DNA from: Butyrivibrio proteoclasticus B316
GTDB lineage: Bacteria; Bacillota; Clostridia; Lachnospirales; Lachnospiraceae
Direction: 5' to 3'
Assembly: GCF_000145035.1 (NCBI RefSeq)
Contig: NC_014389.1
Coordinates: 124,001 to 188,000, forward strand
Length of the DNA: 64,000 nt
A model generated the notes under the pieces. The model worked only from the letters and a program-made list of their open reading frames with translations, did not search any database and was not told where the DNA came from. This document shows, piece by piece, positions 1 to 64,000 of the stretch; the stretch's first letter is position 1; each line of letters begins with the position of its first letter. Made by a program: the position numbers and the translations under genes.

Positions 1-3000
1 AGGCGGGCACTGCTACGATCCTTAGGATATAGCTGAAGAAGACTTGCTGCCAAAATAATAAAGTATGGGGTCTGTTTCTCCCCATTACTTGCAGAGCCTT
101 GTTTTTTCGACAAATAAGATTTAACTTCTTCATCTCCCTTCTTACTCTTAATTTCCATATTGTAAGTAAGATATTTTCGATAATCGGTATATTCTGTTTC
201 ATCTTCTTCATTAAGTACTATATCAATAAATTCCTTAATATCGTTCTCACTGCTCTCATCGTCCTTGATGGAATTCAAATAATATTCTGAATTATTGATA
301 TAATCTTGCATCTGCTTGCATATCTTAAAAAACAGAGCCTTCCCTTCTGAATCAAGCCTATCATCTACTTCAAACTTATATACATCATTTCCAAAAGGTC
401 GTTTTTTTAATTCGTCATTTATTCTGTTAATTTCCTCTTTTGCGTTATTTATTGCTTCATTTATTTCTGCTACAAAATCTCCTACAAAAGCGCTCTGGAG
501 TCTCTTTCCTTGTTTCTCCAGTTTTTGTTTTGCTTCCTCAATCTGAACATTCGCAAGACTACGATACTGCTCTCTATAATAGCCAATAAATGACACTCCT
601 CGCATCTGAATATCCGTGTCATTTATTTTGCAATACTGTAAATGAGCATTCTCCAGGTCTTTAATGGCATTATTCAGCTCAATTTCTTTATTACGCACAG
701 TTTTTTCGGTGATTGCAGTTTCCTTTTTATGAATCTGTTGTTCATACATATCGATAGCCGGCTGCTTGAGCCCTGGCATTTTCTTGCACTCATCTTCAAA
801 TTCTTTTTTAACCAAATCCTGCAACTGTTCTTTTGATGATATTTCCCGCTGAATTCTCTCAATTTCCTTTTCGACACCACCTATGTTCCTGTATAGAGCG
901 CCTTTTTCTTCTTCTAAGCGGTTAAACTCTTTTTTAGCTTTGCTAAGCGCTTCTAACATTGCGGTCAGGCTTGGGTCTTTCTCATAATTCTCTTTATCTC
1001 TCATTACTGCTCTTAAACTTTCCTTTACAGTAGCAAGTTCATTAACAGCTTCGAAATCATAATCATCCTGATTTAATGAATATTTTTGCAGACTATCCAC
1101 CTCTGCATTTAGCGATTCATTGAACGAAGTAAGGCTTTCAACATTTTCTTCAAGCATACAGATCTCTTTTGTCAGATCTTCTATTTGAAGCTTAATAGCA
1201 TCCTGACCAATAAACAATTTTGTACTATTGATCTGCATCTTTCCAACTGCATAACCCTTTGCGAGCATTCCATTTGACATAATAGCTCCTTTGGGATAAT
1301 CATGGAGTTCTTCTACTGTTTCGCATAAATGGATCCCATTAAGCAAATAATTAGCATACATACGTGCAGTGGGGTTGATGATCTCCAGCTGTTCAGCCGC
1401 AGAACCGATTACTATCTCTGTAGGTTCAAGCCTGTCTGCGATAATAACTTTTCCTTTAGTTGCGGGGTTGTCGTTTATAATCCTTAATGCCTGTTCTGTA
1501 TACTTTGGCTCGACTATTATATTAAAACGCTTTCCGCCAAGGAATGTTTCGATAGCACGTCTCCATTTTTTATCTTTGACATTTGTAATAAGCTCAACAA
1601 AAAACTTCACATCAGTATCAATATTCTGTTTTTTAAGCTCATCCGAGATAAGTTTTCTAGCTTTCTCATATCCAGGATCAAAAACAAGTTTATTTCCCTC
1701 CAGCTGTTTTTTCTCATTGTGTTTCTGAGCAAGTGCTTCATTATCTTTTTCAATTTGAACTTTATTCTTAAGCTGGGCTAGTTTTTTATTTTCGCAGATA
1801 TGGCTAATTTCGCTAGATAACGTATAAAAAGCAGCAATTTTCTTTGTAGCATCACCTTTTGACGAAATACTTGTAAGCTCGTCTTTCACTTCAAGATCTA
1901 GCTTTAATTCTTCAGAATATTCCTGCATCAGCTCATCAACCCATCTTTGAAGAGCCTCGACTTTTTTAACCGAGTTAGAGTGAATGTCTTGTTCTTTTGT
2001 AAGCGTTTCGATCTGGCTTTCAAACCTTTTAAGAGTAGTATTGATATCTTGATAATCTCTGCTATTGCTTAATCCCTCAAGTTTTTGCCTGGCCGCATCT
2101 AGTTCCTTATCTTTTTTGTCTTTCCTTTCCATCAAAAAGGCAAGCTCTGCTTCCTCTTGGCCTTTTGTATTTTTTAATTTTTCTATTGCTTGTACTGCAC
2201 CTTTCCATTTTTGGTATCCTAATACCAGTCGGCGCTTATTATAATCCAAATATTTCTGTTCATATTCCCTTGTACGTTCTTCAATGTGCTCCAAGGTCTT
2301 TTTGCTTTCAAGCATATCCTCATATGTCTGTCGAATTTCTTCGTAATTAGCTCTTTGCTCTTTGAGTTCATCCAAAGAAGACACTTTTCCCTCTTCAAGA
2401 ACGCATTCCTGGATAAATTTATCCACATTCTTCTCGGGATCAAATGACATCATCTTAACTAATTTAGATCTGTATTTCGAGACATCGCATCTAAGTCCCA
2501 TGGCTTGAAGAACCTGTCTAGTTCCCTTCTCTTTCCCCATGAATTCTTTACTGCTGATATGCTTTCCTTTTATAGTAATTTGGTTTTTAGGATAGACTAA
2601 TAGTTTGCCGCCCTTTTCTTCAGCAAATACAATGTCTGAAAGAGTCGTGTCTTTTGCGACATACCAGTAAGAATTCGTTTTCGACTCATCCTTCTTAAGC
2701 TCGATAGATACAAATGCAACCATGTTCGAATTATCCATTGGAGAATCAAATTCCATAGCTATATAACTCACTACATCCATATCGCCGCGCAAATATCTGT
2801 CGGCGCCTTCGCTACGGGTATCACCGCGCACATATCCTACAACGCTTCTGTCTTTGTCTTTAGCCGCTATATTAAACTGCGTATTTCCTGTTAATAGGTA
2901 GGTTATCGCATCAAGGGTAGTTGATTTTCCAGTTCCATTTCGCCCGGTAATTAGTGCAGAACCCTCTATTTTCATTGTCCCAGGATTAAAAAACTGTGCC

Positions 3001-3047
3001 CAGTTAATAAGTTTTATTCCTTTGGCGCTTTTGCGATTACTCGTCAT
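1..3047 (-). CDS. jetC: JetC-like SMC/MukB-type ATPase of a Wadjet system (3' end outside window)
   Basis: This large SMC-like ATPase would be the motor of a Wadjet complex, which in characterised systems extrudes loops of small circular DNA so that a partner nuclease can cut it. The frame starts at the ATG at 3047 (MTSNRKSAKG...) and stays open to base 1, giving about 1015 residues without a stop. A Walker A motif (GRNGTGKST, residues 35-43) follows a short N-terminal strand. The long middle is rich in Lys/Glu and consistent with a coiled coil. At the left edge the frame reads NGEKQTPYFI (about residue 988), typical of the ABC-signature region of this family, so only the last C-terminal part is missing. 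The start overlaps jetB by 11 bp, suggesting translational coupling. A jetD nuclease would be expected further left. The family call rests on motifs and the gene trio. Confidence 0.85.
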   Translation of the reverse strand, partial: MTSNRKSAKGIKLINWAQFFNPGTMKIEGSALITGRNGTGKSTTLDAITYLLTGNTQFNIAAKDKDRSVVGYVRGDTRSEGADRYLRGDMDVVSYIAMEFDSPMDNSNMVAFVSIELKKDESKTNSYWYVAKDTTLSDIVFAEEKGGKLLVYPKNQITIKGKHISSKEFMGKEKGTRQVLQAMGLRCDVSKYRSKLVKMMSFDPEKNVDKFIQECVLEEGKVSSLDELKEQRANYEEIRQTYEDMLESKKTLEHIEERTREYEQKYLDYNKRRLVLGYQKWKGAVQAIEKLKNTKGQEEAELAFLMERKDKKDKELDAARQKLEGLSNSRDYQDINTTLKRFESQIETLTKEQDIHSNSVKKVEALQRWVDELMQEYSEELKLDLEVKDELTSISSKGDATKKIAAFYTLSSEISHICENKKLAQLKNKVQIEKDNEALAQKHNEKKQLEGNKLVFDPGYEKARKLISDELKKQNIDTDVKFFVELITNVKDKKWRRAIETFLGGKRFNIIVEPKYTEQALRIINDNPATKGKVIIADRLEPTEIVIGSAAEQLEIINPTARMYANYLLNGIHLCETVEELHDYPKGAIMSNGMLAKGYAVGKMQINSTKLFIGQDAIKLQIEDLTKEICMLEENVESLTSFNESLNAEVDSLQKYSLNQDDYDFEAVNELATVKESLRAVMRDKENYEKDPSLTAMLEALSKAKKEFNRLEEEKGALYRNIGGVEKEIERIQREISSKEQLQDLVKKEFEDECKKMPGLKQPAIDMYEQQIHKKETAITEKTVRNKEIELNNAIKDLENAHLQYCKINDTDIQMRGVSFIGYYREQYRSLANVQIEEAKQKLEKQGKRLQSAFVGDFVAEINEAINNAKEEINRINDELKKRPFGNDVYKFEVDDRLDSEGKALFFKICKQMQDYINNSEYYLNSIKDDESSENDIKEFIDIVLNEEDETEYTDYRKYLTYNMEIKSKKGDEEVKSYLSKKQGSASNGEKQTPYFIILAASLLQLYPKDRSSAR

Positions 3048-3711
3048 ATTCTGACTCCCCCATTGTTTCATCTTCCTCATCTTCTTCATTTGCAGCAAGT
3101 TTTATAGACTTTATCCTCCTGTCATTTTCCTCGACCAAATTCTGAAACTCTACGCTATCGAGTGCAAACTGTATAGATGGATAAATCTTTATATTACAAT
3201 CAGGATCTCCGAGTTTTCCTGATACATCGATTAAATTATATGCTTTAAAAAGATCTAGGATCTTTGCCATCAGTGTTTTCCCATCAAAATCATCCCTAAA
3301 TCCATACTTTTCTAATTCCTGCTTTAGGTCTATGACTGAAACTACAATTCCTTTAGAAAGATTACCCCTGCGTATACGGTCAAGGTATACTGTCCAAAGA
3401 CAACATAAAACCACTGTATCTGCTTTACGAAGTTTTAATCTGTTGGCTTGTATTTTGCTCGAATCATCTGAGTTCCCAAGGTTAACTACCATGGCAACGC
3501 CATTGTCCCTATCTACTTTTATATCAAAGCCCATATATCCTAGATATAAACTTAAGAATTCTTCATTTTTGACAGCAAAAGCATATAGCTTTTTGTTTTC
3601 ATCATCTTTTTCTTTAACTATAAAAGTGCTCTTTAACAGTTTTCGGCACACACGCTTAAAAATTTCCTTTTCGTTTGATGTGTAAATATCCCATTCCGTT
3701 TCAAACCCCAT
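3037..3711 (-). CDS. jetB: JetB-like (DUF4194/MukE-type) Wadjet subunit
   Basis: A 224-residue protein between jetA and jetC, in the size and position of the MukE-like kite subunit (DUF4194) that bridges the kleisin-like JetA to the JetC ATPase. It has the mixed helix/strand winged-helix-like content expected (for example IVVSVIDLKQELEKYGF and the aliphatic run ADTVVLCCLW) and ends in a very acidic tail (NEEDEEDETMGESEYDE). It overlaps jetA by 11 bp and jetC by 11 bp, so the three are almost certainly one translationally coupled operon. The assignment is mainly contextual; sequence motifs in this family are weak. Confidence 0.78.
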   Translation of the reverse strand: MGFETEWDIYTSNEKEIFKRVCRKLLKSTFIVKEKDDENKKLYAFAVKNEEFLSLYLGYMGFDIKVDRDNGVAMVVNLGNSDDSSKIQANRLKLRKADTVVLCCLWTVYLDRIRRGNLSKGIVVSVIDLKQELEKYGFRDDFDGKTLMAKILDLFKAYNLIDVSGKLGDPDCNIKIYPSIQFALDSVEFQNLVEENDRRIKSIKLAANEEDEEDETMGESEYDE

Positions 3712-5107
3712 CTTTTTTTCTCCTTATTTTGAATCGGTGTAAAACCATGCCATTTGCTTCTGTATATCCATCTTCTACGGTTATTTCGTATCCATTTTCC
3801 TCGCAATAGGTTACTGCAGCAATATTGGCAAGAAGTTCTTTTTTGCAGGAAAGCGGAAGCTGCGAACTATCAAGCTCGCTTTTCCCTTTCATTTGTTCAT
3901 CCAGATATAGCTTCATGCGTCTCTTGGAAAACTGGTTATAAGCTTGTTTTTTGAGTTCAGAAATTGCTTCTTCCTTATCCTGTTCAGTAAGCACCTCTAT
4001 ATCTGTAGTAATAGGCTTTTTAATAGCTCTGCTCTTTCGGAAGGGATATAGTGACGCTGTATCTATATACTCATTCTTATCAAACCTGTACAGATTTATC
4101 ATCTCATCTGGAAGAACATCAAGAAGGTCTCCCTCGTCAATACTTACCCTGAGCATTTTTAGCACCTGTTCAACATTCCCTTGAGCATCTTTACCGCTAT
4201 TGCATATGAAACGGATTCTTCCAATTGCAATATGAATATGTGTATTGATCTTGTGCTTGATATCGCGCATAATGCGATCATAATCTTCATTAAGAAATTT
4301 CTTAGTGTTATCTACCATATCAATAATCATTGTTTCAGCTTCATCTTCAGTTATGTTTTCCTCGATAGCACAGCCATAGATTAAAAGTTCATGTATTTCA
4401 GGATCATTTATCATTTCATTTAATTTTGCGCGTATATAGCTGCGGTACATATGGATATTCTGTTGTTTGGTAAGACGAGCGTATTCTCTAATAAATTCAC
4501 CGTCGCAGTATTCAAGAAGGTGGTTTGTTAGCGTTTCAAGCGATGCCTCCCGTGTCAGTTCTTCTATCTTTTTACGGATAAATGTAGATAGTCTTTTTAA
4601 TGATTTAGATAATGCTTTGGAATTGTTATAAACGGATTTTATAGCATTTACATATGGGTCAGCTCTCCACTGTTCAGGATTCATCAATGTGTTATAAATA
4701 TTGTAAATGTAAGAAGAGTACTCAACTTTTTCAGGCTGTTCCAGAGTAATTAAAAATTCAGCGAGCGCAATCCCTGCTTCTGTCATCACAATATATTTTT
4801 CATATGTACTATCATCAGTTTCTTCTATTAGCCACCCGCAGTCCTCATCAGTAAATTTTCGAATTATGCTGTTTGCAACATCGGTGATTTTCTCATCAGA
4901 GTTTTCTTCCGAAAAGCTCAGATTATTTTCAAAAATATAACTTGACAAAGCATCTCGAAGCTGCTTACGGCTAATTCGGTAAGAAACCTCCATGTCGTAT
5001 TGCGAATATATCTCGAGAAGACAACTGGCATTATTCTTATAATCGCTACCACTCGATAACAGATTAAAAAATCCTGGCGGTATTCGGTTAAATACATTCG
5101 GCGCCAT
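3701..5107 (-). CDS. jetA: JetA-like (MukF/kleisin-type) Wadjet subunit
   Basis: A 468-residue, helix-rich protein, first gene of the jetABC operon. Its opening (MAPNVFNRIPPGFFNLLSSG, residues 1-20) resembles the JetA variants of Clostridia that carry DUF5716, in which an N-terminal winged helix is followed by long helices (residues 150-330) and a C-terminal region that docks on the ATPase. A Shine-Dalgarno AAAGGGG precedes the ATG at 5107. In Wadjet systems JetA acts as kleisin and recruits JetB and JetC. Which Wadjet type this belongs to cannot be settled without a profile search. Confidence 0.75.
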   Translation of the reverse strand: MAPNVFNRIPPGFFNLLSSGSDYKNNASCLLEIYSQYDMEVSYRISRKQLRDALSSYIFENNLSFSEENSDEKITDVANSIIRKFTDEDCGWLIEETDDSTYEKYIVMTEAGIALAEFLITLEQPEKVEYSSYIYNIYNTLMNPEQWRADPYVNAIKSVYNNSKALSKSLKRLSTFIRKKIEELTREASLETLTNHLLEYCDGEFIREYARLTKQQNIHMYRSYIRAKLNEMINDPEIHELLIYGCAIEENITEDEAETMIIDMVDNTKKFLNEDYDRIMRDIKHKINTHIHIAIGRIRFICNSGKDAQGNVEQVLKMLRVSIDEGDLLDVLPDEMINLYRFDKNEYIDTASLYPFRKSRAIKKPITTDIEVLTEQDKEEAISELKKQAYNQFSKRRMKLYLDEQMKGKSELDSSQLPLSCKKELLANIAAVTYCEENGYEITVEDGYTEANGMVLHRFKIRRKKDGV

Positions 5108-5195
5108 AATTTTTACCCCTTTCCACGTTTTCTTACATTATGCCGATAGATATGCCCAATAGCAAGTATGCTCATGTAGGAAATTATTTTAATTT

Positions 5196-5315
5196 TTAAC
5201 CCATGTCTCCATCTCTCTTACAAACTTCATAGAACTCACAAGTTCCGCAAAAATGCTTACAGTATTTATTGTTTCCATATATACATTTTTTGATCCAAAA
5301 TATCAGTTTTTCCAT
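5196..5315 (-). CDS. 39-residue Cys-rich small protein
   Basis: A short gene upstream of jetA. The ATG at 5315 is preceded by AAGGAG at good spacing, and the frame closes with TAA at 5196-5198. The product starts MEKLIFWIKK and then carries Cys11, Cys19, His21, Cys23, Cys26 and Cys32 in a compact CKHFCGTCEFYEVC block, which looks like a metal-binding knuckle. It points towards jetA (start 89 bp further on) and could be co-transcribed with the Wadjet genes. I do not recognise the family. The good ribosome site and the dense cysteines support it as a real gene. Confidence 0.55.
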   Translation of the reverse strand: MEKLIFWIKKCIYGNNKYCKHFCGTCEFYEVCKRDGDMG

Positions 5316-5415
5316 CCTCGATAATCTCCTTAAAAACCAATGCAAATACAGCTTATATCACCTAATTTTCACCTAATTTCTATTATAGGGATAATACTGT
5401 CCGTTAATCTGGACA

Positions 5416-5446
5416 CAAAAATAGACGCCCCAAAAGGGACGTCTAT
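5416..5446 (-). terminator. Rho-independent terminator after the PAPS-reductase-like gene
   Basis: Minus-strand hairpin AGACGTCCC-TTTT-GGGGCGTCT followed by ATTTTTGT, starting a few bases after the stop at 5453. Confidence 0.85.
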
Positions 5447-5452
5447 ACTAGA

Positions 5453-6568
5453 TTATGATTTACTACTTAAAGCAATGTTTTCTGAGCCGAAAGTTCCTGC
5501 AAGTTTATCTGCCAGGGAGGCTATGTAGTAAGGATCAATATTGATTGGCTTATATACATGCTCCTTTTCAAGATAGATATAGCAGTTGGACTCGCCTTGA
5601 GGTATCATGGAAGTAATCTGTTCAAAGATTTTCTTAAAGCTGTTATAAGCAGCTATATCATCAAATCTTATCCAGACATTAGTCTTCTGTTCATCCTTAA
5701 GTCGATAGCCGAGTCGTCTATATTCGTCATAGACCTTACCCCAAATGATCTCTGCCTGCTTTCTTTCCGCAGGGAAGAATTTTTCAAGCATCTGAAGCTC
5801 TCCTGTTCCTTCAGCATTTTCAAGGTCAAGAGAGAACGGACAGCCGACACATCCAGTTCTGGTGCGGTTATACGGGGGTAGATAGATTGGACATATCTCA
5901 ATCTTGTACTCTTTGATAAACCATTCTTCCCATTCCTTAGTGATAACACTAAGAGGTTGGAATCTTTTAAGTTTACCTCCTTCAAAGGCAAGGCACGTTG
6001 CACGTTCCCTGCGTCCGCCTTCATCTCGCATGACTCCAACCATTGAAATAGGGCGGTTATGTTCTATTCCCCATTTGATAAGTGGCTTTTCTTTCATGTT
6101 GAGACAACAAGCATCTGAAAGCTTAAGTCTATCCTTAAATTCAGGTGTAAACTGGTATTTAAGAGACTTAGGGCAACAATACTTTGGTCCCCACTTTCCT
6201 TCTCCAAGATATGACTTTATTGAATCGCACATGCCGAGACGATTATATCTATCAACGTAATGCGCATGAGCTTTTGACTTAAAAGGGTATCCTTCTTTTT
6301 CAAGCATAGGTTTAATGGGAACCTGAGGCTTGATGATCTCAACTCTTTTATCGTGTTTTGCCATATCAAAGACGAAATCGCGGACCATGTGGAGTTCTAT
6401 GCCGGTATTTACATAGACTCTAGGTATTAAATTCTGAGGTCCTAAAGCCAGATCCACCAGGGCTGAGAGCACGGTCGAGTCCTTCCCGCCACTGAAACTG
6501 ATGGCGAATTTATCCTCGCCATACTGATTTATGACAGATTCAATTTTCTGAAGTCTATCAAGTAACAT
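5453..6568 (-). CDS. PAPS reductase-family (ATP-pyrophosphatase fold) enzyme
   Basis: A 371-residue protein of the phosphoadenosine-phosphosulfate reductase superfamily. It has the PP-loop SFSGGKDST at about residues 24-32, a downstream VNTGIE motif, and a Cys cluster (CCPKSLK, ACCLN, GCVGCPF) that could bind iron-sulfur or zinc. The frame is open from 6682, but the ATG at 6568 is chosen because AGAGGAG lies just upstream and the N-terminus then begins right before the fold. Free-standing members on phages and plasmids are generally of unknown substrate; some relatives (DndC) act in DNA phosphorothioation, but no dnd partners are present here. It stands alone between a terminator and a gene-free region. 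Confidence 0.8.
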   Translation of the reverse strand: MLLDRLQKIESVINQYGEDKFAISFSGGKDSTVLSALVDLALGPQNLIPRVYVNTGIELHMVRDFVFDMAKHDKRVEIIKPQVPIKPMLEKEGYPFKSKAHAHYVDRYNRLGMCDSIKSYLGEGKWGPKYCCPKSLKYQFTPEFKDRLKLSDACCLNMKEKPLIKWGIEHNRPISMVGVMRDEGGRRERATCLAFEGGKLKRFQPLSVITKEWEEWFIKEYKIEICPIYLPPYNRTRTGCVGCPFSLDLENAEGTGELQMLEKFFPAERKQAEIIWGKVYDEYRRLGYRLKDEQKTNVWIRFDDIAAYNSFKKIFEQITSMIPQGESNCYIYLEKEHVYKPINIDPYYIASLADKLAGTFGSENIALSSKS

Positions 6569-6599
6569 AAACTCCTCTTCTGAGGGACTTTTAAGCTGC

Positions 6600-7045
6600 T
6601 TTAATTCGTTATAAGTTTTCAACACAACCACACTACACGAGATAACCCTCGTTAACGTGTGGAACAATGACTGCTGATGCACCCTTTTGGAAAGAACAAG
6701 ATTACTTAATATTGATTACCCCTGATCAAAATCGTCGCACGTTCTGCGGGCATGTCAGGCCAGAAAATCATAAAGATAATCTATTTTCTTATCCTGCAAG
6801 ATAAGTAAAACTCTCCTCTGTACGTTACGTTCATTGTAATGTATGTCTGCGATTTCCTAATAAGGATTAAACCACAGATTATACAATAGCTATTAAGCTA
6901 TGGATCAAGATCCTCCCTGTTTTTAACTCCCAGAAACAAGCTGTGCTAATAGGCTTATTTCTGCCATCTGTCCATCTTTATATACTGGTTAGGCATATAA
7001 GATGAATGACGCCCGGAGAGCGCTACAGGCCCCCGTTTACGGGGG
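6600..7045 (-). ncRNA. Gene-free, fold-rich stretch; possible structured RNA
   Basis: No ORF with a ribosome site covers 6569-7052. The stretch is rich in local inverted repeats: CCCCCGTAAACGGGGG near 7030, CTTATC/GATAAG near 6790, CACAC/GTGTG arms around 6628-6662, and others. On the minus strand it could form a multi-stem RNA of about 440 nt between the small gene at 7053 and the PAPS-reductase-like gene, which it could precede as a leader. Strand and limits are guesses; I cannot assign a family. Confidence 0.35.
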
Positions 7046-7052
7046 ATCTGTG

Positions 7053-7289
7053 TTAATCCTTTCTTATTAAATCATTATTAGTTTCATAAATTACATCGTT
7101 TTTAGTAACAACATCGAAGAGCTTATCGAAGCTCTCCTTAGTAAGGTGTAATACACCTGCTTTTTCTCCATGAATCGCACCTACAAAGATTGTATGTGCC
7201 ATCGGATCCATAACAGCTATCTGGTCGATATTGATCAGACACTTTGAATGGGGATAGTCAGATTCTTCTCCCCAGATCCATCTATTCAT
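7053..7289 (-). CDS. Small orphan protein (78 aa)
   Basis: The frame is open from 7310, but the ATG at 7289 (MNRWIWGEESDYPHSK) has AAGGAG directly upstream and is the likely start. The product is a small soluble protein with alternating strands (IDQIAVMDPMAHTIFVGAI). No motif is recognised. It lies 30 bp downstream of the 7320-7562 gene on the same strand and is probably co-transcribed from the unit at 7605-7661. Confidence 0.6.
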   Translation of the reverse strand: MNRWIWGEESDYPHSKCLINIDQIAVMDPMAHTIFVGAIHGEKAGVLHLTKESFDKLFDVVTKNDVIYETNNDLIRKD

Positions 7290-7319
7290 ATTTTTCTCCT
7301 TCTTAAACAAAAGCTGCTA

Positions 7320-7562
7320 TTACAGTACCAGATAGTGACTATCGTCTACTTCCTTTACCATAGATTTGCGGATCATGCCCTCAAGGGCCTGAAGCAAAGT
7401 AAAGTGATCAAAGCCTTCAATATTGAGCTTTTCTGCTTCATATCTAAGACTTCCTGGCTTCCCATCATCGCAGATCCTTTTAGAGATCACTGTTCCGGAA
7501 AGCTTTTCTTTAATGATTGCTCCATACTTATCCGCTTCCTCGCGGCCGAATTCAAACAACAT
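7320..7562 (-). CDS. Small orphan protein (80 aa), possible winged-helix fold
   Basis: ATG at 7562 with AAAGGAG at good spacing. The 80-residue product (MLFEFGREEADKYGAIIKEK...) has a helical half ending in a short strand pair (MVKEVDDSHYLVL), a pattern compatible with a small winged helix, but no family is recognised. It is the first gene after the terminator-promoter unit at 7605-7661. Confidence 0.6.
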   Translation of the reverse strand: MLFEFGREEADKYGAIIKEKLSGTVISKRICDDGKPGSLRYEAEKLNIEGFDHFTLLQALEGMIRKSMVKEVDDSHYLVL

Positions 7563-7604
7563 GTTTTTCTCCTTTCTTTATCTGACATTAAAAGTAACTG
7601 TTTT

Positions 7605-7661
7605 ACTATGGAATGTTTTAAGCAAAATAAAAACACCGGCACATATATAAATGTGCCGGCG
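7605..7661 (-). promoter_or_regulatory. Terminator-promoter unit upstream of 7562
   Basis: Reading the minus strand: hairpin CCGGCACAT/ATGTGCCGG (7636-7660) ending the 8121-7669 gene, then GTTTTTATTTTGC, 10 bp, CCATAGTAAAA (7602-7611). A TGTCAGATA leader motif and AAAGGAG follow. Confidence 0.6.
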
Positions 7662-7668
7662 CTGCAGA

Positions 7669-8121
7669 TTAAATCTCAAATAACTGGTAAGTGATTTCAG
7701 ATACGGTACTATATAGATCATCCTCTTCAATTCTCACTACAATACGTGCTGGATTGGATTCAAAATCTATATTATCGATAAGCTTTTCTATGAGCCATGG
7801 ACGCTTTTTGTCATCGTCATCAGGCAACTTTGACTCAAACCATTCAATAGTTTTCTGCTCATCAAAATGTCCAAACGCTTTTGCATCCCACAAAATATCT
7901 ATCAACTCATCCAACTCATATTCGTGCGAAATATCAAAGCCATTAAGCATCAGCTCATACTTGCTATCATCTAGCAAGAGCTTTTTGAGATCAGCTCTGA
8001 TTCCATTTAGACATTTGTCTCGGGTATCCGATACCATGAAATTATCTTCGATATCAGCCCCATAGTCCTGAAGACATAATCCGGTTTTTGTTGTGACTTT
8101 GATTACCTTAAATTTGCTCAT
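7669..8121 (-). CDS. Orphan acidic protein (150 aa)
   Basis: ATG at 8121, preceded by a GGAGAAT ribosome site that sits inside the end of the upstream gene (stop at 8134), so the two are coupled. The product is acidic with a mixed alpha/beta pattern (MSKFKVIKVTTKTGLCLQDY...; SEITYQLFEI at the end). No family recognised. It is closed by the hairpin at 7636-7660. Confidence 0.6.
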   Translation of the reverse strand: MSKFKVIKVTTKTGLCLQDYGADIEDNFMVSDTRDKCLNGIRADLKKLLLDDSKYELMLNGFDISHEYELDELIDILWDAKAFGHFDEQKTIEWFESKLPDDDDKKRPWLIEKLIDNIDFESNPARIVVRIEEDDLYSTVSEITYQLFEI

Positions 8122-8133
8122 ATTTATTCTCCA

Positions 8134-8703
8134 TTAAGCAGCTCTGTGTCTTTTGTTATATACACTGTAAGTTTCTATAGAATTTACTTCACTGCGCAGA
8201 TTTTTGATAAACTCATTAAGCTCGCCGATAGCATCCTTCTGATCCGCATAACCCATGCACCAGCCAGGATGTACAACAGTAAGACCAATGTTTTTAACAA
8301 GGTTCACAAGAACAGACTTTAAAAGGGTGATATCTTTCTGATATTCCTGCTTCTCTTTACTGTCATCAAAAACCCAAGGGATATCGTTTTCAATATTAAG
8401 ATAAAATCCTTCATAATAACCAGATTCTAAAGAAATACTGTAGTGTTCAGGCATCTTAGCTTTTTCAAGAAATTCCTCTACATTTTCGCGAATATGGTCA
8501 TCCTGCTCTCCATTATAATCTGAGCGATCGCACTCAAATTCTCCATCGTCTTCCTTCTGCAATTCAAGCCACTCAGCAAAACCACTTTCTTCATCACTAT
8601 AATCGCTCGTAGGTTTAAGACCGATAGTAATATCCTGATTCCACAGTCTCTTTCCGTTAGTATCTACAAAGATATAAGATGCTCCATAATTTATTGCTCC
8701 CAT
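8134..8703 (-). CDS. Orphan protein (189 aa)
   Basis: The ATG at 8703 (MGAINYGASYIFVDTNG) is chosen over the one at 8718 because AAAGGAG lies 6 bases before it. The protein has several aromatic/Asp-rich strands (ESGYYEGFYLNIENDIPWVFDD) and a C-terminal helical part. I do not recognise it. First gene of a two-gene unit driven from 8744-8766. Confidence 0.6.
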   Translation of the reverse strand: MGAINYGASYIFVDTNGKRLWNQDITIGLKPTSDYSDEESGFAEWLELQKEDDGEFECDRSDYNGEQDDHIRENVEEFLEKAKMPEHYSISLESGYYEGFYLNIENDIPWVFDDSKEKQEYQKDITLLKSVLVNLVKNIGLTVVHPGWCMGYADQKDAIGELNEFIKNLRSEVNSIETYSVYNKRHRAA

Positions 8704-8743
8704 ATGTTCTCCTTTCATAATCAGACATAAATTAACTGCTATG

Positions 8744-8803
8744 AATATGGTCTGTTTAGAACATAATAAAAACAGCTCTCATAAGTATATGAAAGCTGTT
8801 TAT
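8744..8803 (-). promoter_or_regulatory. Terminator-promoter unit upstream of 8703
   Basis: Minus-strand hairpin AACAGCTTTCATA/TTATGAGAGCTGTT (8770-8803) running into TTTTTATTATGT, 10 bp, CCATATTCATAG. It terminates the recombinase transcript and starts the 8703 gene. TGTCTGATT follows before the ribosome site. Confidence 0.55.
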
Positions 8804-8828
8804 AATATTCATAAATAAAATCCTTTCG

Positions 8829-8870
8829 ATTGTCGTAGGCGGAAACCCACTGCCCTTGGGCGGTGGGTAT
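8829..8870. repeat. Solo end of the GTAGGCGGAAACCCA hairpin element
   Basis: GTAGGCGGAAACCCACTG then a stem CCCAC/GTGGG; the same end occurs at 53867. It abuts the stop codon of the recombinase gene at 8880 and has no matching second end nearby, so it looks like a truncated copy. Confidence 0.45.
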
Positions 8871-8879
8871 TGCGTAACC

Positions 8880-9641
8880 TCATCCATCCATTTGCTTAAT
8901 GTATCTGTAAAAGCTGTCTCTGCTTATTTTGCATACTCTCATACAGTCTGTTGCAGAAAGCGGGCCACCATATTTCTTGTACAGCTTTTTTATCTTCTTT
9001 TTGGAACTGGTTTCCTTTTTAGTGCTTATATATGAGCCCTGCTTTCTTCCTATCTGCGCTCCATTTATCCTTGCTATCTTAAGGCCTTCAGATGTTCTTT
9101 GTGATAATATGTCCCTTTCAAACTGAGCCTCGTCAAATACTCTGTATACCTGAAGTTTGGCAAGTTCTTGCATGTATCTGTTGATAGCTTTTACTATACA
9201 GGATATGAGCTCTTTTTCTGCGCTTGGAAGGTGTTCTGTATTTATGCTTATGCTTCTACTTGCTGCTACTTTAAAAGTCTGCGTGTCAACCTGTGGTTGC
9301 TTGATAAAATGAAGAGCTACTCCTTTATCATAAAGAGACATCCATGCAAGAAAGCCCTCTTCTTTTGAACGCCCCATTCTTGACAGTTCATCCATATAGA
9401 TATCCGTGACCTTCCCTGCATCAACCTTTTTCATTAGCTTAAGCCAGCCTGGTCTTTTCATGGTCATACCGGAAACATTATCTTCTATCACGATCCCTTC
9501 GGGGCATATTTTTCTTATGTCGGATATCTGCCTTCTGGTACGCTGTTCTTTTGTACTTACCCTTACGTAGATATAATGGGTACATATTTGGTTGGTAGAT
9601 GATTGTCCGTCTTTAAACTCTTTTTGTATCTTTGCTCCCAT
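8880..9641 (-). CDS. Small serine recombinase, module 1 copy A
   Basis: A 253-residue resolvase/invertase-type serine recombinase. The catalytic motif YVRVSTKEQ places the nucleophile at Ser29. The second conserved block is RPGWLKLMKKV...DIYMDELSRMGRS (about residues 62-93). A C-terminal helix-turn-helix follows (GPLSATDCMRVCKISRDSFYRYIKQM). It is longer than Hin/Gin (about 190 aa) because of a spacer between catalytic and DNA-binding parts. The start at 9641 lies inside the end of copy B (79-bp overlap); the N-terminal 20 residues before the fold are atypical, so translation might begin later. It lies next to the cassette array and is the likely enzyme, with copy B, for cassette shuffling. 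Confidence 0.85.
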   Translation of the reverse strand: MGAKIQKEFKDGQSSTNQICTHYIYVRVSTKEQRTRRQISDIRKICPEGIVIEDNVSGMTMKRPGWLKLMKKVDAGKVTDIYMDELSRMGRSKEEGFLAWMSLYDKGVALHFIKQPQVDTQTFKVAASRSISINTEHLPSAEKELISCIVKAINRYMQELAKLQVYRVFDEAQFERDILSQRTSEGLKIARINGAQIGRKQGSYISTKKETSSKKKIKKLYKKYGGPLSATDCMRVCKISRDSFYRYIKQMDG

Positions 9642-10459
9642 ATAACGTTTGCTTCTTCGTAATACTTTTCTGAATCAGTAAGCCTTACATTGAAGGGCTT
9701 TTTATCGGCATATTTTGCCTGTTCTTTGGTCAGTATTCCCTGCTCGACTTTGATATTATCGATATATTTCCGCGTTGTGGGTATCGTTGCTCCGATTATC
9801 CTTGCCACACCCGCAGTGTTATAATAGCCTCCAAATCCTCGGTAATATTTGATGATAAGGGGCATGGACATATATTCCAATTTCGACTTATAATGAGCGC
9901 CCTTTTCTCTTCCGAATTTTACTCCTCTTTTCTTGGCTTCTGCGATCCCACTCTTTACCCTCATAGAAAGGTTGTTGGATTCATCTTCGGCATGCTTAAA
10001 TGCCATATATATCTGTTTTTCAATAAGATCTAGTTGATAATCTTCTATGGCCTTCATTATCGCATTTATCATTCTGTCTGCACAGTTATCCCCGCTTTTT
10101 ATTTTTATGGCTGAAATGCTGCCTTCTAATGCTTTTTGGTATACATCTGTGCTTATGTGGGAGCTTTTAATGAAATGGAGATTGATTTTCAGATCGTAAT
10201 ATAGATGTTTATAAGTGTTAAAACATTCCTTTGCTGTTCTTCCCATCCTGCTTGGCTCATCAAACCATATATCAGAGATATGTCCGCCTTCTGCACTTTG
10301 TATTATCTTATTCCACATAGGGCGATCCATAGTTCTCCCCGTACAGGTTTCTTCCACAACAAGTGCATCAGGACATCTTGAGAGAATATTAACCTTTTGT
10401 CTTGCTCCATCCTGTTGATCCGACGATACCCTTATATATGCTATCTGAAATTTCTTCAT
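9563..10459 (-). CDS. Small serine recombinase, module 1 copy B
   Basis: A 298-residue serine recombinase starting at the ATG at 10459 (MKKFQIAYIRVSSDQQ), which has AAGGAGG 9 bases upstream; the frame is open back to 10504. Ser12 in the YIRVSS motif is the predicted nucleophile. The block RPMWNKIIQSAEGG...IWFDEPSRMGR carries the conserved Arg residues. The C-terminal part has a recognition-helix-like segment (NTAGVARIIGATIPTTRKYI). It is clearly paralogous to copy A and to the module 2 enzyme, but diverged enough that the two may recognise different half-sites or act as a pair. It is transcribed away from the array. Confidence 0.85.
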   Translation of the reverse strand: MKKFQIAYIRVSSDQQDGARQKVNILSRCPDALVVEETCTGRTMDRPMWNKIIQSAEGGHISDIWFDEPSRMGRTAKECFNTYKHLYYDLKINLHFIKSSHISTDVYQKALEGSISAIKIKSGDNCADRMINAIMKAIEDYQLDLIEKQIYMAFKHAEDESNNLSMRVKSGIAEAKKRGVKFGREKGAHYKSKLEYMSMPLIIKYYRGFGGYYNTAGVARIIGATIPTTRKYIDNIKVEQGILTKEQAKYADKKPFNVRLTDSEKYYEEANVIWEQRYKKSLKTDNHLPTKYVPIIST

Positions 10460-10810
10460 AACATACGCCCTCCTTGTCGTGCCAGATTGTAGAGAGAAAT
10501 TCATGGACTGTCAAATGGACTAGCTTGTCTTTTATTTTTGTGAAGCTGACGTATATTTCATGTCATTTATTCTTTACATGTCATGCTGTGGGTTAAATAT
10601 GCCAACGTAATATTTATCAGCATTTAAGCGGCTTTTGCAGGATTTGTATGTTTTAGAAATCGTTAGGTTTTATTTGTACGATTTAGAGGGAAGTTTAGTA
10701 AACGTTTTCGCTTATTTACATCAAGTGTTTCTCACTTTATTTATCCATTTTATTTTTTTTGTACAGAAATTATTACTGAGAAGATCAAGCGCTTGTTCTG
10801 TACAAGGGTT
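10460..10810. other. Gene-poor flank between recombinases and first cassette
   Basis: No convincing gene. The recombinase promoter must lie here but I see no clear one. At 10676-10692 the sequence GTACGATTTAGAGGG resembles the module 1 junction core (GTATGATTTA..GAGG) and may be an old site that has lost its cassette. A weak frame downstream of it (to 10823) shows no tip-like features. Confidence 0.4.
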
Positions 10811-10829
10811 TATATGGTTTTAAGGAGGT
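10811..10829 (+). repeat. Module 1 cassette junction s1
   Basis: TATATGGTTTTAAGGAGGT: matches the junction pattern (core TATG, then TTTTA and GGAGG) directly before cassette 1. Confidence 0.5.
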
Positions 10830-11126
10830 AAGGGTTACGACATAACCTGGTCTGCATTTACATGTTATGGTGGCGTTGGTCAGTCTGCCGGACAAGGTTT
10901 TACTATTACCGATAGTAATGTTAACGGCGTAATACTAAAAGTATCTTATTCGACTGCGTGGGGTATCGGATCATGGAATTATTCTAACTGTACAGCACAG
11001 TGGAGTGGCGGCAACGGAACATACACTGTCAAGCTTACGCCAACAAATAGATCAAAAGAGTTCCGCTGGTACATGAATTACACAACCGCGTATTACATTT
11101 CTTCTATCACTAGTGAAGCTTTTTAA
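10824..11126 (+). CDS. Silent start-less tip cassette 1 (module 1)
   Basis: Open for 100 codons from GGA GGT AAG at the junction to TAA, with no ATG or ribosome site at its head (an in-frame TAA lies directly before). The product begins GGKGYDITWSAFTCYGG and contains GSWNYSNCTAQWSGG and a C-terminal YYISSITSEAF. It is related to cassette 8 (WGYSNCT, ISSISAN). It could be read only after joining to the stalk gene. Its stop overlaps the convergent cassette 2. Confidence 0.75.
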   Translation, partial: GGKGYDITWSAFTCYGGVGQSAGQGFTITDSNVNGVILKVSYSTAWGIGSWNYSNCTAQWSGGNGTYTVKLTPTNRSKEFRWYMNYTTAYYISSITSEAF

Positions 11127-11400
11127 TCATCAGACTCCAGTATTACTGCATTATTTGTCCATAATGCGTTAAATGTAATCGTGGTCGAGCTTGCCTTCAA
11201 TGTCCATGTGTAGCAGCGGTAAGGATTACTCATATGTGTGTTTGGACTTGATATATAAACCCATTCTGCACCTGGCGTACATGACACAGAATCATAATAT
11301 CCGGCTTGTTCCGCGCACACATATATTTCCTCGGAGTCGCATTGATTATTTGATTATTCACTATTTGGTGAACAAACTGATGAAATCCTTTGATTTCTCG
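11123..11400 (-). pseudogene. Frame-broken tip cassette 2 (module 1)
   Basis: The tip-like frame ends ...CTPGAEWVYISSPNTHMSNP...NNAVILESDD and stops at 11123. Reading back towards junction s2, this frame meets a TAA about 45 bases after the junction and is one base out of phase with the CGA codon used by the other cassettes. It therefore looks like a decayed cassette, although its last 66 codons are intact. Confidence 0.6.
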
Positions 11401-11423
11401 CTAAATCATACGGTTTTATGGAG
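11397..11423. repeat. Module 1 junction s2, shared by cassettes 2 and 3
   Basis: CTCG, CTAAATCATACGG and TTTTATGGAG in series; quasi-palindromic with TA at the centre (27 bp). Cassette 2 reads leftwards and cassette 3 rightwards from it. Confidence 0.65.
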
Positions 11424-11686
11424 GCGGGGGTTTGTCCGCAGTATCATTTGGCTTTCCTGGTCGTTCTTCAGGTAACAGTTTCACTCAAACATTTACAATC
11501 AGCAGCACGGCAATAAATGCAACGGTAAGATGCTCTTATTCCGCCCCGAATGGCGGCTCGGTAAGGGTGAATGGAACAAATATGTCTAATGGTGAAACAG
11601 TAAGCTTGAATAATATCAAGCAGATATCCTTGAGTGGGACTGCTTACGATGGCGGAATTAGCGGAAGTCTATCAATAACTTACTAG
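11420..11686 (+). CDS. Silent start-less tip cassette 3 (module 1)
   Basis: Open for 88 codons from GGA GGC GGG GGT at junction s2. The product GGGGLSAVSFGFPGRSSG... is rich in Ser/Thr/Asn strands (FTISSTAINATVRCSYSAPN) and ends SGSLSITY. No ribosome site or ATG is present at its start. It forms a convergent pair with cassette 4. Confidence 0.72.
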   Translation, partial: GGGGLSAVSFGFPGRSSGNSFTQTFTISSTAINATVRCSYSAPNGGSVRVNGTNMSNGETVSLNNIKQISLSGTAYDGGISGSLSITY

Positions 11687-11713
11687 GGCTTACGGCATTG
11701 GTATTGTTTATAG

Positions 11714-12046
11714 TTATTCAATCAAATATGCCCTAACATTTAATTTATAATTATTAGTTTTTGTATAAGTGACGGGGTCGCAGTTAGGATAATCACCGCC
11801 TAGCGTGGTTATTGCAAGAGTATAATAAGCGGTTAAAATGCCCGTGCTATTATCATAAGATTTTGTTATTGATATAGCACCCCTTCCCATTTCCACTTCT
11901 CCAACCCCATTACCAACAATAGGCCCATTTCTATTTCCAGTATTAGTGGCAAGACCTATAATAAAATCATTTGCAGTAAGTGACCGATATCCTGTATGCG
12001 ATGACACATCAAATGACTGGCCCACGCCTAAATCAATGACAGCTCG
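11714..12046 (-). CDS. Silent start-less tip cassette 4 (module 1)
   Basis: Reads leftwards from junction s3 with first codon CGA (RAVIDLGVGQSFDVSSH...), 110 codons to TAA. It contains the recurring tip signature LTANDFIIGL and KSYDNSTGILTAYYTL, matching cassette 7 (FTEDNFIIEI, KSYNSNTGTLTARYNL). An ATG happens to fall in the junction just before CGA, but no ribosome site precedes it. Confidence 0.75.
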   Translation of the reverse strand, partial: RAVIDLGVGQSFDVSSHTGYRSLTANDFIIGLATNTGNRNGPIVGNGVGEVEMGRGAISITKSYDNSTGILTAYYTLAITTLGGDYPNCDPVTYTKTNNYKLNVRAYLIE

Positions 12047-12070
12047 CATAAATCATACGAATTTAACGAG
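12043..12070. repeat. Module 1 junction s3 (28 bp), exact inverted copy of s7
   Basis: Starts CTCGCATAAATCATACG and ends AATTTAACGAG. It is the exact reverse complement of 13244-13271. The arms form an imperfect dyad with TA at the exact centre. Both flanks begin with a CGA codon, so each side opens a cassette. Confidence 0.9.
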
Positions 12071-12246
12071 AAGGAACATGTTCGGTGAACCTGCACACTA
12101 CTTTGAGTGAAGCTGGCGGTGCTGCGCATGTCACATCAACCATTTCAATAACAAGCCAAGGAAAAACTCTTCTCTCATTTAATGTGCACTATGACAATGA
12201 ATCAGTTGCGTATTACAACGCATCAAGAAGTTTTACAGTTAACTAA
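12067..12246 (+). CDS. Silent start-less tip cassette 5 (module 1)
   Basis: Open for 59 codons from CGA GAA GGA ACA at s3 to TAA, without any ATG. The product REGTCSVNLHTTLSEAGG ends YYNASRSFTVN. It is the shortest cassette. The complete absence of a start codon is strong evidence that this class of segment is translated only as a fusion. Confidence 0.72.
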   Translation, partial: REGTCSVNLHTTLSEAGGAAHVTSTISITSQGKTLLSFNVHYDNESVAYYNASRSFTVN

Positions 12247-12276
12247 ATGCGAATATTTGTATGTTTTAGACGAGGA
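12247..12276. repeat. Module 1 junction s4
   Basis: ATGCGAATATTTGTATG then TTTTAGACGAGG: the GTATG-TTTTA-CGAGG core matches the other module 1 junctions; the left arm is diverged. Confidence 0.55.
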
Positions 12277-12555
12277 ACAAGCTACGAAGTCATTTGTATA
12301 GGCTATTATGCCCTTAGTGGAACTTTCGATGTAAGGTCTAAAGTTGCAGATTATGCAAATGCAACACACGATAACTTCTTTTGTACAGTTACTGGTATGG
12401 CTGTTCGCAACATAAGCTATGGCAATCCAACTCCATCTTGGACATACAACGCATCATCAGGATCATTGTCAGTTAGTGCAGGTTGGTCAGGAGAGTATCC
12501 TCTATATTGTAGCGGATACATTTATTACATATCAGAGCCATTACCACCAGCTTAA
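12271..12555 (+). CDS. Silent tip cassette 6 (module 1), related to a module 2 cassette
   Basis: Reads from CGA GGA ACA AGC (RGTSYEVICIGYYALSG) for 94 codons. It includes FDVRSKVADYANATHDNFFC, NISYGNPTPSWTYNASSG and the ending YYISEPLPPA. The same order of motifs is found in the first module 2 cassette at 18741-19019 and, in part, at the end of the expressed tip of the module 1 stalk gene (YYASVPLP). An in-frame ATG lies upstream inside the junction but has no ribosome site. Confidence 0.78.
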   Translation, partial: RGTSYEVICIGYYALSGTFDVRSKVADYANATHDNFFCTVTGMAVRNISYGNPTPSWTYNASSGSLSVSAGWSGEYPLYCSGYIYYISEPLPPA

Positions 12556-12578
12556 TTTGCGTAAGATTTGTACGAGGT
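12552..12578. repeat. Module 1 junction s5
   Basis: TTAATTTGCGTAAGATTTGT then ACGAGGT; GATTTGTACGAGG matches the right arm of the junction set. Confidence 0.5.
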
Positions 12579-12890
12579 GACGCAAAAGTTATAGATTTAG
12601 GAACTGGTAGCACATTTGGTGTGGCGGGTTATGATGGATATGAATCATTTACGGAAGACAATTTCATCATTGAAATACCAAGCAATACTAGCATAGGTTC
12701 AGGTGGTGGCGTATATATTTCGTCTGTCGCCGCCTCTGCAAGTTGCAGCAAGACAAAATCATATAATAGTAATACTGGCACATTAACTGCTAGGTATAAC
12801 TTGTGGGTTTCAAACGGAAGTGATTATTACGGCTCGAATAGCGCACGTTCTACCAACATTGATGTTCATGCTTACTTAGTTATAAAATAA
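12573..12890 (+). CDS. Silent start-less tip cassette 7 (module 1)
   Basis: Open for 105 codons from CGA GGT GAC GCA (RGDAKVIDLGTGSTFGVAG). It contains FTEDNFIIEIPS and SYNSNTGTLTARYNL and ends VHAYLVIK, a close parallel to cassette 4. Convergent with cassette 8. Confidence 0.75.
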   Translation, partial: RGDAKVIDLGTGSTFGVAGYDGYESFTEDNFIIEIPSNTSIGSGGGVYISSVAASASCSKTKSYNSNTGTLTARYNLWVSNGSDYYGSNSARSTNIDVHAYLVIK

Positions 12891-12911
12891 AATCAGAAAT
12901 CAAAAACGAGC

Positions 12912-13247
12912 TTAATTTGCTGATATTGAGCTGATTGTTGCGAGATAACCGTTTCCTTTATCTGAGTCGCCATTAGTCCCAATAGATATTCCAAAATTAG
13001 ATTCAGGGTCTGTGACATTGACAACCACTGTCCATGACGTAGCATATGGACTTGGAGCTGACTTTACTGTGCAATTAGAATATCCCCAATTACCTCTACC
13101 GTATAAACCATTAGCAGTTCCTGTTAATGTCACAGTTTTCTTTGAAGGATCTGTAAGTTTCATTGTAAGTCCTATTGTTCCCGCACCACCCCAAATAGAA
13201 CCTGTATATGACATTCCAAGAATACTTACTCCGCTGCCAGCGCCTCG
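12912..13247 (-). CDS. Silent start-less tip cassette 8 (module 1)
   Basis: Reads leftwards from s7 with CGA GGC GCT GGC (RGAGSGVSILGMSYTGSIWG), 111 codons. It contains GNWGYSNCTVKSAPSP and ends LATISSISAN, related to cassette 1. A TAA lies directly before the CGA codon, so it cannot be read from outside without rearrangement. Confidence 0.75.
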   Translation of the reverse strand, partial: RGAGSGVSILGMSYTGSIWGGAGTIGLTMKLTDPSKKTVTLTGTANGLYGRGNWGYSNCTVKSAPSPYATSWTVVVNVTDPESNFGISIGTNGDSDKGNGYLATISSISAN

Positions 13248-13271
13248 TTAAATTCGTATGATTTATGCGAG
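13244..13271. repeat. Module 1 junction s7 (28 bp), exact inverted copy of s3
   Basis: Starts CTCGTTAAATTCGTATG and ends ATTTATGCGAG; exact reverse complement of 12043-12070. Recombination between the two would invert about 1.2 kb carrying cassettes 5 to 8. Confidence 0.9.
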
Positions 13272-13543
13272 GAGGCAAAATAGTACAGATTAGCAATGGT
13301 TACAACATGAAAACCAATTATCCTGATAAATATGCTTCCTTGACTAGCAAAAATTTCTTTCTTGTTACTGGAACAATAACGGGATGGAGTGACGGCTCAC
13401 ATTATGCATACACTTCCTACCATGTGTCTTACAACGCGACAACCGGGATTGTTACTGTTGGCGCATCTTCAAGGACAACGGGTGGAAGTGCCCAGGCATC
13501 TGCCAGCTATACTGTTTATTACACCGAAACTCCACTGCCATAA
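13268..13543 (+). CDS. Silent tip cassette 9 (module 1), closest to the expressed tip
   Basis: Reads CGA GGA GGC AAA ATA GTA (RGGKIVQISNGYN...) for 91 codons and ends YTVYYTETPLP. It aligns well with the current tip of the stalk gene: GAEIVLI against GGKIVQI, LTNKNFFFV against LTSKNFFLV, SYNSSTGAISV against SYNATTGIVTV, and PLP at both ends. This colinearity defines where constant and variable parts join. Confidence 0.8.
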   Translation, partial: RGGKIVQISNGYNMKTNYPDKYASLTSKNFFLVTGTITGWSDGSHYAYTSYHVSYNATTGIVTVGASSRTTGGSAQASASYTVYYTETPLP

Positions 13544-13575
13544 ACTGTGGTTGATGAATTATTCTATAAGAATAA

Positions 13576-13887
13576 TTAGCTTCTAACGATATAAAGCTTA
13601 AGGAAAGAGCTGTCAGGCCCAACAGTGGCACTCCAACTATTGGCACGAATGTATACGGAGACAACGCCTGATGCTTTATCATAAGAACACGACATATTCA
13701 GACTTACATAAGCTGTATCGGAAGGTAATTGTAATCCTGAGTATGAACTGGTCTTTGAATACGAACCCATAACGAAAGCAAAATTATTAACTGTCAATGA
13801 TGCATAATCGCTTTGAGATTTGATATTCCAAGAAGCTGTGTAATTACTATATGAGGTAGGCGCTCCAATGTATGTTGCAGAAGCTCC
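13576..13887 (-). CDS. Silent tip cassette 10 (module 1)
   Basis: Reads leftwards from s8 with GGA GCT TCT GCA (GASATYIGAPTSYSNY), 103 codons. It shows the tip signature LTVNNFAFVMG and SCSYDKASGVVSVYI and ends LKLYIVRS. An ATG lies in the junction, without a ribosome site. Confidence 0.75.
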   Translation of the reverse strand, partial: GASATYIGAPTSYSNYTASWNIKSQSDYASLTVNNFAFVMGSYSKTSSYSGLQLPSDTAYVSLNMSCSYDKASGVVSVYIRANSWSATVGPDSSFLKLYIVRS

Positions 13888-13911
13888 CATAAATCATACG
13901 GTTTTACTGAG
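13884..13911. repeat. Module 1 junction s8 (28 bp), shared by cassettes 10 and 11
   Basis: CTCCCATAAATCATACGG then TTTTACTGAG; same length and same TA centre as s3/s7, with several arm changes. Confidence 0.75.
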
Positions 13912-14204
13912 ACGGTTTTATTAAACCGGGCTACTACTTTCAGAATGGTCGTTTTATAGCATATAGCAAAGGTAGTACTATCAGTGGAAATCCTCAGATC
14001 ATTATGAATGTTTCTGAATATAAAAACTTCAGTTACTCGATAAATGAGGGTGGTGAAGGTTTTGGTTCTTTGTTTTATTTGATAAAGAACGGCAGCATTA
14101 TTTCTTCTGCACGTTCAGGAGCAAATGTAAATGCCGATTATTTGGTATATTCATGGTCTGCCACTGGAAATAGCGGCGGACACGGTTATCTTGTAGTTAG
14201 ATAA
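13911..14204 (+). CDS. Silent start-less tip cassette 11 (module 1)
   Basis: Open for 97 codons from GAC GGT TTT ATT (DGFIKPGYYFQNGRFIAYSK), directly after a TGA in the junction. It ends GHGYLVVR. It has no ATG near the start. Less like the LT.NFF class than its neighbours; the SYSINEGGEGFG stretch recalls module 2 cassette G (FTYTQGGGQGSH). Confidence 0.72.
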   Translation, partial: DGFIKPGYYFQNGRFIAYSKGSTISGNPQIIMNVSEYKNFSYSINEGGEGFGSLFYLIKNGSIISSARSGANVNADYLVYSWSATGNSGGHGYLVVR

Positions 14205-14217
14205 TCACAGGATTTAA

Positions 14218-14535
14218 TCAGTTAAGAATAACAACGATAGATAAACCTATTGATGTGCCAATCTGCGTAGATTGCCCCGCAGAAAGCGTAAGCGAACCTT
14301 TTGTGCCATATCCCGTCCAGTATATAGTGCATCCCTGAATTGCATTAAACGTGGCATAGCCTTGTTTTCCATTATGATATAAAGAACCCGTTGCGCCGTC
14401 GCTGGTACTTGTAAATCCGCTTGAATTGGCAGTGAAATTACTTTTGCCCGTGTCGAGATTATAGTATGCGCTTGAAGACCATGACTCGGAGCCATATTGT
14501 GAACAGTTAAATATAGCGTTTGCTTTCGCGCCTCC
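14218..14535 (-). CDS. Silent start-less tip cassette 12 (module 1), next to the stalk gene
   Basis: Read from GGA GGC GCG AAA (GGAKANAIFNCSQYGSESWSS) for 105 codons to TGA at 14218-14220, ending GLSIVVILN. The longer frame in another phase with an ATG at 14552 is not the coding frame. It lies immediately behind the stop of the expressed tip, on the same strand. Confidence 0.75.
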   Translation of the reverse strand, partial: GGAKANAIFNCSQYGSESWSSSAYYNLDTGKSNFTANSSGFTSTSDGATGSLYHNGKQGYATFNAIQGCTIYWTGYGTKGSLTLSAGQSTQIGTSIGLSIVVILN

Positions 14536-14556
14536 TTTAAGTCATATGCCATTGAG
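14531..14556. repeat. Module 1 junction s9, between expressed tip and cassette 12
   Basis: On the minus strand CTCAATGGCATATGACTT then AAAGGAGG. Its AATGG start recalls the AAAAATGG at the constant/variable border inside the stalk gene (near 14862-14868). Confidence 0.6.
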
Positions 14557-14558
14557 TA

Positions 14559-14846
14559 TTACGGTAATGGAACAGATGCATAATAAAGCTTACCTGCGGT
14601 TCCAGCTCCATCGCCCGGAGAGCCGTTCCCATGGACAACACTTATCGCTCCAGTGCTAGAATTATATGATATTGAAGTTGTGAAGTATTTGGTTGTTGCG
14701 TAATTGTTTCCGCCATAACCGTTAGTACATACGAAGAAAAAGTTTTTATTTGTAAGTTCTTTATAATTTGACAGCTTAGATGCTACATTCCCACTGTATG
14801 TAGGGCTCCTTTGGTCAAATGATGCAATAAGGACTATTTCCGCTCC
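14559..14846 (-). other. Currently expressed variable tip of the module 1 stalk
   Basis: Starts at the GGA codon (14844-14846) in AGT GGA GCG GAA ATA GTC, equivalent to CGA GGA GGC AAA ATA GTA of cassette 9. The border inside the gene matches the 28-bp junctions only partly, so its competence as a crossover site is uncertain. Confidence 0.7.
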
Positions 14847-16985
14847 ACTAGAACTGACACCATTTTTAACTACTGTATCAGTGTCGTAAAAGCCCGCGGG
14901 AAGCGTAATCTGGCTTCCTGCTCCCAGGACAATATCGGACAAAGTTGTTGTGCCCGAAGTAACTGCATTTACCTTAGATGTAGATTTATAAGCGCCATAT
15001 ACTTTTGCTGGGTTTTTCTTCATGGTTCCCGTGATCTTACTGCCATTAACATAAGCGGTGTAACCAGTAAGAATCTGGGCAGCAGCTGCAGTCGCATCAC
15101 TTGTAAACGTACCCTTTGTGTTAAAGATTGTTGTGCCTGCCTTTATGTTACCTGCAACGAGATTAGCATCGCCTTTAATAGTTTGAGCGCCAGATAAATA
15201 TGAACCAGCGGCAATTGTCTGGTCTGCGGTACCGGGTGTATATGTAGCAGCTCCTGTTGATTTCATAGTACCGGTGATGCCGCTACCGCTTGCGTTAGTA
15301 AATGTCTTGCCGGCAAGTACGTCTTCTGCTGTGGCTGTGCCGATCTTCGCAGCTGAGACGGCACTGTCTATGTCAGCCTGCGACTTAAAATCCACAAACT
15401 TATTGTTCTTATCAAAGTATCCGTATTTACCATTTACTTCGCCAAGACTGAATGGAACGGTTACATTGGCTCCAATGTTTGCTCCACTTCCGATGGTAAC
15501 GTTGTCTCCAACGCCCTTAACCTTGTTCTCAAGAACGCCTACTCTTGTACTAAGGTCAGTAACAGTCTCCTTAAGGGCAGAAAGTGAAGCTGTCATGGAT
15601 GTGATATTGTCTTCTGTTGTAGCAGCTGTGGTTCCACCAAGAGCTGTCACCATACCGGAAAGCATGTTGTCGAGAGTCTCAAGATCAGCTTTCTTATCAT
15701 CAATATCAGATACGGTTCCCTGAAGTTCTTCAAGGCTTTCCTTTAATGTCTCAACAACGGATGAGTCTGCCTTAGTATCTATTTCGCCCTGCATACTTTC
15801 AAGGGCAGTATTTATTACAACTACCTCTGCCTCTGCAGCAGAGAGTTTTTCTTTTGTTTCATTTAACTCTTCTTCAAGGGCATCTACATCCTCCTGAGAT
15901 GCCTTTGCAGCATCAGAGGTCTTGAGCTCATTAATTTCTTCCTGAAGCTTTCCTTCAGATTCTTCATTTTTCTGTTTTACAAGAGCGAGCTGCTGCTGAA
16001 GGGATGTAATCTTCTCTTTAAGTCCTGTAATCTCCCCTTCTTTTTTCTGCATATCTGTCTTGAGATTGTTTATTTTCTGACTATTATCGTAATTGTCACC
16101 CTGCAAATTCTCAATCTGCGCATTAAGGGTTGTTATCTGTCCCTGGATACTTCCTTTGAGCGTATCAAGAGAAGCGGTCATTGAAGCAATCTCAGAGCGA
16201 AGTGCAGCAATGACTTCTGCGTCGGCTGATGCGGCTTCACCATTCTCTTTAATAAGATTATTGATAGTCTCACTCTGTTTGTTATATCTCTCAAGAAGGT
16301 CATTATACTTTGCCTGAAGGTCAGATACGCTGGATGTGGAAGCGTAATCTGTAGTAGCAGATGTTGTATCTTTCTGAAGAGATGCGCCTTCGCTCTTAAT
16401 AGCTGCAACAGTATTCTTAAGTTCCGTTACATCAGCCTCTACTGCAGCAATTCTCTTTTCGAGTGCTTCAATATTGCCAAGTACAGCCTTTGAAAGAGAA
16501 GTCTCTCCTGCCGCCTCTTTATTCTTTGAATCAAGATCTGCTTCAATGAGAGCCGCAACAGACTTTGATAAAACCCTTGTCTGCTGGTCAGTAAGACTAT
16601 ATGAACTTATCATCTTGGTAAGCTTTGTTTCGAGCTCCTTGATCTCAGCGTCAGTTACAATACCTTCGTATGAACCATTGATGAGATTTGCAGTAACAAT
16701 CTCAGCAGCACGCTGTGCAATATCTGCTGGTACTCCGTCAGATACAATAATGCCACTCTGTGTATCAGTATCCTTGGCAAGATAATCCTCGATATACTGT
16801 TTTGTAATGACTTCAATCTCATCCTGAGTTTCAACTACCCGGTCTTTTGCCAAAGCAGTCTGAGCAGCTTCGTTGCTTATAGCATTATAAGCAGCTGACC
16901 CAGCTGTTCCGCCGATACTTCCAAGCATAAGTGCTGCTGCCACCATAATAATAAGTGTTCTCTTAGAAACGTCCTTCTTTTTCAT
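14559..16985 (-). CDS. Membrane-anchored coiled-coil stalk protein with switchable tip, module 1
   Basis: An 808-residue surface protein. The ATG at 16985 (MKKKDVSKRTLIIMVAA) is preferred over 17021 because GGAAGG lies upstream. Residues about 10-33 form a signal anchor. Residues about 150-470 are a long Lys/Glu/Leu heptad region (coiled coil). A block at about 510-540 reads GANIGANVTVPFSLGEVNG. QTI-type repeats follow (TADQTIAAGSYLSGAQTIKG), then GAGSQITLPAGFYDTDTVVKNGV. The last 95 residues (14559-14846, from GAEIVLIASF) are the variable tip, colinear with silent cassette 9. Up to VVKNGV it is strongly similar to the module 2 protein; beyond that the two differ completely. It is likely an adhesin or conjugation-specificity factor. 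R1 lies upstream. Confidence 0.88.
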   Translation of the reverse strand: MKKKDVSKRTLIIMVAAALMLGSIGGTAGSAAYNAISNEAAQTALAKDRVVETQDEIEVITKQYIEDYLAKDTDTQSGIIVSDGVPADIAQRAAEIVTANLINGSYEGIVTDAEIKELETKLTKMISSYSLTDQQTRVLSKSVAALIEADLDSKNKEAAGETSLSKAVLGNIEALEKRIAAVEADVTELKNTVAAIKSEGASLQKDTTSATTDYASTSSVSDLQAKYNDLLERYNKQSETINNLIKENGEAASADAEVIAALRSEIASMTASLDTLKGSIQGQITTLNAQIENLQGDNYDNSQKINNLKTDMQKKEGEITGLKEKITSLQQQLALVKQKNEESEGKLQEEINELKTSDAAKASQEDVDALEEELNETKEKLSAAEAEVVVINTALESMQGEIDTKADSSVVETLKESLEELQGTVSDIDDKKADLETLDNMLSGMVTALGGTTAATTEDNITSMTASLSALKETVTDLSTRVGVLENKVKGVGDNVTIGSGANIGANVTVPFSLGEVNGKYGYFDKNNKFVDFKSQADIDSAVSAAKIGTATAEDVLAGKTFTNASGSGITGTMKSTGAATYTPGTADQTIAAGSYLSGAQTIKGDANLVAGNIKAGTTIFNTKGTFTSDATAAAAQILTGYTAYVNGSKITGTMKKNPAKVYGAYKSTSKVNAVTSGTTTLSDIVLGAGSQITLPAGFYDTDTVVKNGVSSSGAEIVLIASFDQRSPTYSGNVASKLSNYKELTNKNFFFVCTNGYGGNNYATTKYFTTSISYNSSTGAISVVHGNGSPGDGAGTAGKLYYASVPLP

Positions 16986-17154
16986 CGGTAAGTTGCCTTC
17001 CTTCATATAAATCAAATTCATAAGTTGCGTATATAGTGCGTTTCAAACGCCCGAAAGTTATTATGGAGTGGTTAGAAATTGTTTTTATCGTGGCAATTAT
17101 TCTGCACATGACCTATAAAGCCTTATACCTGTGCAGAAAATATTGGCATATAAA

Positions 17155-17182
17155 AATGACACCTCTTTTGAGATGTCATCTT
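17155..17182. terminator. Bidirectional hairpin downstream of R1
   Basis: ATGACACCTC-TTTT-GAGATGTCAT; nearly the same stem as at 24663-24694. It lies between R1 and the stalk gene on the minus strand and may end the R1 transcript. Confidence 0.45.
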
Positions 17183-17242
17183 GTTAATTTCCTGCAATAC
17201 GGTAAATGTGTTGCTAGAATAGTCTGTAATTATAAATATCGT

Positions 17243-17562
17243 GCGAGAAAACCCCTCCCGATGAAGTCGGTTGTGGGGATGGAACGCCTTTACGCGAACG
17301 GCTGTTCGTGATAAAATAAGTCAATCGGAACCTTGAAAACTGTATATATGAGGTTGTGCCATGAATCTAATAAACTAAGAACCTGTGGCACGTAAAATAT
17401 ACAAGGTGTTTAGTTCCCAAGCGCCAAAAGCGCATATAACAACATTTTTAAGTATGCCGAAGGGGTTCCGCCCTAACGGAGTAGCGGCACCGTGAACGTG
17501 CCTTACTATATCACTTAGATATTGTAAAAACCATTTACGATAACATCGGTGGTGGTAGTTCA
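17243..17562 (-). repeat. Repeat element R1 (~320 bp), candidate structured RNA
   Basis: Limits GCGAGAAAACCCC and GGTAGTTCA. Terminal hairpins CCGAT/GTCGG and CGAT/ATCG at the two ends. Internal stems include GCGAACGGCTGTTCG and GTGCCATG...TGGCAC. It lies upstream of the module 1 stalk gene. Strand is given in the direction of neighbouring transcription. Confidence 0.65.
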
Positions 17563-17732
17563 TTTGATGGTCCGAAATATTATCTTTGCCTCTTTTTTGA
17601 TATACATATCATATGCCTCAGGCAAAACCGGTGTTTTATTCTGAAATATATGATATATGCGTCAATGATATGACTTTATACTTATAATTTCTGCCAGTCT
17701 AAATTTTTTTTGTTGGAAACAGGCACTTTCAA
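17563..17732. other. AT-rich spacer with a duplicated recombinase 3' end
   Basis: 17682-17716 (TTATAATTTCTGCCAGTC ... TTTGTTGG) repeats 17733-17770, which encodes the last residues of the module 2 recombinase. Read on the minus strand the outer copy still gives an open end, NKKNLDWQKL then stop. It looks like the 3' remnant of a second recombinase gene lost by deletion. Confidence 0.5.
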
Positions 17733-18584
17733 TTATAATTTTCTGCCAGTCATATTGTTTTCTTTGTTGGCCTTAATTACCTGAATGATTTTCTTTGGAT
17801 CAGCTTCTCCTCTATCTATCTTTTCTGCAATTATCTCATCATCCCATATAATGCCCTTTTCCTTATCTTCCTCTCTCATCTCATTTAGATACCGATAGAA
17901 TGTTGATTTTGTAATTTGAGCAAGCGTAAAACACTGCGTTGCGGTAAGCTCGCCTCCAAACAGTTCATAATGATTTCGTATGATACGTTTGGCTCTCTTT
18001 TGCTTCTTGGTAATAAGCTTCTGTCCAGGCTGCCGCCCGACCTTACTTCCCATGAGTTTTGCCTGTTTTAGTCCTTCTGATGTTCTTTTGGATAATAGTT
18101 CCCTCTCTTTCTGCGCATGGTCGAAAGCTAAAAATATCTGCTTTTCTGCAACTGATAGAAGGTAATCATTAAGCCCTCCGATAACTGTGTTGATAAGCTG
18201 CGCCGTTTCGCTATCCATTGAATCTGTTGATATCTCAATCTTTCTTTCAGAAGCATCACGATAGATCTTCGAGTTGATGTGAGGCTCTTTTAAAAATTCA
18301 AGCTCAATCCCAAGTGAATACAACTCTTTGTATTCGACTATGGCTTCTTCTGCATTTCGGCTAAAACGCGAGACCTCATCAAAAACAAGTTTACTCACAT
18401 TCCCCGCTCGGCACTGCCTCATCAGTTTTTTCCATTTTGGTCTGTTGTCGGTGCTTCCGGTATAGACTTCTGCTACGATAACAATATTGGGGTAGGCTGT
18501 TTTTAGATTTTCTATTTGTCTCCGTAAAGATTGTCGTTGTGTAGAGACGCGAGCGTACCCGACCACGATTTTTTCTTGTTTCAA
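17733..18584 (-). CDS. Small serine recombinase, module 2
   Basis: A 283-residue serine recombinase. The probable start is the TTG at 18584, which has AAGGAGG 9 bases upstream; the frame is open to 18602 but the TTG there lies before the ribosome site. The nucleophile is Ser14 in GYARVSTQRQ. RPKWKKLMRQCRAGNVSKLVFDEVSRFSR follows at about residues 48-75. The C-terminal helix-turn-helix reads GGELTATQCFTLAQITKSTFYRYLNEM, closely parallel to module 1 copy A. It sits directly beside the module 2 array, as in module 1. Confidence 0.87.
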   Translation of the reverse strand: MKQEKIVVGYARVSTQRQSLRRQIENLKTAYPNIVIVAEVYTGSTDNRPKWKKLMRQCRAGNVSKLVFDEVSRFSRNAEEAIVEYKELYSLGIELEFLKEPHINSKIYRDASERKIEISTDSMDSETAQLINTVIGGLNDYLLSVAEKQIFLAFDHAQKERELLSKRTSEGLKQAKLMGSKVGRQPGQKLITKKQKRAKRIIRNHYELFGGELTATQCFTLAQITKSTFYRYLNEMREEDKEKGIIWDDEIIAEKIDRGEADPKKIIQVIKANKENNMTGRKL

Positions 18585-18740
18585 ATAAACCACCTCCTTC
18601 AAAGGATTATAACAGTTTCATTTGGAGGTATTAAATAAAACAATTGGACTATGAAAATGGGAAATAAACATAATGATTTTTTATGGCGTTGAATTTTAAT
18701 AATGGAGATTTGTTTGTGAATTGCAAAAGGATGATTTTTA
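18585..18740. other. Spacer between recombinase and module 2 array
   Basis: AT-rich. It must hold the leftward recombinase promoter; no clear -35/-10 pair is seen. No gene. Confidence 0.4.
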
Positions 18741-19019
18741 CGAACTTCACAAAATATCTTTATCGGAACGTTTTCGCTAAGTAGTTCTTTTGATGTAAAG
18801 TCTAAAGTTTCTGCTTACAGAAGTGCGACACATGATAATTTCTTTTGCATAGTTACATCTATAGCTGCACATAATATTTCTTATGGTGATCCAACTCCCA
18901 CTTGGACATATGATTCCTCTACAGGGACATTAACATGTAGCGCGGGATGGGGCGGAGAATATTATCTGTATTGTAATTGCAGAGTTTATTACACTCCCGA
19001 ACCATTACCTACAACGTAA
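18741..19019 (+). CDS. Silent start-less tip cassette A (module 2)
   Basis: Reads CGA ACT TCA CAA (RTSQNIFIGTFSLSSSFDVK) for 92 codons to TAA, ending YYTPEPLPTT. It has no ATG at its head. FDVKSKVSAYRSATHDNFFC and NISYGDPTPTWTYDSSTG match module 1 cassette 6 motif by motif, showing that the two arrays have exchanged tip types although their junction sequences differ. Confidence 0.78.
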   Translation, partial: RTSQNIFIGTFSLSSSFDVKSKVSAYRSATHDNFFCIVTSIAAHNISYGDPTPTWTYDSSTGTLTCSAGWGGEYYLYCNCRVYYTPEPLPTT

Positions 19020-19021
19020 GT

Positions 19022-19040
19022 AGTATTTAAGCGAACTGCG
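19022..19040. repeat. Module 2 junction before cassette B
   Basis: AGTATTTAAGCGAACTGCG. Module 2 junctions share TATTATT-like sequence followed by (C/G)GAACT(G), quite different from module 1. Confidence 0.6.
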
Positions 19041-19364
19041 CAATATTCCACAGCTTACTATATTTATCCAAGTACTTCTAGTTCATCATTTCCAGAAATG
19101 TTAATCAACGGATACAAAGGCAAGAAGTTTGTTATTACTGCGTATACTGTGGAGGGTTATACTCTCACATATTCTCAAAACGGAACAGTGCTAACCGGAA
19201 CTTACTATGATTGTAGTTACAATAATGGGCACACTAATTATGTATATGCTCCTTCTAGCATAACTCGATTATATGTGTTCACAGGAACTATAAAAACTGA
19301 TTCGGATTCTTTTTCTTACTATAACTATGGTGGTGGCTATTGGTCACAGTTGTGGATTGAATAA
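19032..19364 (+). CDS. Silent start-less tip cassette B (module 2)
   Basis: Reads CGA ACT GCG CAA (RTAQYSTAYYIYPSTSSSSF) for 110 codons. It continues GYKGKKFVITAYTVEGYTLT and ends with an aromatic-rich YYNYGGGYWSQLWIE. No ribosome site. Confidence 0.76.
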   Translation, partial: RTAQYSTAYYIYPSTSSSSFPEMLINGYKGKKFVITAYTVEGYTLTYSQNGTVLTGTYYDCSYNNGHTNYVYAPSSITRLYVFTGTIKTDSDSFSYYNYGGGYWSQLWIE

Positions 19365-19366
19365 TT

Positions 19367-19391
19367 AAGGTATTATTCAAATGAACTGCAC
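19367..19391. repeat. Module 2 junction before cassette C
   Basis: AAGGTATTATTCAAATGAACT then GCACA; matches the junction at 21466-21480 (GGTATTATTTGTAGGAACT on the minus strand). Confidence 0.6.
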
Positions 19392-19711
19392 AAACAGGCA
19401 CAGTTACTATACCTGATCCTAATACATCAACATCTCCTGTCACTGTAAATCTTGGTTTTCAGCCTAAAGTGGTTATGTTACGCCTTGATTACTTGAATGG
19501 TGCTTATGCCATTCTTTCATATAATGCAAATCTACTACCAGGCATGTGGATACATTCTAGTTATGCGGGTGGATGGTCTGGTGGAGCAGCAAGTCTAGGT
19601 TCTGCTAGTAATACATTCACATTCAATATAACTTCTAGTGGATTTAGTATAAAAGTTACTATAGGTGGAAGTACGTACTACGGAACTTATATGGCGTTAA
19701 AAGATGTCTGA
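19385..19711 (+). CDS. Silent start-less tip cassette C (module 2), same class as expressed tip
   Basis: Reads ACT GCA CAA ACA GGC ACA (TAQTGTVTIPDPNTSTS) directly after TGA, 108 codons, ending YYGTYMALKDV. It aligns with the expressed module 2 tip: TGDTGTITF against TAQTGTVTI, VTINVGYRPSIAF against VTVNLGFQPKVVM, and GFQAKMSALSGHYQG against GFSIKVTIGGSTYYG. This fixes the junction frame. Confidence 0.78.
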   Translation, partial: TAQTGTVTIPDPNTSTSPVTVNLGFQPKVVMLRLDYLNGAYAILSYNANLLPGMWIHSSYAGGWSGGAASLGSASNTFTFNITSSGFSIKVTIGGSTYYGTYMALKDV

Positions 19712-19717
19712 TTTCAA

Positions 19718-20028
19718 CGAACTCTGACGGTTATTGATGCTTACAGGTTTTTGCGGCTCACTCTATTACAGTAGAGAACCATAGCGGATGCAAGTATCTG
19801 ATTATCTGTGGAACCTCTTTTTATTATGACACTAATGTCAATCAGATTGTTCAGAAGAATGGCAGTTATTTAACAGCAATGTATTCATTAGCGCCTGTTA
19901 AAAATAATGAAGGATGGGTTAATGGAACTGCTGTATACATAGGTGATCTAACATCAAACTCTGAAGTATTCAGCAAGAATAACAACGGTGGTCAGAACCT
20001 AATATGTGACCTTATTGTATTCCAATAA
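19718..20028 (+). pseudogene. Frameshifted tip cassette D (module 2)
   Basis: It starts with the junction CGAACTCTGACGG at 19718, but the tip-like body (GCKYLIICGTSFYYDTNVNQ ... NGGQNLICDLIVFQ, stop at 20028) is in a different phase, and the CGA frame stops soon after. Either one indel has inactivated it, or the junction phase differs. Confidence 0.6.
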
Positions 20029-20045
20029 TTTGCGTCTTATCAAAA

Positions 20046-20318
20046 CGAACTGCGTCAACGCTAGATTTTACCTTGGTTAGAGATAGCGGTTCAGGTACAT
20101 GGAACAATCAATCAGTTACGTTTTCAAATTCAGATATGGACTTTAAAACAGCAACACTTACATCTCAATCTAGTGATGCTTCTACTTTCATATTCTTGGA
20201 TGGCGCACAGTATGCGATGAGTTTGAATACACCCATTGATATTTCATCTACCACATCAATTAAACTTTTGCTTTCTGCTAAGGTTGGTAATTGGTCTGTA
20301 GTTAGGTTGGCGAAATAA
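20046..20318 (+). CDS. Silent start-less tip cassette E (module 2)
   Basis: Reads CGA ACT GCG TCA ACG (RTASTLDFTLVRDSGSGTW) for 90 codons, ending SAKVGNWSVVRLAK. Compact, Ser/Thr-rich strands. No start signal. It is the last plus-strand cassette; beyond it the orientation switches. Confidence 0.75.
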   Translation, partial: RTASTLDFTLVRDSGSGTWNNQSVTFSNSDMDFKTATLTSQSSDASTFIFLDGAQYAMSLNTPIDISSTTSIKLLLSAKVGNWSVVRLAK

Positions 20319-20515
20319 AGTATTATCTTGGGGAACAACTATTATATCGTTTGGTTCAGTTGCATATGTTCTATATCCACCAGTTGCAACTTTTTTAATT
20401 GTGTTTGTTGGTACAAACAATATTTCTAATGCTGATTTTGCATTGATTTTAAACGCTTCAGTATACGCTGGAAATATAAGTTTAAATTGATTGAATGACG
20501 GTAAGCTATCCATAA

Positions 20516-20851
20516 TCACTCAATATAAACAAAAAACGGCTTCCACCAATAAACGCTATAAGTGGAGTTATAACCACATGAAGGAAGATTATAGGTCTGT
20601 CCTGCGGAAAGGCTTGTGTTTACTGATATTACCGCGCCAGAAACATTCTGATACCAACCTTTTACAGTGCAGGATTGATTTGCCGTAATAGCAAAATTGG
20701 AATTAGCAGTAACGGTAGCTTTGCCACAGGAAATACCAGATATGGTCGATATAAACATTGCTGCATTATTGACCATACTTCCAATTACTACACGACCGTT
20801 CATGACATCGCCTGTAGACTTGGCTATCACTCCGACATCCGACAATGTTCC
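20516..20851 (-). CDS. Silent start-less tip cassette F (module 2)
   Basis: Reads GGA ACA TTG TCG GAT (GTLSDVGVIAKSTGDVMNG) for 111 codons, ending YSVYWWKPFFVYIE. A TGA lies directly before the GGA. The junction (TTGAGGAACATTG) departs a little from the GAACT consensus. The 190 bp behind its stop hold a weak leftward frame with no junction. Confidence 0.7.
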   Translation of the reverse strand, partial: GTLSDVGVIAKSTGDVMNGRVVIGSMVNNAAMFISTISGISCGKATVTANSNFAITANQSCTVKGWYQNVSGAVISVNTSLSAGQTYNLPSCGYNSTYSVYWWKPFFVYIE

Positions 20852-20859
20852 TCAAAAAA

Positions 20860-21180
20860 TCACCACGTAAATGTGTGGTAAAAAATTGTACCACTATTAT
20901 GCCCAAGGAATGAAAAAATCATATCATAATTTAGATTTGAAAATGTAACTCCAGAACCTAAATCTGTAATAGATTCACCTTTAACTCCTACAACATGACT
21001 TCCTTGACCACCACCTTGAGTATAGGTGAAATTTCTTAAATTTGATGTATTAAACACTGCTGCATTATACATGTTATAAGGTGTTGTTACTGTTACACCG
21101 TTTTGTATTTGATAGTATTGAGGGCTTGAACTGTAATTTAAAATAAATCCATATCCTTCCGCTGGAAAAGAATCAGTTCG
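20860..21180 (-). CDS. Silent start-less tip cassette G (module 2)
   Basis: Reads CGA ACT GAT TCT (RTDSFPAEGYGFILNYSSS) for 106 codons, including FTYTQGGGQGSHVVGVKG and SGVTFSNLNYDMIFSFLG, ending TIFYHTFTW. An internal ATG at 21072 would drop the first third and has no ribosome site. Confidence 0.76.
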   Translation of the reverse strand, partial: RTDSFPAEGYGFILNYSSSPQYYQIQNGVTVTTPYNMYNAAVFNTSNLRNFTYTQGGGQGSHVVGVKGESITDLGSGVTFSNLNYDMIFSFLGHNSGTIFYHTFTW

Positions 21181-21195
21181 CTCTTATAATACTAT
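21171..21195. repeat. Module 2 junction between cassettes G and H
   Basis: On the minus strand AGTATTATAAGAGCGAACTG. It overlaps the last codons of cassette H. Confidence 0.6.
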
Positions 21196-21471
21196 TTTCA
21201 TCCACATGGATGAAAAGTTTTCAAAGTAATACAGTTGGCATGATGTTGCTGTAGCTTTTATAATAGCCCAACCATATCCACCACCCGCACTCGCAGTTCC
21301 TGCCTTTTGGGATAAGATTTCGCAACCAGATATTACTTGTAGTTCATAATTAGGTACTGTAGGATTGGTTTGCCCTAATATGTATATATTACCAACCGTT
21401 AGTCCGCTGTATTGGCCATAGTTTCCAACCCTAGAATACGTTGGGGTAAAGGGTTCCAAAGACAGAGTTCC
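21184..21471 (-). CDS. Silent start-less tip cassette H (module 2), next to the stalk gene
   Basis: Reads GGA ACT CTG TCT TTG (GTLSLEPFTPTYSRVGNYG) for 95 codons, ending LYYFENFSSMWMKIVL. It lies 13 bp behind the stalk gene's stop, on the same strand, as cassette 12 does in module 1. The junction before it (GTATTATTTGTAGGAACT) matches the junction inside the stalk gene (GTACCATCTGGAGGAACT) at 14 of 18 positions. Confidence 0.78.
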   Translation of the reverse strand, partial: GTLSLEPFTPTYSRVGNYGQYSGLTVGNIYILGQTNPTVPNYELQVISGCEILSQKAGTASAGGGYGWAIIKATATSCQLYYFENFSSMWMKIVL

Positions 21472-21484
21472 TACAAATAATACC

Positions 21485-21826
21485 TTATTTTAGAGTAACC
21501 CAATGGGCTTTATAACTAGAACCTTGATAGTGCCCTGACAATGCACTCATTTTGGCTTGGAATCCCGTATCGGTTATGTACATGTAGCCATTTGGATTTA
21601 GCGTATAAGGGTATCCAAGAACTGCCGGAGCATATCCCCCACCAACACCTCCTATAGCATAATATTCCGTAGTGCTTACACTACTATCGTAATAAGCCAT
21701 TTGTACACCATTTCCTTGATGAAAGCAGTAAAAAGCAATGCTCGGTCTGTACCCTACATTGATTGTAACAGTTTGGTCTGGCCAGTAATCACCAGTAAAT
21801 GTGATAGTGCCTGTGTCGCCAGTTCC
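21485..21826 (-). other. Currently expressed variable tip of the module 2 stalk
   Basis: Border at the GGA ACT GGC codons (21818-21826), equivalent to CGA ACT GCG of the silent cassettes. Similarity to the module 1 stalk ends just before it. Confidence 0.72.
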
Positions 21827-24208
21827 TCCAGATGGTACTCCATTTTTCACCACGGTATCTTTATCATAAAAGCCCGCAGGAAGCGTAATCTGGCTGCCTG
21901 CTCCCAGGACAATATCGGACAAAGTTGTTGTACCTGAAGTAACTGCATTTACCTTAGTTGTAGATTTATAAGCTCCATATACTTTTTCGGGGTTTATCTT
22001 TATCGAACCTGCAACTTTGCTTCCGTTCACATATGCTGTATATCCTGTAAGAATCTGCTTTGCAGTTGCTGTTGCGTCACTTGTATATGTTCCTTTTATA
22101 TTAAAAACTGATATACCTGATGCGATATTTTCTGGTTTAAGATTATTGTCGCCCTTAATCGTCTGAACGCCTGATAAAAATTGCCCAGCAGCAATAGTCT
22201 GATCTGTATAACTTGGGGTATAAGTTTTAGTACCTAAAGACTCAATTGTTCCAGTAATCTTACTTCCCTTTACATACGCAGTATAACCCTTTAGTATCTG
22301 AGCCGCGGAAACCGTCGCATCATTTGTGTATGTGCCATCTATATTGTAAATCGATGTTCCTGCTTTGATGTTTTCGGCTTTAAGGTCAGCATCACCTTTA
22401 ATAGTCTGGTCGCCAGAAAGATATGTGCCAGCGGCAATTGTCTGGTCCGCGGTGCCAGGTGTATATGTAGCTGCCGGAGTCTTTTTCATTGTTCCTTCAA
22501 TGCCGCTGCTATCAGCGTTTGTAAATGTTTTACCTTCGAGTACATCCGCAGCTGTAGCCGTACCTACTTTTGCTGCTGAAACAGCACTGTCTATATCTGT
22601 CTGGGATTTAAAGCCTATAAATGAATTGTTGTTGTCAAAATAACCGTATTGCCCATTCACTTCTCCAAAACTAAAAGGTATATTTACATTTGGACCAACA
22701 TTTGCCCCACTGCCAATAGTTACGTTATCACCAACATTTTGAAGCTTAACTTCAAGAGCTCCGACTCTTGAGCTTAAACCAGACACAGTCTCTTTTAATG
22801 ATGCGAGTGAAGCTGTCATAGCCGTTACATTATCGTTTGTAGTTGCAGCTGTAGTTCCACCAAGAGCTGTCACCATACCGGAAAGCATGTTGTCGAGAGT
22901 CTCAAGATCAGCTTTCTTATCATCAATATCAGATACTGTACCCTGAAGTTCTTCAAGGCTTTCCTTTAATGTCTCGACAACAGATGCGTCAGCTTTTAAG
23001 CCGGTGGCTGTTTCAAGGCTTCCGATTGCTGTGTTTGCAGCAATAAGGTCAGCTTCAGCCTGGGCAAGTTTAGCCTGTGTCTCACCAAGTTCTGTCTCAA
23101 GAGCGGTTACATCCTCCTGAGATGCTTTCTGTGCATCAGAAGTCTTAAGCTCGTCAATTTCTCCCTGAAGCTGCGCTTCTGAGGAAGCATTAGCGCTTAC
23201 CATGCTATCGATCTGTCCCTGAAGGGATGTAGCCTTTTCTTTAAGAGCTGTAATCTCGCCCTCCTTTGCGGTAACAGACTCTTTAAGTTTCGCAATCTCC
23301 TCGCTGTTATCGCCATCATCTTCCGGGATATTTTCAATCTGTGCTTCAAGAGCAGATATTTGCCCCTGCAGACTAGTTTTAAGGGAATCCAGGCTAGATT
23401 TCATCGAAGCGATTTCAGAACGAAGCGTTGAAATGACACTGGTATTTACTGAAGAAGATGAGCCTTGTTCTTTAATAAGATTATTTATCGTTTCACTCTG
23501 TTTATTGTATCTTTCAAGAAGATTATTATACTTGGTCTGAAGGTCGGATACTGTTGATGAAGAAGCGTAATCAATAGTTGTTTTTGTTGTATCTTTCTTC
23601 AGGGATGCTGTTTCGCTCTGAATAGAGGAAACGGTATTTTTTAACTCTGTCACATCTGCTTCTACTGCGGATATTCTTTTCTCAAGAGCATCAATATTTT
23701 CAAGTACAGCTTTTGAAAGAGTAGTCTCGCCTGTTGCTTTTGTATTCTTAGAATCAAGATCGGCCTCTATAATAGCAGCAACGGATTTGGATAAAGCCTT
23801 TGTCTGTTCATTTGTAAGATCGTATGAACCTACAAGCTTTGTAAGTTTCGCCTCAAGTGCTTTAATTTCTGTATTTGTTACAATCCCTTCATAGGAACCG
23901 TTTATAAGATTTGCGGTAACTATCTCAGCGGCACGTTGCGCAAGGTCTTCTGATACATCATCTGATTTGATAATGCCGTTCTGCACATCAGGATCCTGAG
24001 ATAAATATTCTTCTACATACTGCTGCGTGATGGTCTTGATTTCATCCTGAGTTTCTACGACTCTATCTTTGGCAATAGCAGTTTCTTTCGACTTATCATT
24101 TATTGCACGATAAGCGGTAGAACCTGCTGCCCCTCCGAATGAACCAATCATAAGCGCAGCTGCAGCTACGATAGCAAGAGTTCTCTTAGATGTGTCTTTT
24201 CTTTGCAT
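21485..24208 (-). CDS. Membrane-anchored coiled-coil stalk protein with switchable tip, module 2
   Basis: A 907-residue paralogue of the module 1 stalk protein. The ATG at 24208 follows GGAAGG. Residues about 9-32 form a signal anchor (LAIVAAAALMIGSFGGAAGS). A coiled coil covers about 150-480. The QTI-repeat shaft is longer than in module 1, with an extra TDQTIAAGQFLSGVQTIKG unit. GAGSQITLPAGFYDKDTVVKNGV precedes the tip. The last 113 residues (from about 795, TGDTGTITFTGDYW) are variable and match silent cassette C. Shared N-terminal blocks (VVETQDEI, AAEIVTANLINGSYEGIVT) show that the two stalks arose by duplication. R2 lies upstream. Confidence 0.88.
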   Translation of the reverse strand: MQRKDTSKRTLAIVAAAALMIGSFGGAAGSTAYRAINDKSKETAIAKDRVVETQDEIKTITQQYVEEYLSQDPDVQNGIIKSDDVSEDLAQRAAEIVTANLINGSYEGIVTNTEIKALEAKLTKLVGSYDLTNEQTKALSKSVAAIIEADLDSKNTKATGETTLSKAVLENIDALEKRISAVEADVTELKNTVSSIQSETASLKKDTTKTTIDYASSSTVSDLQTKYNNLLERYNKQSETINNLIKEQGSSSSVNTSVISTLRSEIASMKSSLDSLKTSLQGQISALEAQIENIPEDDGDNSEEIAKLKESVTAKEGEITALKEKATSLQGQIDSMVSANASSEAQLQGEIDELKTSDAQKASQEDVTALETELGETQAKLAQAEADLIAANTAIGSLETATGLKADASVVETLKESLEELQGTVSDIDDKKADLETLDNMLSGMVTALGGTTAATTNDNVTAMTASLASLKETVSGLSSRVGALEVKLQNVGDNVTIGSGANVGPNVNIPFSFGEVNGQYGYFDNNNSFIGFKSQTDIDSAVSAAKVGTATAADVLEGKTFTNADSSGIEGTMKKTPAATYTPGTADQTIAAGTYLSGDQTIKGDADLKAENIKAGTSIYNIDGTYTNDATVSAAQILKGYTAYVKGSKITGTIESLGTKTYTPSYTDQTIAAGQFLSGVQTIKGDNNLKPENIASGISVFNIKGTYTSDATATAKQILTGYTAYVNGSKVAGSIKINPEKVYGAYKSTTKVNAVTSGTTTLSDIVLGAGSQITLPAGFYDKDTVVKNGVPSGGTGDTGTITFTGDYWPDQTVTINVGYRPSIAFYCFHQGNGVQMAYYDSSVSTTEYYAIGGVGGGYAPAVLGYPYTLNPNGYMYITDTGFQAKMSALSGHYQGSSYKAHWVTLK

Positions 24209-24238
24209 TACTTTGTCACCTTCCTTTTATAAAATTTA

Positions 24239-24557
24239 GCGAGAAAACCCCTTTCGATGAAATCGGATGTGGGATGAATCACCTTTACGCAAACACATGT
24301 TTGTGCTAGAATATATAGCATATCGGAACCTTGAAAACTGTATATATGGAGTTGTGCCATGAATCTAATAAACTAAGAACCTATGGCACGTAAAATATAC
24401 AAGGTGTTTAGTTCCCAAGCGCCACAAGCGCATATATAACACTTAAAGTATGCCGAAGGGGTTCCGCCCCAACGGAGTAGCGGCGCCGTGAACGTGCCTT
24501 ACTATACCGCAAGGTATTGTAGAAACCATTTCCGATTACATCGGTCTTGGTAGTTCA
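24239..24557 (-). repeat. Repeat element R2 (~320 bp), candidate structured RNA
   Basis: Same limits and internal order as R1. Stem variants: CGCAAACACATGTTTGTG, and GTGCCATG...TATGGCAC. It lies upstream of the module 2 stalk gene. Confidence 0.7.
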
Positions 24558-24662
24558 TAAAAACAAAATATTGATTGTTTCATTAAGCTGTTTGAATAAC
24601 AAACAAAGTTGTTATAGTAAAATTATAGAAATGCCTGATGAAATAATAGTTTTCTGCACATA

Positions 24663-24694
24663 AAAAATGACACCTCATTCGAGGTGTCATTTTG
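24663..24694. terminator. Bidirectional terminator after 24698 gene
   Basis: Near-perfect stem ATGACACCTC-ATTC-GAGGTGTCAT with A/T runs on both sides. Confidence 0.8.
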
Positions 24695-24697
24695 TTT

Positions 24698-25081
24698 TTA
24701 AGCTGCAAATCTTTCGAGCATATGAATATCTTCTTCCTGTTCTTCATCTTCTCTTCCAGCCAAAACGCTCAGATAATTATGAAGCATTACAGCTGGCGGA
24801 TCCTGCTCCCAGTAAAGCGGTCTATCAAGATCAGGCTCTCCGTTAACTGACTTATAAAGAAGTGATACCCCAAAGTCGGGCTCAAGCCATCCTGTTTCTT
24901 CATCAAAATTGCAGTATGTTCCCTCTGCAACAAAGAGATTGGTGTTTCTCAGGCGATAAAGAGGCCCGGTAACAATAATGCGGTCCTTACCAAGACCAGG
25001 ATTTGTTTCAAACTCCTCATAATCATACTCTTCATGAGCAGTATCCATTTCCCTAAGATACTGAATATTCTTGATAATCAT
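24698..25081 (-). CDS. Orphan acidic protein (127 aa), paralogue of 25758-26111
   Basis: ATG at 25081 with AGGAGGAAATT upstream; the longer frame from 25276 is an artefact of overlap with the next gene. The product shares a long conserved core with the protein at 25758-26111: NPGLGKDRIIVTGPLYRLRN, then AEGTYCN, LEPDF, VSLLYK, GEPDLD, PLYWEQDPPA, MLHNY. Function unknown; probably a duplicated accessory protein. Confidence 0.7.
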   Translation of the reverse strand: MIIKNIQYLREMDTAHEEYDYEEFETNPGLGKDRIIVTGPLYRLRNTNLFVAEGTYCNFDEETGWLEPDFGVSLLYKSVNGEPDLDRPLYWEQDPPAVMLHNYLSVLAGREDEEQEEDIHMLERFAA

Positions 25082-25091
25082 AATTTCCTCC

Positions 25092-25655
25092 TTATGCACA
25101 AATTCTTCTGTTAAGAACATCAACAGAGAAACCATCGAAGTAGCCATCCTCTTCAGGGTAGCTTCTGAACACATCAACAACCATGTGCTCATCATTCCAA
25201 GTATCACCAATTGTGCAGAAGAAATTTCCAACAAGAACATTTTTTTCTCTCTCTCCGCCATCCTTGCTAACAACATTTCTGATGATCTCCGCAGTTCTCT
25301 TATTAACTTTACTCAAATGGAGAGGAATGATATCACACTCGCCTTCACATACATACTTTTTGTTGTCGATAATATCATCGACAGATGACAGATCCTCAAA
25401 ATTATTGAAATATGTAATCTGAGTTTGAGTGCAACCATCTGGAAGAATACGGAAAAGATCAAAAATGAGATCTCCAGGGCGCTTTTCGTCAATGCATCCG
25501 CTATTTCTTTCTACATAAACGCGATAGCCTCTATACATAAAAGAAAAGTGGTGATAGCCATCATTTGACTTATCAAGCATAAAAACACCTTTTGTGTTCT
25601 CGACAGTTTCGAGAGCTTTCTCGAACTTTCTTTGTCTTTCTAATAAACTATACAT
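25092..25655 (-). CDS. Orphan protein (187 aa)
   Basis: ATG at 25655 with GGAGAAC upstream. Mixed alpha/beta protein (YHHFSFMYRGYRVYVERNSG) with several conserved-looking aromatics. No family recognised. It is followed 11 bp on by the 25081 gene, so the two form a small operon from the promoter at 25699-25721. Confidence 0.65.
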   Translation of the reverse strand: MYSLLERQRKFEKALETVENTKGVFMLDKSNDGYHHFSFMYRGYRVYVERNSGCIDEKRPGDLIFDLFRILPDGCTQTQITYFNNFEDLSSVDDIIDNKKYVCEGECDIIPLHLSKVNKRTAEIIRNVVSKDGGEREKNVLVGNFFCTIGDTWNDEHMVVDVFRSYPEEDGYFDGFSVDVLNRRICA

Positions 25656-25698
25656 ATTGTTCTCCTTTCATTTAACCGACATAAAATTTAACAATTAA

Positions 25699-25752
25699 AA
25701 TATGGAATTATCTGAGCAAAATAAAAGACAGGTATTTGCAAATACCTGTCTA
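25699..25752 (-). promoter_or_regulatory. Terminator-promoter unit upstream of 25655
   Basis: Perfect palindrome GACAGGTATTTGCAAATACC (TGTC follows), then TTTTATTTTGC, 10 bp, CCATATTTTAA; TGTCGGTTA follows before the ribosome site. Confidence 0.65.
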
Positions 25753-25757
25753 ATAAC

Positions 25758-26111
25758 TTATGCGACTAACTTTTCAATTTTTGAAATTTCTTCAAAGCCC
25801 TGCATGTGTATATAGTTATGCAGCATAGTTGCTGGCGGATCCTGTTCCCAGTATAAAGGAGCGTCAAGATCAGGCTCGCCCTCCGCCTTATAAAGAAGTG
25901 ATACACTAAAGTCCGGCTCTAGTTCTCCATCTTCATTGCAGTTGCAGTAAGTGCCTTCCGCAATGATCATATCTGTGTCCTTAAGACGATATAATGGGCC
26001 CTCAATAAGTATGCGATCCTCACCAAGATCCGGATTTGCCTCGTGCATATCACAGTCTTCAAACTCCATCTCGTCAATCTCTGTTATATCTGTTATTACT
26101 TTTATTACCAT
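25758..26111 (-). CDS. Orphan acidic protein (117 aa), paralogue of 24698-25081
   Basis: ATG at 26111. Shared core: NPDLGEDRILIEGPLYRLKD, AEGTYCN, LEPDFSVSLLYK, GEPDLDAPLYWEQDPPA, MLHNY. The N-terminus (MVIKVITDITEIDEMEFEDC) differs. Single-gene unit with its own upstream promoter-like motif and a downstream palindromic terminator. Confidence 0.7.
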   Translation of the reverse strand: MVIKVITDITEIDEMEFEDCDMHEANPDLGEDRILIEGPLYRLKDTDMIIAEGTYCNCNEDGELEPDFSVSLLYKAEGEPDLDAPLYWEQDPPATMLHNYIHMQGFEEISKIEKLVA

Positions 26112-26152
26112 AATCCCTTATTCCTTTCTTTTAAATACACTTTCTTGATAAG

Positions 26153-26208
26153 GGTATGGATTTATTTGGCAAAAACAAAAAAGCACCGCACAAGGCGATG
26201 CTTTTTAC
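26153..26208 (-). promoter_or_regulatory. Terminator-promoter unit upstream of 26111
   Basis: Minus-strand hairpin AAAGCATCGC/GCGGTGCTTT, T-run, then TTTTTGC, 9 bp, CCATACCCTTATC. Confidence 0.5.
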
Positions 26209-26257
26209 ACTAACTATATTTAGTTTTTTATCTGAATATTCAATTCCAAGGGATTTA

Positions 26258-26578
26258 TGAACTACCATACCGATGACATCGGAAATGGTTTCTACAATAC
26301 CAAAGTTGTATAGTAAGGCACGTTCACGGCGCCACTACTCCGTCGGGGCGGAACCCCTTCGGCATACTTTAAGTGTTATATATGCGCTTGTGGCGCTTGG
26401 GAACTAAACACCTTGTATATTTTACACACCACAGGTTCTTGGTTTATTAGATTCGTGGTGCAACCTCATATATACAGTTTTCAAGGTTCCGATATGTTTT
26501 CATTTTAGCACAAACACATGTTTGCGTAAAGACGATTCATCCCACATCCGATTCATTTTGTCGGAAGGGGTTTCTCGT
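26258..26578 (+). repeat. Repeat element R3 (~320 bp), inverted copy
   Basis: The only copy in the opposite orientation (TGAACTACC at the left end, CTCG at the right). Stems: CACCACAGGTT...GTGGTG and CACAAACACATGTTTGCG. Surrounded by minus-strand genes. Confidence 0.7.
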
Positions 26579-26705
26579 TGAATTTTATAATATATTTACT
26601 CATAGATTATACTCTTTCAAAATGCTTAAATGATTAACAGAGTGTCCTCATCTTCTTCGATAGTATTCCCTTTCACTTGCAATGTTTTGTCGTATCTTAT
26701 TCTCC

Positions 26706-26819
26706 TTAATCTTTGTAGATAAGCTGCACCATCCCATTTGAAAAATATATGACATCATCGTAGCCTGTATATTTTTCTATGCATTCCTCAGGTATCTCGA
26801 TTATTCTTTCATTCTCCAT
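26706..26819 (-). CDS. Small orphan protein (37 aa)
   Basis: ATG at 26819 with AAGGAG 7 bases upstream: MENERIIEIPEECIEKYTGY... ending MVQLIYKD. It lies 12 bp after the 26832 gene and is probably translated from the same message. Too short for a family call. Confidence 0.5.
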   Translation of the reverse strand: MENERIIEIPEECIEKYTGYDDVIYFSNGMVQLIYKD

Positions 26820-26831
26820 GATCAGCTCCTT

Positions 26832-27233
26832 TTATACGGCAGAAAAAGCATCCATATCAAACCACTCAATATCGTCATCTTCTCCAAATACATTTTTGTA
26901 AAGCTTCGAATCATCCGCACCCTTTATGGCAAAAATATTATCCATGCCGATAATACTAACCACAACGCGGTGATCATCATCTTCATTGCCGCTCTTTCCT
27001 TCAATTACATCTTCGATAGTTACATAACCGATAAGAAAGTCACTCTTAAAGCCATTTTCGCCAATATAGCTTTCTTTGCAGAGCCTTTCAAAATACTTGC
27101 TCTTAAAAAGCACAGCTTTTGACTTTTTTAAATGTATTTTCGAAGTGCTTCCTATCTCGAACAGATCAGTAGATGTAATATCTTCTTCACGTTCAATTGG
27201 TGGCAAGACTTCGCTTAGCTTCTTCCAATTCAT
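26832..27233 (-). CDS. Orphan acidic protein (133 aa)
   Basis: ATG at 27233 with AGGAGAATAATGAGAA upstream. Soluble, acidic protein (MNWKKLSEVLPPIEREEDIT...) with a central strand-rich part (DHRVVVSIIGMDNIFAIKG) and an acidic end. Not recognised. In line with the 27439 and 27666 genes upstream. Confidence 0.6.
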   Translation of the reverse strand: MNWKKLSEVLPPIEREEDITSTDLFEIGSTSKIHLKKSKAVLFKSKYFERLCKESYIGENGFKSDFLIGYVTIEDVIEGKSGNEDDDHRVVVSIIGMDNIFAIKGADDSKLYKNVFGEDDDIEWFDMDAFSAV

Positions 27234-27262
27234 TTCTCATTATTCTCCTTTAACTGCGATAT

Positions 27263-27439
27263 TTAAAACTGGACCTCAATCCCATTATCTTGCAAAACAT
27301 TACGTGCTTCTTCAAACTGCTCTGCATCGACAATAAAGATATTATCATCTGAATGTTCGTATCCGATTTCATTGCTATCCAAGATAGCCATCGCACATTC
27401 TTCCTGTTCGAAGTCAGTTATAATAATCGTCCTATCCAT
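27263..27439 (-). CDS. Small orphan protein (58 aa)
   Basis: ATG at 27439, AGAGGAG upstream. MDRTIIITDFEQEECAMAIL continues to a compact alpha/beta fold ending VLQDNGIEVQF. Starts 6 bp after the stop of the 27445 gene, so it is translationally linked. No family recognised. Confidence 0.6.
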   Translation of the reverse strand: MDRTIIITDFEQEECAMAILDSNEIGYEHSDDNIFIVDAEQFEEARNVLQDNGIEVQF

Positions 27440-27444
27440 TAGAT

Positions 27445-27666
27445 TTACTCCTCTACTACTATAAAGCCCATTTTCTCAAGCTCAGACTTCTTGATAACCA
27501 CTCTGTTAATGGTCCCCTGAGCGCATTTAACGCTCTCGACGCTCACCATGGCGGGATAATCAGCATTGTTGTTTTTTACAGCAATCGCCTGTCCAATACA
27601 GTTACCAAGATCGTAGTTCCAGGCCCGGATACACGTTCCAGTAGCAAGCTTTTTTGATAACGCCAT
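27445..27666 (-). CDS. Small orphan protein (73 aa)
   Basis: The ATG at 27666 (MALSKKLATGTCIRAWNYD) has AAAGGAGAG upstream; the frame from 27732 runs through the promoter. A beta-barrel-like strand pattern (GQAIAVKN, AMVSVESVK, INRVVIKKSE) is visible. First gene of the 27666-26706 operon. Confidence 0.6.
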   Translation of the reverse strand: MALSKKLATGTCIRAWNYDLGNCIGQAIAVKNNNADYPAMVSVESVKCAQGTINRVVIKKSELEKMGFIVVEE

Positions 27667-27712
27667 ATTTCTCTCCTTTTCATAATCTGTCATAAATAAA
27701 ATATTCTTATCT

Positions 27713-27763
27713 ATCATGTTAAAAACAAGCAAAAATAAAAGCAGGCGCTCAGCGCCTGCTTTA
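27713..27763 (-). promoter_or_regulatory. Terminator-promoter unit upstream of 27666
   Basis: Stem AAGCAGGCGCT/AGCGCCTGCTT, then TTTTATTTTTGC, 9 bp, ACATGATAGATAA; TGACAGATT follows. Confidence 0.6.
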
Positions 27764-27771
27764 TCAATATC

Positions 27772-28167
27772 TCATGCCACAGTAGATACTACTGTTAGCA
27801 TATCTGCGTGTCTTTTAAAGAAGTCCATCTGCATATTCCGGCTCTGAGATACGAATGGCTTATCAAACAGCGGCTTTTCACCGCATGTCATCTCGCCATT
27901 TTTAAACTCATAAGTTTCTGTCTGCCTTCTCTCTTTAACATGATAAGTAACATCAGAAAGGCCACATGTACTCTCATAGAGGAACGTGATAACAACTTTT
28001 ACAGAATCTCCACACCTAAATGCTTCTGTCTTTTCCACGCTGGCAACGCAAGGAGCGATCCCACCGGATTCAACAGCCTCGATGTTCTGTCTTGTTTCAA
28101 AAGCATCCAGAGCAATATCTATATACTTAGAGCTGCTATGCCCAAGCATCTTCCAATAGAACGGCAT
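27772..28167 (-). CDS. Orphan protein (131 aa)
   Basis: ATG at 28167 with AGGAGGAAT upstream, inside the stop region of the 28169 gene, so it is translationally coupled. The protein begins MPFYWKMLGHSSSKYIDIAL and has a central Cys-containing strand region (CGDSVKVVITFLYEST). Not recognised. Confidence 0.6.
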   Translation of the reverse strand: MPFYWKMLGHSSSKYIDIALDAFETRQNIEAVESGGIAPCVASVEKTEAFRCGDSVKVVITFLYESTCGLSDVTYHVKERRQTETYEFKNGEMTCGEKPLFDKPFVSQSRNMQMDFFKRHADMLTVVSTVA

Positions 28168-28168
28168 T

Positions 28169-28609
28169 TTATTCCTCCTCAAGCGCATCAGCAAGCTGCT
28201 TTTTTGTGATTACATTCATAAGATGATTATTTGTGTACTTTTCATACAGGGCTTTCTCCTTATCACTTTCAGGCATCCTAGCAAGGATATTTCTCATGAT
28301 ATCTCTTTCAAGATACTCGTTTTCAAGGAACTCATCCTTGCAGGCAAACATCTCTCCGTGGTTAAACTCGCCTTCTGTCAAGAACTCATAGCGGGTAGCA
28401 TCTGCCATCTGCTTTACGTGAACGCCGCATGTCATGGCATTTTCAGCATCCTCATCAACATCCTGAGCAATCCTATCGACAATAATATGCATAAGATCTG
28501 AAAGCCCATATCCGTGCGTGAGCATCCAGTTAAGCTGATATGCTTTATAAACCCTATCTTCAAATGCAGTTCTCTCGTCATCTTTTCTTGTCTTATTAAA
28601 ATTCTCCAT
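28169..28609 (-). CDS. Orphan acidic helical protein (146 aa)
   Basis: ATG at 28609 preceded by GGAGAATAAC. Helix-rich, acidic (AQDVDEDAENAMTCGVHVKQ...; ends LADALEEE). No motif recognised. First gene of a two-gene operon from 28651-28674. Confidence 0.6.
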   Translation of the reverse strand: MENFNKTRKDDERTAFEDRVYKAYQLNWMLTHGYGLSDLMHIIVDRIAQDVDEDAENAMTCGVHVKQMADATRYEFLTEGEFNHGEMFACKDEFLENEYLERDIMRNILARMPESDKEKALYEKYTNNHLMNVITKKQLADALEEE

Positions 28610-28650
28610 GTTATTCTCCTTTCATGATCAAACATTAACAATATTACTTG

Positions 28651-28708
28651 TAATATGTCTGATTTAGGGCAAAATAAAAACGCGCCCAGGGTACTAGCCG
28701 GACGCGCA
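28651..28708 (-). promoter_or_regulatory. Terminator-promoter unit upstream of 28609
   Basis: Hairpin GCGCGTCC/GGGCGCG, then TTTTTATTTTGC, 10 bp, ACATATTACAAG. Confidence 0.55.
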
Positions 28709-28720
28709 TGTCATTTCTGC

Positions 28721-29416
28721 TCATTTCTCATTTGATTTTAAAATACTTGCTGCATAAAGCAGCTTTTCATTATCATTTTCATCCATAGCTTCTTGTGCAT
28801 ACATCTTGAAAAACTCCGGCATGATATTGTTAATATAACCGGCAGAAAGTGAAAAGCCATTCTTTAATGCGTCATAGGTTTTCTCTAAAGGTGATCTTTT
28901 GCCTTTGTAGTATCCTAATATGCTAATTATCAGATCTCTGTCTTTTCCAATCTGTTCACATGAAAATTCACCTGTAAACACTTTTCTTGCATATGTTTTG
29001 ACGGCTTCAGCTAAAACCTCACTGTAGTTTTCAGCAGAAAATTCAAAATCTGTTTTAAGCGCGTTATTGATATTGTCTATATATGTTTTGGCATATTCCT
29101 TAGCGCACTCTTCCTTCGTCCATCCGTCTATAGGATGTCTTCTTTTAGGCCTGACAGCTCTAATGGATTTTACAAGAAGGTTTCTGGCTTTTACAGCACT
29201 ATCAAAATCATAACAATTAAATGTGATATTGGATGACTTCGCATTTAAAAAGCGGTCCTTTGTCGATGCGTCTACTGTGATCAGTACATCATACATATCG
29301 CCTTTAGTCTTTGTTTGCCTTTTCCTTATACAGTCAATGATTTTGCCATATGGCATTGCCTCTGGGTTTTTAACATCTTCTTCGGCCATACTATTATTCA
29401 TATCCTTAGTCTGCAT
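28721..29416 (-). CDS. Orphan protein (231 aa)
   Basis: ATG at 29416, AGGAGA upstream, overlapping the end of the 29406 gene by 11 bp (coupled). Lys-rich, helical protein with a basic central stretch (RAVRPKRRHPIDGWTKEECA), which could contact nucleic acid. No family recognised. Terminated by the hairpin at 28674-28708. Confidence 0.62.
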   Translation of the reverse strand: MQTKDMNNSMAEEDVKNPEAMPYGKIIDCIRKRQTKTKGDMYDVLITVDASTKDRFLNAKSSNITFNCYDFDSAVKARNLLVKSIRAVRPKRRHPIDGWTKEECAKEYAKTYIDNINNALKTDFEFSAENYSEVLAEAVKTYARKVFTGEFSCEQIGKDRDLIISILGYYKGKRSPLEKTYDALKNGFSLSAGYINNIMPEFFKMYAQEAMDENDNEKLLYAASILKSNEK

Positions 29417-30032
29417 TACAAATATCTCCTTTCACTTGTTCAAAAGCCATCTGCAGACCTTCTGACCAGCAGATAACAAATGGAGATATGCGCCTGCCCG
29501 CTCTATAGAAAGCTGAATTTTCATACCAGGATGAATCAAATTCTTCAAACAAGTCTCTGATCTGGCTATCAAAATAGATATCTTTATCGGAAACGTGATA
29601 GAGCTCATCATCTAAATAAGAAATAATGTCATCAAGCTGGCTTTGCTGCGCTTCTTCCCAGTCTTTTTCCTGGTCATCTATCGCATCATGACAGGCCTTG
29701 ATAAGATCTTCTTCAATATCTTCTTTTTCAAATGTATAAAGGTCAGAAGCAGTCTGTGCCTTCTCGACAAGATATGTAAGATCTTTTGTGTACTTAACAA
29801 GGTTCGCAACGGATTCCTTGTGATACCATGAAAATACAGCGTCCCCAAGATCACCTGTGATGATCAGATTACCTTTCTGAGTATCCAGAATATATCTGAT
29901 TGCATTATTGCTGCTATCACCGTTAGCCCAATCAATAATCGTAAGCTCTGGTATTTTCAAAACCACCTTTGCGCTATGCTTTTCAAAACGCTTTCTTGCC
30001 TTCTTTATCTCTTCGTTAATATACTCGCTCAT
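29406..30032 (-). CDS. Orphan acidic protein (208 aa)
   Basis: ATG at 30032 (MSEYINEEIKKARKRFEK) with GAGGAGAAT upstream; the frame from 30101 has no ribosome site. The middle contains IIDWANGDSSNNAIRYILD and ITGDLGDAVFSWYHKES, reminiscent of phage and plasmid proteins of unknown role, then a strongly acidic stretch. An ACTGACATAA leader motif precedes it. Confidence 0.62.
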   Translation of the reverse strand: MSEYINEEIKKARKRFEKHSAKVVLKIPELTIIDWANGDSSNNAIRYILDTQKGNLIITGDLGDAVFSWYHKESVANLVKYTKDLTYLVEKAQTASDLYTFEKEDIEEDLIKACHDAIDDQEKDWEEAQQSQLDDIISYLDDELYHVSDKDIYFDSQIRDLFEEFDSSWYENSAFYRAGRRISPFVICWSEGLQMAFEQVKGDICNAD

Positions 30033-30120
30033 TTTTATTCTCCTCTCTTTAACTGACATAATATTTATCTTTACTATCATGGATTTTTTTAATTTTTTCA
30101 AAACCTTATGATTTTCTGCA

Positions 30121-30152
30121 TAAAAAATACACCCACACTTGTGAGTGTATTA
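30121..30152 (-). terminator. Hairpin near the Rpn-like remnant
   Basis: AATACAC/GTGTATT stem with A/T runs on both sides. It lies between the 30188 fragment and the 30032 gene. Confidence 0.5.
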
Positions 30153-30187
30153 TAAATAATTTAATTATCTAGCTATATCGCTGTTTT

Positions 30188-30641
30188 CTAAAGTGTTTTA
30201 GCCATTGCTATTGCTTCAGACGTTTCATTAGCAGATTTTGTTTCCAGGAAATACTTGGCAAGTTTCTGCACCAAATCTTCCATTGCTTCAGCTTTTCCTT
30301 CAATTCTGCCTTCGACTCTACCTTCAATAACATCTCGATTACCTTCAAACGAATCACATGTTAAGCATTGTTTTCGCGGCATAATATTTCTTTACACTGA
30401 CATGGCATGCTTTGCAAGCGCGTTCTATCGAGGTTCCAAACTCTTCAACTACTCCATCCACGTCTTGAATGAGCTTTTCAGCTCTACCTTCTTCACGGAA
30501 GGCATTCATGGTTTCAACTTCATTGTATTCAGTTAATAACATCTCGATTACCTCCGAACTGAATTTCTCAAGAATATCTTTCAAGACATCCTTCTCTATG
30601 CATCCCTTCACAGCCTCATCCATTGCTGTATCTTTATCCAT
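30188..30641 (-). pseudogene. Truncated Rpn-family (recombination-promoting nuclease-like) remnant
   Basis: Two overlapping frames (30354-30641 and 30188-30382) together resemble the C-terminal third of Rpn/PD-(D/E)XK transposase-like proteins of Lachnospiraceae. The first reads VLKDILEKFSSEVIEMLLTE, then NAFREEGRAEKL and ends KKYYAAKTMLNM. The second reads EGRVEGRIEGKAEAMEDL. The nuclease domain is missing and the parts are in different phases, so it is very likely a decayed copy. Confidence 0.6.
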
Positions 30642-30823
30642 AGTAAGGAGATTTTTTCTTACTATCTCAACCAGGATAGCATCTTCCTTTCAATAATATT
30701 GATCAGAAGATGCCCTAAGGACCCTTCTGATCAAACAAATAATCAGTAAGCCCTTAAAGGACTAGTTAAAACAGAGTAATTTTCATCTTCATTATAGCAA
30801 ATATGCATTAAAATACAAATGCA
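30642..30823. other. Spacer with a GATC-flanked hairpin
   Basis: GATCAGAAG...CTTCTGATC stem near 30702-30735, a possible weak terminator for the 30824 gene. No gene seen. Confidence 0.35.
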
Positions 30824-32500
30824 TCACTCTGCCGTATTAGGAACAAAAAGATGTTTGATGAGATCATCAAAAGCTTTATTTATCCTGTTTCTTTCTTCTC
30901 CTGCAGGGTAAGCTCTGTACATAATACCATTTTCTTCCCAGTAGAAGCTGTCAGCTCCCCTTGAAAGATAAGTATCAATGATACCTGCTGCCTTTAACTT
31001 ATCTGAGATATAGCAGTCAAATGCTCTTGCCCAGAGCTCGCAGTTACTTGACCAGTATCCGTGCCCATTTTTTGTGAACAGTTCATCAAATTTCTTGGAG
31101 CCTTTTAAAAACTCTTTGGCATCCTCAATGGCATAATAAACCGCTACAAATTCTTTTGGAAGGATATCCCATGTCCGGTAAAATGTTCCATCTTTCTCAA
31201 AATGGATCTTGGCTTCAGTTGCAAATTCCGCAGGGATTTCATATCTTTTAGCAAGATAGTAATCAAGGGCATGTCCCCATTCATGGGCAAGACAACCTGC
31301 TCCGCTCATTCTGGTGAGATTGATAACATTTCCGCCTGGTTCAAAATGAGCTGAAGCACTACTTCTTCCTCTTGACCCAAAAGCAATTGACATCATATCC
31401 CCAAGAGAAGTGCATTCAGGCTTTATCCCAAGGATATTTGCCATATTGAAAAATGAATTATAGCACATGGTAAGGTTTAATACTCTTTCATCAGCATTAA
31501 GCCAGTTGCCCCATTCGCCGCCTCTAAAATGGAATACTTCCATGAAGTTTTCTGGAACGGCGATCAGAGAATCAGCATCCATTCCGCCAATCTGTCTGAC
31601 TGTATCAAGCTTTTCAGGAACAAACTTTCTTTTTCTTCTCTTGATTTCCTTTTCTGGAACGTCAAGCTTTGCAGCTATAAAAGCTTTTCTGACATCATTA
31701 AGTGTCTTTTCCAGTTCTTCAGCTTTACAGATCGATAAAACCTTATGGCTTCTTAAGCTTGTAACAACTGCATAGCCTTCCTTTATAAGTTCAGCTGTAG
31801 CATTAGGCAGATGGTAATAAGACCAAGCAGATGAACAGCCAACCATGAAACATTTGCTTTTTTCGCTATCATGCCAGGATTCATTATCCCTATAAAACTT
31901 ATCTGGTTTCATAAGATGACGATCTGAAGGGCACATACCATCGTAGATAAAGCCCCAGATGTCTTCATTGGCATCCTGCATGGCAGCTTCTTCAGGTGTA
32001 AATCCAAAACGCTGTTTAACAACGCATCTGTGGATCTGTTTTGGATCCCAGTCTGTAAAAGTAGTTGATGTCACAGCACATGACGCATCGCTTGATACAT
32101 AACTGCCTGATGTAAACTGCTCTTTTGCCCAGGAAATAAATGATACCTGCTGCCCGTCCACAAGAATCTTACATGGCTCAGTTGCATTCATGACCTTGTC
32201 ACGGATAGATGTTACTGCGGAAACATATTTGCGTCTGTAATCATCTATATGAGTTCTTGCTGGTCTTGTGTAAAGTGATTTTCTGATCTCATTCTGCCAG
32301 AATACAAGATCCATGTTGGCATTTTCTGCTTTAAGCTTCTTCATGTTAGGCGCTTTCCAGATAAAGTCTCTTTTAAGACACTTATCCTTCTCTGTTTCAT
32401 TTAACTCATCATATTCCATGAGCCCAATAGTGCCTACAGCGATATCGGCTCTGCTCATAGGGATCTCCTCCCCAAATCTGTGTTTGTTAGCAATTCCCAT
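30824..32500 (-). CDS. LPD1-type zincin-like protein of mobile elements
   Basis: A 558-residue protein starting at the ATG at 32500 (MGIANKHRFGEEIPMSRADI) after AAAGGAG. The C-terminal half carries the Large Polyvalent-protein-associated Domain 1 pattern: NWLNADERVLNLTMCYNSF, AFGSRGRSSASAHFEPG, then the zinc motif LAHEWGHALDYY (HExxH, about residue 400). Such domains occur in large polyvalent proteins of conjugative elements and phages and may process proteins entering the recipient. The N-terminal part is not recognised. Own promoter at 32543-32566. Confidence 0.75.
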   Translation of the reverse strand: MGIANKHRFGEEIPMSRADIAVGTIGLMEYDELNETEKDKCLKRDFIWKAPNMKKLKAENANMDLVFWQNEIRKSLYTRPARTHIDDYRRKYVSAVTSIRDKVMNATEPCKILVDGQQVSFISWAKEQFTSGSYVSSDASCAVTSTTFTDWDPKQIHRCVVKQRFGFTPEEAAMQDANEDIWGFIYDGMCPSDRHLMKPDKFYRDNESWHDSEKSKCFMVGCSSAWSYYHLPNATAELIKEGYAVVTSLRSHKVLSICKAEELEKTLNDVRKAFIAAKLDVPEKEIKRRKRKFVPEKLDTVRQIGGMDADSLIAVPENFMEVFHFRGGEWGNWLNADERVLNLTMCYNSFFNMANILGIKPECTSLGDMMSIAFGSRGRSSASAHFEPGGNVINLTRMSGAGCLAHEWGHALDYYLAKRYEIPAEFATEAKIHFEKDGTFYRTWDILPKEFVAVYYAIEDAKEFLKGSKKFDELFTKNGHGYWSSNCELWARAFDCYISDKLKAAGIIDTYLSRGADSFYWEENGIMYRAYPAGEERNRINKAFDDLIKHLFVPNTAE

Positions 32501-32542
32501 AATTATTCTCCTTTCGTTATCTGACATAAAATTATTCAAGGA

Positions 32543-32566
32543 GAATATGTTAAAAACAGGGCAAAA
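32543..32566 (-). promoter_or_regulatory. Bipartite promoter-like motif upstream of 32500
   Basis: TTTTATTTTGC, 10 bp, ACATATTCTCC; TGTCAGATA follows. The terminator is 30 bp away, showing that TTTTGC belongs to the motif and not merely to a terminator T-run. Confidence 0.6.
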
Positions 32567-32597
32567 TAAAATCGGCGTGGTGATCTTAGTATAAAAT

Positions 32598-32636
32598 AAA
32601 AGGAGCAGGACCGCATATATACGGTCTCCTACTCCC
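32598..32636 (-). terminator. Terminator after the PcfJ-like gene
   Basis: Minus-strand stem GGAG..ACCG/CGGT..CTCC followed by TTTTATTTTAT. Confidence 0.75.
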
Positions 32637-32648
32637 GTTTTGCTATAT

Positions 32649-34739
32649 TTAGGATATTTTCCTGTTTTTCTTTTTAGGAACCTGTAGATCCAAGATGAGA
32701 GTTTCTACATAATCCCAAACTTCAGCAGGAGCACCTCTGTCGCATTTGGCCTGGATCTGATTAACAATATATTTGCCATCCTCTATTCTTATTTCAACCG
32801 TATAAGCACGGCCGTCCTTTTCGAGATGATATATAGCGCATCTGTCAGCATTCACGGATTCTGCATACATGGCAACGCAGTGCCGCATCTCACTTCCTTC
32901 CTGGATTATCCTCTTTCTACTGGTTATTTTTTCAAACCCTTCCTTAAAGACATCATCCAGTGGGCTAAATACCGAGTCCTTAGGAACAATTATATCCGGA
33001 GTATCTTCATTCTTCTGAGAAAGTGCCATATCAATATTGGCGTTCTGTACTTTTCTAAATGATTTCCATTTGAGACTAACAGGTGTTTTTGAATTCAAGG
33101 AATGATGAACATAATCTTTAATATCAGCCTTTATGTTCCGTTTGTCTTCCGCAGCAAGCTCTTTTCCTTCAAGAAGCTTCTTTTCAAGATAAGCAGAGAG
33201 TACATCCTCGGCAACGGCATTTTTTCTTCTTGCGCTTCTGCAACTATTTCCCCGAATTATTTTATTGGTAATGGCGTTATAAAGGATATTCTTTGATTTT
33301 TCATCAACATATTCCTTCGTTTTCATATAGGCGTAGCCTCTATTGATGTCGAGTCTGTTCCAATTTATATCCTGCCCGTTTTTATACTTTGTTTTCATAA
33401 GATGGTCGCGGCTCATAAAACCTATGCAGTCATTCCAATAAATTGCAGGAAATACCAGCCCATTTTCCTTTGCGCTTCTGCAATCTCTTATTACATCCAA
33501 AAGAACCATGCTCTTTTTTGATACGGGAAGGCTCAAAAGAGCATCTAGGAAAATTTTTGAACCCGATTCATCTATTATCTCGATAAAGTCTCTTACCATC
33601 ACAGGAAGGTACTTCCCAAATCTCTTTATATAGATATTCCCGTTCCCGTAGAAAATAAATTCATGATAGGTCACATGGATCCCATAATATCTCCGCTTCC
33701 CTTTATTATCCACATCTATTCTAATCGTATCAGAAATACCTATCGTAACAAAAAGTGGCTTTTCAGCATTTTCCGGAGCATCTTCATAACGGGGGAAATC
33801 TATTTTTACTTCACCCCATTTTACAGGCTTCATTGTCGTTACCATATTGGTCTTTTTAAACATGTAATCAAAAGCCTTTTTATCTGATTTTTCAACAAAA
33901 TCAAAATATGTATACTTTCCATCAGGACAAACATTTCTTATGATGTCGTAGAGGAGTATATTTTCTTTTGCATTTTCCTGTCTATGTTCATATGCTGATG
34001 TGATTTCTTTTGCAGCTTCTTCAACAGGAAGTCCTTCCGCATACCAGGCACCGATTTTATCATTATCTGGTTTCAACCTTTTTCTTATGTACTCGCCAAG
34101 CTGATAAGAATTAAGTTCGGGTTCAGTAGTGCTTTTTTTAAGATACTTAAGCCTTTGATGTCTTGTACCAATATTTTTATATACGTATTCAGGGGAACTG
34201 TTTTCTACAAAATACTGTCCGCACAGTACAAATAAATAAAGTCTATAAACAAACTCCTTAATTTCGATAGGAGCAATTGTGCGGCGAGTAAATATTTCTT
34301 TTCTATTAAAGAAATAGCCTGTACCAATATCATCTATGAAATGTATATATCCCCTATCTGGCAGACCGTCAATAATATAACGATTCTTCTTACAGAAACT
34401 AAAGAAGTCCTTCTCTTTTTCATTATCTACAATATATGTCCTGATTTTGCCAAGACTTCGGATCACATCTAAATCCATCCCGCCTTTAATAAGCCTTTTA
34501 TACTGAGCGTAAAGAAGTGTATTATTGTTGCTATGAAAATAATAATCCCAGCAGTATTTAACTTTCCCTGCTTCTTCTAATGGAAAGTCAGGAATATTCT
34601 TCATGATACAATAAAGGTTATTTAGAGTCCTGATGGATACGTCGGTCCTTTTAAGAACCGCCATTTGAGCACTTGTATAGCCGTCTCTTTTAGCTCTTTC
34701 AATTATCCTTATCTGTCCCTTTCGAGTAAACTTTGGCAT
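32649..34739 (-). CDS. PcfJ-like protein
   Basis: A 696-residue basic protein. The C-terminal region is typical of the PcfJ family named after the conjugative plasmid pCF10: EGSEMRHCVAMYAESVNADRC, a Tyr/Val strand, IVNQIQAKCDRGAPAEV. Its biochemical role is not established; members are found on conjugative plasmids and large phages. The N-terminus (MPKFTRKGQIRIIERAKRDG) resembles a helix-turn-helix segment. The ribosome site is weak. It is followed by the terminator at 32598. Confidence 0.75.
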   Translation of the reverse strand: MPKFTRKGQIRIIERAKRDGYTSAQMAVLKRTDVSIRTLNNLYCIMKNIPDFPLEEAGKVKYCWDYYFHSNNNTLLYAQYKRLIKGGMDLDVIRSLGKIRTYIVDNEKEKDFFSFCKKNRYIIDGLPDRGYIHFIDDIGTGYFFNRKEIFTRRTIAPIEIKEFVYRLYLFVLCGQYFVENSSPEYVYKNIGTRHQRLKYLKKSTTEPELNSYQLGEYIRKRLKPDNDKIGAWYAEGLPVEEAAKEITSAYEHRQENAKENILLYDIIRNVCPDGKYTYFDFVEKSDKKAFDYMFKKTNMVTTMKPVKWGEVKIDFPRYEDAPENAEKPLFVTIGISDTIRIDVDNKGKRRYYGIHVTYHEFIFYGNGNIYIKRFGKYLPVMVRDFIEIIDESGSKIFLDALLSLPVSKKSMVLLDVIRDCRSAKENGLVFPAIYWNDCIGFMSRDHLMKTKYKNGQDINWNRLDINRGYAYMKTKEYVDEKSKNILYNAITNKIIRGNSCRSARRKNAVAEDVLSAYLEKKLLEGKELAAEDKRNIKADIKDYVHHSLNSKTPVSLKWKSFRKVQNANIDMALSQKNEDTPDIIVPKDSVFSPLDDVFKEGFEKITSRKRIIQEGSEMRHCVAMYAESVNADRCAIYHLEKDGRAYTVEIRIEDGKYIVNQIQAKCDRGAPAEVWDYVETLILDLQVPKKKNRKIS

Positions 34740-34765
34740 ATCTCTGAGCCCTCATCTTCCGTAGT

Positions 34766-36379
34766 TCAGCCACTTTCCCTTGCAGGATCAGTGTCGTCGC
34801 CAAGTTCCCATGAATTTCTTGTTTTAAAATATCCGTCTTCCAGCATATCCTTTAAGGATACTCCGGTAGTTTCCTCGAACTCATCTTCATAAGCAGAGAA
34901 CTCAGGAGTTCCAATCGTCTTGTAGTATTCATAGGCAAGCTTCTTATGGCTATTAAGACTCTTAAGTCCCTGAGCAATATTAGCCTTTACCTCGTTATCA
35001 TCATCTATATCCCTAAATAGGATAAATCCTGTAATTTCCGGATATTTCAAAGCCTTACTGTATGCATAAGCTATGGAAGCTGCCTGGAATTTTTCTCCAA
35101 AACTGGATGTATATCCTATCTGCGATATCATGATCTTCCTTACCTTACCAGCACTTGTAAGATAGGATTCTTCTCTCATTTCATCAAGAAGGACATCAAA
35201 GTTTAGCATGGTAAGGTATGGAGTTTTTGCATCATTTGTGACATATATATCCTGAGGCATCCAGGTATATGGATCATACAAAGGGGCATTATAAGGGTGT
35301 ATTCCAAGACACCATCCGATATTGCCTTCCTTATTTATCCAGTAGTTAAAGCGGTTTAAATATTCTCTGGAAAGGAAACATCCCGGATTGGACCTCCTGT
35401 TCCATTCCTGATCTAAAGAAATGTATATATCTGCATTGGCATTTACAGACTTGAACTCATTATAAAAAATTCTAAATGCCTTGGTGTATTCTTTTACATT
35501 CGTATCAAGATTAGTACTTGAATGGTAATACCACTCCGTTCTAGCATTGACCTGATTTCCAAGTATCCAGTTATCAATTGTACCAAAATCACCGCCAGAA
35601 TACCTTCTTGCTAAAAAGGCAGCTATTGCCTTTAAATGCATCACTCCATCTTCTGTTTTGGTATTAAGGGCGTATGTGGGGCAGGTAGCTCCCAGTGCTT
35701 CAGGGTGGATCAGATTGCTGTCCTTTGATGAAGCTGCATTTAAAAGCGTCATGGTAAGCTGATAGTCATTTTCCGTACACCATTTTACAATCTTGTCATA
35801 TTCCCCTAAAACATCATTCTTAAAATAGTATTTGCGTCCATAATAAGTAAACTCTGTCGTTTGTTTTGCTTCAGTCTTGGATATTATTGCTCCAAGCTCC
35901 ATGTTGAACATGATCTGTTTTATGCCAAGATCATTAAATTCTTCAGCATCCGTTGATGCAGGAAGTATTCCCTTGATGCCATGGTCATTTCTTTTTGGCG
36001 GGTTATTTGAAAGAATCTCCGGGTTTGTTATATACATGTAGTTACTTACAGCTTCGTATGTATCTCCCTTTGGAAGAGCGAGGCAAAATCTCTTTGTAAG
36101 GTTTGATTTATCTGACATATAGGCAAGAGGGAAAGATACTGCTTCGCCTGAAACATTCGCAACTACCGTGCCATTATCAATAGTCTGCCAGACTTCTTCT
36201 GCTATAACGACCATATTAAGAGGGCCTTCAGGAAGGGAAGCTTCGATAATTACACTCTGTTTATCTGCGCTGATATAACAGGCTGTTATTTTGCCTTTAT
36301 CCGCAGCTTCTGCTTTTATAGGTATAAGAATAGCAAGTGCTAAAACAAGGAATAAAATGATACTTTTTATGCTTCTCAT
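34766..36379 (-). CDS. Secreted DUF5722-like protein (glycosidase-like fold)
   Basis: A 537-residue exported protein. The ATG at 36379 (MRSIKSIILFLVLALAILIP) follows AGAGGTGG and opens with a signal peptide ending near AEA. The body contains TNPEILSNNPPKRNDHGIKG, LGIKQIMFNMELG, WILGNQVNARTEWYYH and ADIYISLDQEWNRR, a pattern of a TIM-barrel, glycosidase-like family (DUF5722). Acidic residues in NQVNARTEW and DQEW may be catalytic, but this is inference. Possibly an envelope- or polysaccharide-modifying enzyme of the element. It overlaps no neighbour; a membrane-anchored protein gene lies just upstream. Confidence 0.7.
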   Translation of the reverse strand: MRSIKSIILFLVLALAILIPIKAEAADKGKITACYISADKQSVIIEASLPEGPLNMVVIAEEVWQTIDNGTVVANVSGEAVSFPLAYMSDKSNLTKRFCLALPKGDTYEAVSNYMYITNPEILSNNPPKRNDHGIKGILPASTDAEEFNDLGIKQIMFNMELGAIISKTEAKQTTEFTYYGRKYYFKNDVLGEYDKIVKWCTENDYQLTMTLLNAASSKDSNLIHPEALGATCPTYALNTKTEDGVMHLKAIAAFLARRYSGGDFGTIDNWILGNQVNARTEWYYHSSTNLDTNVKEYTKAFRIFYNEFKSVNANADIYISLDQEWNRRSNPGCFLSREYLNRFNYWINKEGNIGWCLGIHPYNAPLYDPYTWMPQDIYVTNDAKTPYLTMLNFDVLLDEMREESYLTSAGKVRKIMISQIGYTSSFGEKFQAASIAYAYSKALKYPEITGFILFRDIDDDNEVKANIAQGLKSLNSHKKLAYEYYKTIGTPEFSAYEDEFEETTGVSLKDMLEDGYFKTRNSWELGDDTDPARESG

Positions 36380-36389
36380 ATGCCACCTC

Positions 36390-37172
36390 TCATCTCTGGC
36401 TGATATTACGGTAAATACATGCATATTCGTTATATTTAACTTCGACTATCCATCTGTCCGCGTAAACCGCATTTTCGAGGACTACTTCAATAGTCTGCAG
36501 TTGCGGATCCAAGTCGGTCTTCTCGTCCCAGTACCATCTGCCAAGATTTCCGTTGTAAAGCTGATATGGGTACTGTTCCATTACCGAATTGATGAGCGAT
36601 ATTGCAATATCAGGGCCTACATCTGATATATTAAAGTCATTTTCCCTGTATATTTCTTCCCATTCATCATATGAATAATAGAGGATATCCTTTATTTCTC
36701 CATCTGCCGTATACATATCGTTTTCTTCATCATATAGAAGTCTCCAACATATATCATCATATTCAACCCATGCACACAAAGCTGGGCTTTCAGAACTGAT
36801 GAAAGCTTTTTTCATTTTTTTGTATTCGTATTTTTCCTTGATATATGTAGCAAGTTTTTGAAGTGCCTCCGGTATTTCGAGCTCTGCTGCCTCACACTCT
36901 AATATTGCAGTATAGATTTCGTCATCTTTAAGTGCTTCGATGTGAATATAGTTATCACGCTCAGGTGCACCTTGCGGGGGCGTGGCATCATACTCACTTT
37001 TCTGGACTACAAGTGATTTATTCGTAGAAGGTTCAAGCTCATCGCGACTTACCTGTATAGTTTTCTTGGGCTTTTCGTCTCTTCCACCAATCCATAAAAT
37101 GAGACTCACTACCAGAATAGAACTTACAATCAGGGCGGCAATTCCTATGATTACAGCAGTTTTGTTTTTCAT
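36390..37172 (-). CDS. Membrane-anchored extracytoplasmic protein (260 aa)
   Basis: The ATG at 37172 (MKNKTAVIIGIAALIVSSIL) is followed at once by a single membrane span; the longer frame to 37346 has no ribosome site. After the span comes a Lys/Glu-rich linker and a 190-residue domain rich in Trp/Tyr (AWVEYDDICWRLLYDEEN; LGRWYWDEKTDLDPQ). It ends 11 bp before the start of the secreted protein gene at 36379, suggesting joint function. Family not recognised. Confidence 0.65.
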   Translation of the reverse strand: MKNKTAVIIGIAALIVSSILVVSLILWIGGRDEKPKKTIQVSRDELEPSTNKSLVVQKSEYDATPPQGAPERDNYIHIEALKDDEIYTAILECEAAELEIPEALQKLATYIKEKYEYKKMKKAFISSESPALCAWVEYDDICWRLLYDEENDMYTADGEIKDILYYSYDEWEEIYRENDFNISDVGPDIAISLINSVMEQYPYQLYNGNLGRWYWDEKTDLDPQLQTIEVVLENAVYADRWIVEVKYNEYACIYRNISQR

Positions 37173-37267
37173 GAAAATAATCCTCTCATCAGCAGAAATC
37201 AAAACTTTGGGTAATTTTGCCCCTTCAGTATATAAATATCTATTTAAAACAAATTTTTCTGCACAAC

Positions 37268-37297
37268 AAAAAGGCTCCTGCAAATGCAGAAGCCTTA
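37268..37297 (-). terminator. Terminator after 37321 gene
   Basis: Stem AAGGCTTCTGCA/TGCAGGAGCCTT followed by TTTTGTTG on the minus strand. Confidence 0.85.
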
Positions 37298-37320
37298 TGT
37301 TGATGGACATTAATGAGGTA

Positions 37321-38415
37321 TTACTTAACGGTGATGATGTCTCCACGGTCTGGAGTTGTCTTCTTAACGACTTCCTTCACATTGCGGTCAGCATTTGCAA
37401 GAGCGTATGTGAAAGTGTCGCGATCGTGAACATAATCAACAAGGTGGATATATCCGCCAAGCTCGTTAGACTTAACGATAAAGTTTCCGATCTTAACAAA
37501 ACCATTTCCAGAATATACAGCACGGCCAAGACTTGTCTCAGTTGTGAAGTTAGTAGTAACATTTGTGAGCTTATCTGGCATTACAACATCATTTTCGTAT
37601 CGTGCGACGTTAGTGATCTTGTAAACTGCATAAGTCACATCCTTTTCCTCATCCTTTTCAGGAATATAGAAGTACTTGTCTCCCTGGGCAATAACAATGT
37701 TTGAAAGATCAAAGCCGATAAAGCTCTCAGAAAATGCAAGTTCGTTGCCGTTCTTATCATTTTCCTCATACTCATCATACTCGTCATCCTCATCGTAATC
37801 GTCGCACTCAGCCTCTCTTACGAGATTTTTGTATGCGAACTTGCCCTTTGTAAGAACATAGAGGCCAGCGCGGTCAAAGACAGTCTTAGTCTCAGTCTTA
37901 TCATCTTCCTTAACCTCGATCTCCTTAGTAAATGAGAAGCCATATACCACGCGGGTATCTGTATCCTCAAGTACCTCTACCTGCTTCTCGATGAAGCCAA
38001 GGCGTGTCATCTTGTCGCGTGAAGGGCAGTATTCGTAAACAGCATCCCACTTCTTTTCATCCTCTGTCTCTGCTGTGAATACAACAGTACCAGGGAATGT
38101 CTTAAGGACAGTCTTTACTGTAATGCCGCTACCCATTACAACATCCTTGTTGTCAACACGGAGTACTCCGTCAACAACAGCTGCTGTGTGAAGAGCTGTG
38201 TCCTCAACCCAGTGTATTACTCTGAATGTGCGGTCATTGCCATTGGTGATTGTAATCTTCTTGGGCTCGCGATCATCATCCTCATCAAGGATTTCTGTAG
38301 CTTCAGCCCTGGTAACTTCAGTATTTGTGGCCTCATCTGTCGCCTCAATTCTGTAGGCGATATTCTCGAGCTTATCCACTACTTCCATTCCGATCTTTGC
38401 TACGTTAATTCTCAT
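37321..38415 (-). CDS. Orphan acidic beta-rich protein (364 aa)
   Basis: ATG at 38415 (MRINVAKIGMEVVDKLENIA) with AAGGAGG upstream; the frame from 38445 starts before the ribosome site. Strand-rich throughout, with an acidic linker (ECDDYDEDDEYDEYEENDKN) dividing it into two halves, and Thr/Val strands at the end (ALANADRNVKEVVKKTTPD). Codon choice is more GC-ending than in its neighbours, as in a well-expressed gene. It could be a structural protein; not recognised. R4 lies upstream. Confidence 0.65.
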   Translation of the reverse strand: MRINVAKIGMEVVDKLENIAYRIEATDEATNTEVTRAEATEILDEDDDREPKKITITNGNDRTFRVIHWVEDTALHTAAVVDGVLRVDNKDVVMGSGITVKTVLKTFPGTVVFTAETEDEKKWDAVYEYCPSRDKMTRLGFIEKQVEVLEDTDTRVVYGFSFTKEIEVKEDDKTETKTVFDRAGLYVLTKGKFAYKNLVREAECDDYDEDDEYDEYEENDKNGNELAFSESFIGFDLSNIVIAQGDKYFYIPEKDEEKDVTYAVYKITNVARYENDVVMPDKLTNVTTNFTTETSLGRAVYSGNGFVKIGNFIVKSNELGGYIHLVDYVHDRDTFTYALANADRNVKEVVKKTTPDRGDIITVK

Positions 38416-38565
38416 AATTGTGTTCCTCCTTATTAGAACTGACATTAAATAATAACTACATAAAAGATAATGTAAAAAATAAAAAATAATAAAATCATAA
38501 AAATAAGGAGTAAGACTTTTTTCTTACTCCTTTGGCAGTTTTAAACATCGTTTTTATAAAATTTA

Positions 38566-38881
38566 GCGAGAAAACCCCTTCCGATGAAATCGGATGTGGG
38601 ATGAATCACCTTTTCACGAACAGCTGTTCGTGATAGAATAAGTCAATCGGAACCTTGAAAACTGTATATATGAGGTTGCACCACGAATCTAACAAACCAA
38701 GAGCCTGTGGTGTGTAAAATATACAAGGTGTTTAGTTCCCAAGCGCCACAAGCGCATATATAACACTTAAAGTATGCCGAAGGGGTTCCGCCCCAACGGA
38801 GTAGCGGCGCCGTGAACGTGCCTTACTATACCGCAAGGTATTGTAGAAACCATTTCCGATTACATCGGTGGCGGTAGTTCA
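38566..38881 (-). repeat. Repeat element R4 (~316 bp), candidate structured RNA
   Basis: Same limits as R1 and R2. Stem variants CACGAACAGCTGTTCGTG and GCACCACG...TGTGGTGT keep pairing while bases differ from R2. Confidence 0.72.
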
Positions 38882-38887
38882 TTTAGT

Positions 38888-40303
38888 TTAGTGCTTGATA
38901 GCCCTGTATTCGAGTTTTACATCGCCCTCATCTGTAACGATAAGGTCTATCTGGTTTTTGAGTCTTCTGTTTATGAATGATTTAATCTCTTCTTCTGTCA
39001 GACGGATCCTTGTTTTAATGAGTGCGTCCTGCATAATATCATTTATATTGAGATTAAGGGCAGCAGATAACGTCTTATCAATTTCTCTTTGAAGAGCATC
39101 CTTCTTAAGATCTGAAGCATCTCCAGCATAAAAACTATCTATATAGCAATAAGGTATATCATGCTGTTTGAGCGTATCTTTAAAACTTGCTCCACACTTT
39201 TCACGTTCCGCCATGATAAGAAAATTTACATTTGGCATCTCTTCCATCAGGCCCCAGTAATCAGAATCGCTGGATGCGAGGATAAATGTATCAACTCCAT
39301 TAGAGTAGTGTTCCTGACATATTCTTGCTGTAACCTTTATATCCGTCAAAGACTTGCTCTCCATGACTCTTTCGATCATGATGTACTCTGTGGGAATATG
39401 CGTATAATCTTCAAGTATTTCCCAAGCTGATGTAGTATGCACGTCATCATAAAGTATTATTTTTGTTATCTTTGATGCCTTATTCTGGTCAAGTCCTTTT
39501 ATTGCAGCACACAGTCTGTATGGATCAGAATTTTCGCAGTCCACCACAAATACACATTTGCTACTGTTTTCAATGACCGTATGGATGTTGTCCTTGGTTC
39601 TGTCGCTTGCATCGGATACAAGGTTAAGTTCCGTGAACTCATCATTATTCCACTGGTACAGTCTTGTAACAAACTTTTTATCATCATAAAGGATATTGCC
39701 ATCCCTCTTAGCAGGCCAGTTCATATAAACCTTAAAAGGATAGAAATCGATATTTGCATAAAAGAATTCAGCTGCTCTTTTGGTACCCTGAGGAGTCAGA
39801 CCATCCGGCATTATAAAAATATCAGCAAGGTATTCCCATTTAAGCCATGCGGGAAATAAAACCCTGCAGTTATTGATGCGGGCTTTTATATTGCTGTTTA
39901 GATTTATCATAAATGGCGTTGGGTCAGTAAGATTGGTATAAATGTCTATTCCATCATCTGAAAGACTTTTCATGGCTTCCGGGGGCATGTATTCTGGCAT
40001 GGTCATTATACTTAGCCCGTCATGCTGAATACCATTGCATACCTTAAGGAAATTATGTTCAAGCTGGGTCCGTAAATGGCAAAGATTTCTTATGATCCTT
40101 GCTCTCTTGTCTTTTTCAAGCTCATTATATATATCCAGCTTTAGTAGAATCTTATCGGATTCAAAGAATTTTTTATGTACTCCAAGAAGGTATGCTGTTT
40201 TTGAAACAATTTCAAAATGCGAACCTCTAAATCCGCTGCGCTCATCATCCATTACTGCTAGAACATCAGAAAAATCATTAAACTGGTTTGCTGTGAAATC
40301 CAT
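38888..40303 (-). CDS. NYN-domain (PIN-like) putative nuclease
   Basis: A 471-residue protein. The C-terminal half (about residues 255-420) has the NYN/PIN-like pattern of metal-binding acids: VFVVDCENSDP at the first strand, LTDIKVTARICQEHYSNG, then FILASSDSDYWGLMEEMP. Such domains are Mg-dependent ribonucleases or RNA processors. The N-terminal 250 residues are helical and unassigned. Its stop lies 7 bp from the end of R4, so the transcript would run straight into that element. ATG at 40303 with GGAGGAAC upstream. Confidence 0.7.
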   Translation of the reverse strand: MDFTANQFNDFSDVLAVMDDERSGFRGSHFEIVSKTAYLLGVHKKFFESDKILLKLDIYNELEKDKRARIIRNLCHLRTQLEHNFLKVCNGIQHDGLSIMTMPEYMPPEAMKSLSDDGIDIYTNLTDPTPFMINLNSNIKARINNCRVLFPAWLKWEYLADIFIMPDGLTPQGTKRAAEFFYANIDFYPFKVYMNWPAKRDGNILYDDKKFVTRLYQWNNDEFTELNLVSDASDRTKDNIHTVIENSSKCVFVVDCENSDPYRLCAAIKGLDQNKASKITKIILYDDVHTTSAWEILEDYTHIPTEYIMIERVMESKSLTDIKVTARICQEHYSNGVDTFILASSDSDYWGLMEEMPNVNFLIMAEREKCGASFKDTLKQHDIPYCYIDSFYAGDASDLKKDALQREIDKTLSAALNLNINDIMQDALIKTRIRLTEEEIKSFINRRLKNQIDLIVTDEGDVKLEYRAIKH

Positions 40304-40453
40304 CGTTCCTCCATAGTTATTTGATAACGTCCAATAAATATATCATACTCCTATTTTGTTTGGATTTTCTGCACAGAAGCCGTTTTTATTCACATTTTTC
40401 TCGCATATTCCTTATGAACAAGATGCTTTCAACGTTTTACTAACCATTAATTC

Positions 40454-40482
40454 TTGACATTTAGTAAATACGCTTCTATCAT
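40454..40482 (+). promoter_or_regulatory. Sigma-A promoter of the HU gene
   Basis: TTGACA (40454-40459), 17-bp spacer, TATCAT (40477-40482), 118 bp before the HU start. A second TTGACA at 40547 has no good -10. Confidence 0.7.
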
Positions 40483-40600
40483 TGATATTAGGTGATGTAT
40501 TCCGCTATTTGTGCGGCATGCATTGCATAAACAACTACTAACGCTTGACATTCTGTGAAGTTCTTCTTCGCTCATGTCGGGCCAACAAATGGAGGGTACT

Positions 40601-40879
40601 ATGAACAAAACAGAACTCATCGATGCTATGGCAAAAGCAACCGGACTTTCAAAGAAAGATGCTGGTAAGGCGCTTGATGCTCTTACAGGAACAGTTTCTA
40701 AGGAGCTTAAGAAGAAGGGTAAAGTTCAGCTTGTAGGTTTCGGCACATTCGAAACAGTTAAGAGAGCAGCTAGAACAGGTAAGAATCCTCAGACTGGCGC
40801 AGCTATCAAGATTCCTGCATCTATCGCGCCTAAGTTCAAGGCTGGTAAGGCTCTTAAGGATGCTGTTAACAAGAAGTAA
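40601..40879 (+). CDS. hup: HU-family nucleoid protein
   Basis: A 92-residue HU/IHF-family protein. ATG at 40601 (MNKTELIDAMAKATGLSKKD) with GGAGG 5 bases upstream; the frame from 40574 is a readthrough of the leader. All family parts are present: N-terminal helices, the strand VQLVGFGTFETVKRAAR, the arm with the conserved proline (GKNPQTGAAIKIPASIAPKF), and the C-terminal KAGKALKDAVN. It bends DNA and may assist recombination on the element; small serine recombinases of the Hin type often need HU, so a link to the cassette arrays is possible. It is one of the few plus-strand genes. Confidence 0.95.
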   Translation: MNKTELIDAMAKATGLSKKDAGKALDALTGTVSKELKKKGKVQLVGFGTFETVKRAARTGKNPQTGAAIKIPASIAPKFKAGKALKDAVNKK

Positions 40880-40950
40880 TTTTAGTTATTAACGAAAATG
40901 CTATACGAAAAGAAATCATAAACTCGATAAAACAATAAAGTGTTTACAAA

Positions 40951-40986
40951 GAGATAGATCTAGTGGCCCAGGTCTATCTCTTTTTT
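40951..40986 (+). terminator. Terminator of HU gene
   Basis: GAGATAGA/TCTATCTC stem then TTTTTT. Confidence 0.85.
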
Positions 40987-40988
40987 AT

Positions 40989-41027
40989 GCAAAAAGAAGC
41001 CGGCACTTTTGAGTGCCAGCTTCTTTT
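40989..41027 (-). terminator. Terminator of 41026 gene
   Basis: Minus-strand stem AAGAAGCTGGCACT/AGTGCCGGCTTCTT with T-run, convergent with the HU terminator. Confidence 0.85.
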
Positions 41028-42006
41028 AAGCATAAATATCATCTTCATATTCTGTTTTTAGCTGCAATGTAAGAACCATTGTCTGCACTTTTGTCAGCGC
41101 GGCAGCTCCAACCTTGAAATAGTTGATAGGAACTCCAATCTGCTGAAATTTTTTCTTATGCTCTATCTCCTTCCCGAGATAAGACATAAGCTCTTTTTGG
41201 TGCTCTTTTAAAAAGGCTACATTTGCATATTTAGACACTATTGGAATATCACATCTTATAAGCGAAAACCAGTCCTTGTCGCCGTTAAAATCAATTCTTG
41301 GGGCAGTGCCTACAAAATACGGAACTTCCTTTACCGGCTTTAGCTTATCTTCTACCATTTTTGGCAGTATGACCTGGTCCATAACTTTGATCGCCTCGTC
41401 AAGATCAATGGGCATTGGCAGTTTTCTTAAAGCCGCGGCCATTTCGGCAGAAACAATTTTAATCCCGGTACAGTCTCTTAAGGCAATCTTCCATACAGGA
41501 CCGCTAAGCCCCATAAATCCAGAATAGGAATAGATATCGCCCCATTCGGATTTTCGCTTATACATTTCATCTAGCGGGTATGGCCATGTAAGACCATAAT
41601 TTTCGTCATGCAGGTATGTGCAGTTCTGATCCCATGTTCCTCCCATGATCTCATTTTTCGCCTTGCTATAATATATATTATTGAAATTATCATTTTTATT
41701 ATAGTGTCTAGCCAAATAAAGCCTTTTGCCTGGTATCGCGTTTGTTTTTACCATATTGGCATAATCGGAAAATGTCATGATATTGCTTACTTCATAAGCC
41801 TGAAGTTCTCCGACCATGCGGCAGATCCTGCTTTTAAAGAAAATTGGTGCATCGCACCCAGCCTTAATGGTCTGATAAAGATTATCTTCTGCCCATTTTA
41901 CCGGATCTGCTACCAGATACACATCGCCAAAATACGGATGATCTACCTTTATACCCTTGGTTAGGGCCTTTTTGGTGGCATTTTCCAAGACCTTTTCATA
42001 ATACAT
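41026..42006 (-). CDS. Orphan protein (326 aa)
   Basis: ATG at 42006 (MYYEKVLENATKKALTKGIK) with AAAGGAAAG upstream. Soluble alpha/beta protein with many aromatics (YSYSGFMGLSGPVWKIALRD). A C-terminal amphipathic part follows (EHKKKFQQIGVPINYFKVG). I see no known motif. Single-gene unit with its own promoter motif and strong terminator. Confidence 0.62.
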   Translation of the reverse strand: MYYEKVLENATKKALTKGIKVDHPYFGDVYLVADPVKWAEDNLYQTIKAGCDAPIFFKSRICRMVGELQAYEVSNIMTFSDYANMVKTNAIPGKRLYLARHYNKNDNFNNIYYSKAKNEIMGGTWDQNCTYLHDENYGLTWPYPLDEMYKRKSEWGDIYSYSGFMGLSGPVWKIALRDCTGIKIVSAEMAAALRKLPMPIDLDEAIKVMDQVILPKMVEDKLKPVKEVPYFVGTAPRIDFNGDKDWFSLIRCDIPIVSKYANVAFLKEHQKELMSYLGKEIEHKKKFQQIGVPINYFKVGAAALTKVQTMVLTLQLKTEYEDDIYA

Positions 42007-42049
42007 GTTTTCTTTCCTTTCTTAACTGACATAAATAGCTGATATTCAA

Positions 42050-42104
42050 ATAATGGATTAGCCTGGACAAAATAAAAACCCGGCTGCATAACAACCGGGT
42101 TTTA
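42050..42104 (-). promoter_or_regulatory. Terminator-promoter unit upstream of 42006
   Basis: Stem AAAACCCGGTTG/CAGCCGGGTTTT, then TTTATTTTGT, 10 bp, CCATTATTTGAA; TGTCAGTTA follows. Confidence 0.65.
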
Positions 42105-42107
42105 AAA

Positions 42108-44882
42108 TTAAGCACTAAGTGGAGTATATGAGGTTTTCTTTGAAGTTGAGAATGTTGGATTATACTGCTTTCCAACAATATCAAATGCTTCCTGCAGGTA
42201 GTGGTTCTTGACAAGGTTCTCACCCTTACCAAATGCCGCATATGTACCGCTGATGTAAAGCTCGTCACGAGCTCTTGTAGCAGATACAAAGAGAAGTCTT
42301 CTTGTTTCCTCAGAAACTCTTGCCTGTGTCTGATATCTTGTGACAGTATTATAAACTACTGGCCACTCAAGTCCCTTTGATGAATGGGCTGTTGTAAGAA
42401 CAATACCAGGGTAGTTAGATACTCTTCTGTACTCTGTATCTTCTCCGTATAATGAGAAATCGATACAATACTGAAGGATTTCGCCATATTCCTTAGTCTC
42501 AAGTGACTCCTTGAATGCCTGAACTGTCTCATCGTCCATGGCAATAGAATCGATGAACTTCATAAGACCGTCCTTCTTTGCTGCAAGTGAAGCTGCATTT
42601 CTGATGTTCTCAGCTCTAACAATAATATTGTCTACAAGCTGCTGGATCTTCTGGTTAGGAAGATCCATGATGCATCCGCCAACTACAGCATTTGCCGCAA
42701 TAAGGGCATCCTTGGTATCAGCTGAATCTCCAAGCACTCTTACGAATGACAGTATTGCTCTGATACGGCTGTTTGTCATGAGCTTTTCAGGAGCAAGAAG
42801 CACTGTAGGAAGCTTATGCTTAGAAAGTGCATCTGCAAGTCTCTGAAGCTCTGCCTTAGTGTAGGCGATAACAGCAATCTGCTCAGGACGTCTTCCGTTA
42901 TCAAGCTGCTGTTTGATACTCTGTACGATCCAGTCATATTCATCATCTCTTGAATAGAATCCATTAACTACAACTCCTGCTCCTGAAGGTCTTGTAGCAA
43001 CAAGATCCTTTTCAACTTTCTCTTTATTAAGAGAATTGAGCTTATTTGCAAACTCGATGATCTCAGGAGTTGATCTGTGATTTTCCACAAGGAAGATATC
43101 CTGTACCTGTTCTCCGATGTAGCTTGCAAAGTTAATGATGTACTCAGGAGATGTCTCACGGAATCCGAAGATCGCCTGTGAGTCATCTCCTACAACCATA
43201 AGTGACTGGAATGTAGGAAGTGTCTTAAGGATCTTCAAAAGCTCGATCTGTCCCTCGTTAGAATCCTGGAACTCATCAACAATAATGTGCTTAAACAGGA
43301 ATCTGTTATTAAGGTAAGATGGATCAACTGACTCGAATACCTGGAAAGGAAGGATTTCCTGATCCACATACTCGATGAGATTTCTGTCCATGAGCTGCTG
43401 TGCATAAAGAGGATAAAGCTTGATTACCTCCATAAGTGCAACATCAGGAACGTCGCAGTTATAAGCTGCATCTCTTACATCTGAAGCAGTGATATTTGTA
43501 ATATCTCCGCCTCTCTGTTTGATCATTCTGAAGATCTCGCTGACAATAGCAAGAGCTCCCTTCTGGTGCTTCTGTCTTGAATTGTAGTAAAGGAATGACT
43601 CTCCCGTCCATGATGGGATAGGATGCTCGTTCATAAGACGAGCAATGATTCCATAACGTTCTACATCATCAATGATCTTAGGCTTTTTTGTATAACCAAG
43701 GTTAGCATAGTTATCGCCGATAACAAGGTCTCCAAAAGCATTGAAGGTACAGATGATCATGTCATCAAGATTTACTCTGTAGTTAAGCTTAAATGTCTCA
43801 ATACAAAGCTGGATACGGTCTCTCATCTCTTTAGCACCAGCATTGGTGAAAGTGATAAGAAGGATCTCTTCCGGTCTTACTCCCTGGTTAAGAAGGTTCC
43901 ATACGCGAAGTGCGGTTACCATTGTCTTACCAGCTCCGGCACCAGCATTAATACGCCAGAATCCGTTTGTAACATTTACGGCAGCAGTCTGTGCCTGAGT
44001 AAGCTTAAGATTTGAAATATCCTTTGTTGAAGCCTCTTCCTCGAGTCTGATAGGAGGAAGTGTGTACTGACAGATGTCATACTTAGGGCACTTTTCGCAA
44101 TCCTCTGCATGCATCTTTTCCTCGTCGATACCGGTGTTCATTACGGCAAAAGCATCTTCCATGAGCTTATCAAGCTCTGTAGGATGTCCCATGTAGCCCT
44201 CATCTGTAAGGCTTACGATGTTTCCACCGCCCTCGAAGAAGTCTGGGTTGAAGTTTTTACCGGCAAGACCGCTAATAACATCATCATTCTTCTGAAGGTA
44301 GTAGATAGAAGCTGTAATATTCTGATAACCAAGCTCTCGACCATAAAGGATCATAGAAAAGAGCTTAAGATCTCTTATAACAGCATTCTTTTTACCACTC
44401 TGAGTAAGATAAGGTCTTCCAACCTGGAAACGGACAAGCTCGATAGACTTTTTACTGTCATCGATAAAGCATACATCCGGTTTAACTTTTACAGACTGGC
44501 CATTCATTACGATAACTCCGCCTTCAAGGAAAGTTGCCTTTCTGGTTTCGCAGTTAAGATAACGCATAACTCTCTTGTGATCCCAGAGAAGATTCATCTG
44601 GCGCTGCTGAGTGTTCTTGTATCCACAGTCGTCATAACGGCTGTTAAGGTAGTCCATAATAGCCTCAGATCTTCTTTCTCCCCACTGGAGAGCCGCCTTA
44701 ATGCACTCCATGATAAGAGATTTTCTGTAATAGTTCTCGGGAAGGTTTGTATCCTTTGTCTCGAAAGTAAACTCACGTCCCTTATTGCACATATTTGCAT
44801 TTGTGAAAGCTGAAAAGCTCCATGCACTGTTCTGTGTTGCAGGTGCCTGAGCTACCTGTGTCTGTCCATTCATATTATTCAT
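42108..44882 (-). CDS. Cas4-like nuclease fused to UvrD/PcrA-type helicase
   Basis: A 924-residue protein. ATG at 44882 (MNNMNGQTQVAQAPATQNSA) with AAAGGAG upstream. Residues about 30-270 look like a PD-(D/E)XK nuclease of the Cas4/RecB kind: KPDVCFIDD...IELVRFQVG, and a late Cys set (CEKCPKYDICQY, with another Cys earlier) able to hold an iron-sulfur cluster. The SF1A helicase follows: Q motif LTQAQTAAV, Walker A GAGAGKT, FTNAGAKEMRDRI, Walker B IIVDEFQDSNEGQ, GDDSQAIFGFRE, and the C-terminal LTTAHSSKGLEWPVVY and RRLLFVSATRARDELY. Probable role: end processing or recombination of the element's DNA. Confidence 0.85.
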   Translation of the reverse strand: MNNMNGQTQVAQAPATQNSAWSFSAFTNANMCNKGREFTFETKDTNLPENYYRKSLIMECIKAALQWGERRSEAIMDYLNSRYDDCGYKNTQQRQMNLLWDHKRVMRYLNCETRKATFLEGGVIVMNGQSVKVKPDVCFIDDSKKSIELVRFQVGRPYLTQSGKKNAVIRDLKLFSMILYGRELGYQNITASIYYLQKNDDVISGLAGKNFNPDFFEGGGNIVSLTDEGYMGHPTELDKLMEDAFAVMNTGIDEEKMHAEDCEKCPKYDICQYTLPPIRLEEEASTKDISNLKLTQAQTAAVNVTNGFWRINAGAGAGKTMVTALRVWNLLNQGVRPEEILLITFTNAGAKEMRDRIQLCIETFKLNYRVNLDDMIICTFNAFGDLVIGDNYANLGYTKKPKIIDDVERYGIIARLMNEHPIPSWTGESFLYYNSRQKHQKGALAIVSEIFRMIKQRGGDITNITASDVRDAAYNCDVPDVALMEVIKLYPLYAQQLMDRNLIEYVDQEILPFQVFESVDPSYLNNRFLFKHIIVDEFQDSNEGQIELLKILKTLPTFQSLMVVGDDSQAIFGFRETSPEYIINFASYIGEQVQDIFLVENHRSTPEIIEFANKLNSLNKEKVEKDLVATRPSGAGVVVNGFYSRDDEYDWIVQSIKQQLDNGRRPEQIAVIAYTKAELQRLADALSKHKLPTVLLAPEKLMTNSRIRAILSFVRVLGDSADTKDALIAANAVVGGCIMDLPNQKIQQLVDNIIVRAENIRNAASLAAKKDGLMKFIDSIAMDDETVQAFKESLETKEYGEILQYCIDFSLYGEDTEYRRVSNYPGIVLTTAHSSKGLEWPVVYNTVTRYQTQARVSEETRRLLFVSATRARDELYISGTYAAFGKGENLVKNHYLQEAFDIVGKQYNPTFSTSKKTSYTPLSA

Positions 44883-44987
44883 GTTATTCTCCTTTGTTAT
44901 AAACTGACATTTTTTTTCGTTTATCAATAATAATTATTGAAAAAATAGAAATAAATAAAAACACCATCCATGCAGAATTACGGGCAA

Positions 44988-45018
44988 TAAAAATAGGAGA
45001 AGCTAAGCTTCTCCTATC
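44988..45018 (-). terminator. Terminator of the PARP gene
   Basis: Perfect stem ATAGGAGAAGC/GCTTCTCCTAT followed by TTTTATTG. Confidence 0.9.
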
Positions 45019-45025
45019 ATGTGAT

Positions 45026-46555
45026 TTAGACGAACTCAATAAGATATCTGATTGTCATGGCAGATTCATGGTAGAATACGATCTCATCTCGTACAAAAGA
45101 ATATGTAGTATCGTGCCCTGCATGATAGTGCAGACAGTCGAATCCGTTATTATCCATCCACTTCTGTGAGTAGTCTCTTACCAGATTTGCATTTGCTGAT
45201 TTACCATAGGCTGTCTCATATACTCCCATAAATCCGGCAGAGCCAGTACCGTCTGTATAACGGCGGCAGATAGAAGTATATCCAAATGACTTATCGGCAG
45301 AAAGGGCAAAATAAATACCCTGGCCAAAGGCCTTACCATTAATCTGAGCGTTAGGGTTAAGCTGAAGCGACTGGTTAATGATACTGATCCAGTTCTCAGT
45401 TCTTGAACCATGGAACAAAAGCTTTGTGCCCTTATTCTTTCTGGTCTTAACATAAGCATCAAACTTAGCGTTCTGAGCTGGATTATCAATTTTCCATACT
45501 TTTACAACTCTCTCCTTAAGTCCCTGAGATGCCTTATCAGCGTTAAACATTGTATCTTTAAGCTTTTTAACTTCCTCTTCTGTTGCTTCTGTAACAGTAA
45601 TACCAGGGAAAGCTCCGGTTACAACATTTTCTTTGTTTCCTTCTGCTGCCTTGATAGCAAATACAGCTTCCATTGAGCGGATAAGAGCATCCTCTCTGTC
45701 AATAATCTGTGAGTAGATCTCCTGCTGTTCCTCATCAGAACTGGCAACCTTAGCAAGGTAAGAAGCTACCGTCTGACCATGGTATGCATCAATACGTCTA
45801 GGTGCAAGAGCTAGAATCTTCCTAATCTTTGAGTTAAACTGATCAACATTTTTACTCTTACCAAGTGTATTCCAGATATCTCGGGCAGCCTGAATCTGCT
45901 CTTTTGTAAATGGCTGCTTCATCTGAAGCATTGTTGGGTCGAGCTGCTCAAAGATCATGTTCTGAGCAGCTTTAGAAAGAATGTTAAAAAGTTCCGATGC
46001 TGCATCGTGGTCTTTTACCACAACAGAGCTGATGTCCTGTCCTACTACATGGAATCTTGGGCGTTCAGGAAGATTTCTTACCATTACATCTGAGAAATCT
46101 TCATATCCTTCCTCAAGCTTTTCATAGTATGTAGCCCAGAATAGAATCGGATCCTGCTGATATGTTTCTCTCTTGATCTTATTAAGGTCAGTCTGCTCTG
46201 CTCCAATACGTCCCTTCGTTACCGAGAACGAAATTGTTCTTTCTCCCAGGCTGTGAGGAAGCATCTCATAAGAATCATATCTGTTTGATGCTGCATCAAC
46301 TCTCCTAAGCATTTTCCAAGGATATACCGTGGGCTTTAATCCCTCAAGATCTGAGTAAGAAACCTGCAGGCGGCTTCCACCGTGTTTTCCGATACTTTTG
46401 TCTATAACAACAGTTCTTGTTCCAACTTTTATGGTCATAGAACCGGGAAGAGCTACCCACTTCATAAGTTTTCCAACTTCCTGAAACAAGCCTCCTTCAG
46501 TTCCATCAAAATCAATCTTAACCTGTCCAGGTCCACTGATTGCAAGTGCTTCCAT
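45026..46555 (-). CDS. PARP-family ADP-ribosyltransferase with WGR-like region
   Basis: A 509-residue protein; ATG at 46555 after AAGGAG. The C-terminal 150 residues are a PARP catalytic domain with the full H-Y-E triad: His in LLFHGSR, Tyr in GKAFGQGIYFA, and Glu in RDEIVFYHESAMTIRYLIEF, matching the NEYIVY motif of human PARP1. A helical regulatory part (about 200-340; DPTMLQMKQPFTKEQIQAAR) precedes it. The region around ISFSVTKGRIGAEQTDLNKI...DPILFWATYYEKLEEGY resembles a WGR domain. It would transfer ADP-ribose from NAD, probably in response to DNA. PARPs are rare in bacteria. Single-gene unit with its own promoter and terminator. Confidence 0.87.
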   Translation of the reverse strand: MEALAISGPGQVKIDFDGTEGGLFQEVGKLMKWVALPGSMTIKVGTRTVVIDKSIGKHGGSRLQVSYSDLEGLKPTVYPWKMLRRVDAASNRYDSYEMLPHSLGERTISFSVTKGRIGAEQTDLNKIKRETYQQDPILFWATYYEKLEEGYEDFSDVMVRNLPERPRFHVVGQDISSVVVKDHDAASELFNILSKAAQNMIFEQLDPTMLQMKQPFTKEQIQAARDIWNTLGKSKNVDQFNSKIRKILALAPRRIDAYHGQTVASYLAKVASSDEEQQEIYSQIIDREDALIRSMEAVFAIKAAEGNKENVVTGAFPGITVTEATEEEVKKLKDTMFNADKASQGLKERVVKVWKIDNPAQNAKFDAYVKTRKNKGTKLLFHGSRTENWISIINQSLQLNPNAQINGKAFGQGIYFALSADKSFGYTSICRRYTDGTGSAGFMGVYETAYGKSANANLVRDYSQKWMDNNGFDCLHYHAGHDTTYSFVRDEIVFYHESAMTIRYLIEFV

Positions 46556-46600
46556 TTTTATTCTCCTTCCATTATATCTGACATTAAAATGTTTATGTTC

Positions 46601-46668
46601 TAATAATGGTTTGCATTGGAGAAAATAAAAACATGCATAAAAATAGCCCGCGCATTGCGCGAGCTATT
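46601..46668 (-). promoter_or_regulatory. Terminator-promoter unit upstream of the PARP gene
   Basis: Stem ATAGCTCGCGC/GCGCGGGCTAT with T-run, then TTTATTTTCT, 10 bp, CCATTATTAGAA; TGTCAGATA follows. Confidence 0.62.
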
Positions 46669-46694
46669 GTGTTTACTGCTTAATCTTCATCAAA

Positions 46695-47024
46695 TTACAT
46701 AACCATAAGTTCTTTAGCATAGTCAGCAAGTGATATATCCGTGCTGGCCAGATTAGCAGCTCTTACAGCAGCAAAATATTTAACAAGACTATCATGGTTT
46801 ATCAAAGCAATTTCTGCCGGGCTGTTACTATCTCGAGATAACTCGTTTACAATATCCAGCAAGTTGCTTAAAGTGCTATCATAATTGACCACTTCGTTAT
46901 TGCCCTTAAGAATTTCGCTAAAGGTATATGATTTTTTCAAAACATTCATGATTGACTGCATGTCCTTATTTCCTGTTATAGAGGAGTATGCCGCAATAAT
47001 ACTTTTTACCCTGTATTCATTCAT
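46695..47024 (-). CDS. Small helical partner of the DUF3990 protein (109 aa)
   Basis: ATG at 47024 (MNEYRVKSIIAAYSSITGNK) with AAGGAGG upstream, overlapping the end of the DUF3990-like gene by 8 bp. Helical, no membrane segment, ending LADYAKELMVM. Small proteins such as DUF3791 are often coded beside DUF3990 genes, and this may be such a partner, but the sequence match is not clear. Confidence 0.55.
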   Translation of the reverse strand: MNEYRVKSIIAAYSSITGNKDMQSIMNVLKKSYTFSEILKGNNEVVNYDSTLSNLLDIVNELSRDSNSPAEIALINHDSLVKYFAAVRAANLASTDISLADYAKELMVM

Positions 47025-47520
47025 TTTTAAACACCTCCTTCGGTTTGCATCTTTCATGAAGTTCACTAGCTATAATCTTCTCCGTCTTAAAACAATATTG
47101 GCAATATTCTGCTTTCCTTGAGCGAACTATGGCGAGTGTTTCAAAGACGCTCAATTTTCCAAGATAATATGCTTCGAGTGCATCTGATATTTCGGCTGCA
47201 GTACTATCGGCCATTCGGTCATACACGAGATCAAATTCGTTTTCCTCTTTTTTATACCGACAATTTACTACAAAATCCAACCATTCTTTATCGTACCGAG
47301 TCAATGATTTAATTTTATAATTAAGAGTGTCCGCTAAAAGAGTATCCCTAATCTCATATGTATAGACATACCCATGATTATTCTGCCTTGCGGTAGCCCA
47401 TTTGACAGCCTGTTCGTAATCCCTTGTAAGATATATTCCCTTTCCGAAATCCTTTCCTTCGCGGCATTTAGATAGAGCCGGCCTGTCAAAGAGAGCATCA
47501 CTTCCGTGATATAAAATCAT
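47017..47520 (-). CDS. DUF3990-like, ADP-ribosyltransferase-fold protein
   Basis: A 167-residue protein; ATG at 47520 after AAGGAAG. The opening MILYHGSDALFDRPALSKCR, then GKDFGKGIYLTRDYEQAVKW, is the DUF3990 signature and parallels the HGS...GxGIYF core of ADP-ribosyltransferases. No clear catalytic Glu is seen at the end, so activity is uncertain. It lies next to a true PARP gene, giving two proteins with related folds in 2.5 kb. It may act as a toxin-like or regulatory enzyme with its small downstream partner. Confidence 0.7.
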   Translation of the reverse strand: MILYHGSDALFDRPALSKCREGKDFGKGIYLTRDYEQAVKWATARQNNHGYVYTYEIRDTLLADTLNYKIKSLTRYDKEWLDFVVNCRYKKEENEFDLVYDRMADSTAAEISDALEAYYLGKLSVFETLAIVRSRKAEYCQYCFKTEKIIASELHERCKPKEVFKNE

Positions 47521-47559
47521 TTTATCTTCCTTTCTTATCTATCATTAATTTATGTATAT

Positions 47560-47582
47560 AATATGTCTTGTCTTAGATAAAA
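47560..47582 (-). promoter_or_regulatory. Bipartite promoter-like motif upstream of 47520
   Basis: ATTTTATC, 10 bp, ACATATTATAT; TGATAGATA follows before AAGGAAG. Confidence 0.45.
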
Positions 47583-47636
47583 TAAGAATGGTTAACTATA
47601 TTATAGCAAATAGCGTCAAATAAGCAATTTAAGCAT

Positions 47637-47662
47637 AAAAATAAGCGCATCCTTGCGCCTAT
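47637..47662 (-). terminator. Terminator of 47659 gene
   Basis: Stem GGCGCA-AGGA-TGCGC then TTATTTTTATG on the minus strand. Confidence 0.75.
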
Positions 47663-48309
47663 TCAAATTCTGTAGCATATGGAAGTAAAGTGCAATTCAA
47701 AGTATGATAATCACCCTTTATATCAACTTTTAAAATCTCCCCTTCTTTCCCTGTAACCGTTGCCCATTCAGTATATTTATCGCTATATACTTCCTCTGTT
47801 TCTTCGTTCGTTACTTTAAGGGAAACGAGATTGCCGGTAACATCGAGCGCTTCTGTAAAATCAGTAAGGCACTCATATACATCATCACTTAGCTTCATAT
47901 CATGCCATTCTCCATCAGACCAGCTCTTTAATTCTATTTCACTTAATTTATACTGATCCTTGAACTTGCCATTTTCGTACCTGCCCATGTAGATATCATC
48001 TGTTCCATCCTGGGAGTAATAATATGTGATGTCTTTTGCTTTGATAATAACTGTATATGTATCAGATGAAATAATCTCAGAAAATCTAAGGGCAAGTCTT
48101 GAAGCTTCCTCGGGTTCTTTTGAAATTTCATCCTTGGAGATTTCTGCAGGAGCTACATCAACAGTTTCTTCTTTAGCGTTCTTATTAAAGAGCTTGCCAA
48201 AGTCGATAGGATTCCAAAACTGTGCAAGAAAAAGAAAAGCATAAAGAGCTACAAAACCTACGGCAACAAAAAGGATCTTCAGTTTTGTGGGGATTTGAAT
48301 TTTTTTCAT
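47659..48309 (-). CDS. Membrane-anchored protein (216 aa)
   Basis: ATG at 48309. Residues about 9-30 form a single N-terminal span (LKILFVAVGFVALYAFLFLA). After an acidic linker the outer part is a strand-rich domain with Tyr repeats (YTVIIKAKDITYYYSQDGTD) ending LLPYATEFE. Last gene of a five-gene run (53844-47659) in which every product has an N-terminal membrane segment or signal peptide. Not recognised. Confidence 0.62.
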   Translation of the reverse strand: MKKIQIPTKLKILFVAVGFVALYAFLFLAQFWNPIDFGKLFNKNAKEETVDVAPAEISKDEISKEPEEASRLALRFSEIISSDTYTVIIKAKDITYYYSQDGTDDIYMGRYENGKFKDQYKLSEIELKSWSDGEWHDMKLSDDVYECLTDFTEALDVTGNLVSLKVTNEETEEVYSDKYTEWATVTGKEGEILKVDIKGDYHTLNCTLLPYATEFE

Positions 48310-48328
48310 CTTTGTTTCCCTTTATATT

Positions 48329-48359
48329 AAAACAGGCCGGAATAAATCCCAGCCCGTTT
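48329..48359 (-). terminator. Hairpin after 48368 gene
   Basis: Minus strand GGGCTGGG/CCGGCC-type stem followed by TGTTTTAATAT; moderate quality. Confidence 0.5.
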
Positions 48360-48367
48360 CATTTATA

Positions 48368-49762
48368 TTAGCCCACCTGTAACCAACTATCATTAGCCAT
48401 TGGAACATCAGAACCTCTCTGCATGAAGTAACCTTCAAGCATTTCGGTTGTGCCATCTTCATAAGTCACGATAGGATTACGGAAGAAGTATACAGCTTCG
48501 TGATAATCTTCCTCGCTTCTTTTACCTGTTCCTGAAAGCTGATCCTGAAGTTCAATAATAAGGTCACGGTTTCTCTGGATATCATCCGCATCAAGCACAA
48601 CATCGGGATTGTTTACAATGTCAAAATCTGACTTGGCATTCTCGATTTGCTCAAGCTTATATGCATTTAAGATACCTGTTGAATTCACCTTTTCATCAAG
48701 CTTGTAGGTTCCATTTGTCCATGGATCAGCAACCTGTTCAACAGTCTCATCTTCTCTTACTTCCATCCACTGGATAACGATAGCAACACGATTTGTGGTT
48801 GCATTTACAGTAATCTGTGTATTTCCATCTGAACGTTTTGTTACTGCAGCAGATACAATGTTTGCAGCTTCATCCATTGCTGTGATTTTTGTTATCTGAT
48901 AATCACCACGAGATGAAGGAACCGCAAATACAGCCATATCTCCGATCGGATACACTTCGCTTGCAAACAAGTTTCCCTGATTATCCTTTATGGTAATAAG
49001 ACATCCTGCTTCATAAGAAGTTGTTATAAGGCAGTCGGATGTAATACCACTGATAATAGTCTGCTGGTAAAGTGTTCCTGTTGCTCTATCTACATATAAG
49101 CTTTTTCTCTGAACGGCACCAGCATCACTTATGATGTAATCAGACAAAACCTGGCTTCCTACTACATAAGGAGCCTTAATGACAACAGGCTGACCTGCAG
49201 CATAACTTACAAAGTTCTGACCATCAATTGATACTTTAAATGACTCTGTAGATGAGCCATAGGTTGTTACCGTTACATCACCAGGAGTAACTTTCCCATT
49301 AAGGCCTGAAAAATCCTCGCCAGTTGTAGCATTATGGATCCACGCCTTTTCTGCAATACTATATGTATTTACATCAAGAGTCTGGCTTGATGAACCTGCG
49401 TTTTGCAGTGTCCATTCGCCGCCATAAAGACTATTTATGGCAATATCGCATGAAGGCATTATAAATGTCATGACAAACTTATTAACTGTTTCATCATAAG
49501 TAATGCCAGGATATCTGATAATGCTGCTGTCATAACTAAATCCCTTAAAGGCCTGCCCACCATTTGTCGCATCTGCCTTAAGTTCAACCTTTGAACCAGG
49601 AGTATAGCCTTCGGTTATCTCTCCATCAAAAGTAATGGAGAAAGATGTACTAACATTCACTGTAGCATTTACATCAAGCTTTGTACCTGCATAAATACCC
49701 ACAAGTACAACAACCATCATAAGGCACGCCAGAATTTTCTGAAATGAAAACGATTTTGACAT
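48368..49762 (-). CDS. Secreted surface protein (464 aa)
   Basis: ATG at 49762; signal peptide (ILACLMMVVVLVGIYAGTKL). The body is built of strand-rich repeats (FSITFDGEITEGYTPGSKVE; GKVTPGDVTVTTYG). Near the C-terminus DADDIQRNRDLIIELQDQLS closely resembles DADDIRQNYAAILQIQKQLA near the N-terminus of the two paralogous surface proteins at 57818 and 59737, suggesting a shared interaction module. It lies between two anchored proteins in the same run. No family assigned. Confidence 0.65.
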   Translation of the reverse strand: MSKSFSFQKILACLMMVVVLVGIYAGTKLDVNATVNVSTSFSITFDGEITEGYTPGSKVELKADATNGGQAFKGFSYDSSIIRYPGITYDETVNKFVMTFIMPSCDIAINSLYGGEWTLQNAGSSSQTLDVNTYSIAEKAWIHNATTGEDFSGLNGKVTPGDVTVTTYGSSTESFKVSIDGQNFVSYAAGQPVVIKAPYVVGSQVLSDYIISDAGAVQRKSLYVDRATGTLYQQTIISGITSDCLITTSYEAGCLITIKDNQGNLFASEVYPIGDMAVFAVPSSRGDYQITKITAMDEAANIVSAAVTKRSDGNTQITVNATTNRVAIVIQWMEVREDETVEQVADPWTNGTYKLDEKVNSTGILNAYKLEQIENAKSDFDIVNNPDVVLDADDIQRNRDLIIELQDQLSGTGKRSEEDYHEAVYFFRNPIVTYEDGTTEMLEGYFMQRGSDVPMANDSWLQVG

Positions 49763-49776
49763 ATGCCACCTCTTTC

Positions 49777-50763
49777 TTAAGGAGTAACGATGATGAACTG
49801 GTTACCATTTCCACCATCTGTACGCGCTGTGATCTTTGCTTTTACGCTGTTTTCCTGATTCTGGTTAATAACCTCTTTGATGTTCTCAATCTGGTTATTG
49901 ATGTCAGTCTGGTTATTGATGATTGTCTTGTTAGTCTCATCAATCTTTGAATTGATTGTGTTGTAATTATTGTTAATAGTAGTGTTAGCGTTTGAAAGAG
50001 ACTGATTGAGCTCAGAGATCTGTTTTAAAAGGTTTGCGATCTTTGTGTTGTACTCTTCAGAAGTCTTTGCGCTGCCCTTTAAAATCTCTTCGATCTGCTT
50101 TGCGAGGTTTGCATCGATCTTTTTAAGGTTGGCGATCTGCTCCTCATAACTCTTCTGCACATTGGTGATTGAGTTCTTAATGTTGTCGATCTTTGTATTT
50201 GACTGATTGATAATAGATGAAAGCTCAGAGATATTTGTGTTATTTTCCTCAAGCTGCTGAAGTGTCTCGTTAAGATAAGACTCAAGGGCCTTCATTACCA
50301 GAAGCTGAATCTCATTACTGATAAGATCCTTATCAATATTATTATTGATAAGTGCATTCTGGATAGCCTGGTCAATCTTTGATTTAAGCTCGTCAACTGC
50401 GAGTGTTGATAATCCCTTATATACATCATCATTAAGACTTTCATTTAACACAGACATAACTTCCTGCATAAGTGCATCAATCTCTTCCTGTGTAAGGGCG
50501 TTTCCATTTAAGTCACCCTCCCCGGTGATACCATCGATATCAGCCAGATATTTTGTCTCCATATAAGAAGTTACACTGTCTGCGATAGAGTTTTCGAGTC
50601 TTGCTCTCTGATCTGCAATATCTGCACTAATCTGATGAAGTTCAACAACTGCTGTGCCAACTGCTGTCAGGAACAAAATAAGAGCAACCACAAGTGCGAT
50701 TCTGAAAGTCTTCTTGTCAACTTTCTTATTAACATCGCCTTTCTTTTTGGTCTTGATAATCAT
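49777..50763 (-). CDS. Membrane-anchored coiled-coil protein (328 aa)
   Basis: ATG at 50763 with AGGAGG upstream. Basic N-terminus, one span (FRIALVVALILFLTAVGTAV), then an almost unbroken Asn/Ile/Leu coiled coil (SNANTTINNNYNTINSKIDE). A short C-terminal end follows: KAKITARTDGGNGNQFIIVT. Anchor, coil and small tip repeat on a smaller scale the architecture of the two stalk proteins, without a cassette array. No family assigned. Confidence 0.7.
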   Translation of the reverse strand: MIIKTKKKGDVNKKVDKKTFRIALVVALILFLTAVGTAVVELHQISADIADQRARLENSIADSVTSYMETKYLADIDGITGEGDLNGNALTQEEIDALMQEVMSVLNESLNDDVYKGLSTLAVDELKSKIDQAIQNALINNNIDKDLISNEIQLLVMKALESYLNETLQQLEENNTNISELSSIINQSNTKIDNIKNSITNVQKSYEEQIANLKKIDANLAKQIEEILKGSAKTSEEYNTKIANLLKQISELNQSLSNANTTINNNYNTINSKIDETNKTIINNQTDINNQIENIKEVINQNQENSVKAKITARTDGGNGNQFIIVTP

Positions 50764-50872
50764 AACTTACCTCCTGCTTATGAATAACATTAAAAATTTA
50801 AACCTTTTATATTATGGTACAATCAAAAATAATTATTATTCTGTAATCAAGAGGCTGTTTTATGATTAAATT

Positions 50873-51559
50873 TTATTGCTGCACGGCTTTATAATTATAT
50901 GCAAAACTTATTATTTCTTTTGTAGAACTACTATACCCAAAACACACCGGAATCTCATAAAGCTTATTGAGTTCAATGTCCTTTTCCTGCAAAAATGAAG
51001 CAAGGTCTTTCATATCGTCTCCAGAGTGGAATTTTATCTTTAATGTACCATTAAGATATACGACATTATCTTGTTCAAATTGAGCATAGGGAACAAAGTC
51101 TGCTTCCATCTGGGCAGCGTGGGTAACTATGGCATTTGCTAAAAATTCAGGAAACTGCCCTTCTTTAAAATGATATGCCCCAAATTCTACCTGAAGTGCC
51201 GGAGCGTTTCTTAATACATTTTCAGAATATGGGCCATAACCTGATGCTACTTGCCTGTATCCAAGGTCAAAAACCGTATCGGTCCATTTCTGCACAACGC
51301 TTGCAATATCAGCGTCATATTCTTTATTGCCATACTCCGTATCATAATTTTTCTTTTCGCTTGTCTGCTGGCCTTCTATTACAACATTTGAAAGGGTCAC
51401 TGTTTCGTTCTTTTCCTCTTCAACATCCTCGGCCACCTGCTCTATTACAGGGGCATCCTCAATGCTAAATGGCTGTCCAAACACATATACTGCTCCTCCA
51501 ACCGAAAAGCAAAGGATTGCCAGACCCAAAAGTATAAAATCAACAGGACTCTTTTTCAT
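50873..51559 (-). CDS. Membrane-anchored protein (228 aa)
   Basis: ATG at 51559. N-terminal span (FILLGLAILCFSVGGAVYVF), an acidic linker (EQVAEDVEEEKNETVTLSN), then a 150-residue outer domain with paired strands (YLNGTLKIKFHSGDDMKDLA). Spacing to its neighbours fits one operon. Not recognised; it may be a conjugation or surface-assembly component. Confidence 0.62.
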   Translation of the reverse strand: MKKSPVDFILLGLAILCFSVGGAVYVFGQPFSIEDAPVIEQVAEDVEEEKNETVTLSNVVIEGQQTSEKKNYDTEYGNKEYDADIASVVQKWTDTVFDLGYRQVASGYGPYSENVLRNAPALQVEFGAYHFKEGQFPEFLANAIVTHAAQMEADFVPYAQFEQDNVVYLNGTLKIKFHSGDDMKDLASFLQEKDIELNKLYEIPVCFGYSSSTKEIISFAYNYKAVQQ

Positions 51560-51579
51560 AACTAAATACCCCTTTCATA

Positions 51580-51617
51580 AAAAATATCCCGCCCTGCCAT
51601 TACGGCAAGGCGGGGCC
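51580..51617 (-). terminator. Terminator of 51634 gene
   Basis: Strong stem CCCGCCTTGCC/GGCAGGGCGGG then ATATTTTTT. Confidence 0.9.
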
Positions 51618-51633
51618 TTAAAACCTCAAATTT

Positions 51634-53844
51634 TCATTTTACTTCACAGTCGATCTTTGTATTATCGCCTGCAATATACTGAACCTTCCATTCGCCAGCT
51701 TCGGCGTTTTCAATAGTGTATGTCGCAACAAGACCATTTTCTTTGTACTTTACTCCGTCACTATTTTTTATCTTCTTAATTCCGGATGGAGAGGTAAATA
51801 CTACGTTTACAATCTTAGTGTCAAATGTGAATTCAACCGTAAGATCACCTTCTTCATGCTCGCCCAGCTTTACTTCTTCAAGTCCGTTTGAATCTTTGCT
51901 CATATTAGAAGTTACTTCTGTTTTATCTGCATCATCGGATGTTTCAGCACTGCTTTCATCGCTGCTCTCATCGGAATACTCATTTTCTCCCATTACCGAG
52001 CTATTGTCGCCCTCATTTCTATCAAGGTAGTTCCAATATACATGGCCAAGAGATTCTCCGGTAATCTTGATCTTGTATTCGCCGGCAGGAATGCTTCCGA
52101 GAGCAAGGTCAACTTCACCATACTGTTCACTAAGTACTGAATCAGGGCTCTTATATACTCCCTTATTGTCTCTTGCATTTGTAGCAACTGTCTTTCCTTC
52201 AGGTCCGATAACCGTAAATACTCCGGTATGCCCAAGTTCATCCCATGTCATCTTAAATACAGCATCGGACATGTTCTCGGGAACATATACATTCATTGTC
52301 GATGCATTTGTTCCATTTTTTACAATCATGTTCGTGCTTGAACCTGCATATGCTGTACTGATCGTAAATGTTCTTGCGTACATTCCCTTGATGTCTACAG
52401 TCCATGTGCCGGTGTCGGGATTATCGATAGTAGCATTTAATGTATTTGCAGCCTGCTCAGCTTCTGTCTCTGCAGATACATCTGCCATATCTGCAAGGGA
52501 TGATGCAATTCCTCCCTGCATTACTGCTCCAAGCTTTGTCATTGAATAAACCTGACCACTTGGAGATGTTAGTGTCGCTGTAGGAACAGCTGCCCCTGGA
52601 ATAAGAGCACCATCTGAAGCTGAAACAACCTCATATTCGCCATCCCCATCTGAATCGGTATACGTCATGGCTTCTGAATAGGCAACCGAGATGCTCATAT
52701 TCTTCTGCTGGTTATCAATAGTTACCTTGTAATGGTAAGTAAATGGCTCATCCATCTCTTCAACAGGTTCGCCCACGTCACTTGCATCAACAGTATTCTT
52801 GTTTGTTTCAGATGTTGTGGATGCAGGAGCAGGGTTAGTTATAATGTTTCCGTTTTTGTCCTTGCCCATGAAATATGCTGTATTGTATTCAACATCATTT
52901 GTACCATAAGCCTTATATCCGTTAACATATCTGAAAAGACCCATGCCATTGATATAATAATAACCTGACCACATGTAATCGGGTATATTGATGATTGCAT
53001 ATCCGGTACTATCAAGCTCATAATCTTTAAGGTCATAAAGCTCAAAAGAGCCAAACATGTGAACATCTGCCATTACCTGTCCGCCCACAGGAGTGGTGCC
53101 AATATAAGCATCAACGGTATATTCTGTTCCCATGGTAAGTCCAGTCACTGTTCCTACTGATGAAACATTGCTTCCAGTAATAGGAACTCCGTTGATCTTA
53201 TCAATAACAAGAGAAGCATCCTGTTGAAGCTGCAGATTCCTCACAGCGCTGCAGCCAGGATAGAAATTCTGTTCAATGACAGCTGTTCTGTATTTTGTGC
53301 CATCAGGATTTGAAAGCCTTGTAAGTCCGATTGACCACCCAAGATCAGAAAATCTCTCGAGATAATAGTCAGTAGGAGTTCCGCTTACAGAGCCATCAGC
53401 ATTAGGATTGTTAAAATCAGATGATTTATATATCAGCTGAGTATCCCTGTATAAAGTCGGAATCTGTTCATGATCAGGTCCAAACATAAGGAGTCTGTCA
53501 TCTGGAGCAGCCTGTGTAGCTATGCTCGCAATGTCTTTTGTTGCCCTTAATGTACCAGGAGCAACCTTATAAAATACATCCCCGTCTTTGATGTAATAAT
53601 TTCCGCCTTCGAGCTGATCTATAGTAAGGGCCTGAAGTGAGTAATCAATAACAGCGGCTTCAAGCGCCTTCTGTCTTTCAACTTTTTTTATATAGCTTAA
53701 AATGCCGACTATTGCAGCTATTATTGCCACCACTCCTATGCCGCCACCTATTGCAATCTTTTTATGGTTTTTTGCCCAATCAATAATGTCTGACGGATCC
53801 GGAATATTAGGCTTTCTGATGTTAAAATCAAAGTGTTTCTTCAT
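51634..53844 (-). CDS. Large membrane-anchored surface protein (736 aa)
   Basis: ATG at 53844. A short cytoplasmic part, one span (IAIGGGIGVVAIIAAIVGIL), and a long outer region of beta domains. The C-terminal about 90 residues (EGDLTVEFTFDTKIVNVVFT...SPSG...ATYTIENAEAGEWKVQYI) are clearly related to a domain of the lipoprotein at 56594 (GDLAVNFDFPVEIVDVAFIS...SPSG...ATYRIHNAEKGQWQIKY). An acidic Ser-rich linker precedes it (YSDESSDESSAETSDDADKT). It is the first gene of the 53844-47659 run; its own terminator suggests partial uncoupling. Confidence 0.68.
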   Translation of the reverse strand: MKKHFDFNIRKPNIPDPSDIIDWAKNHKKIAIGGGIGVVAIIAAIVGILSYIKKVERQKALEAAVIDYSLQALTIDQLEGGNYYIKDGDVFYKVAPGTLRATKDIASIATQAAPDDRLLMFGPDHEQIPTLYRDTQLIYKSSDFNNPNADGSVSGTPTDYYLERFSDLGWSIGLTRLSNPDGTKYRTAVIEQNFYPGCSAVRNLQLQQDASLVIDKINGVPITGSNVSSVGTVTGLTMGTEYTVDAYIGTTPVGGQVMADVHMFGSFELYDLKDYELDSTGYAIINIPDYMWSGYYYINGMGLFRYVNGYKAYGTNDVEYNTAYFMGKDKNGNIITNPAPASTTSETNKNTVDASDVGEPVEEMDEPFTYHYKVTIDNQQKNMSISVAYSEAMTYTDSDGDGEYEVVSASDGALIPGAAVPTATLTSPSGQVYSMTKLGAVMQGGIASSLADMADVSAETEAEQAANTLNATIDNPDTGTWTVDIKGMYARTFTISTAYAGSSTNMIVKNGTNASTMNVYVPENMSDAVFKMTWDELGHTGVFTVIGPEGKTVATNARDNKGVYKSPDSVLSEQYGEVDLALGSIPAGEYKIKITGESLGHVYWNYLDRNEGDNSSVMGENEYSDESSDESSAETSDDADKTEVTSNMSKDSNGLEEVKLGEHEEGDLTVEFTFDTKIVNVVFTSPSGIKKIKNSDGVKYKENGLVATYTIENAEAGEWKVQYIAGDNTKIDCEVK

Positions 53845-53866
53845 AATTAAAATCCTTTCAGTTGTT

Positions 53867-54286
53867 GTAGGCGGAAACCCACTTGCTTTAGCAGGTGGGA
53901 GGAGCCTTGTAAGCTGTTATACACAATATATGTGCTATAATATACTTAGCAACAGGTTCCAAGAGAAAACCATTAGGTGTGTTGCTCACCAAAGGCACTC
54001 TTTGTACATTGGTAAGTATATATGAGGTTGTAATACATAAATCTTGGTATTACGTAAAATATACTCAAGCTTTAGCGTTTTCTGTACGGCATGGGAATAT
54101 ATTTATCCGTGAGGTTAATATACAGAGTACCTGATACAGTTGCAGATGAGCATATCTTGTCTACAAGGGGTGCTGTCAATCACCCTATGATGCATCACCA
54201 CGGAAGTCACACCGCTAAAATGTAGGAGTCTTAGACGTACTACAGGGTAGATGCAAGCCACGTACCTTTATGTGCGTGGTAGTTGA
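53867..54286 (-). repeat. Repeat element R6 (~420 bp), diverged relative of R1-R5
   Basis: No gene in 53845-54506. Ends: GTAGGCGGAAACCCAC with a CCCAC/GTGGG stem on the left (same as at 8829), and CCACG...CGTGG then TAGTTGA on the right. The centre TATATGAGGTTG, GTAATACATAAATCTTGGTATTAC, GTAAAATATAC keeps the R1-R5 order with different stem bases. Hairpins at both ends without inverted termini recall non-autonomous IS200/IS605-type units; a structured RNA is equally possible. Confidence 0.6.
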
Positions 54287-54450
54287 CATATTACCTCACT
54301 TAATTTGTCACTATGATATTATGGAATACACAAAGAGCCACATAATATACATCTATAGCTATTCCAACGATAACCTCTTAAAATTAAATTAATTTTTTCT
54401 GCACAAATATCTTTGTTCAAAATGCGCATGATATAATTTTGCATATAAAA

Positions 54451-54480
54451 TTTTTGTTCATAATGTATCCATAATATAAG
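54451..54480 (+). promoter_or_regulatory. Promoter-like motif upstream of 54507
   Basis: TTTTTGT, 11 bp, CCATAATATAA, 27 bp before the start codon. Confidence 0.55.
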
Positions 54481-54506
54481 TTAAATAAATATGGAGGAGA
54501 ATAATT

Positions 54507-54878
54507 ATGTCTGATTTGAATGATTTGTCTTTAAGAAACAGACTTCCGCAGAATGTAACATGCGAGATGGATGCAAGGGAGGTGGCAAAGGATATTGTAA
54601 AGGTGGAAATCCCGGAATATCCTACTTTATCTGACAACGCAAAGAAATGCGTAAAACATCTTACAGTAGGCATTCTGTGCGCATTTTTGGATAACTGCGA
54701 ACCAGAAGAAAGAACCCTTGCAACTATGTATGACTGGATCCTAAAGAACAAGTATCTTAAGGTTGAGCGAGAAAATAATCAGGATCTTGAGATCCTCGAC
54801 TTTGCATACATAGATGATATCAATAGCGCAAAGTTTCACTTGTGCGACAATCTCATGAAGTACAAAGCTTTGCAGTAA
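54507..54878 (+). CDS. Orphan protein (123 aa)
   Basis: ATG at 54507 with GGAGGAGAAT upstream. Soluble helical protein (MSDLNDLSLRNRLPQNVTCE; KCVKHLTVGILCAFLDNCEP) with several Cys residues and no recognised motif. One of a group of three plus-strand genes, each preceded by CCATAATA and followed by a hairpin terminator. Confidence 0.65.
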   Translation: MSDLNDLSLRNRLPQNVTCEMDAREVAKDIVKVEIPEYPTLSDNAKKCVKHLTVGILCAFLDNCEPEERTLATMYDWILKNKYLKVERENNQDLEILDFAYIDDINSAKFHLCDNLMKYKALQ

Positions 54879-54903
54879 ATAGTTACTATACAAAGAATTT
54901 GTA

Positions 54904-54933
54904 ATGGCCTCTGCTATGCGGAGGCTATTTTTA
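54904..54933 (+). terminator. Terminator after 54507 gene
   Basis: GCCTC-TGCTATGC-GGAGGC then TATTTTTATG. Confidence 0.8.
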
Positions 54934-54956
54934 TGTCACATAACTTGATAACACCA

Positions 54957-54998
54957 TAAAAATAAGGCTAACCCTTGCATGAATTAGCCTTTTTTATT
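54957..54998. terminator. Second hairpin terminator
   Basis: AAGGCTAA/TTAGCCTT stem with A- and T-runs on either side. Confidence 0.7.
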
Positions 54999-55114
54999 CT
55001 GCTTTCGCAAATTATGGAATGCTAATACTTCTGCATAAAATTACATCCGTAAAAATGCACGTTTTATAGCCGCCGGCTCATTTTAACGTTTTCTTTAGAT
55101 TATATATGTATAAA

Positions 55115-55140
55115 TTTTTCTAAAATATCCATAATATAAT
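55115..55140 (+). promoter_or_regulatory. Promoter-like motif upstream of 55177
   Basis: TTTTTCTAAAATATCCATAA (TATAA follows); the same CCATAATATAA as before 54507. Confidence 0.5.
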
Positions 55141-55176
55141 AGCAACTTTTGTTTTGTATTAGAAAATGGTTTTATT

Positions 55177-55884
55177 ATGCATGATTTTTCGCAGGCCTGC
55201 AGAGTTAAAAAGCTGGCCACGTACAACTTCAATAAGTACCTGATCACACCGGATGAATTCGTTGAGGACTTTTACCCTCATGATGAAATCATGAAACAGG
55301 TTGATGAGCTGTTTACATCACAGCGTGACCAAATGGATTTCATCATACCGCTACTGCACTATGAGCCAATACATACCACCCTGGCAACTCATATGTACAA
55401 CGTAGCTTCTGTGGCGTTCTTTATAGCTGAGCAGATGGGATATTCTGAGAAGCAGATAAAGGAAATCACTTTGGCTGGAGCGCTTCATGATATCGGGAAA
55501 AAATTTATCAGCACAGATGTACTTGATAAGACTTCTAAATTAAGCCCAGCTGAGATTTATGCGATACATACTCATCCAAAGCTCGGAGAGTTCTTTGTTA
55601 AAGAGCATTATCCTAAAATGTCTGATGATGTTTTGCAGGCAATTCTGATGCATCATGAAAAATTGGATGGAAATGGTTATTATCAGGTTAAAAACGAGAA
55701 CATAACCTCCTATGCGCGTCTGATAAGTGTTGCTGATATCTTTTGTGCGATCACAGAGACCAGGACATACCATGCAGCACATTCTTTTGAAGAAGGGCTT
55801 TCAATTCTCACAAATGAGCAAGGCATAGACACACAGTACATTGCTCCCATCAAGGATCAGATCAATTTATCAATTGCAATCTAA
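55177..55884 (+). CDS. HD-GYP-like phosphohydrolase
   Basis: A 235-residue protein with an HD domain: HDIGKKFIS (HD pair), HTHPKLGEFF, and HHEKLDGNGYY, the arrangement of the HD-GYP subclass, which hydrolyses cyclic di-GMP or related dinucleotides. Metal-binding His/Asp residues are all visible. The exact GYP triplet is GYY here. No sensor domain is present; the N-terminal 60 residues are unassigned. There is no good ribosome site before the ATG at 55177, so the start may lie slightly downstream or initiation may be weak. It could adjust cyclic-dinucleotide signalling in the host. Confidence 0.75.
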   Translation: MHDFSQACRVKKLATYNFNKYLITPDEFVEDFYPHDEIMKQVDELFTSQRDQMDFIIPLLHYEPIHTTLATHMYNVASVAFFIAEQMGYSEKQIKEITLAGALHDIGKKFISTDVLDKTSKLSPAEIYAIHTHPKLGEFFVKEHYPKMSDDVLQAILMHHEKLDGNGYYQVKNENITSYARLISVADIFCAITETRTYHAAHSFEEGLSILTNEQGIDTQYIAPIKDQINLSIAI

Positions 55885-55914
55885 AAAGCACACCACTGGC
55901 GTGCTTTTATTTTG
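55884..55914 (+). terminator. Terminator after the HD-GYP-like gene
   Basis: AAAAGCACACC/GGCGTGCTTTT then ATTTTG. Confidence 0.75.
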
Positions 55915-55948
55915 TCGTAATCACAAATAAAGTAATATCGTAGAATAT

Positions 55949-55958
55949 CCATAATAAA
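55949..55958 (+). promoter_or_regulatory. CCATAATAAA promoter-like element
   Basis: 19 bp before the 55977 start; only the downstream half of the bipartite motif is clear. Confidence 0.35.
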
Positions 55959-55976
55959 TACATGGAGGAACCACTG

Positions 55977-56522
55977 ATGTTTAAACGCAGAGTGATAATA
56001 GTAGATGACTGTCCGTTCTGTAGCAGTCCTAAAACCGGTTATATTATTGCATCGACAAAAACTGATCCGCGCATATGTCGCAGATATTTGCGTTATGGAG
56101 AATACGTTCGTCTCCAACAATATGCAAATGATGACAGGAACTGTTTTTGCTTGGATTGTAATGCTGAATGGCATCAGAAATTATATTCAAAAAAGTTATC
56201 TTTTATTGAGCTTTGTGAGCTCAAAGAACGCAAAGGTATTGAACAGGCTTTATTGGAGCCTGAACCTATCGTGATAAAGCCTAATAAAAAGAAGAGAAAA
56301 AAGAAAGACAATAAAATAATAAAGGCTTTTGTTAAGACCATGATATATGATCCCACGATTGGCACAGCCAAAGATATCCTGCACATAGGGCAAACAGAAC
56401 AAACCAAAGTGCAAGATAAAGAACCACAGGATTTCAAAGAGCTGTATAGAGAAGTGTTTGGGGCCGAGCCAGTCATGAAGCAGCTTGAAGTAGACAGTGA
56501 TTTTGAAGAATTTGACGACTAA
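55977..56522 (+). CDS. Zinc-ribbon-like orphan protein (181 aa)
   Basis: ATG at 55977 (MFKRRVIIVDDCPFCSSPKT) with GGAGG upstream. Two Cys pairs (CPFC near residue 12 and CFCLDC near 55) form a likely zinc ribbon. A very basic segment (IKPNKKKRKKKDNKIIKAF) suggests nucleic-acid binding. The C-terminus is acidic (DSDFEEFDD). No family recognised. Confidence 0.65.
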   Translation: MFKRRVIIVDDCPFCSSPKTGYIIASTKTDPRICRRYLRYGEYVRLQQYANDDRNCFCLDCNAEWHQKLYSKKLSFIELCELKERKGIEQALLEPEPIVIKPNKKKRKKKDNKIIKAFVKTMIYDPTIGTAKDILHIGQTEQTKVQDKEPQDFKELYREVFGAEPVMKQLEVDSDFEEFDD

Positions 56523-56551
56523 TATCGTATTACTACATACCATTAATATTT

Positions 56552-56590
56552 ATACCCCTTGCTCGATAATCGAACAAGGGGTACTATTTT
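56552..56590. terminator. Bidirectional terminator between convergent genes
   Basis: TACCCCTTG-TCGATAATCGA-CAAGGGGTA with flanking A/T. Confidence 0.85.
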
Positions 56591-56593
56591 ACA

Positions 56594-57478
56594 TTATTTG
56601 TATAAGGCGCCACTTGTAGTAGCAATGGTTGTATACGTTCCGTCGCTCTGCCATTCACCCAAAGAACTATTACTGTATTTACTGGTATCAAGACCATATC
56701 CGTACATTGTTCCGTCTTCAGCCTCTAAAACAAACGGCCTTCCTTTAACGGCATGTAGTTCTTGGCCATCTAAGTTCTCAAGGAAATACTGTCTTTCACA
56801 GATGCAGGTAGTCATCTTATGTTCATTGTCCAGATCTACGGTCACAACATTGTCAGTATCAGACCATTTAGTAACTGGCGTGTAGATAGATTTTACAACA
56901 ATATCTACAGTATCGGCAGGTTTCTCTGTTGCCGGATCTATATAAGCCTCTTCTCTATCATCAATGATAGAGTAATTGATAGAATCATTTTTACCCAGGT
57001 TGTATTTAATCTGCCACTGTCCTTTTTCAGCATTATGTATACGGTATGTAGCCCATGTCATGCCTGATTCATTATCGCCTTCCGCCCATTCAAGGCTGCC
57101 ATTTTGCCCTTTATAATCAAAGCTGTTTTTCTCAAGGATTTGTCCTGATGGCGAGATAAATGCCACATCTACAATTTCAACGGGAAAATCGAAGTTGACA
57201 GCAAGGTCTCCTTGCTGTTGCCAGTTTATAAAATCTGCGGTTTTATATCCGTCAGAATCTACCTTTAATTCATTCGCGCCATCTGATGAGCTGGATATAT
57301 TTTCAGCATTTTCTTCTATATTTTCTGTATTTGCAAGCTGCTCTGTACTTGAAAAATCCGCTTCTGGCGCTTCGATTTGCCACTGTGAATCTGCATTAAG
57401 CCAGTTTTCTTCTTTTTGACCACAAGCTGAGCATATCAGCATAATGCCTAGTGTCATTAGCGATATTTTTGATTTCAT
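56594..57478 (-). CDS. Probable lipoprotein with a surface domain shared with the 51634 protein
   Basis: ATG at 57478; short signal sequence with a lipobox-like end (LGIMLICSACGQKEE), so it is probably lipid-anchored at Cys19. A low-complexity linker follows, then the domain QQGDLAVNFDFPVEIVDVAF...SPSG...ATYRIHNAEKGQWQIKY, matching the C-terminus of the 736-aa surface protein. The last 90 residues are unrelated to it. R5 lies directly upstream. Confidence 0.68.
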   Translation of the reverse strand: MKSKISLMTLGIMLICSACGQKEENWLNADSQWQIEAPEADFSSTEQLANTENIEENAENISSSSDGANELKVDSDGYKTADFINWQQQGDLAVNFDFPVEIVDVAFISPSGQILEKNSFDYKGQNGSLEWAEGDNESGMTWATYRIHNAEKGQWQIKYNLGKNDSINYSIIDDREEAYIDPATEKPADTVDIVVKSIYTPVTKWSDTDNVVTVDLDNEHKMTTCICERQYFLENLDGQELHAVKGRPFVLEAEDGTMYGYGLDTSKYSNSSLGEWQSDGTYTTIATTSGALYK

Positions 57479-57501
57479 TCGATTTATCCTTTATAAATAA
57501 C

Positions 57502-57820
57502 GCACGAGAAAACCCTTTCCGATGAAATCGGTTGTGGGATGAATCGCCTTTACGCAAACACATGTTTGCGCTAGAATATATAGCATATCGGAACCTTGAA
57601 AACTGTATATATGGAGTTGTGCCATGAATCTAATAAGCTAAGAACCTATGGCACGTAAAATATACAAGGTGTTTAGTTCCCAAGCGCCAAAAGCGCATAT
57701 ATAACACTGAAAGTATACCGAAGGGATTTTCCGACGGAGTAGTGGCGCCGTGAACGTGCCTTACTATATCACTTTGGTATTGTAGAAACCATTTCCGATG
57801 TCATCGGTCATGGTAGTTCA
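57502..57820 (-). repeat. Repeat element R5 (~320 bp), candidate structured RNA
   Basis: Same limits as R2. Its end (TGAACTACC on the minus strand) supplies the TGA stop of the 57818 gene. One stem differs: CCGAAGGGATTTTCCGACGG replaces the longer CCGAAGGGGTTCC version. Confidence 0.7.
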
Positions 57821-59581
57821 TTCGTATGTAATAAATGCAGATACAATCTTTTCATTGGCTGTCTTGGTCGAAAGATCCTGAGTCGTTCTTACAATCTGCC
57901 CCTCTGATTTTCCGCAATTGATGTGCCACACAGTAACTGTATTATCACATCTAACAACCTGTCCTAAATAATCTCCATAAAGTCTATTTCCACAGCTAGT
58001 ACAACTACCAACCCAGAAATGGTTCTGATCAAGCTGGCCATCCCCATCTGTATCGAAATAATAGCCTCCCCAATCTTCTCCAGTAATAGCGCCGGAACCA
58101 CCGCAGGCTTTTGTTTCGGACCTTCCGTAGCATCCTCCTCCTCTGGAAGAGCTTCCTGTATGTACATGCCCCATATTATATTCTATTTTTGCAGGAATAT
58201 CGGGCACATTGGTCGCAATTTTAGCTTTCGAATAATATCCTGCTTCGAGGTCTATTGTGGATTTGTTTTTTGTAAGGACTGTCTCAATAGAACCTTTATT
58301 TACTACGCCATTACTTACAGTTATAGGATTCTCATAATAACCAGCAGGAAGTGTAATGGATTCATTAATGCCAAGCACTATCTTGCCATTGGAGTTAACA
58401 CTTGGATTTGAGCCATTTGTCGCTGTTGAATACTGTCCTTTTTTAGCAGTGCCCTCTTTTGACTTATCAGAGGTACTCATTGAGGCTGCATCGTAATTAG
58501 CCTCAACTTTAAGAACAGTGTTACTTCTATCTGTTACTGAATTCTCAACTGTTATTGGCTTTGAATAATAACCTGCCGGGAATGTAACAGCAGACTTAGC
58601 TCCAAGATACAGATATGAATTTACATTATCAAGTACGGAGATATCATAATCTCCATCAGCAAAAGTCTTTGTTATGTTTCCGTTAGCGGCAGCCTCTCCC
58701 TTCGAACCAACAAGACCACTTACAGTAACCTTGTCATTACGTGTTCTGTTAATGACACCGTTAGAGATTGTTACCTGTTTGTTGTAATAACCAGCAGGTA
58801 AAGTAACGGAATCATTAGCGCCAAGAACAAGCGATGATTTTGTCTCTGTGAGCTTTCCAGCATTAGAGGAATACTCGGATGTCTCTGTCTGTGTTCCAAA
58901 GCTTGCGCTGGTTGTAGTTGGGTTATAATCATCAAGTGTGAGCGTACTTGTTCTGCCGCTAAGGTCCGCTGTTGTCTGATCGGGAGCCTGAGATTCAGAC
59001 TGTTTTTCTCTGGTTGAATTTCCTGTCTTAAGGGTGTCGTTTTCTGTATAGTAAGCCTGTCCTGAAAGCTGATTGCTTGACCATCCATTATGGAGCACAT
59101 CTACAAGAGTACCGTTCTGTTGTACACCGGGAGCTTTCTTTGTGGAAGAACCATTATAGATTGTCTTAGCATACAGAGATGAGAATGACCTGTTTTCAAC
59201 TACCATAGTAGGATCAGCTGTGCCCAGTGCTCCAATAGGTTCGATAGACTCTGGCTCTGGGTTACCTTCCTCATCTGTAACTACATCACCGTTCTCATCT
59301 TTCTTATATGTAACGACTACATATGTAGCCATATCATCAGACCACTCAAGTGACTTTCCAGAAAGACCGGCAAGCTGTTTCTGGATCTGAAGGATCGCTG
59401 CATAGTTCTGTCTAATATCATCTGCATCGATGATGACAGTATTTTCTGCACTGTCGGTTCCATTAAATACACCGGTTGATCTAACGCCATCTGCAGCGAC
59501 AGCCTCGATGCTTGTTGTTGCCATCATTAGAGTCGTTAATGCCGCAGATAAAACTCTACGGTATTTACGTAAAGGGTTCAT
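57818..59581 (-). CDS. Repeat-built surface protein with Cys-rich tip (587 aa)
   Basis: ATG at 59581 (MNPLRKYRRVLSAALTTLMM) with GGAGG upstream; signal peptide ending near AVAADG. DADDIRQNYAAILQIQKQLA follows, then a shaft of LPAGYY repeats (LGANDSVTLPAGYYNKQVTI, SAVTFPAGYYSKPITV, LGINESITLPAGYYENPITV), a motif also present just before the tip of the two switchable stalks (ITLPAGFYD). The last about 130 residues are a Gly/Cys-rich tip (GGGCYGRSETKACGGSG; WVGSCTSCGNRLYGDYLG) with DTDGDGQLD, a calcium-loop-like motif. It is a near-identical tandem paralogue of the 59737 gene except for the tip. Confidence 0.8.
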   Translation of the reverse strand: MNPLRKYRRVLSAALTTLMMATTSIEAVAADGVRSTGVFNGTDSAENTVIIDADDIRQNYAAILQIQKQLAGLSGKSLEWSDDMATYVVVTYKKDENGDVVTDEEGNPEPESIEPIGALGTADPTMVVENRSFSSLYAKTIYNGSSTKKAPGVQQNGTLVDVLHNGWSSNQLSGQAYYTENDTLKTGNSTREKQSESQAPDQTTADLSGRTSTLTLDDYNPTTTSASFGTQTETSEYSSNAGKLTETKSSLVLGANDSVTLPAGYYNKQVTISNGVINRTRNDKVTVSGLVGSKGEAAANGNITKTFADGDYDISVLDNVNSYLYLGAKSAVTFPAGYYSKPITVENSVTDRSNTVLKVEANYDAASMSTSDKSKEGTAKKGQYSTATNGSNPSVNSNGKIVLGINESITLPAGYYENPITVSNGVVNKGSIETVLTKNKSTIDLEAGYYSKAKIATNVPDIPAKIEYNMGHVHTGSSSRGGGCYGRSETKACGGSGAITGEDWGGYYFDTDGDGQLDQNHFWVGSCTSCGNRLYGDYLGQVVRCDNTVTVWHINCGKSEGQIVRTTQDLSTKTANEKIVSAFITYE

Positions 59582-59633
59582 TTCTCGTATTACCTCCATA
59601 GATAAATCCAATATAATTTTTTATTGTCTTTTC

Positions 59634-59657
59634 TAATATGGATAAATTCAAAAAAAA
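59634..59657 (-). promoter_or_regulatory. CCATATTA promoter-like element upstream of 59581
   Basis: TTTTTT, 10 bp, CCATATTAGAAA; the upstream half lacks the GC end. Confidence 0.4.
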
Positions 59658-59684
59658 ATATTTACATCTTAAAAGGCTATTAAA

Positions 59685-59725
59685 ATAAAAGTGCCCCTCA
59701 GGATATTCCAAGCAGCACTTTTTAT
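59685..59725 (-). terminator. Terminator of 59737 gene
   Basis: AAAAGTGC...GCACTTTT stem with TATTTT on the minus strand; long loop. Confidence 0.6.
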
Positions 59726-59736
59726 TGTTCTTCTAT

Positions 59737-61758
59737 TTAATCATATATAATCTCTACTTTTGTAAGTTCGCCGTTTTCTCTATCACAAGTACGAACATAT
59801 ACAGGATTTATATTTTTCGGAGAATTACCGCAGTCATATCCCCCACAAGTATGCCACTTGCCCGTCCAGTCACTTCCTGAACTCTGCGTCCAACAATCCA
59901 TAAACTCACCGCACTTAGAACATTTCCAAACATAACGAAACCACCCATCGCCAGAGCCGGATTCGCCCCAATCTATTTTAATTTCTCCTCTTCTTAATTG
60001 ACAGCTAGAAGTATGCTGATGGCCAGTGTATTGTAGCTTAGTAAAACAACCGCCCGAATTAGCTGCCTGATAATTATCTGCATACTGTCCGGAAACAGAG
60101 TTTTGAGCAAGACTATCATTTATAACTTCCTCTGTAGATGATGTAAGGCTATGTACATGATGATGATACTCAATTGTTCCAGGGATAGAAGTATAATCTG
60201 TTGATACGGTGAATGCATCGTAATATCCGGCTGGAAAGTTTACTGTTTTGTTGCGGCTTGTAAGAACTGTACTAGGGGCGCCATGATTTGGCATGTTTCC
60301 CGTTACCAAAAGTCCATTTACCCAAGCTGTTTTACCGCTAAGGATATCTCCGGCAGTAGATGTCGCCGCTGTCTGTGATGCAAGACTGTTAGCAGAGATT
60401 GTAACACCAGAGTAGTAACCTGCAGCAAGCGTTTGGGATTTTCCTGCATTTAGCGCCTTTGTGACGCTTCCCCTATTTACTACGCCATTACTCACCGTCA
60501 AAGGATTCTCGTAATAACCCGCAGGAAGAGTAATTGTTTCGTTGATACCAAGAACAGCCTTGCCATTGGAGTTAACGCTTGGATTTGAGCCATTTGTCGC
60601 TGTTGAATACTGTCCTTTTTTAGCGGTGCCCTCTTTTGACTTATCAGAGGTACTCATTGATGCCGCATCATAATTAGCCTCAACTTTAAGAACAGTGTTA
60701 CTTCTATCTGTTACTGAATTCTCAACTGTGATCGGCTTTGAGTAATAACCAGCCGGGAATGTAACAGCAGACTTAGCTCCAAGATATAGATATGAATTTA
60801 CATTATCAAGTGCGGAGATATCATAATCTCCATCAGCAAAAGTCTTTGTTATGTTCCCGTTAGCAGCAGCCTCTCCCTTCGAACCAACAAGACCACTTAC
60901 AGTAACCTTGTCATTACGCGTTCTGTTAATGACACCGTTAGAGATTGTTACCTGTTTGTTGTAATATCCAGCAGGTAAAGTAACGGAATCATTAGCGCCA
61001 AGAACAAGCGATGACTTTGTCTCTGTGAGTTTTCCGGCATTAGAGGAATACTCGGATGTCTCTGTCTGTGTTCCAAAACTTGCGCTGGTTGTAGTTGGGT
61101 TATAATCATCAAGTGCAAGTATGTTTGTTCTGCTGCTAAGGTCCGCTGTTGTCTCATCGGGAGCTTGAGATTCAGACTGTTTTTCTCTGGTTGAGCCGCC
61201 AGTCTTAAGTGTGTCATTTAATGTGTAATAATATTGGCCATTAAGCTGATTAGTGGTCCATCCATTATGGAGCACATCTACAAGAGTACCGTTCTGCTGT
61301 ACCCCGGGAGCTTTCTTTGTGGAAGAACCATTATAGATTGTCTTAGCATACAGAGATGAGAATGACCTGTTTTCAACTACCATAGTAGGATCAGCTGTGC
61401 CTAGTGCTCCTATAGGTTCGATAGACTCTGGCTCTGGGTTACCTTCCTCATCTGTAACTATATCACCGTTCTCATCTTTCTTATATGTAACGACTACATA
61501 TGTAGCCATATCATCAGACCACTCAAGTGACTTTCCGGAAAGACCGGCAAGCTGTTTCTTTATCTGAAGGATCGCTGCATAGTTCTGTCTGATATCATCT
61601 GCATCGATGATGACAGTATTTTCTGCACTGTCGGTTCCATTAAATACACCGGTTGATCTAATGCCATCTGCAGCAACAACATCGATGCTTATTGTTGCCA
61701 TCATTAGAGTCGTTAATGCCGCAGATAAAGCTCTACGATATTTACGAAAAGGGTTCAT
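59737..61758 (-). CDS. Repeat-built surface protein with His/Cys-rich tip (673 aa)
   Basis: ATG at 61758 after AGGAGG; signal peptide as in its paralogue. The first about 450 residues match the 57818 protein with few changes (PEPESIEPIGALGTADPTMV in both). It then has an extra repeat (LNAGKSQTLAAGYYSGVTIS) and a unit AATSTAGDILSGKTAWVNGL that recalls the shaft of the switchable stalks (AQILTGYTAYVNGSKITG). The tip is quite different: HHHVHS, GHQHTSSC, VWKCSKCGEFMDCW, WHTCGGYDCGN, with metal-site-like His/Cys spacing. Duplication plus tip replacement is the simplest history. Confidence 0.8.
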   Translation of the reverse strand: MNPFRKYRRALSAALTTLMMATISIDVVAADGIRSTGVFNGTDSAENTVIIDADDIRQNYAAILQIKKQLAGLSGKSLEWSDDMATYVVVTYKKDENGDIVTDEEGNPEPESIEPIGALGTADPTMVVENRSFSSLYAKTIYNGSSTKKAPGVQQNGTLVDVLHNGWTTNQLNGQYYYTLNDTLKTGGSTREKQSESQAPDETTADLSSRTNILALDDYNPTTTSASFGTQTETSEYSSNAGKLTETKSSLVLGANDSVTLPAGYYNKQVTISNGVINRTRNDKVTVSGLVGSKGEAAANGNITKTFADGDYDISALDNVNSYLYLGAKSAVTFPAGYYSKPITVENSVTDRSNTVLKVEANYDAASMSTSDKSKEGTAKKGQYSTATNGSNPSVNSNGKAVLGINETITLPAGYYENPLTVSNGVVNRGSVTKALNAGKSQTLAAGYYSGVTISANSLASQTAATSTAGDILSGKTAWVNGLLVTGNMPNHGAPSTVLTSRNKTVNFPAGYYDAFTVSTDYTSIPGTIEYHHHVHSLTSSTEEVINDSLAQNSVSGQYADNYQAANSGGCFTKLQYTGHQHTSSCQLRRGEIKIDWGESGSGDGWFRYVWKCSKCGEFMDCWTQSSGSDWTGKWHTCGGYDCGNSPKNINPVYVRTCDRENGELTKVEIIYD

Positions 61759-61807
61759 TGTTCGTTTTACCTCCTAAAAATTACAATACCAATTTTTATT
61801 ATCTTTT

Positions 61808-61831
61808 TAGTATGGAAAAATTAGGAAATAA
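61808..61831 (-). promoter_or_regulatory. CCATACTA promoter-like element upstream of 61758
   Basis: TTATTT, 10 bp, CCATACTAAAAAG. Confidence 0.4.
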
Positions 61832-61896
61832 TATTTGCAATATTTTAATAAAATTATTATGTATTATTATTTTTCCGCAGAAGAATATTTGATACA

Positions 61897-61930
61897 TAAA
61901 AAAGAGCCTTGGATTAATCCAAAGCTCAAA
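61897..61930 (-). terminator. Hairpin terminator
   Basis: GAGCTTTGGATTAATCCAAG (GCTC follows) then TTTTTT on the minus strand. Confidence 0.75.
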
Positions 61931-61931
61931 A

Positions 61932-61984
61932 GTAGGCGGAAATATTATTATAAATATCGTGCGAGAAAACCCCTTCCAATGAAA
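61932..61984. repeat. Truncated repeat-element end
   Basis: GTAGGCGGA (as at 8836 and 53867) followed 18 bp later by GTGCGAGAAAACCCC (as in R1); ends of the two element types lie side by side without the interior. Confidence 0.5.
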
Positions 61985-61985
61985 A

Positions 61986-62022
61986 AAAACACCCTTGTAA
62001 TATAACAAGAGTGTTTTTATTT
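61986..62022 (-). terminator. Terminator of 62026 gene
   Basis: AAACACTCTTG/TAAGGGTGTTT-type stem with T-runs. Confidence 0.8.
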
Positions 62023-62025
62023 TTC

Positions 62026-63201
62026 TTATGCATTCAAAATAGCATTTGCGCCTTTCTTCTCTAAAAGAGCCTTATTTGTAGGCGCGAGCTTTGTTGAGTA
62101 GATATGATTTAAAATTGCAAGTTTCAGATCAAGTTCTGTCTCGTATTTTTCCTCACCAACGGTCTCATAAAGCTTATCCAGTATCTTATTACCTGGGAAG
62201 CTGTCCTTAAGACCAGCCTTTCTACGTGCGGAAACAATAATGTTTGACGCCTGAAGTACTGGGTTGGTTGTAAGAGGTACATCTGCGTTCTCACGGCACT
62301 CAGCAATATTCTTTTCCAAAGCGGCAAGCGCAAGTTCTTTTACTTCGCTGTAATTGTAATCTTTTTCAAAATCAAATGTTCCAACCTGAAAATAGTGTGC
62401 ACCAACGCAATATCCATATCCAATGGAGTCCTTTACATATCCCGTATCACTGTAATTAAGAATGAGGATAGGCTTATTTCCGCAAAAGCCTTCAATAGGA
62501 AGAAGAACTCTTATCTGACATTCTTTGTTTGTGAGGTAAAGTTCGCCTTCTTCAGCTCCTGTTGTCTTAAGGAAATTTTCTGCAACCTCTGAGAATGGGC
62601 GTACCACTGCATTACCTGTTCTAAATGACAGGATTTCAGAATACCCATCATGTTTTATGAGAGTACAGCCTCTAATAAATGTGCCGTAATACTGAAGAGT
62701 CTCTTCGAGCTCTTTAGTCTCGTCACAGTCTGCTCCTTTACGTTCATCACTATCTAAAAGTTCTTTGCAGATATGACGAAGGCTCTGAAGTGAATTAAGC
62801 TGTCCCCATTTACGATCAAAGACAGCATGAGAGGTATGGAGATATGTATCCTGATTGAGAATTACATATCTCTCTTTCTCTGTTCCTTCGTCAAATAAAA
62901 GAACGATCTTGTGGATATTATTATATCTTTTTGCCTCAACCTCAGTTTCTGGTTCATATTCCAGTCTTTCAAGAAGCTCATAAGGAAGTTCATCAAGATC
63001 TTTCTTTACGGTTTCACATGGCTTGTCATTAAGCTCATATTCATCGGCTTCGCAGACTCGGACAGCTTTAAAGTAAGCATATCCGTCTTCTGGCTGTTGG
63101 CCAATATAATACAAGAATGTAAGAGCCATAAAGTTAAATCTCTCATAACTTCGGTTTGCTTCAAACTCTGCAATCCTTTGCATTATCTCCTGCTTATTCA
63201 T
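62026..63201 (-). CDS. Orphan protein (391 aa)
   Basis: ATG at 63201 (MNKQEIMQRIAEFEANRSYE) with AAAGGAG upstream, 11 bp after the exonuclease gene, so it is likely in one operon. Soluble mixed alpha/beta protein (YIGQQPEDGYAYFKAVRVCE; VKELALAALEKNIAECREN) without recognised motifs. Confidence 0.65.
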   Translation of the reverse strand: MNKQEIMQRIAEFEANRSYERFNFMALTFLYYIGQQPEDGYAYFKAVRVCEADEYELNDKPCETVKKDLDELPYELLERLEYEPETEVEAKRYNNIHKIVLLFDEGTEKERYVILNQDTYLHTSHAVFDRKWGQLNSLQSLRHICKELLDSDERKGADCDETKELEETLQYYGTFIRGCTLIKHDGYSEILSFRTGNAVVRPFSEVAENFLKTTGAEEGELYLTNKECQIRVLLPIEGFCGNKPILILNYSDTGYVKDSIGYGYCVGAHYFQVGTFDFEKDYNYSEVKELALAALEKNIAECRENADVPLTTNPVLQASNIIVSARRKAGLKDSFPGNKILDKLYETVGEEKYETELDLKLAILNHIYSTKLAPTNKALLEKKGANAILNA

Positions 63202-63212
63202 TTTATTCTCCT

Positions 63213-64000
63213 TTAACCTTTAAAGCGGTTGATGTCGCCGCCCACCATGGCCTGCGCATCAACGATAAACTGTTCCATATTTCCTTTTTCGAGTATCGAT
63301 GTCTGCGTAACCTCTACAAACCTTTTGTCATAAACCTCATATCTTATCTGTCCCGTCTCGCCACAGCATATAACATCAAAATACACATAATCAGATAATT
63401 TTGAATAAGTCTGTCTTTTTGGTGCTCCGAGTATCTGGATAATCGGTTTTGTGCTTTGACTTAAATACACCTGTTCCAAACCGGAGTCGACATAATCGTT
63501 AATCAAAGCCCACATGACTTTCATCGTCACCTGAATATCAGTCATCGCATTGTGCAACTGCTGATCTTCATCTGTTTTAATCCCGTATGTTTCGGCTATT
63601 GACGCAAGAGTAAATCTTCCGTCGGTGATTTCATTTCGGTCCACAAGGCACCTTGCCATAACAAGCGCGTCTACATTCCACTTAGGGTCAAATGTAAGAC
63701 CTGCTGCCCTCTGGTACATATTGTTCATCATCTTATTATCAAAAGAGATGTGATTGTACCCGGCAATTACTGAATCATTGGGATCTCCGAAAAAGTTCTG
63801 GATCCAACTAAGCGCAATCTCTTCCGAGGGCTTATCTTCTAAAAACTCATCAGTAATATGATTAACGGCACTTGCTGCCGCCGGCATTGGGATTGGTGGC
63901 CTGATATATTGGTCTAGTGTGTCGACTATATAATAGGGATTTCCAGGGGAAAGCTTTAGAGCACTTATCTGAACGATATATGCTTTTTTGCCAGTTCCGG
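63213..64000 (-). CDS. DEDDh 3'-5' exonuclease (5' end outside window)
   Basis: Open from base 64000 to the stop at 63213 (at least 262 residues). It carries the DnaQ/RNase T-like sequence: YIRPPIPMP, SAVNHITDEFLEDKPSEE (post-Exo I region), GYNHISFDNKMM (Exo II, with Asp), and LHNAMTDIQVTMKVMWAL (Exo III, H-x4-D). The first catalytic D-x-E lies beyond the right edge; the visible first residues (GTGKKAYIVQISALKLS) fit the strand after it. Role: trimming or proofreading DNA or RNA ends. Confidence 0.85.
   Translation of the reverse strand, partial: GTGKKAYIVQISALKLSPGNPYYIVDTLDQYIRPPIPMPAAASAVNHITDEFLEDKPSEEIALSWIQNFFGDPNDSVIAGYNHISFDNKMMNNMYQRAAGLTFDPKWNVDALVMARCLVDRNEITDGRFTLASIAETYGIKTDEDQQLHNAMTDIQVTMKVMWALINDYVDSGLEQVYLSQSTKPIIQILGAPKRQTYSKLSDYVYFDVICCGETGQIRYEVYDKRFVEVTQTSILEKGNMEQFIVDAQAMVGGDINRFKG

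Follow-up and report, generated by a model that had tools for sequence, protein, structure and literature searches.

The window, by which we mean the whole 64,000-nucleotide stretch of DNA that was analysed, lies on a replicon that we take to be the megaplasmid pCY360 of the rumen bacterium Butyrivibrio proteoclasticus B316. Two adjoining cassette arrays are found in it: array 1 (10824-14846, 12 cassettes) and array 2 (18741-21826, nine cassettes, with its own stalk gene and its own serine recombinase, RecC). A preliminary description had placed 12 coding segments on both strands between two recombinase genes and a coiled-coil gene, and these coordinates are confirmed; its extent, 10811..14846, was too narrow, missing array 2 with RecC (17733-18602) and its stalk (21485-24208), as well as a third stalk with one plus-strand cassette about 100 kb from the arrays (G000:C3:33.7-36.5 kb). 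The recombinase genes of the window are the following:

8880..9641, minus strand: RecB, serine recombinase of 253 aa (Pfam Resolvase, E 1.4e-22), overlapping the end of RecA
9563..10504, minus strand: RecA, serine recombinase of 313 aa (Pfam Resolvase, E 1.1e-18)
17733..18602, minus strand: RecC, serine recombinase of 289 aa (Pfam Resolvase, E 2.3e-22)

The Resolvase catalytic domain, with its nucleophilic serine and conserved arginines, is present by Pfam and alignment and, for RecC, by fold search, and each of the three proteins matches a PHROG named DNA invertase. Residues Y16, R18, S20, Q24, R28, R54, D75 and R79 are invariant across 24 aligned relatives, RecA (30% identical to RecC) and RecB (36-38%) included. 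The top PDB matches of the RecC model are the Tn3, Sin and gamma-delta recombinases, and the model has a predicted 53-residue helix. From its position RecA is likely to be the enzyme of array 1, with RecB a likely partner or alternative. Array 1 and its stalk gene are laid out as follows:

10824..11126, plus strand: cassette 1, core GA at 10825, open for 100 codons from the core, in-frame TAA immediately upstream
11123..11353, minus strand: cassette 2, decayed, reading frame out of phase with a weak core (site rank 1947)
11420..11686, plus strand: cassette 3, core 11421, open for 88 codons
11714..12046, minus strand: cassette 4, core 12045, open for 110 codons
12067..12246, plus strand: cassette 5, core 12068, open for 59 codons
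12271..12555, plus strand: cassette 6, core 12272, open for 94 codons
12573..12890, plus strand: cassette 7, core 12574, open for 105 codons
12912..13247, minus strand: cassette 8, core 13246, open for 111 codons, TAA immediately upstream
13268..13543, plus strand: cassette 9, core 13269, open for 91 codons
13576..13887, minus strand: cassette 10, core 13886, open for 103 codons
13908..14204, plus strand: cassette 11, core 13909, own codon TGA, open for 98 codons only if the stalk supplies the G
14218..14535, minus strand: cassette 12, core 14534, open for 105 codons
14559..17021, minus strand: stalk gene 1, with N-terminal hydrophobic segment, predicted coiled coil, linker repeats, junction and tip (14559-14846)
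14844..14845, minus strand: junction core GA of stalk 1

Eleven of the 12 cassettes are open in phase with the stalk gene, over 59-111 codons, as had been proposed for segments running from a shared junction to a stop. Cassette 2, one base off as judged by eye, also has a poor site, and we therefore count 11 usable cassettes. The further proposal that these lack any start signal was too strong: four of the 11 (12045-, 12272+, 13269+ and 13886-) have an in-frame ATG, GTG or TTG upstream of the core and inside the open frame, and none of the nine array 2 cassettes does, in a count of these three codons alone. Stalk gene 1 bears the cassette core at its own variable boundary, where identity to stalk 3 is 96.7% over the 30 bp before the core versus 43% over the 30 bp after it. 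The tip, that is the last 95 codons, begins at the same core as the cassettes and is homologous to cassette 9 (13268-13543; phmmer E 7e-9), a match already pointed out in the preliminary description, and to cassette 6 (12271-12555; 3e-8), itself a homologue of array 2 cassette 1 (E 4e-38). The site of cassette 5 lies within a 28-nt perfect inverted repeat (I1) that is also found between cassettes 8 and 9.

Array 2 reads as follows:

18741..19019, plus strand: cassette 1, core 18742, open for 92 codons
19032..19364, plus strand: cassette 2, core 19033, open for 110 codons
19382..19711, plus strand: cassette 3, core 19383, own codon TGA, open for 109 codons with the stalk's G
19718..20028, plus strand: cassette 4, core 19719, defective, fused frame ending after 18 codons
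20046..20318, plus strand: cassette 5, core 20047, open for 90 codons
20332..20490, plus strand: cassette 6, core 20333, open for 52 codons
20516..20851, minus strand: cassette 7, core 20850, open for 111 codons
20860..21180, minus strand: cassette 8, core 21179, open for 106 codons
21184..21471, minus strand: cassette 9, core 21470, open for 95 codons
21485..24208, minus strand: stalk gene 2, 907 aa, paralogue of stalk 1 (71% identical across query residues 4-668), tip at 21485-21826
21822..21825, minus strand: junction core GAAC of stalk 2

This array, which has the best-supported enzyme, falls wholly outside the coordinates first described.

In both arrays the cores lie on both strands in a common phase, which amounts to a constant gene accompanied by oppositely oriented sites. 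Every usable cassette has at its start a site that joins a single conserved A/T-rich half-site to a short core, which is GA in array 1 and GAAC in array 2. The left half-site and the core alone are conserved in an alignment of 15 array-1-type, 10 array-2 and 15 viral sites (one aligned array 2 row, 20410-, was later judged spurious), and none of these three sets has a conserved right half-site. A leave-one-out model places 11 of the 12 array 1 cassette sites at rank 18 or better among the 127,964 window positions; the stalk 1 junction is a weak match (rank 456). With a model built from 13 viral sites only, the nine array 2 cassette cores rank 1, 3, 7, 8, 10, 11, 32, 41 and 95 and the stalk 2 junction ranks 4th, again of 127,964; cassette 6, detected with this model, is the highest-ranked position of the whole window. 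Since the stalk codon supplies the base before GA, the two TGA cassettes would be readable only once an exchange had taken place at the G of GA or further on.

From the core, 19 of the 21 cassettes are open in the stalk's phase over 52-111 codons. Shuffled DNA is equally open at 3.1% per position, and none of 300 shuffled sets exceeded 4 of 20 (the test covered 20 of the 21 cassettes, decayed array 1 cassette 2 being excluded). These intact, in-phase frames argue against the arrays being a graveyard of silent phage tail-gene remnants subject at most to rare homologous gene conversion, with the recombinases merely acting as plasmid resolvases, and we regard such an explanation as very unlikely. 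Few cassettes are closely related, which leaves little substrate for homologous conversion, and the closest enzymes adjoin arrays that do invert. Several observations do fit it: two of the 21 cassettes (array 1 cassette 2 and array 2 cassette 4) are broken, so that both arrays could be decaying in part; a public protein, P0001, resembles a mosaic of stalks 1 and 3; and plasmids without an annotated array carry relatives of the enzymes at 37-45% identity (five records, product names missing in two). Recombinases 37-45% identical to RecC also stand without visible arrays in those of the 24 other genomes that were examined (13, checked by eye for frames of at least 65 residues within 3.5 kb), and membership of the enzyme family is thus by itself no sign of inversion.

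Closer relatives of RecC (66-77% identical) are encoded on viral contigs that bear small arrays of the same design with a GAAC core, an association that makes RecC the likely enzyme of array 2. Between two of these contigs with 98% identical flanks, L036 and L037, a segment is inverted, and the breakpoints overlap by 5 bp, GAACA. On a third, L083, which judging from the contig names comes from the same sample as L036, both orientations are found at the ends of a 661-bp segment common to L083 and L037; these contigs were assembled from metagenomes, and L083 has a palindromic end that might be an assembly product, yet it agrees with the independent contig L036. L083 and L037 have the 5' end of the tip gene in common up to GGAACG, with different tips beyond. 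The earlier suggestion of tip switching by small serine recombinases thus holds as far as the Resolvase domain in all three enzymes and inversion at the predicted core in viral relatives of the array 2 enzyme. No relatives of RecA or RecB were found in the viral contigs searched, which leaves array 1 without support from natural inversion; two of its cassettes do have viral homologues on L035, cassette 4 (ph35c1, phmmer E 1.2e-10) and cassette 7 (E 1.4e-11).

Serine recombinases are capable of both inversion and insertion or deletion. The arrays could accordingly be a store whose cassettes are captured and excised at the same cores in the manner of an integron, instead of a mainly inverting shufflon. 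L033 and L034 encode identical recombinase proteins (277/277) next to different cassettes, so cassette content turns over, and several pCY360 cassettes are directly oriented to each other, where recombination would delete. Against this, only one event could be traced to the exact base pair and it is an inversion, contigs from a single sample showing both orientations; in addition, array 1 contains divergent cassette pairs with a common spacer, as inversion requires. We consider a cassette store unlikely.

The crossover sites of the Hin, Gin, Cin and Min systems are roughly palindromic, about 26 bp long and composed of two half-sites, and a Fis-bound enhancer forces inversion over deletion. The pCY360 sites differ, with a single half-site conserved and a core of 2-4 bp. 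In our tree, a split with 99/98 support sets RecA, RecB, RecC (253-313 aa) and their relatives apart from the Gin-type invertases of Fels-2 and YP3, with which a staphylococcal plasmid resolvase groups; the tree does not include Hin, Cin or Min, and RecA and RecB form long branches whose placement is uncertain. On this split, with Fels-2 and YP3 as references, and on the absence of a two-half-site palindrome, we rejected the Hin/Gin/Cin/Min family for all three enzymes. Like Min of p15B (with Cin of P1 and Gin of Mu), according to PMC6109161 a serine recombinase producing multiple inversions and variable tail-fibre gene ends, the pCY360 systems combine a serine recombinase with multiple cassettes for variable gene ends; unlike in those systems, the plasmid arrays would act on a protein for which a membrane anchor and a coiled coil are predicted. 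The TP114 shufflon, according to PMC9045228, is plasmid-borne and couples a constant N-terminus to swappable tips of 69-113 residues for recipient recognition. R64 and TP114 share with pCY360 the plasmid setting and a constant gene next to cassettes with sites in opposite orientations; they differ in their enzyme, Rci, which belongs to the tyrosine recombinases, and in their target, the minor pilin PilV. A shufflon of the R64 type was rejected, RecA, RecB and RecC all being Pfam Resolvase (serine) proteins and the window stalks giving no PilV match with Pfam. In bifidobacterial prophages, the Rin shufflon acts on a receptor-binding protein whose N-terminus is constant and whose C-terminal variants are arrayed behind short sites of 11 bp; according to PMC6109161, Rin is a predicted tyrosine recombinase and its site, TTCCCTAACCC, is unlike the pCY360 sites.

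The N-terminus is basic and hydrophobic in each of the three stalks, and a predicted coiled coil comes next. A Pfam scan of the two window stalks returned sub-cut-off matches alone, with no PilV or shufflon family among them, which bears out the earlier statement that the stalk is unrelated to PilV. Against PHROGs, stalk 1 matches two families of unknown function over its linker repeats (E 5e-11 and 6e-11) and tape-measure proteins over its coiled coil (E 4e-6), and it could be of phage origin. Viral contigs and prophage-like loci also contain RecC relatives, the junction motif and tip domains. Together with the PHROG matches, this would fit arrays acting on a tail fibre of phage type, carried by a prophage or phage-plasmid, and not on a bacterial surface protein. 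We give this only a very slim chance: the N-termini of the stalks speak against it, Pfam finds no structural phage family in ten further window proteins scanned, and a PcfJ-like domain in the window, together with a coupling-protein match elsewhere on the replicon, indicates a plasmid.

We hold it to be highly probable that the arrays are made up of C-terminal cassettes, apparently silent, whose likely inversion by serine recombinases at a short core would put a new tip on a predicted coiled-coil protein. Array segments would be inverted at GA in array 1 or GAAC in array 2, fusing a different tip in frame to a protein with a predicted N-terminal membrane anchor; the two TGA cassettes would become readable through an exchange at this G or further on in the site. 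Judging from viral relatives, position and site type, RecC would act on array 2, and RecA and/or RecB on array 1 and in trans on the single-cassette locus 100 kb away. Against this, the B316 data, one assembly, show no rearranged copy of pCY360. The arrays likely function as a shufflon whose serine recombinases fall outside the Hin/Gin group.

Given the resemblance of the tips to domains of viral tail-end proteins, the stalk protein, presumably exposed at the surface, would probably offer other cells exchangeable binding tips, with recipient recognition or adhesion between cells as the most likely use. More tentatively, and with some doubt on our part, the plasmid may have adopted tip switching from rumen phages, setting phage-type tips on membrane-anchored coiled-coil stalks in two parallel serine-recombinase systems with separate cores and thereby choosing the neighbours its host binds or mates with. 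If true, the same tips would serve phages in choosing prey and the plasmid in choosing its host's neighbours, with two parallel specificities side by side on one plasmid; a serine-recombinase shufflon outside the Hin/Gin group would be added on a Gram-positive plasmid, tied to viruses with the same enzyme clade, junction and tip domains. How such an enzyme handles sites with a short core and no evident second half-site becomes testable. The device is likely widespread, as relatives of RecC are common in public data: 273 proteins match at E <= 1e-60, and the best 120 of the 273 are all at least 73% identical.

The contig that carries both arrays has 361,399 bases, the window being its bases 124,001-188,000, and we take it to be pCY360 in a genome totalling 4,404,886 bases; Table 1 of PMC2914790 gives the same sizes for pCY360 (361,399 bases) and for the whole genome of the rumen bacterium B. 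proteoclasticus B316 (4,404,886 bases). The array of the preliminary description stands: 12 coding segments lie on both strands, flanked by the recombinase genes RecA and RecB and by stalk gene 1. That description overlooked a second array (RecC, nine cassettes and stalk gene 2), which has the same plan and a different core. Cassettes are apparently silent C-terminal tip segments, and the stalk's own core is the junction.

8880-9641, minus strand, recombinase gene RecB
9563-10504, minus strand, recombinase gene RecA
10824-14846, both strands, array 1 with 12 cassettes
14559-17021, minus strand, stalk gene 1
17733-18602, minus strand, recombinase gene RecC
18741-21826, array 2 with nine cassettes
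21485-24208, minus strand, stalk gene 2

Cassettes are related between the arrays (array 1 cassette 6 versus array 2 cassette 1, E 4e-38). A third stalk lies 100 kb off at 33.7-36.5 kb of the same contig, with one plus-strand cassette and an array-1-type site. There is no RecA/B/C-family recombinase near it: this contig has three, every one inside the window, and the chromosome gives a single weak match.

All array segments were aligned by reading phase. Eleven array-1 cassettes start at a codon NGA with invariant GA, ahead of which stands a half-site with conserved positions (T-12, A-11, G-9, T-7, T-6 and T-5 relative to the G, each in 12-14 of 15 array-1-type sites), while array-1 cassette 2 is out of phase. 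In array 2 the core is GAAC and the half-site is GTATTATTT. Divergent neighbouring cassettes have one common spacer of about 20 bp, with two sites overlapping back to back, and one such spacer occurs again as a perfect 28-nt inverted repeat. In several cassettes TAA or TGA stands immediately before or across the core, and in two (13908+ and 19382+) the core codon is itself TGA, readable only with its first base from the stalk; this requires the exchange to lie no earlier than the G of GA. With the stalk's G in first place, 19 of 20 tested cores give an open frame of at least 52 codons (19/21 if the decayed cassette 2, left out of the test, is counted as a failure), as against 3.1% of random positions in shuffled array DNA, with a maximum of 4/20 in 300 sets.

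In leave-one-out site models, all but one of the 12 array-1 cassette sites come within the top 18 of 127,964 positions. As a point against, the stalk-1 junction reaches only rank 456 in the array-1 cassette-site model, perhaps because its half-site doubles as coding sequence. Its boundary is nevertheless sharp: identity between stalks 1 and 3 is 96.7% in the 30 bp ahead of the core and 43% behind it. Between RecA and array 1 (10642-10687) there are two site-like half-sites without the GA core (repeat D4), and a similar stretch precedes the lone cassette of the third-stalk locus (L007, about 13165-13200); the coreless half-sites at 10642-10687 could be regulatory binding sites.

Searching the viral contigs of IMG/VR with RecC retrieved eight, seven of them at 68-79% identity in the matched segment; the five viral enzymes aligned with RecC are 66-77% identical. 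Small cassette arrays adjoin the enzyme in five of the seven (L031, L033, L034, L035 and L037), the other two (L032 and L036) being cut close upstream of it. L031, L034 and L037 have a short gene opening with a few residues that end in SGGT, the junction residues of stalk 2 (...VPSGGT). Over several kb L036 and L037 agree at 98%, yet an inversion sets them apart: bases 1-94 of L036 match L037 7148-7241 exactly in reverse complement, and the overlap between the two alignments is five bases long, GAACA. A 20-base constant-region search gave L082, L083 and L084, of which L084 is the contig L037 again. L083, which its contig name assigns to the sample of L036, carries L037's 661-bp segment at 100% identity in one orientation, and at its end the far site of the segment is joined to the near flank, again with a GAACA overlap. 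This is the inverted form, of which L036 shows the reciprocal junction. The 5' end of the tip gene is common to L083 and L037 up to GGAACG, beyond which the tips differ, and the end of L082 falls exactly at a site. These breakpoints make the predicted core a natural breakpoint, with both orientations among the contigs of one sample, metagenome assemblies being the sole basis.

Run on the plasmid window, a model built from 13 viral sites only ranks the stalk-2 junction 4th and the array-2 cassettes between 1st and 95th; one array-2 cassette was correctly recognised through it. L033 and L034 encode identical recombinase proteins followed by 91% identical DNA, but they differ in their cassettes; turnover of the cassettes thus outpaces that of the enzyme.

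Pfam finds a Resolvase domain in RecA, RecB and RecC. Y16, R18, S20, Q24, R28, R54, D75 and R79, residues with catalytic roles in such recombinases, are invariant in an alignment of 24 relatives. The structure model of RecC (mean pLDDT 79, pTM 0.52) links catalytic and DNA-binding parts by a single 53-residue helix, and in the PDB it matches the Tn3, Sin and gamma-delta recombinases best. A 37-row tree sets RecC, the viral enzymes and seven metagenome proteins apart from Gin-type invertases (support 99/98) and also from the recombinases of plasmids and genomes, a group of 19 rows with 99/98 support in which RecA and RecB sit on long branches of unsure place. The L035 enzyme is on the plasmid and genome side with weaker support (82/84), and the array enzymes thus form no demonstrated single clade. 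Relatives at E <= 1e-40 occur in 24 of 396 other genomes of the family, with no array visible by eye in the 13 of 24 neighbourhoods fetched. Among public proteins RecC has 273 relatives at E <= 1e-60, and the 120 listed are all at least 73% identical.

Most likely, recombinase dimers would bind the half-sites and pair two oppositely oriented cores, cleavage within the core and rejoining would invert the intervening DNA and, with the stalk junction as one of the two cores, the expressed tip would change; on pCY360 each enzyme would presumably serve the array beside it. The arrays probably work like a shufflon but are not of the R64 type, which has the tyrosine recombinase Rci and PilV, and both protein and site symmetry place them outside the Hin/Gin family. 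In function, Min of p15B comes closest among precedents, described as serine-driven and tail-fibre-directed (PMC6109161). Butyrivibrio is absent from the main text of a survey of inversions (PMC5903667), and PMC6344614 counts pCY360 genes in expression data, in passages that do not name the array genes.

The tip profile matches eight places in the B316 genome, all of them in arrays or at the ends of stalks; of 396 other genomes, it matches only four. In three of these (G091, G115 and G165) tip-type frames lie, by eye, near amidase, lysozyme or holin-like genes; in G458 such a neighbour is not evident. A cassette of L035 has two homologous cassettes in array 1 (E 1e-10 and 1e-11). The model of cassette 4 (pLDDT 82.8) consists mostly of strands; it has no certain match in the PDB and resembles two phage proteins, uncharacterised and 110-112 residues long (E 1e-4 and 3e-4, TM-scores just 0.50 and 0.44). 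From the position of tips at the ends of stalks and in viral genes of tail-end type, we infer that they bind cell surfaces.

Each of the three stalks starts with a hydrophobic segment near its N-terminus (best 19-residue hydropathy 1.88-1.96), and Pfam matches below the cut-offs, for the two stalks in the window, are of coiled-coil type; an N-terminal membrane anchor and a coiled-coil stalk are predicted from these features. No LPxTG motif occurs in any of the three. Among PHROGs, stalk 1 matches two families of unknown function through its linker repeats and tape-measure families through its coiled coil. A mating role would be in keeping with carriage on a plasmid, with a coupling-protein match elsewhere on that replicon and with the precedent of PilV (PMC9045228). 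Searches for relaxase and AAA_10 gave no match on it, which makes adhesion in general just as possible.

The 621-aa public protein P0001 is 99% identical to stalk 1 with short stalk-3-type stretches, which suggests a mosaic stalk or a chimeric assembly. Two tandem paralogous genes (57818-59611 and 59737-61758) share a 1.37-kb stretch at 92% identity; they match no Pfam family, and their VTLPAGYYxxxVTISNGV-type repeats resemble, by eye, the stalk linker just ahead of the junction (ITLPAGFYDTDTVVKNGV). An element of about 330 bp, for the most part non-coding in appearance, is repeated in five copies, 84-92% identical and two of them upstream of stalk genes; it matches no Rfam family and is possibly a shared leader or promoter element.

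17230-17565, copy of the element
24227-24561, copy of the element
26257-26590, copy of the element, inverted
38552-38884, copy of the element
57491-57822, copy of the element
61947-61983, part of the element

Elsewhere in the window, 3701-5107 encodes JetA of the Wadjet plasmid-defence system (Pfam E 9e-110), here plasmid-borne. A PARP-domain protein (45026-46555, Pfam E 5e-20) is likewise on the plasmid, and its small neighbour at 47017-47520 is similar to it by eye.
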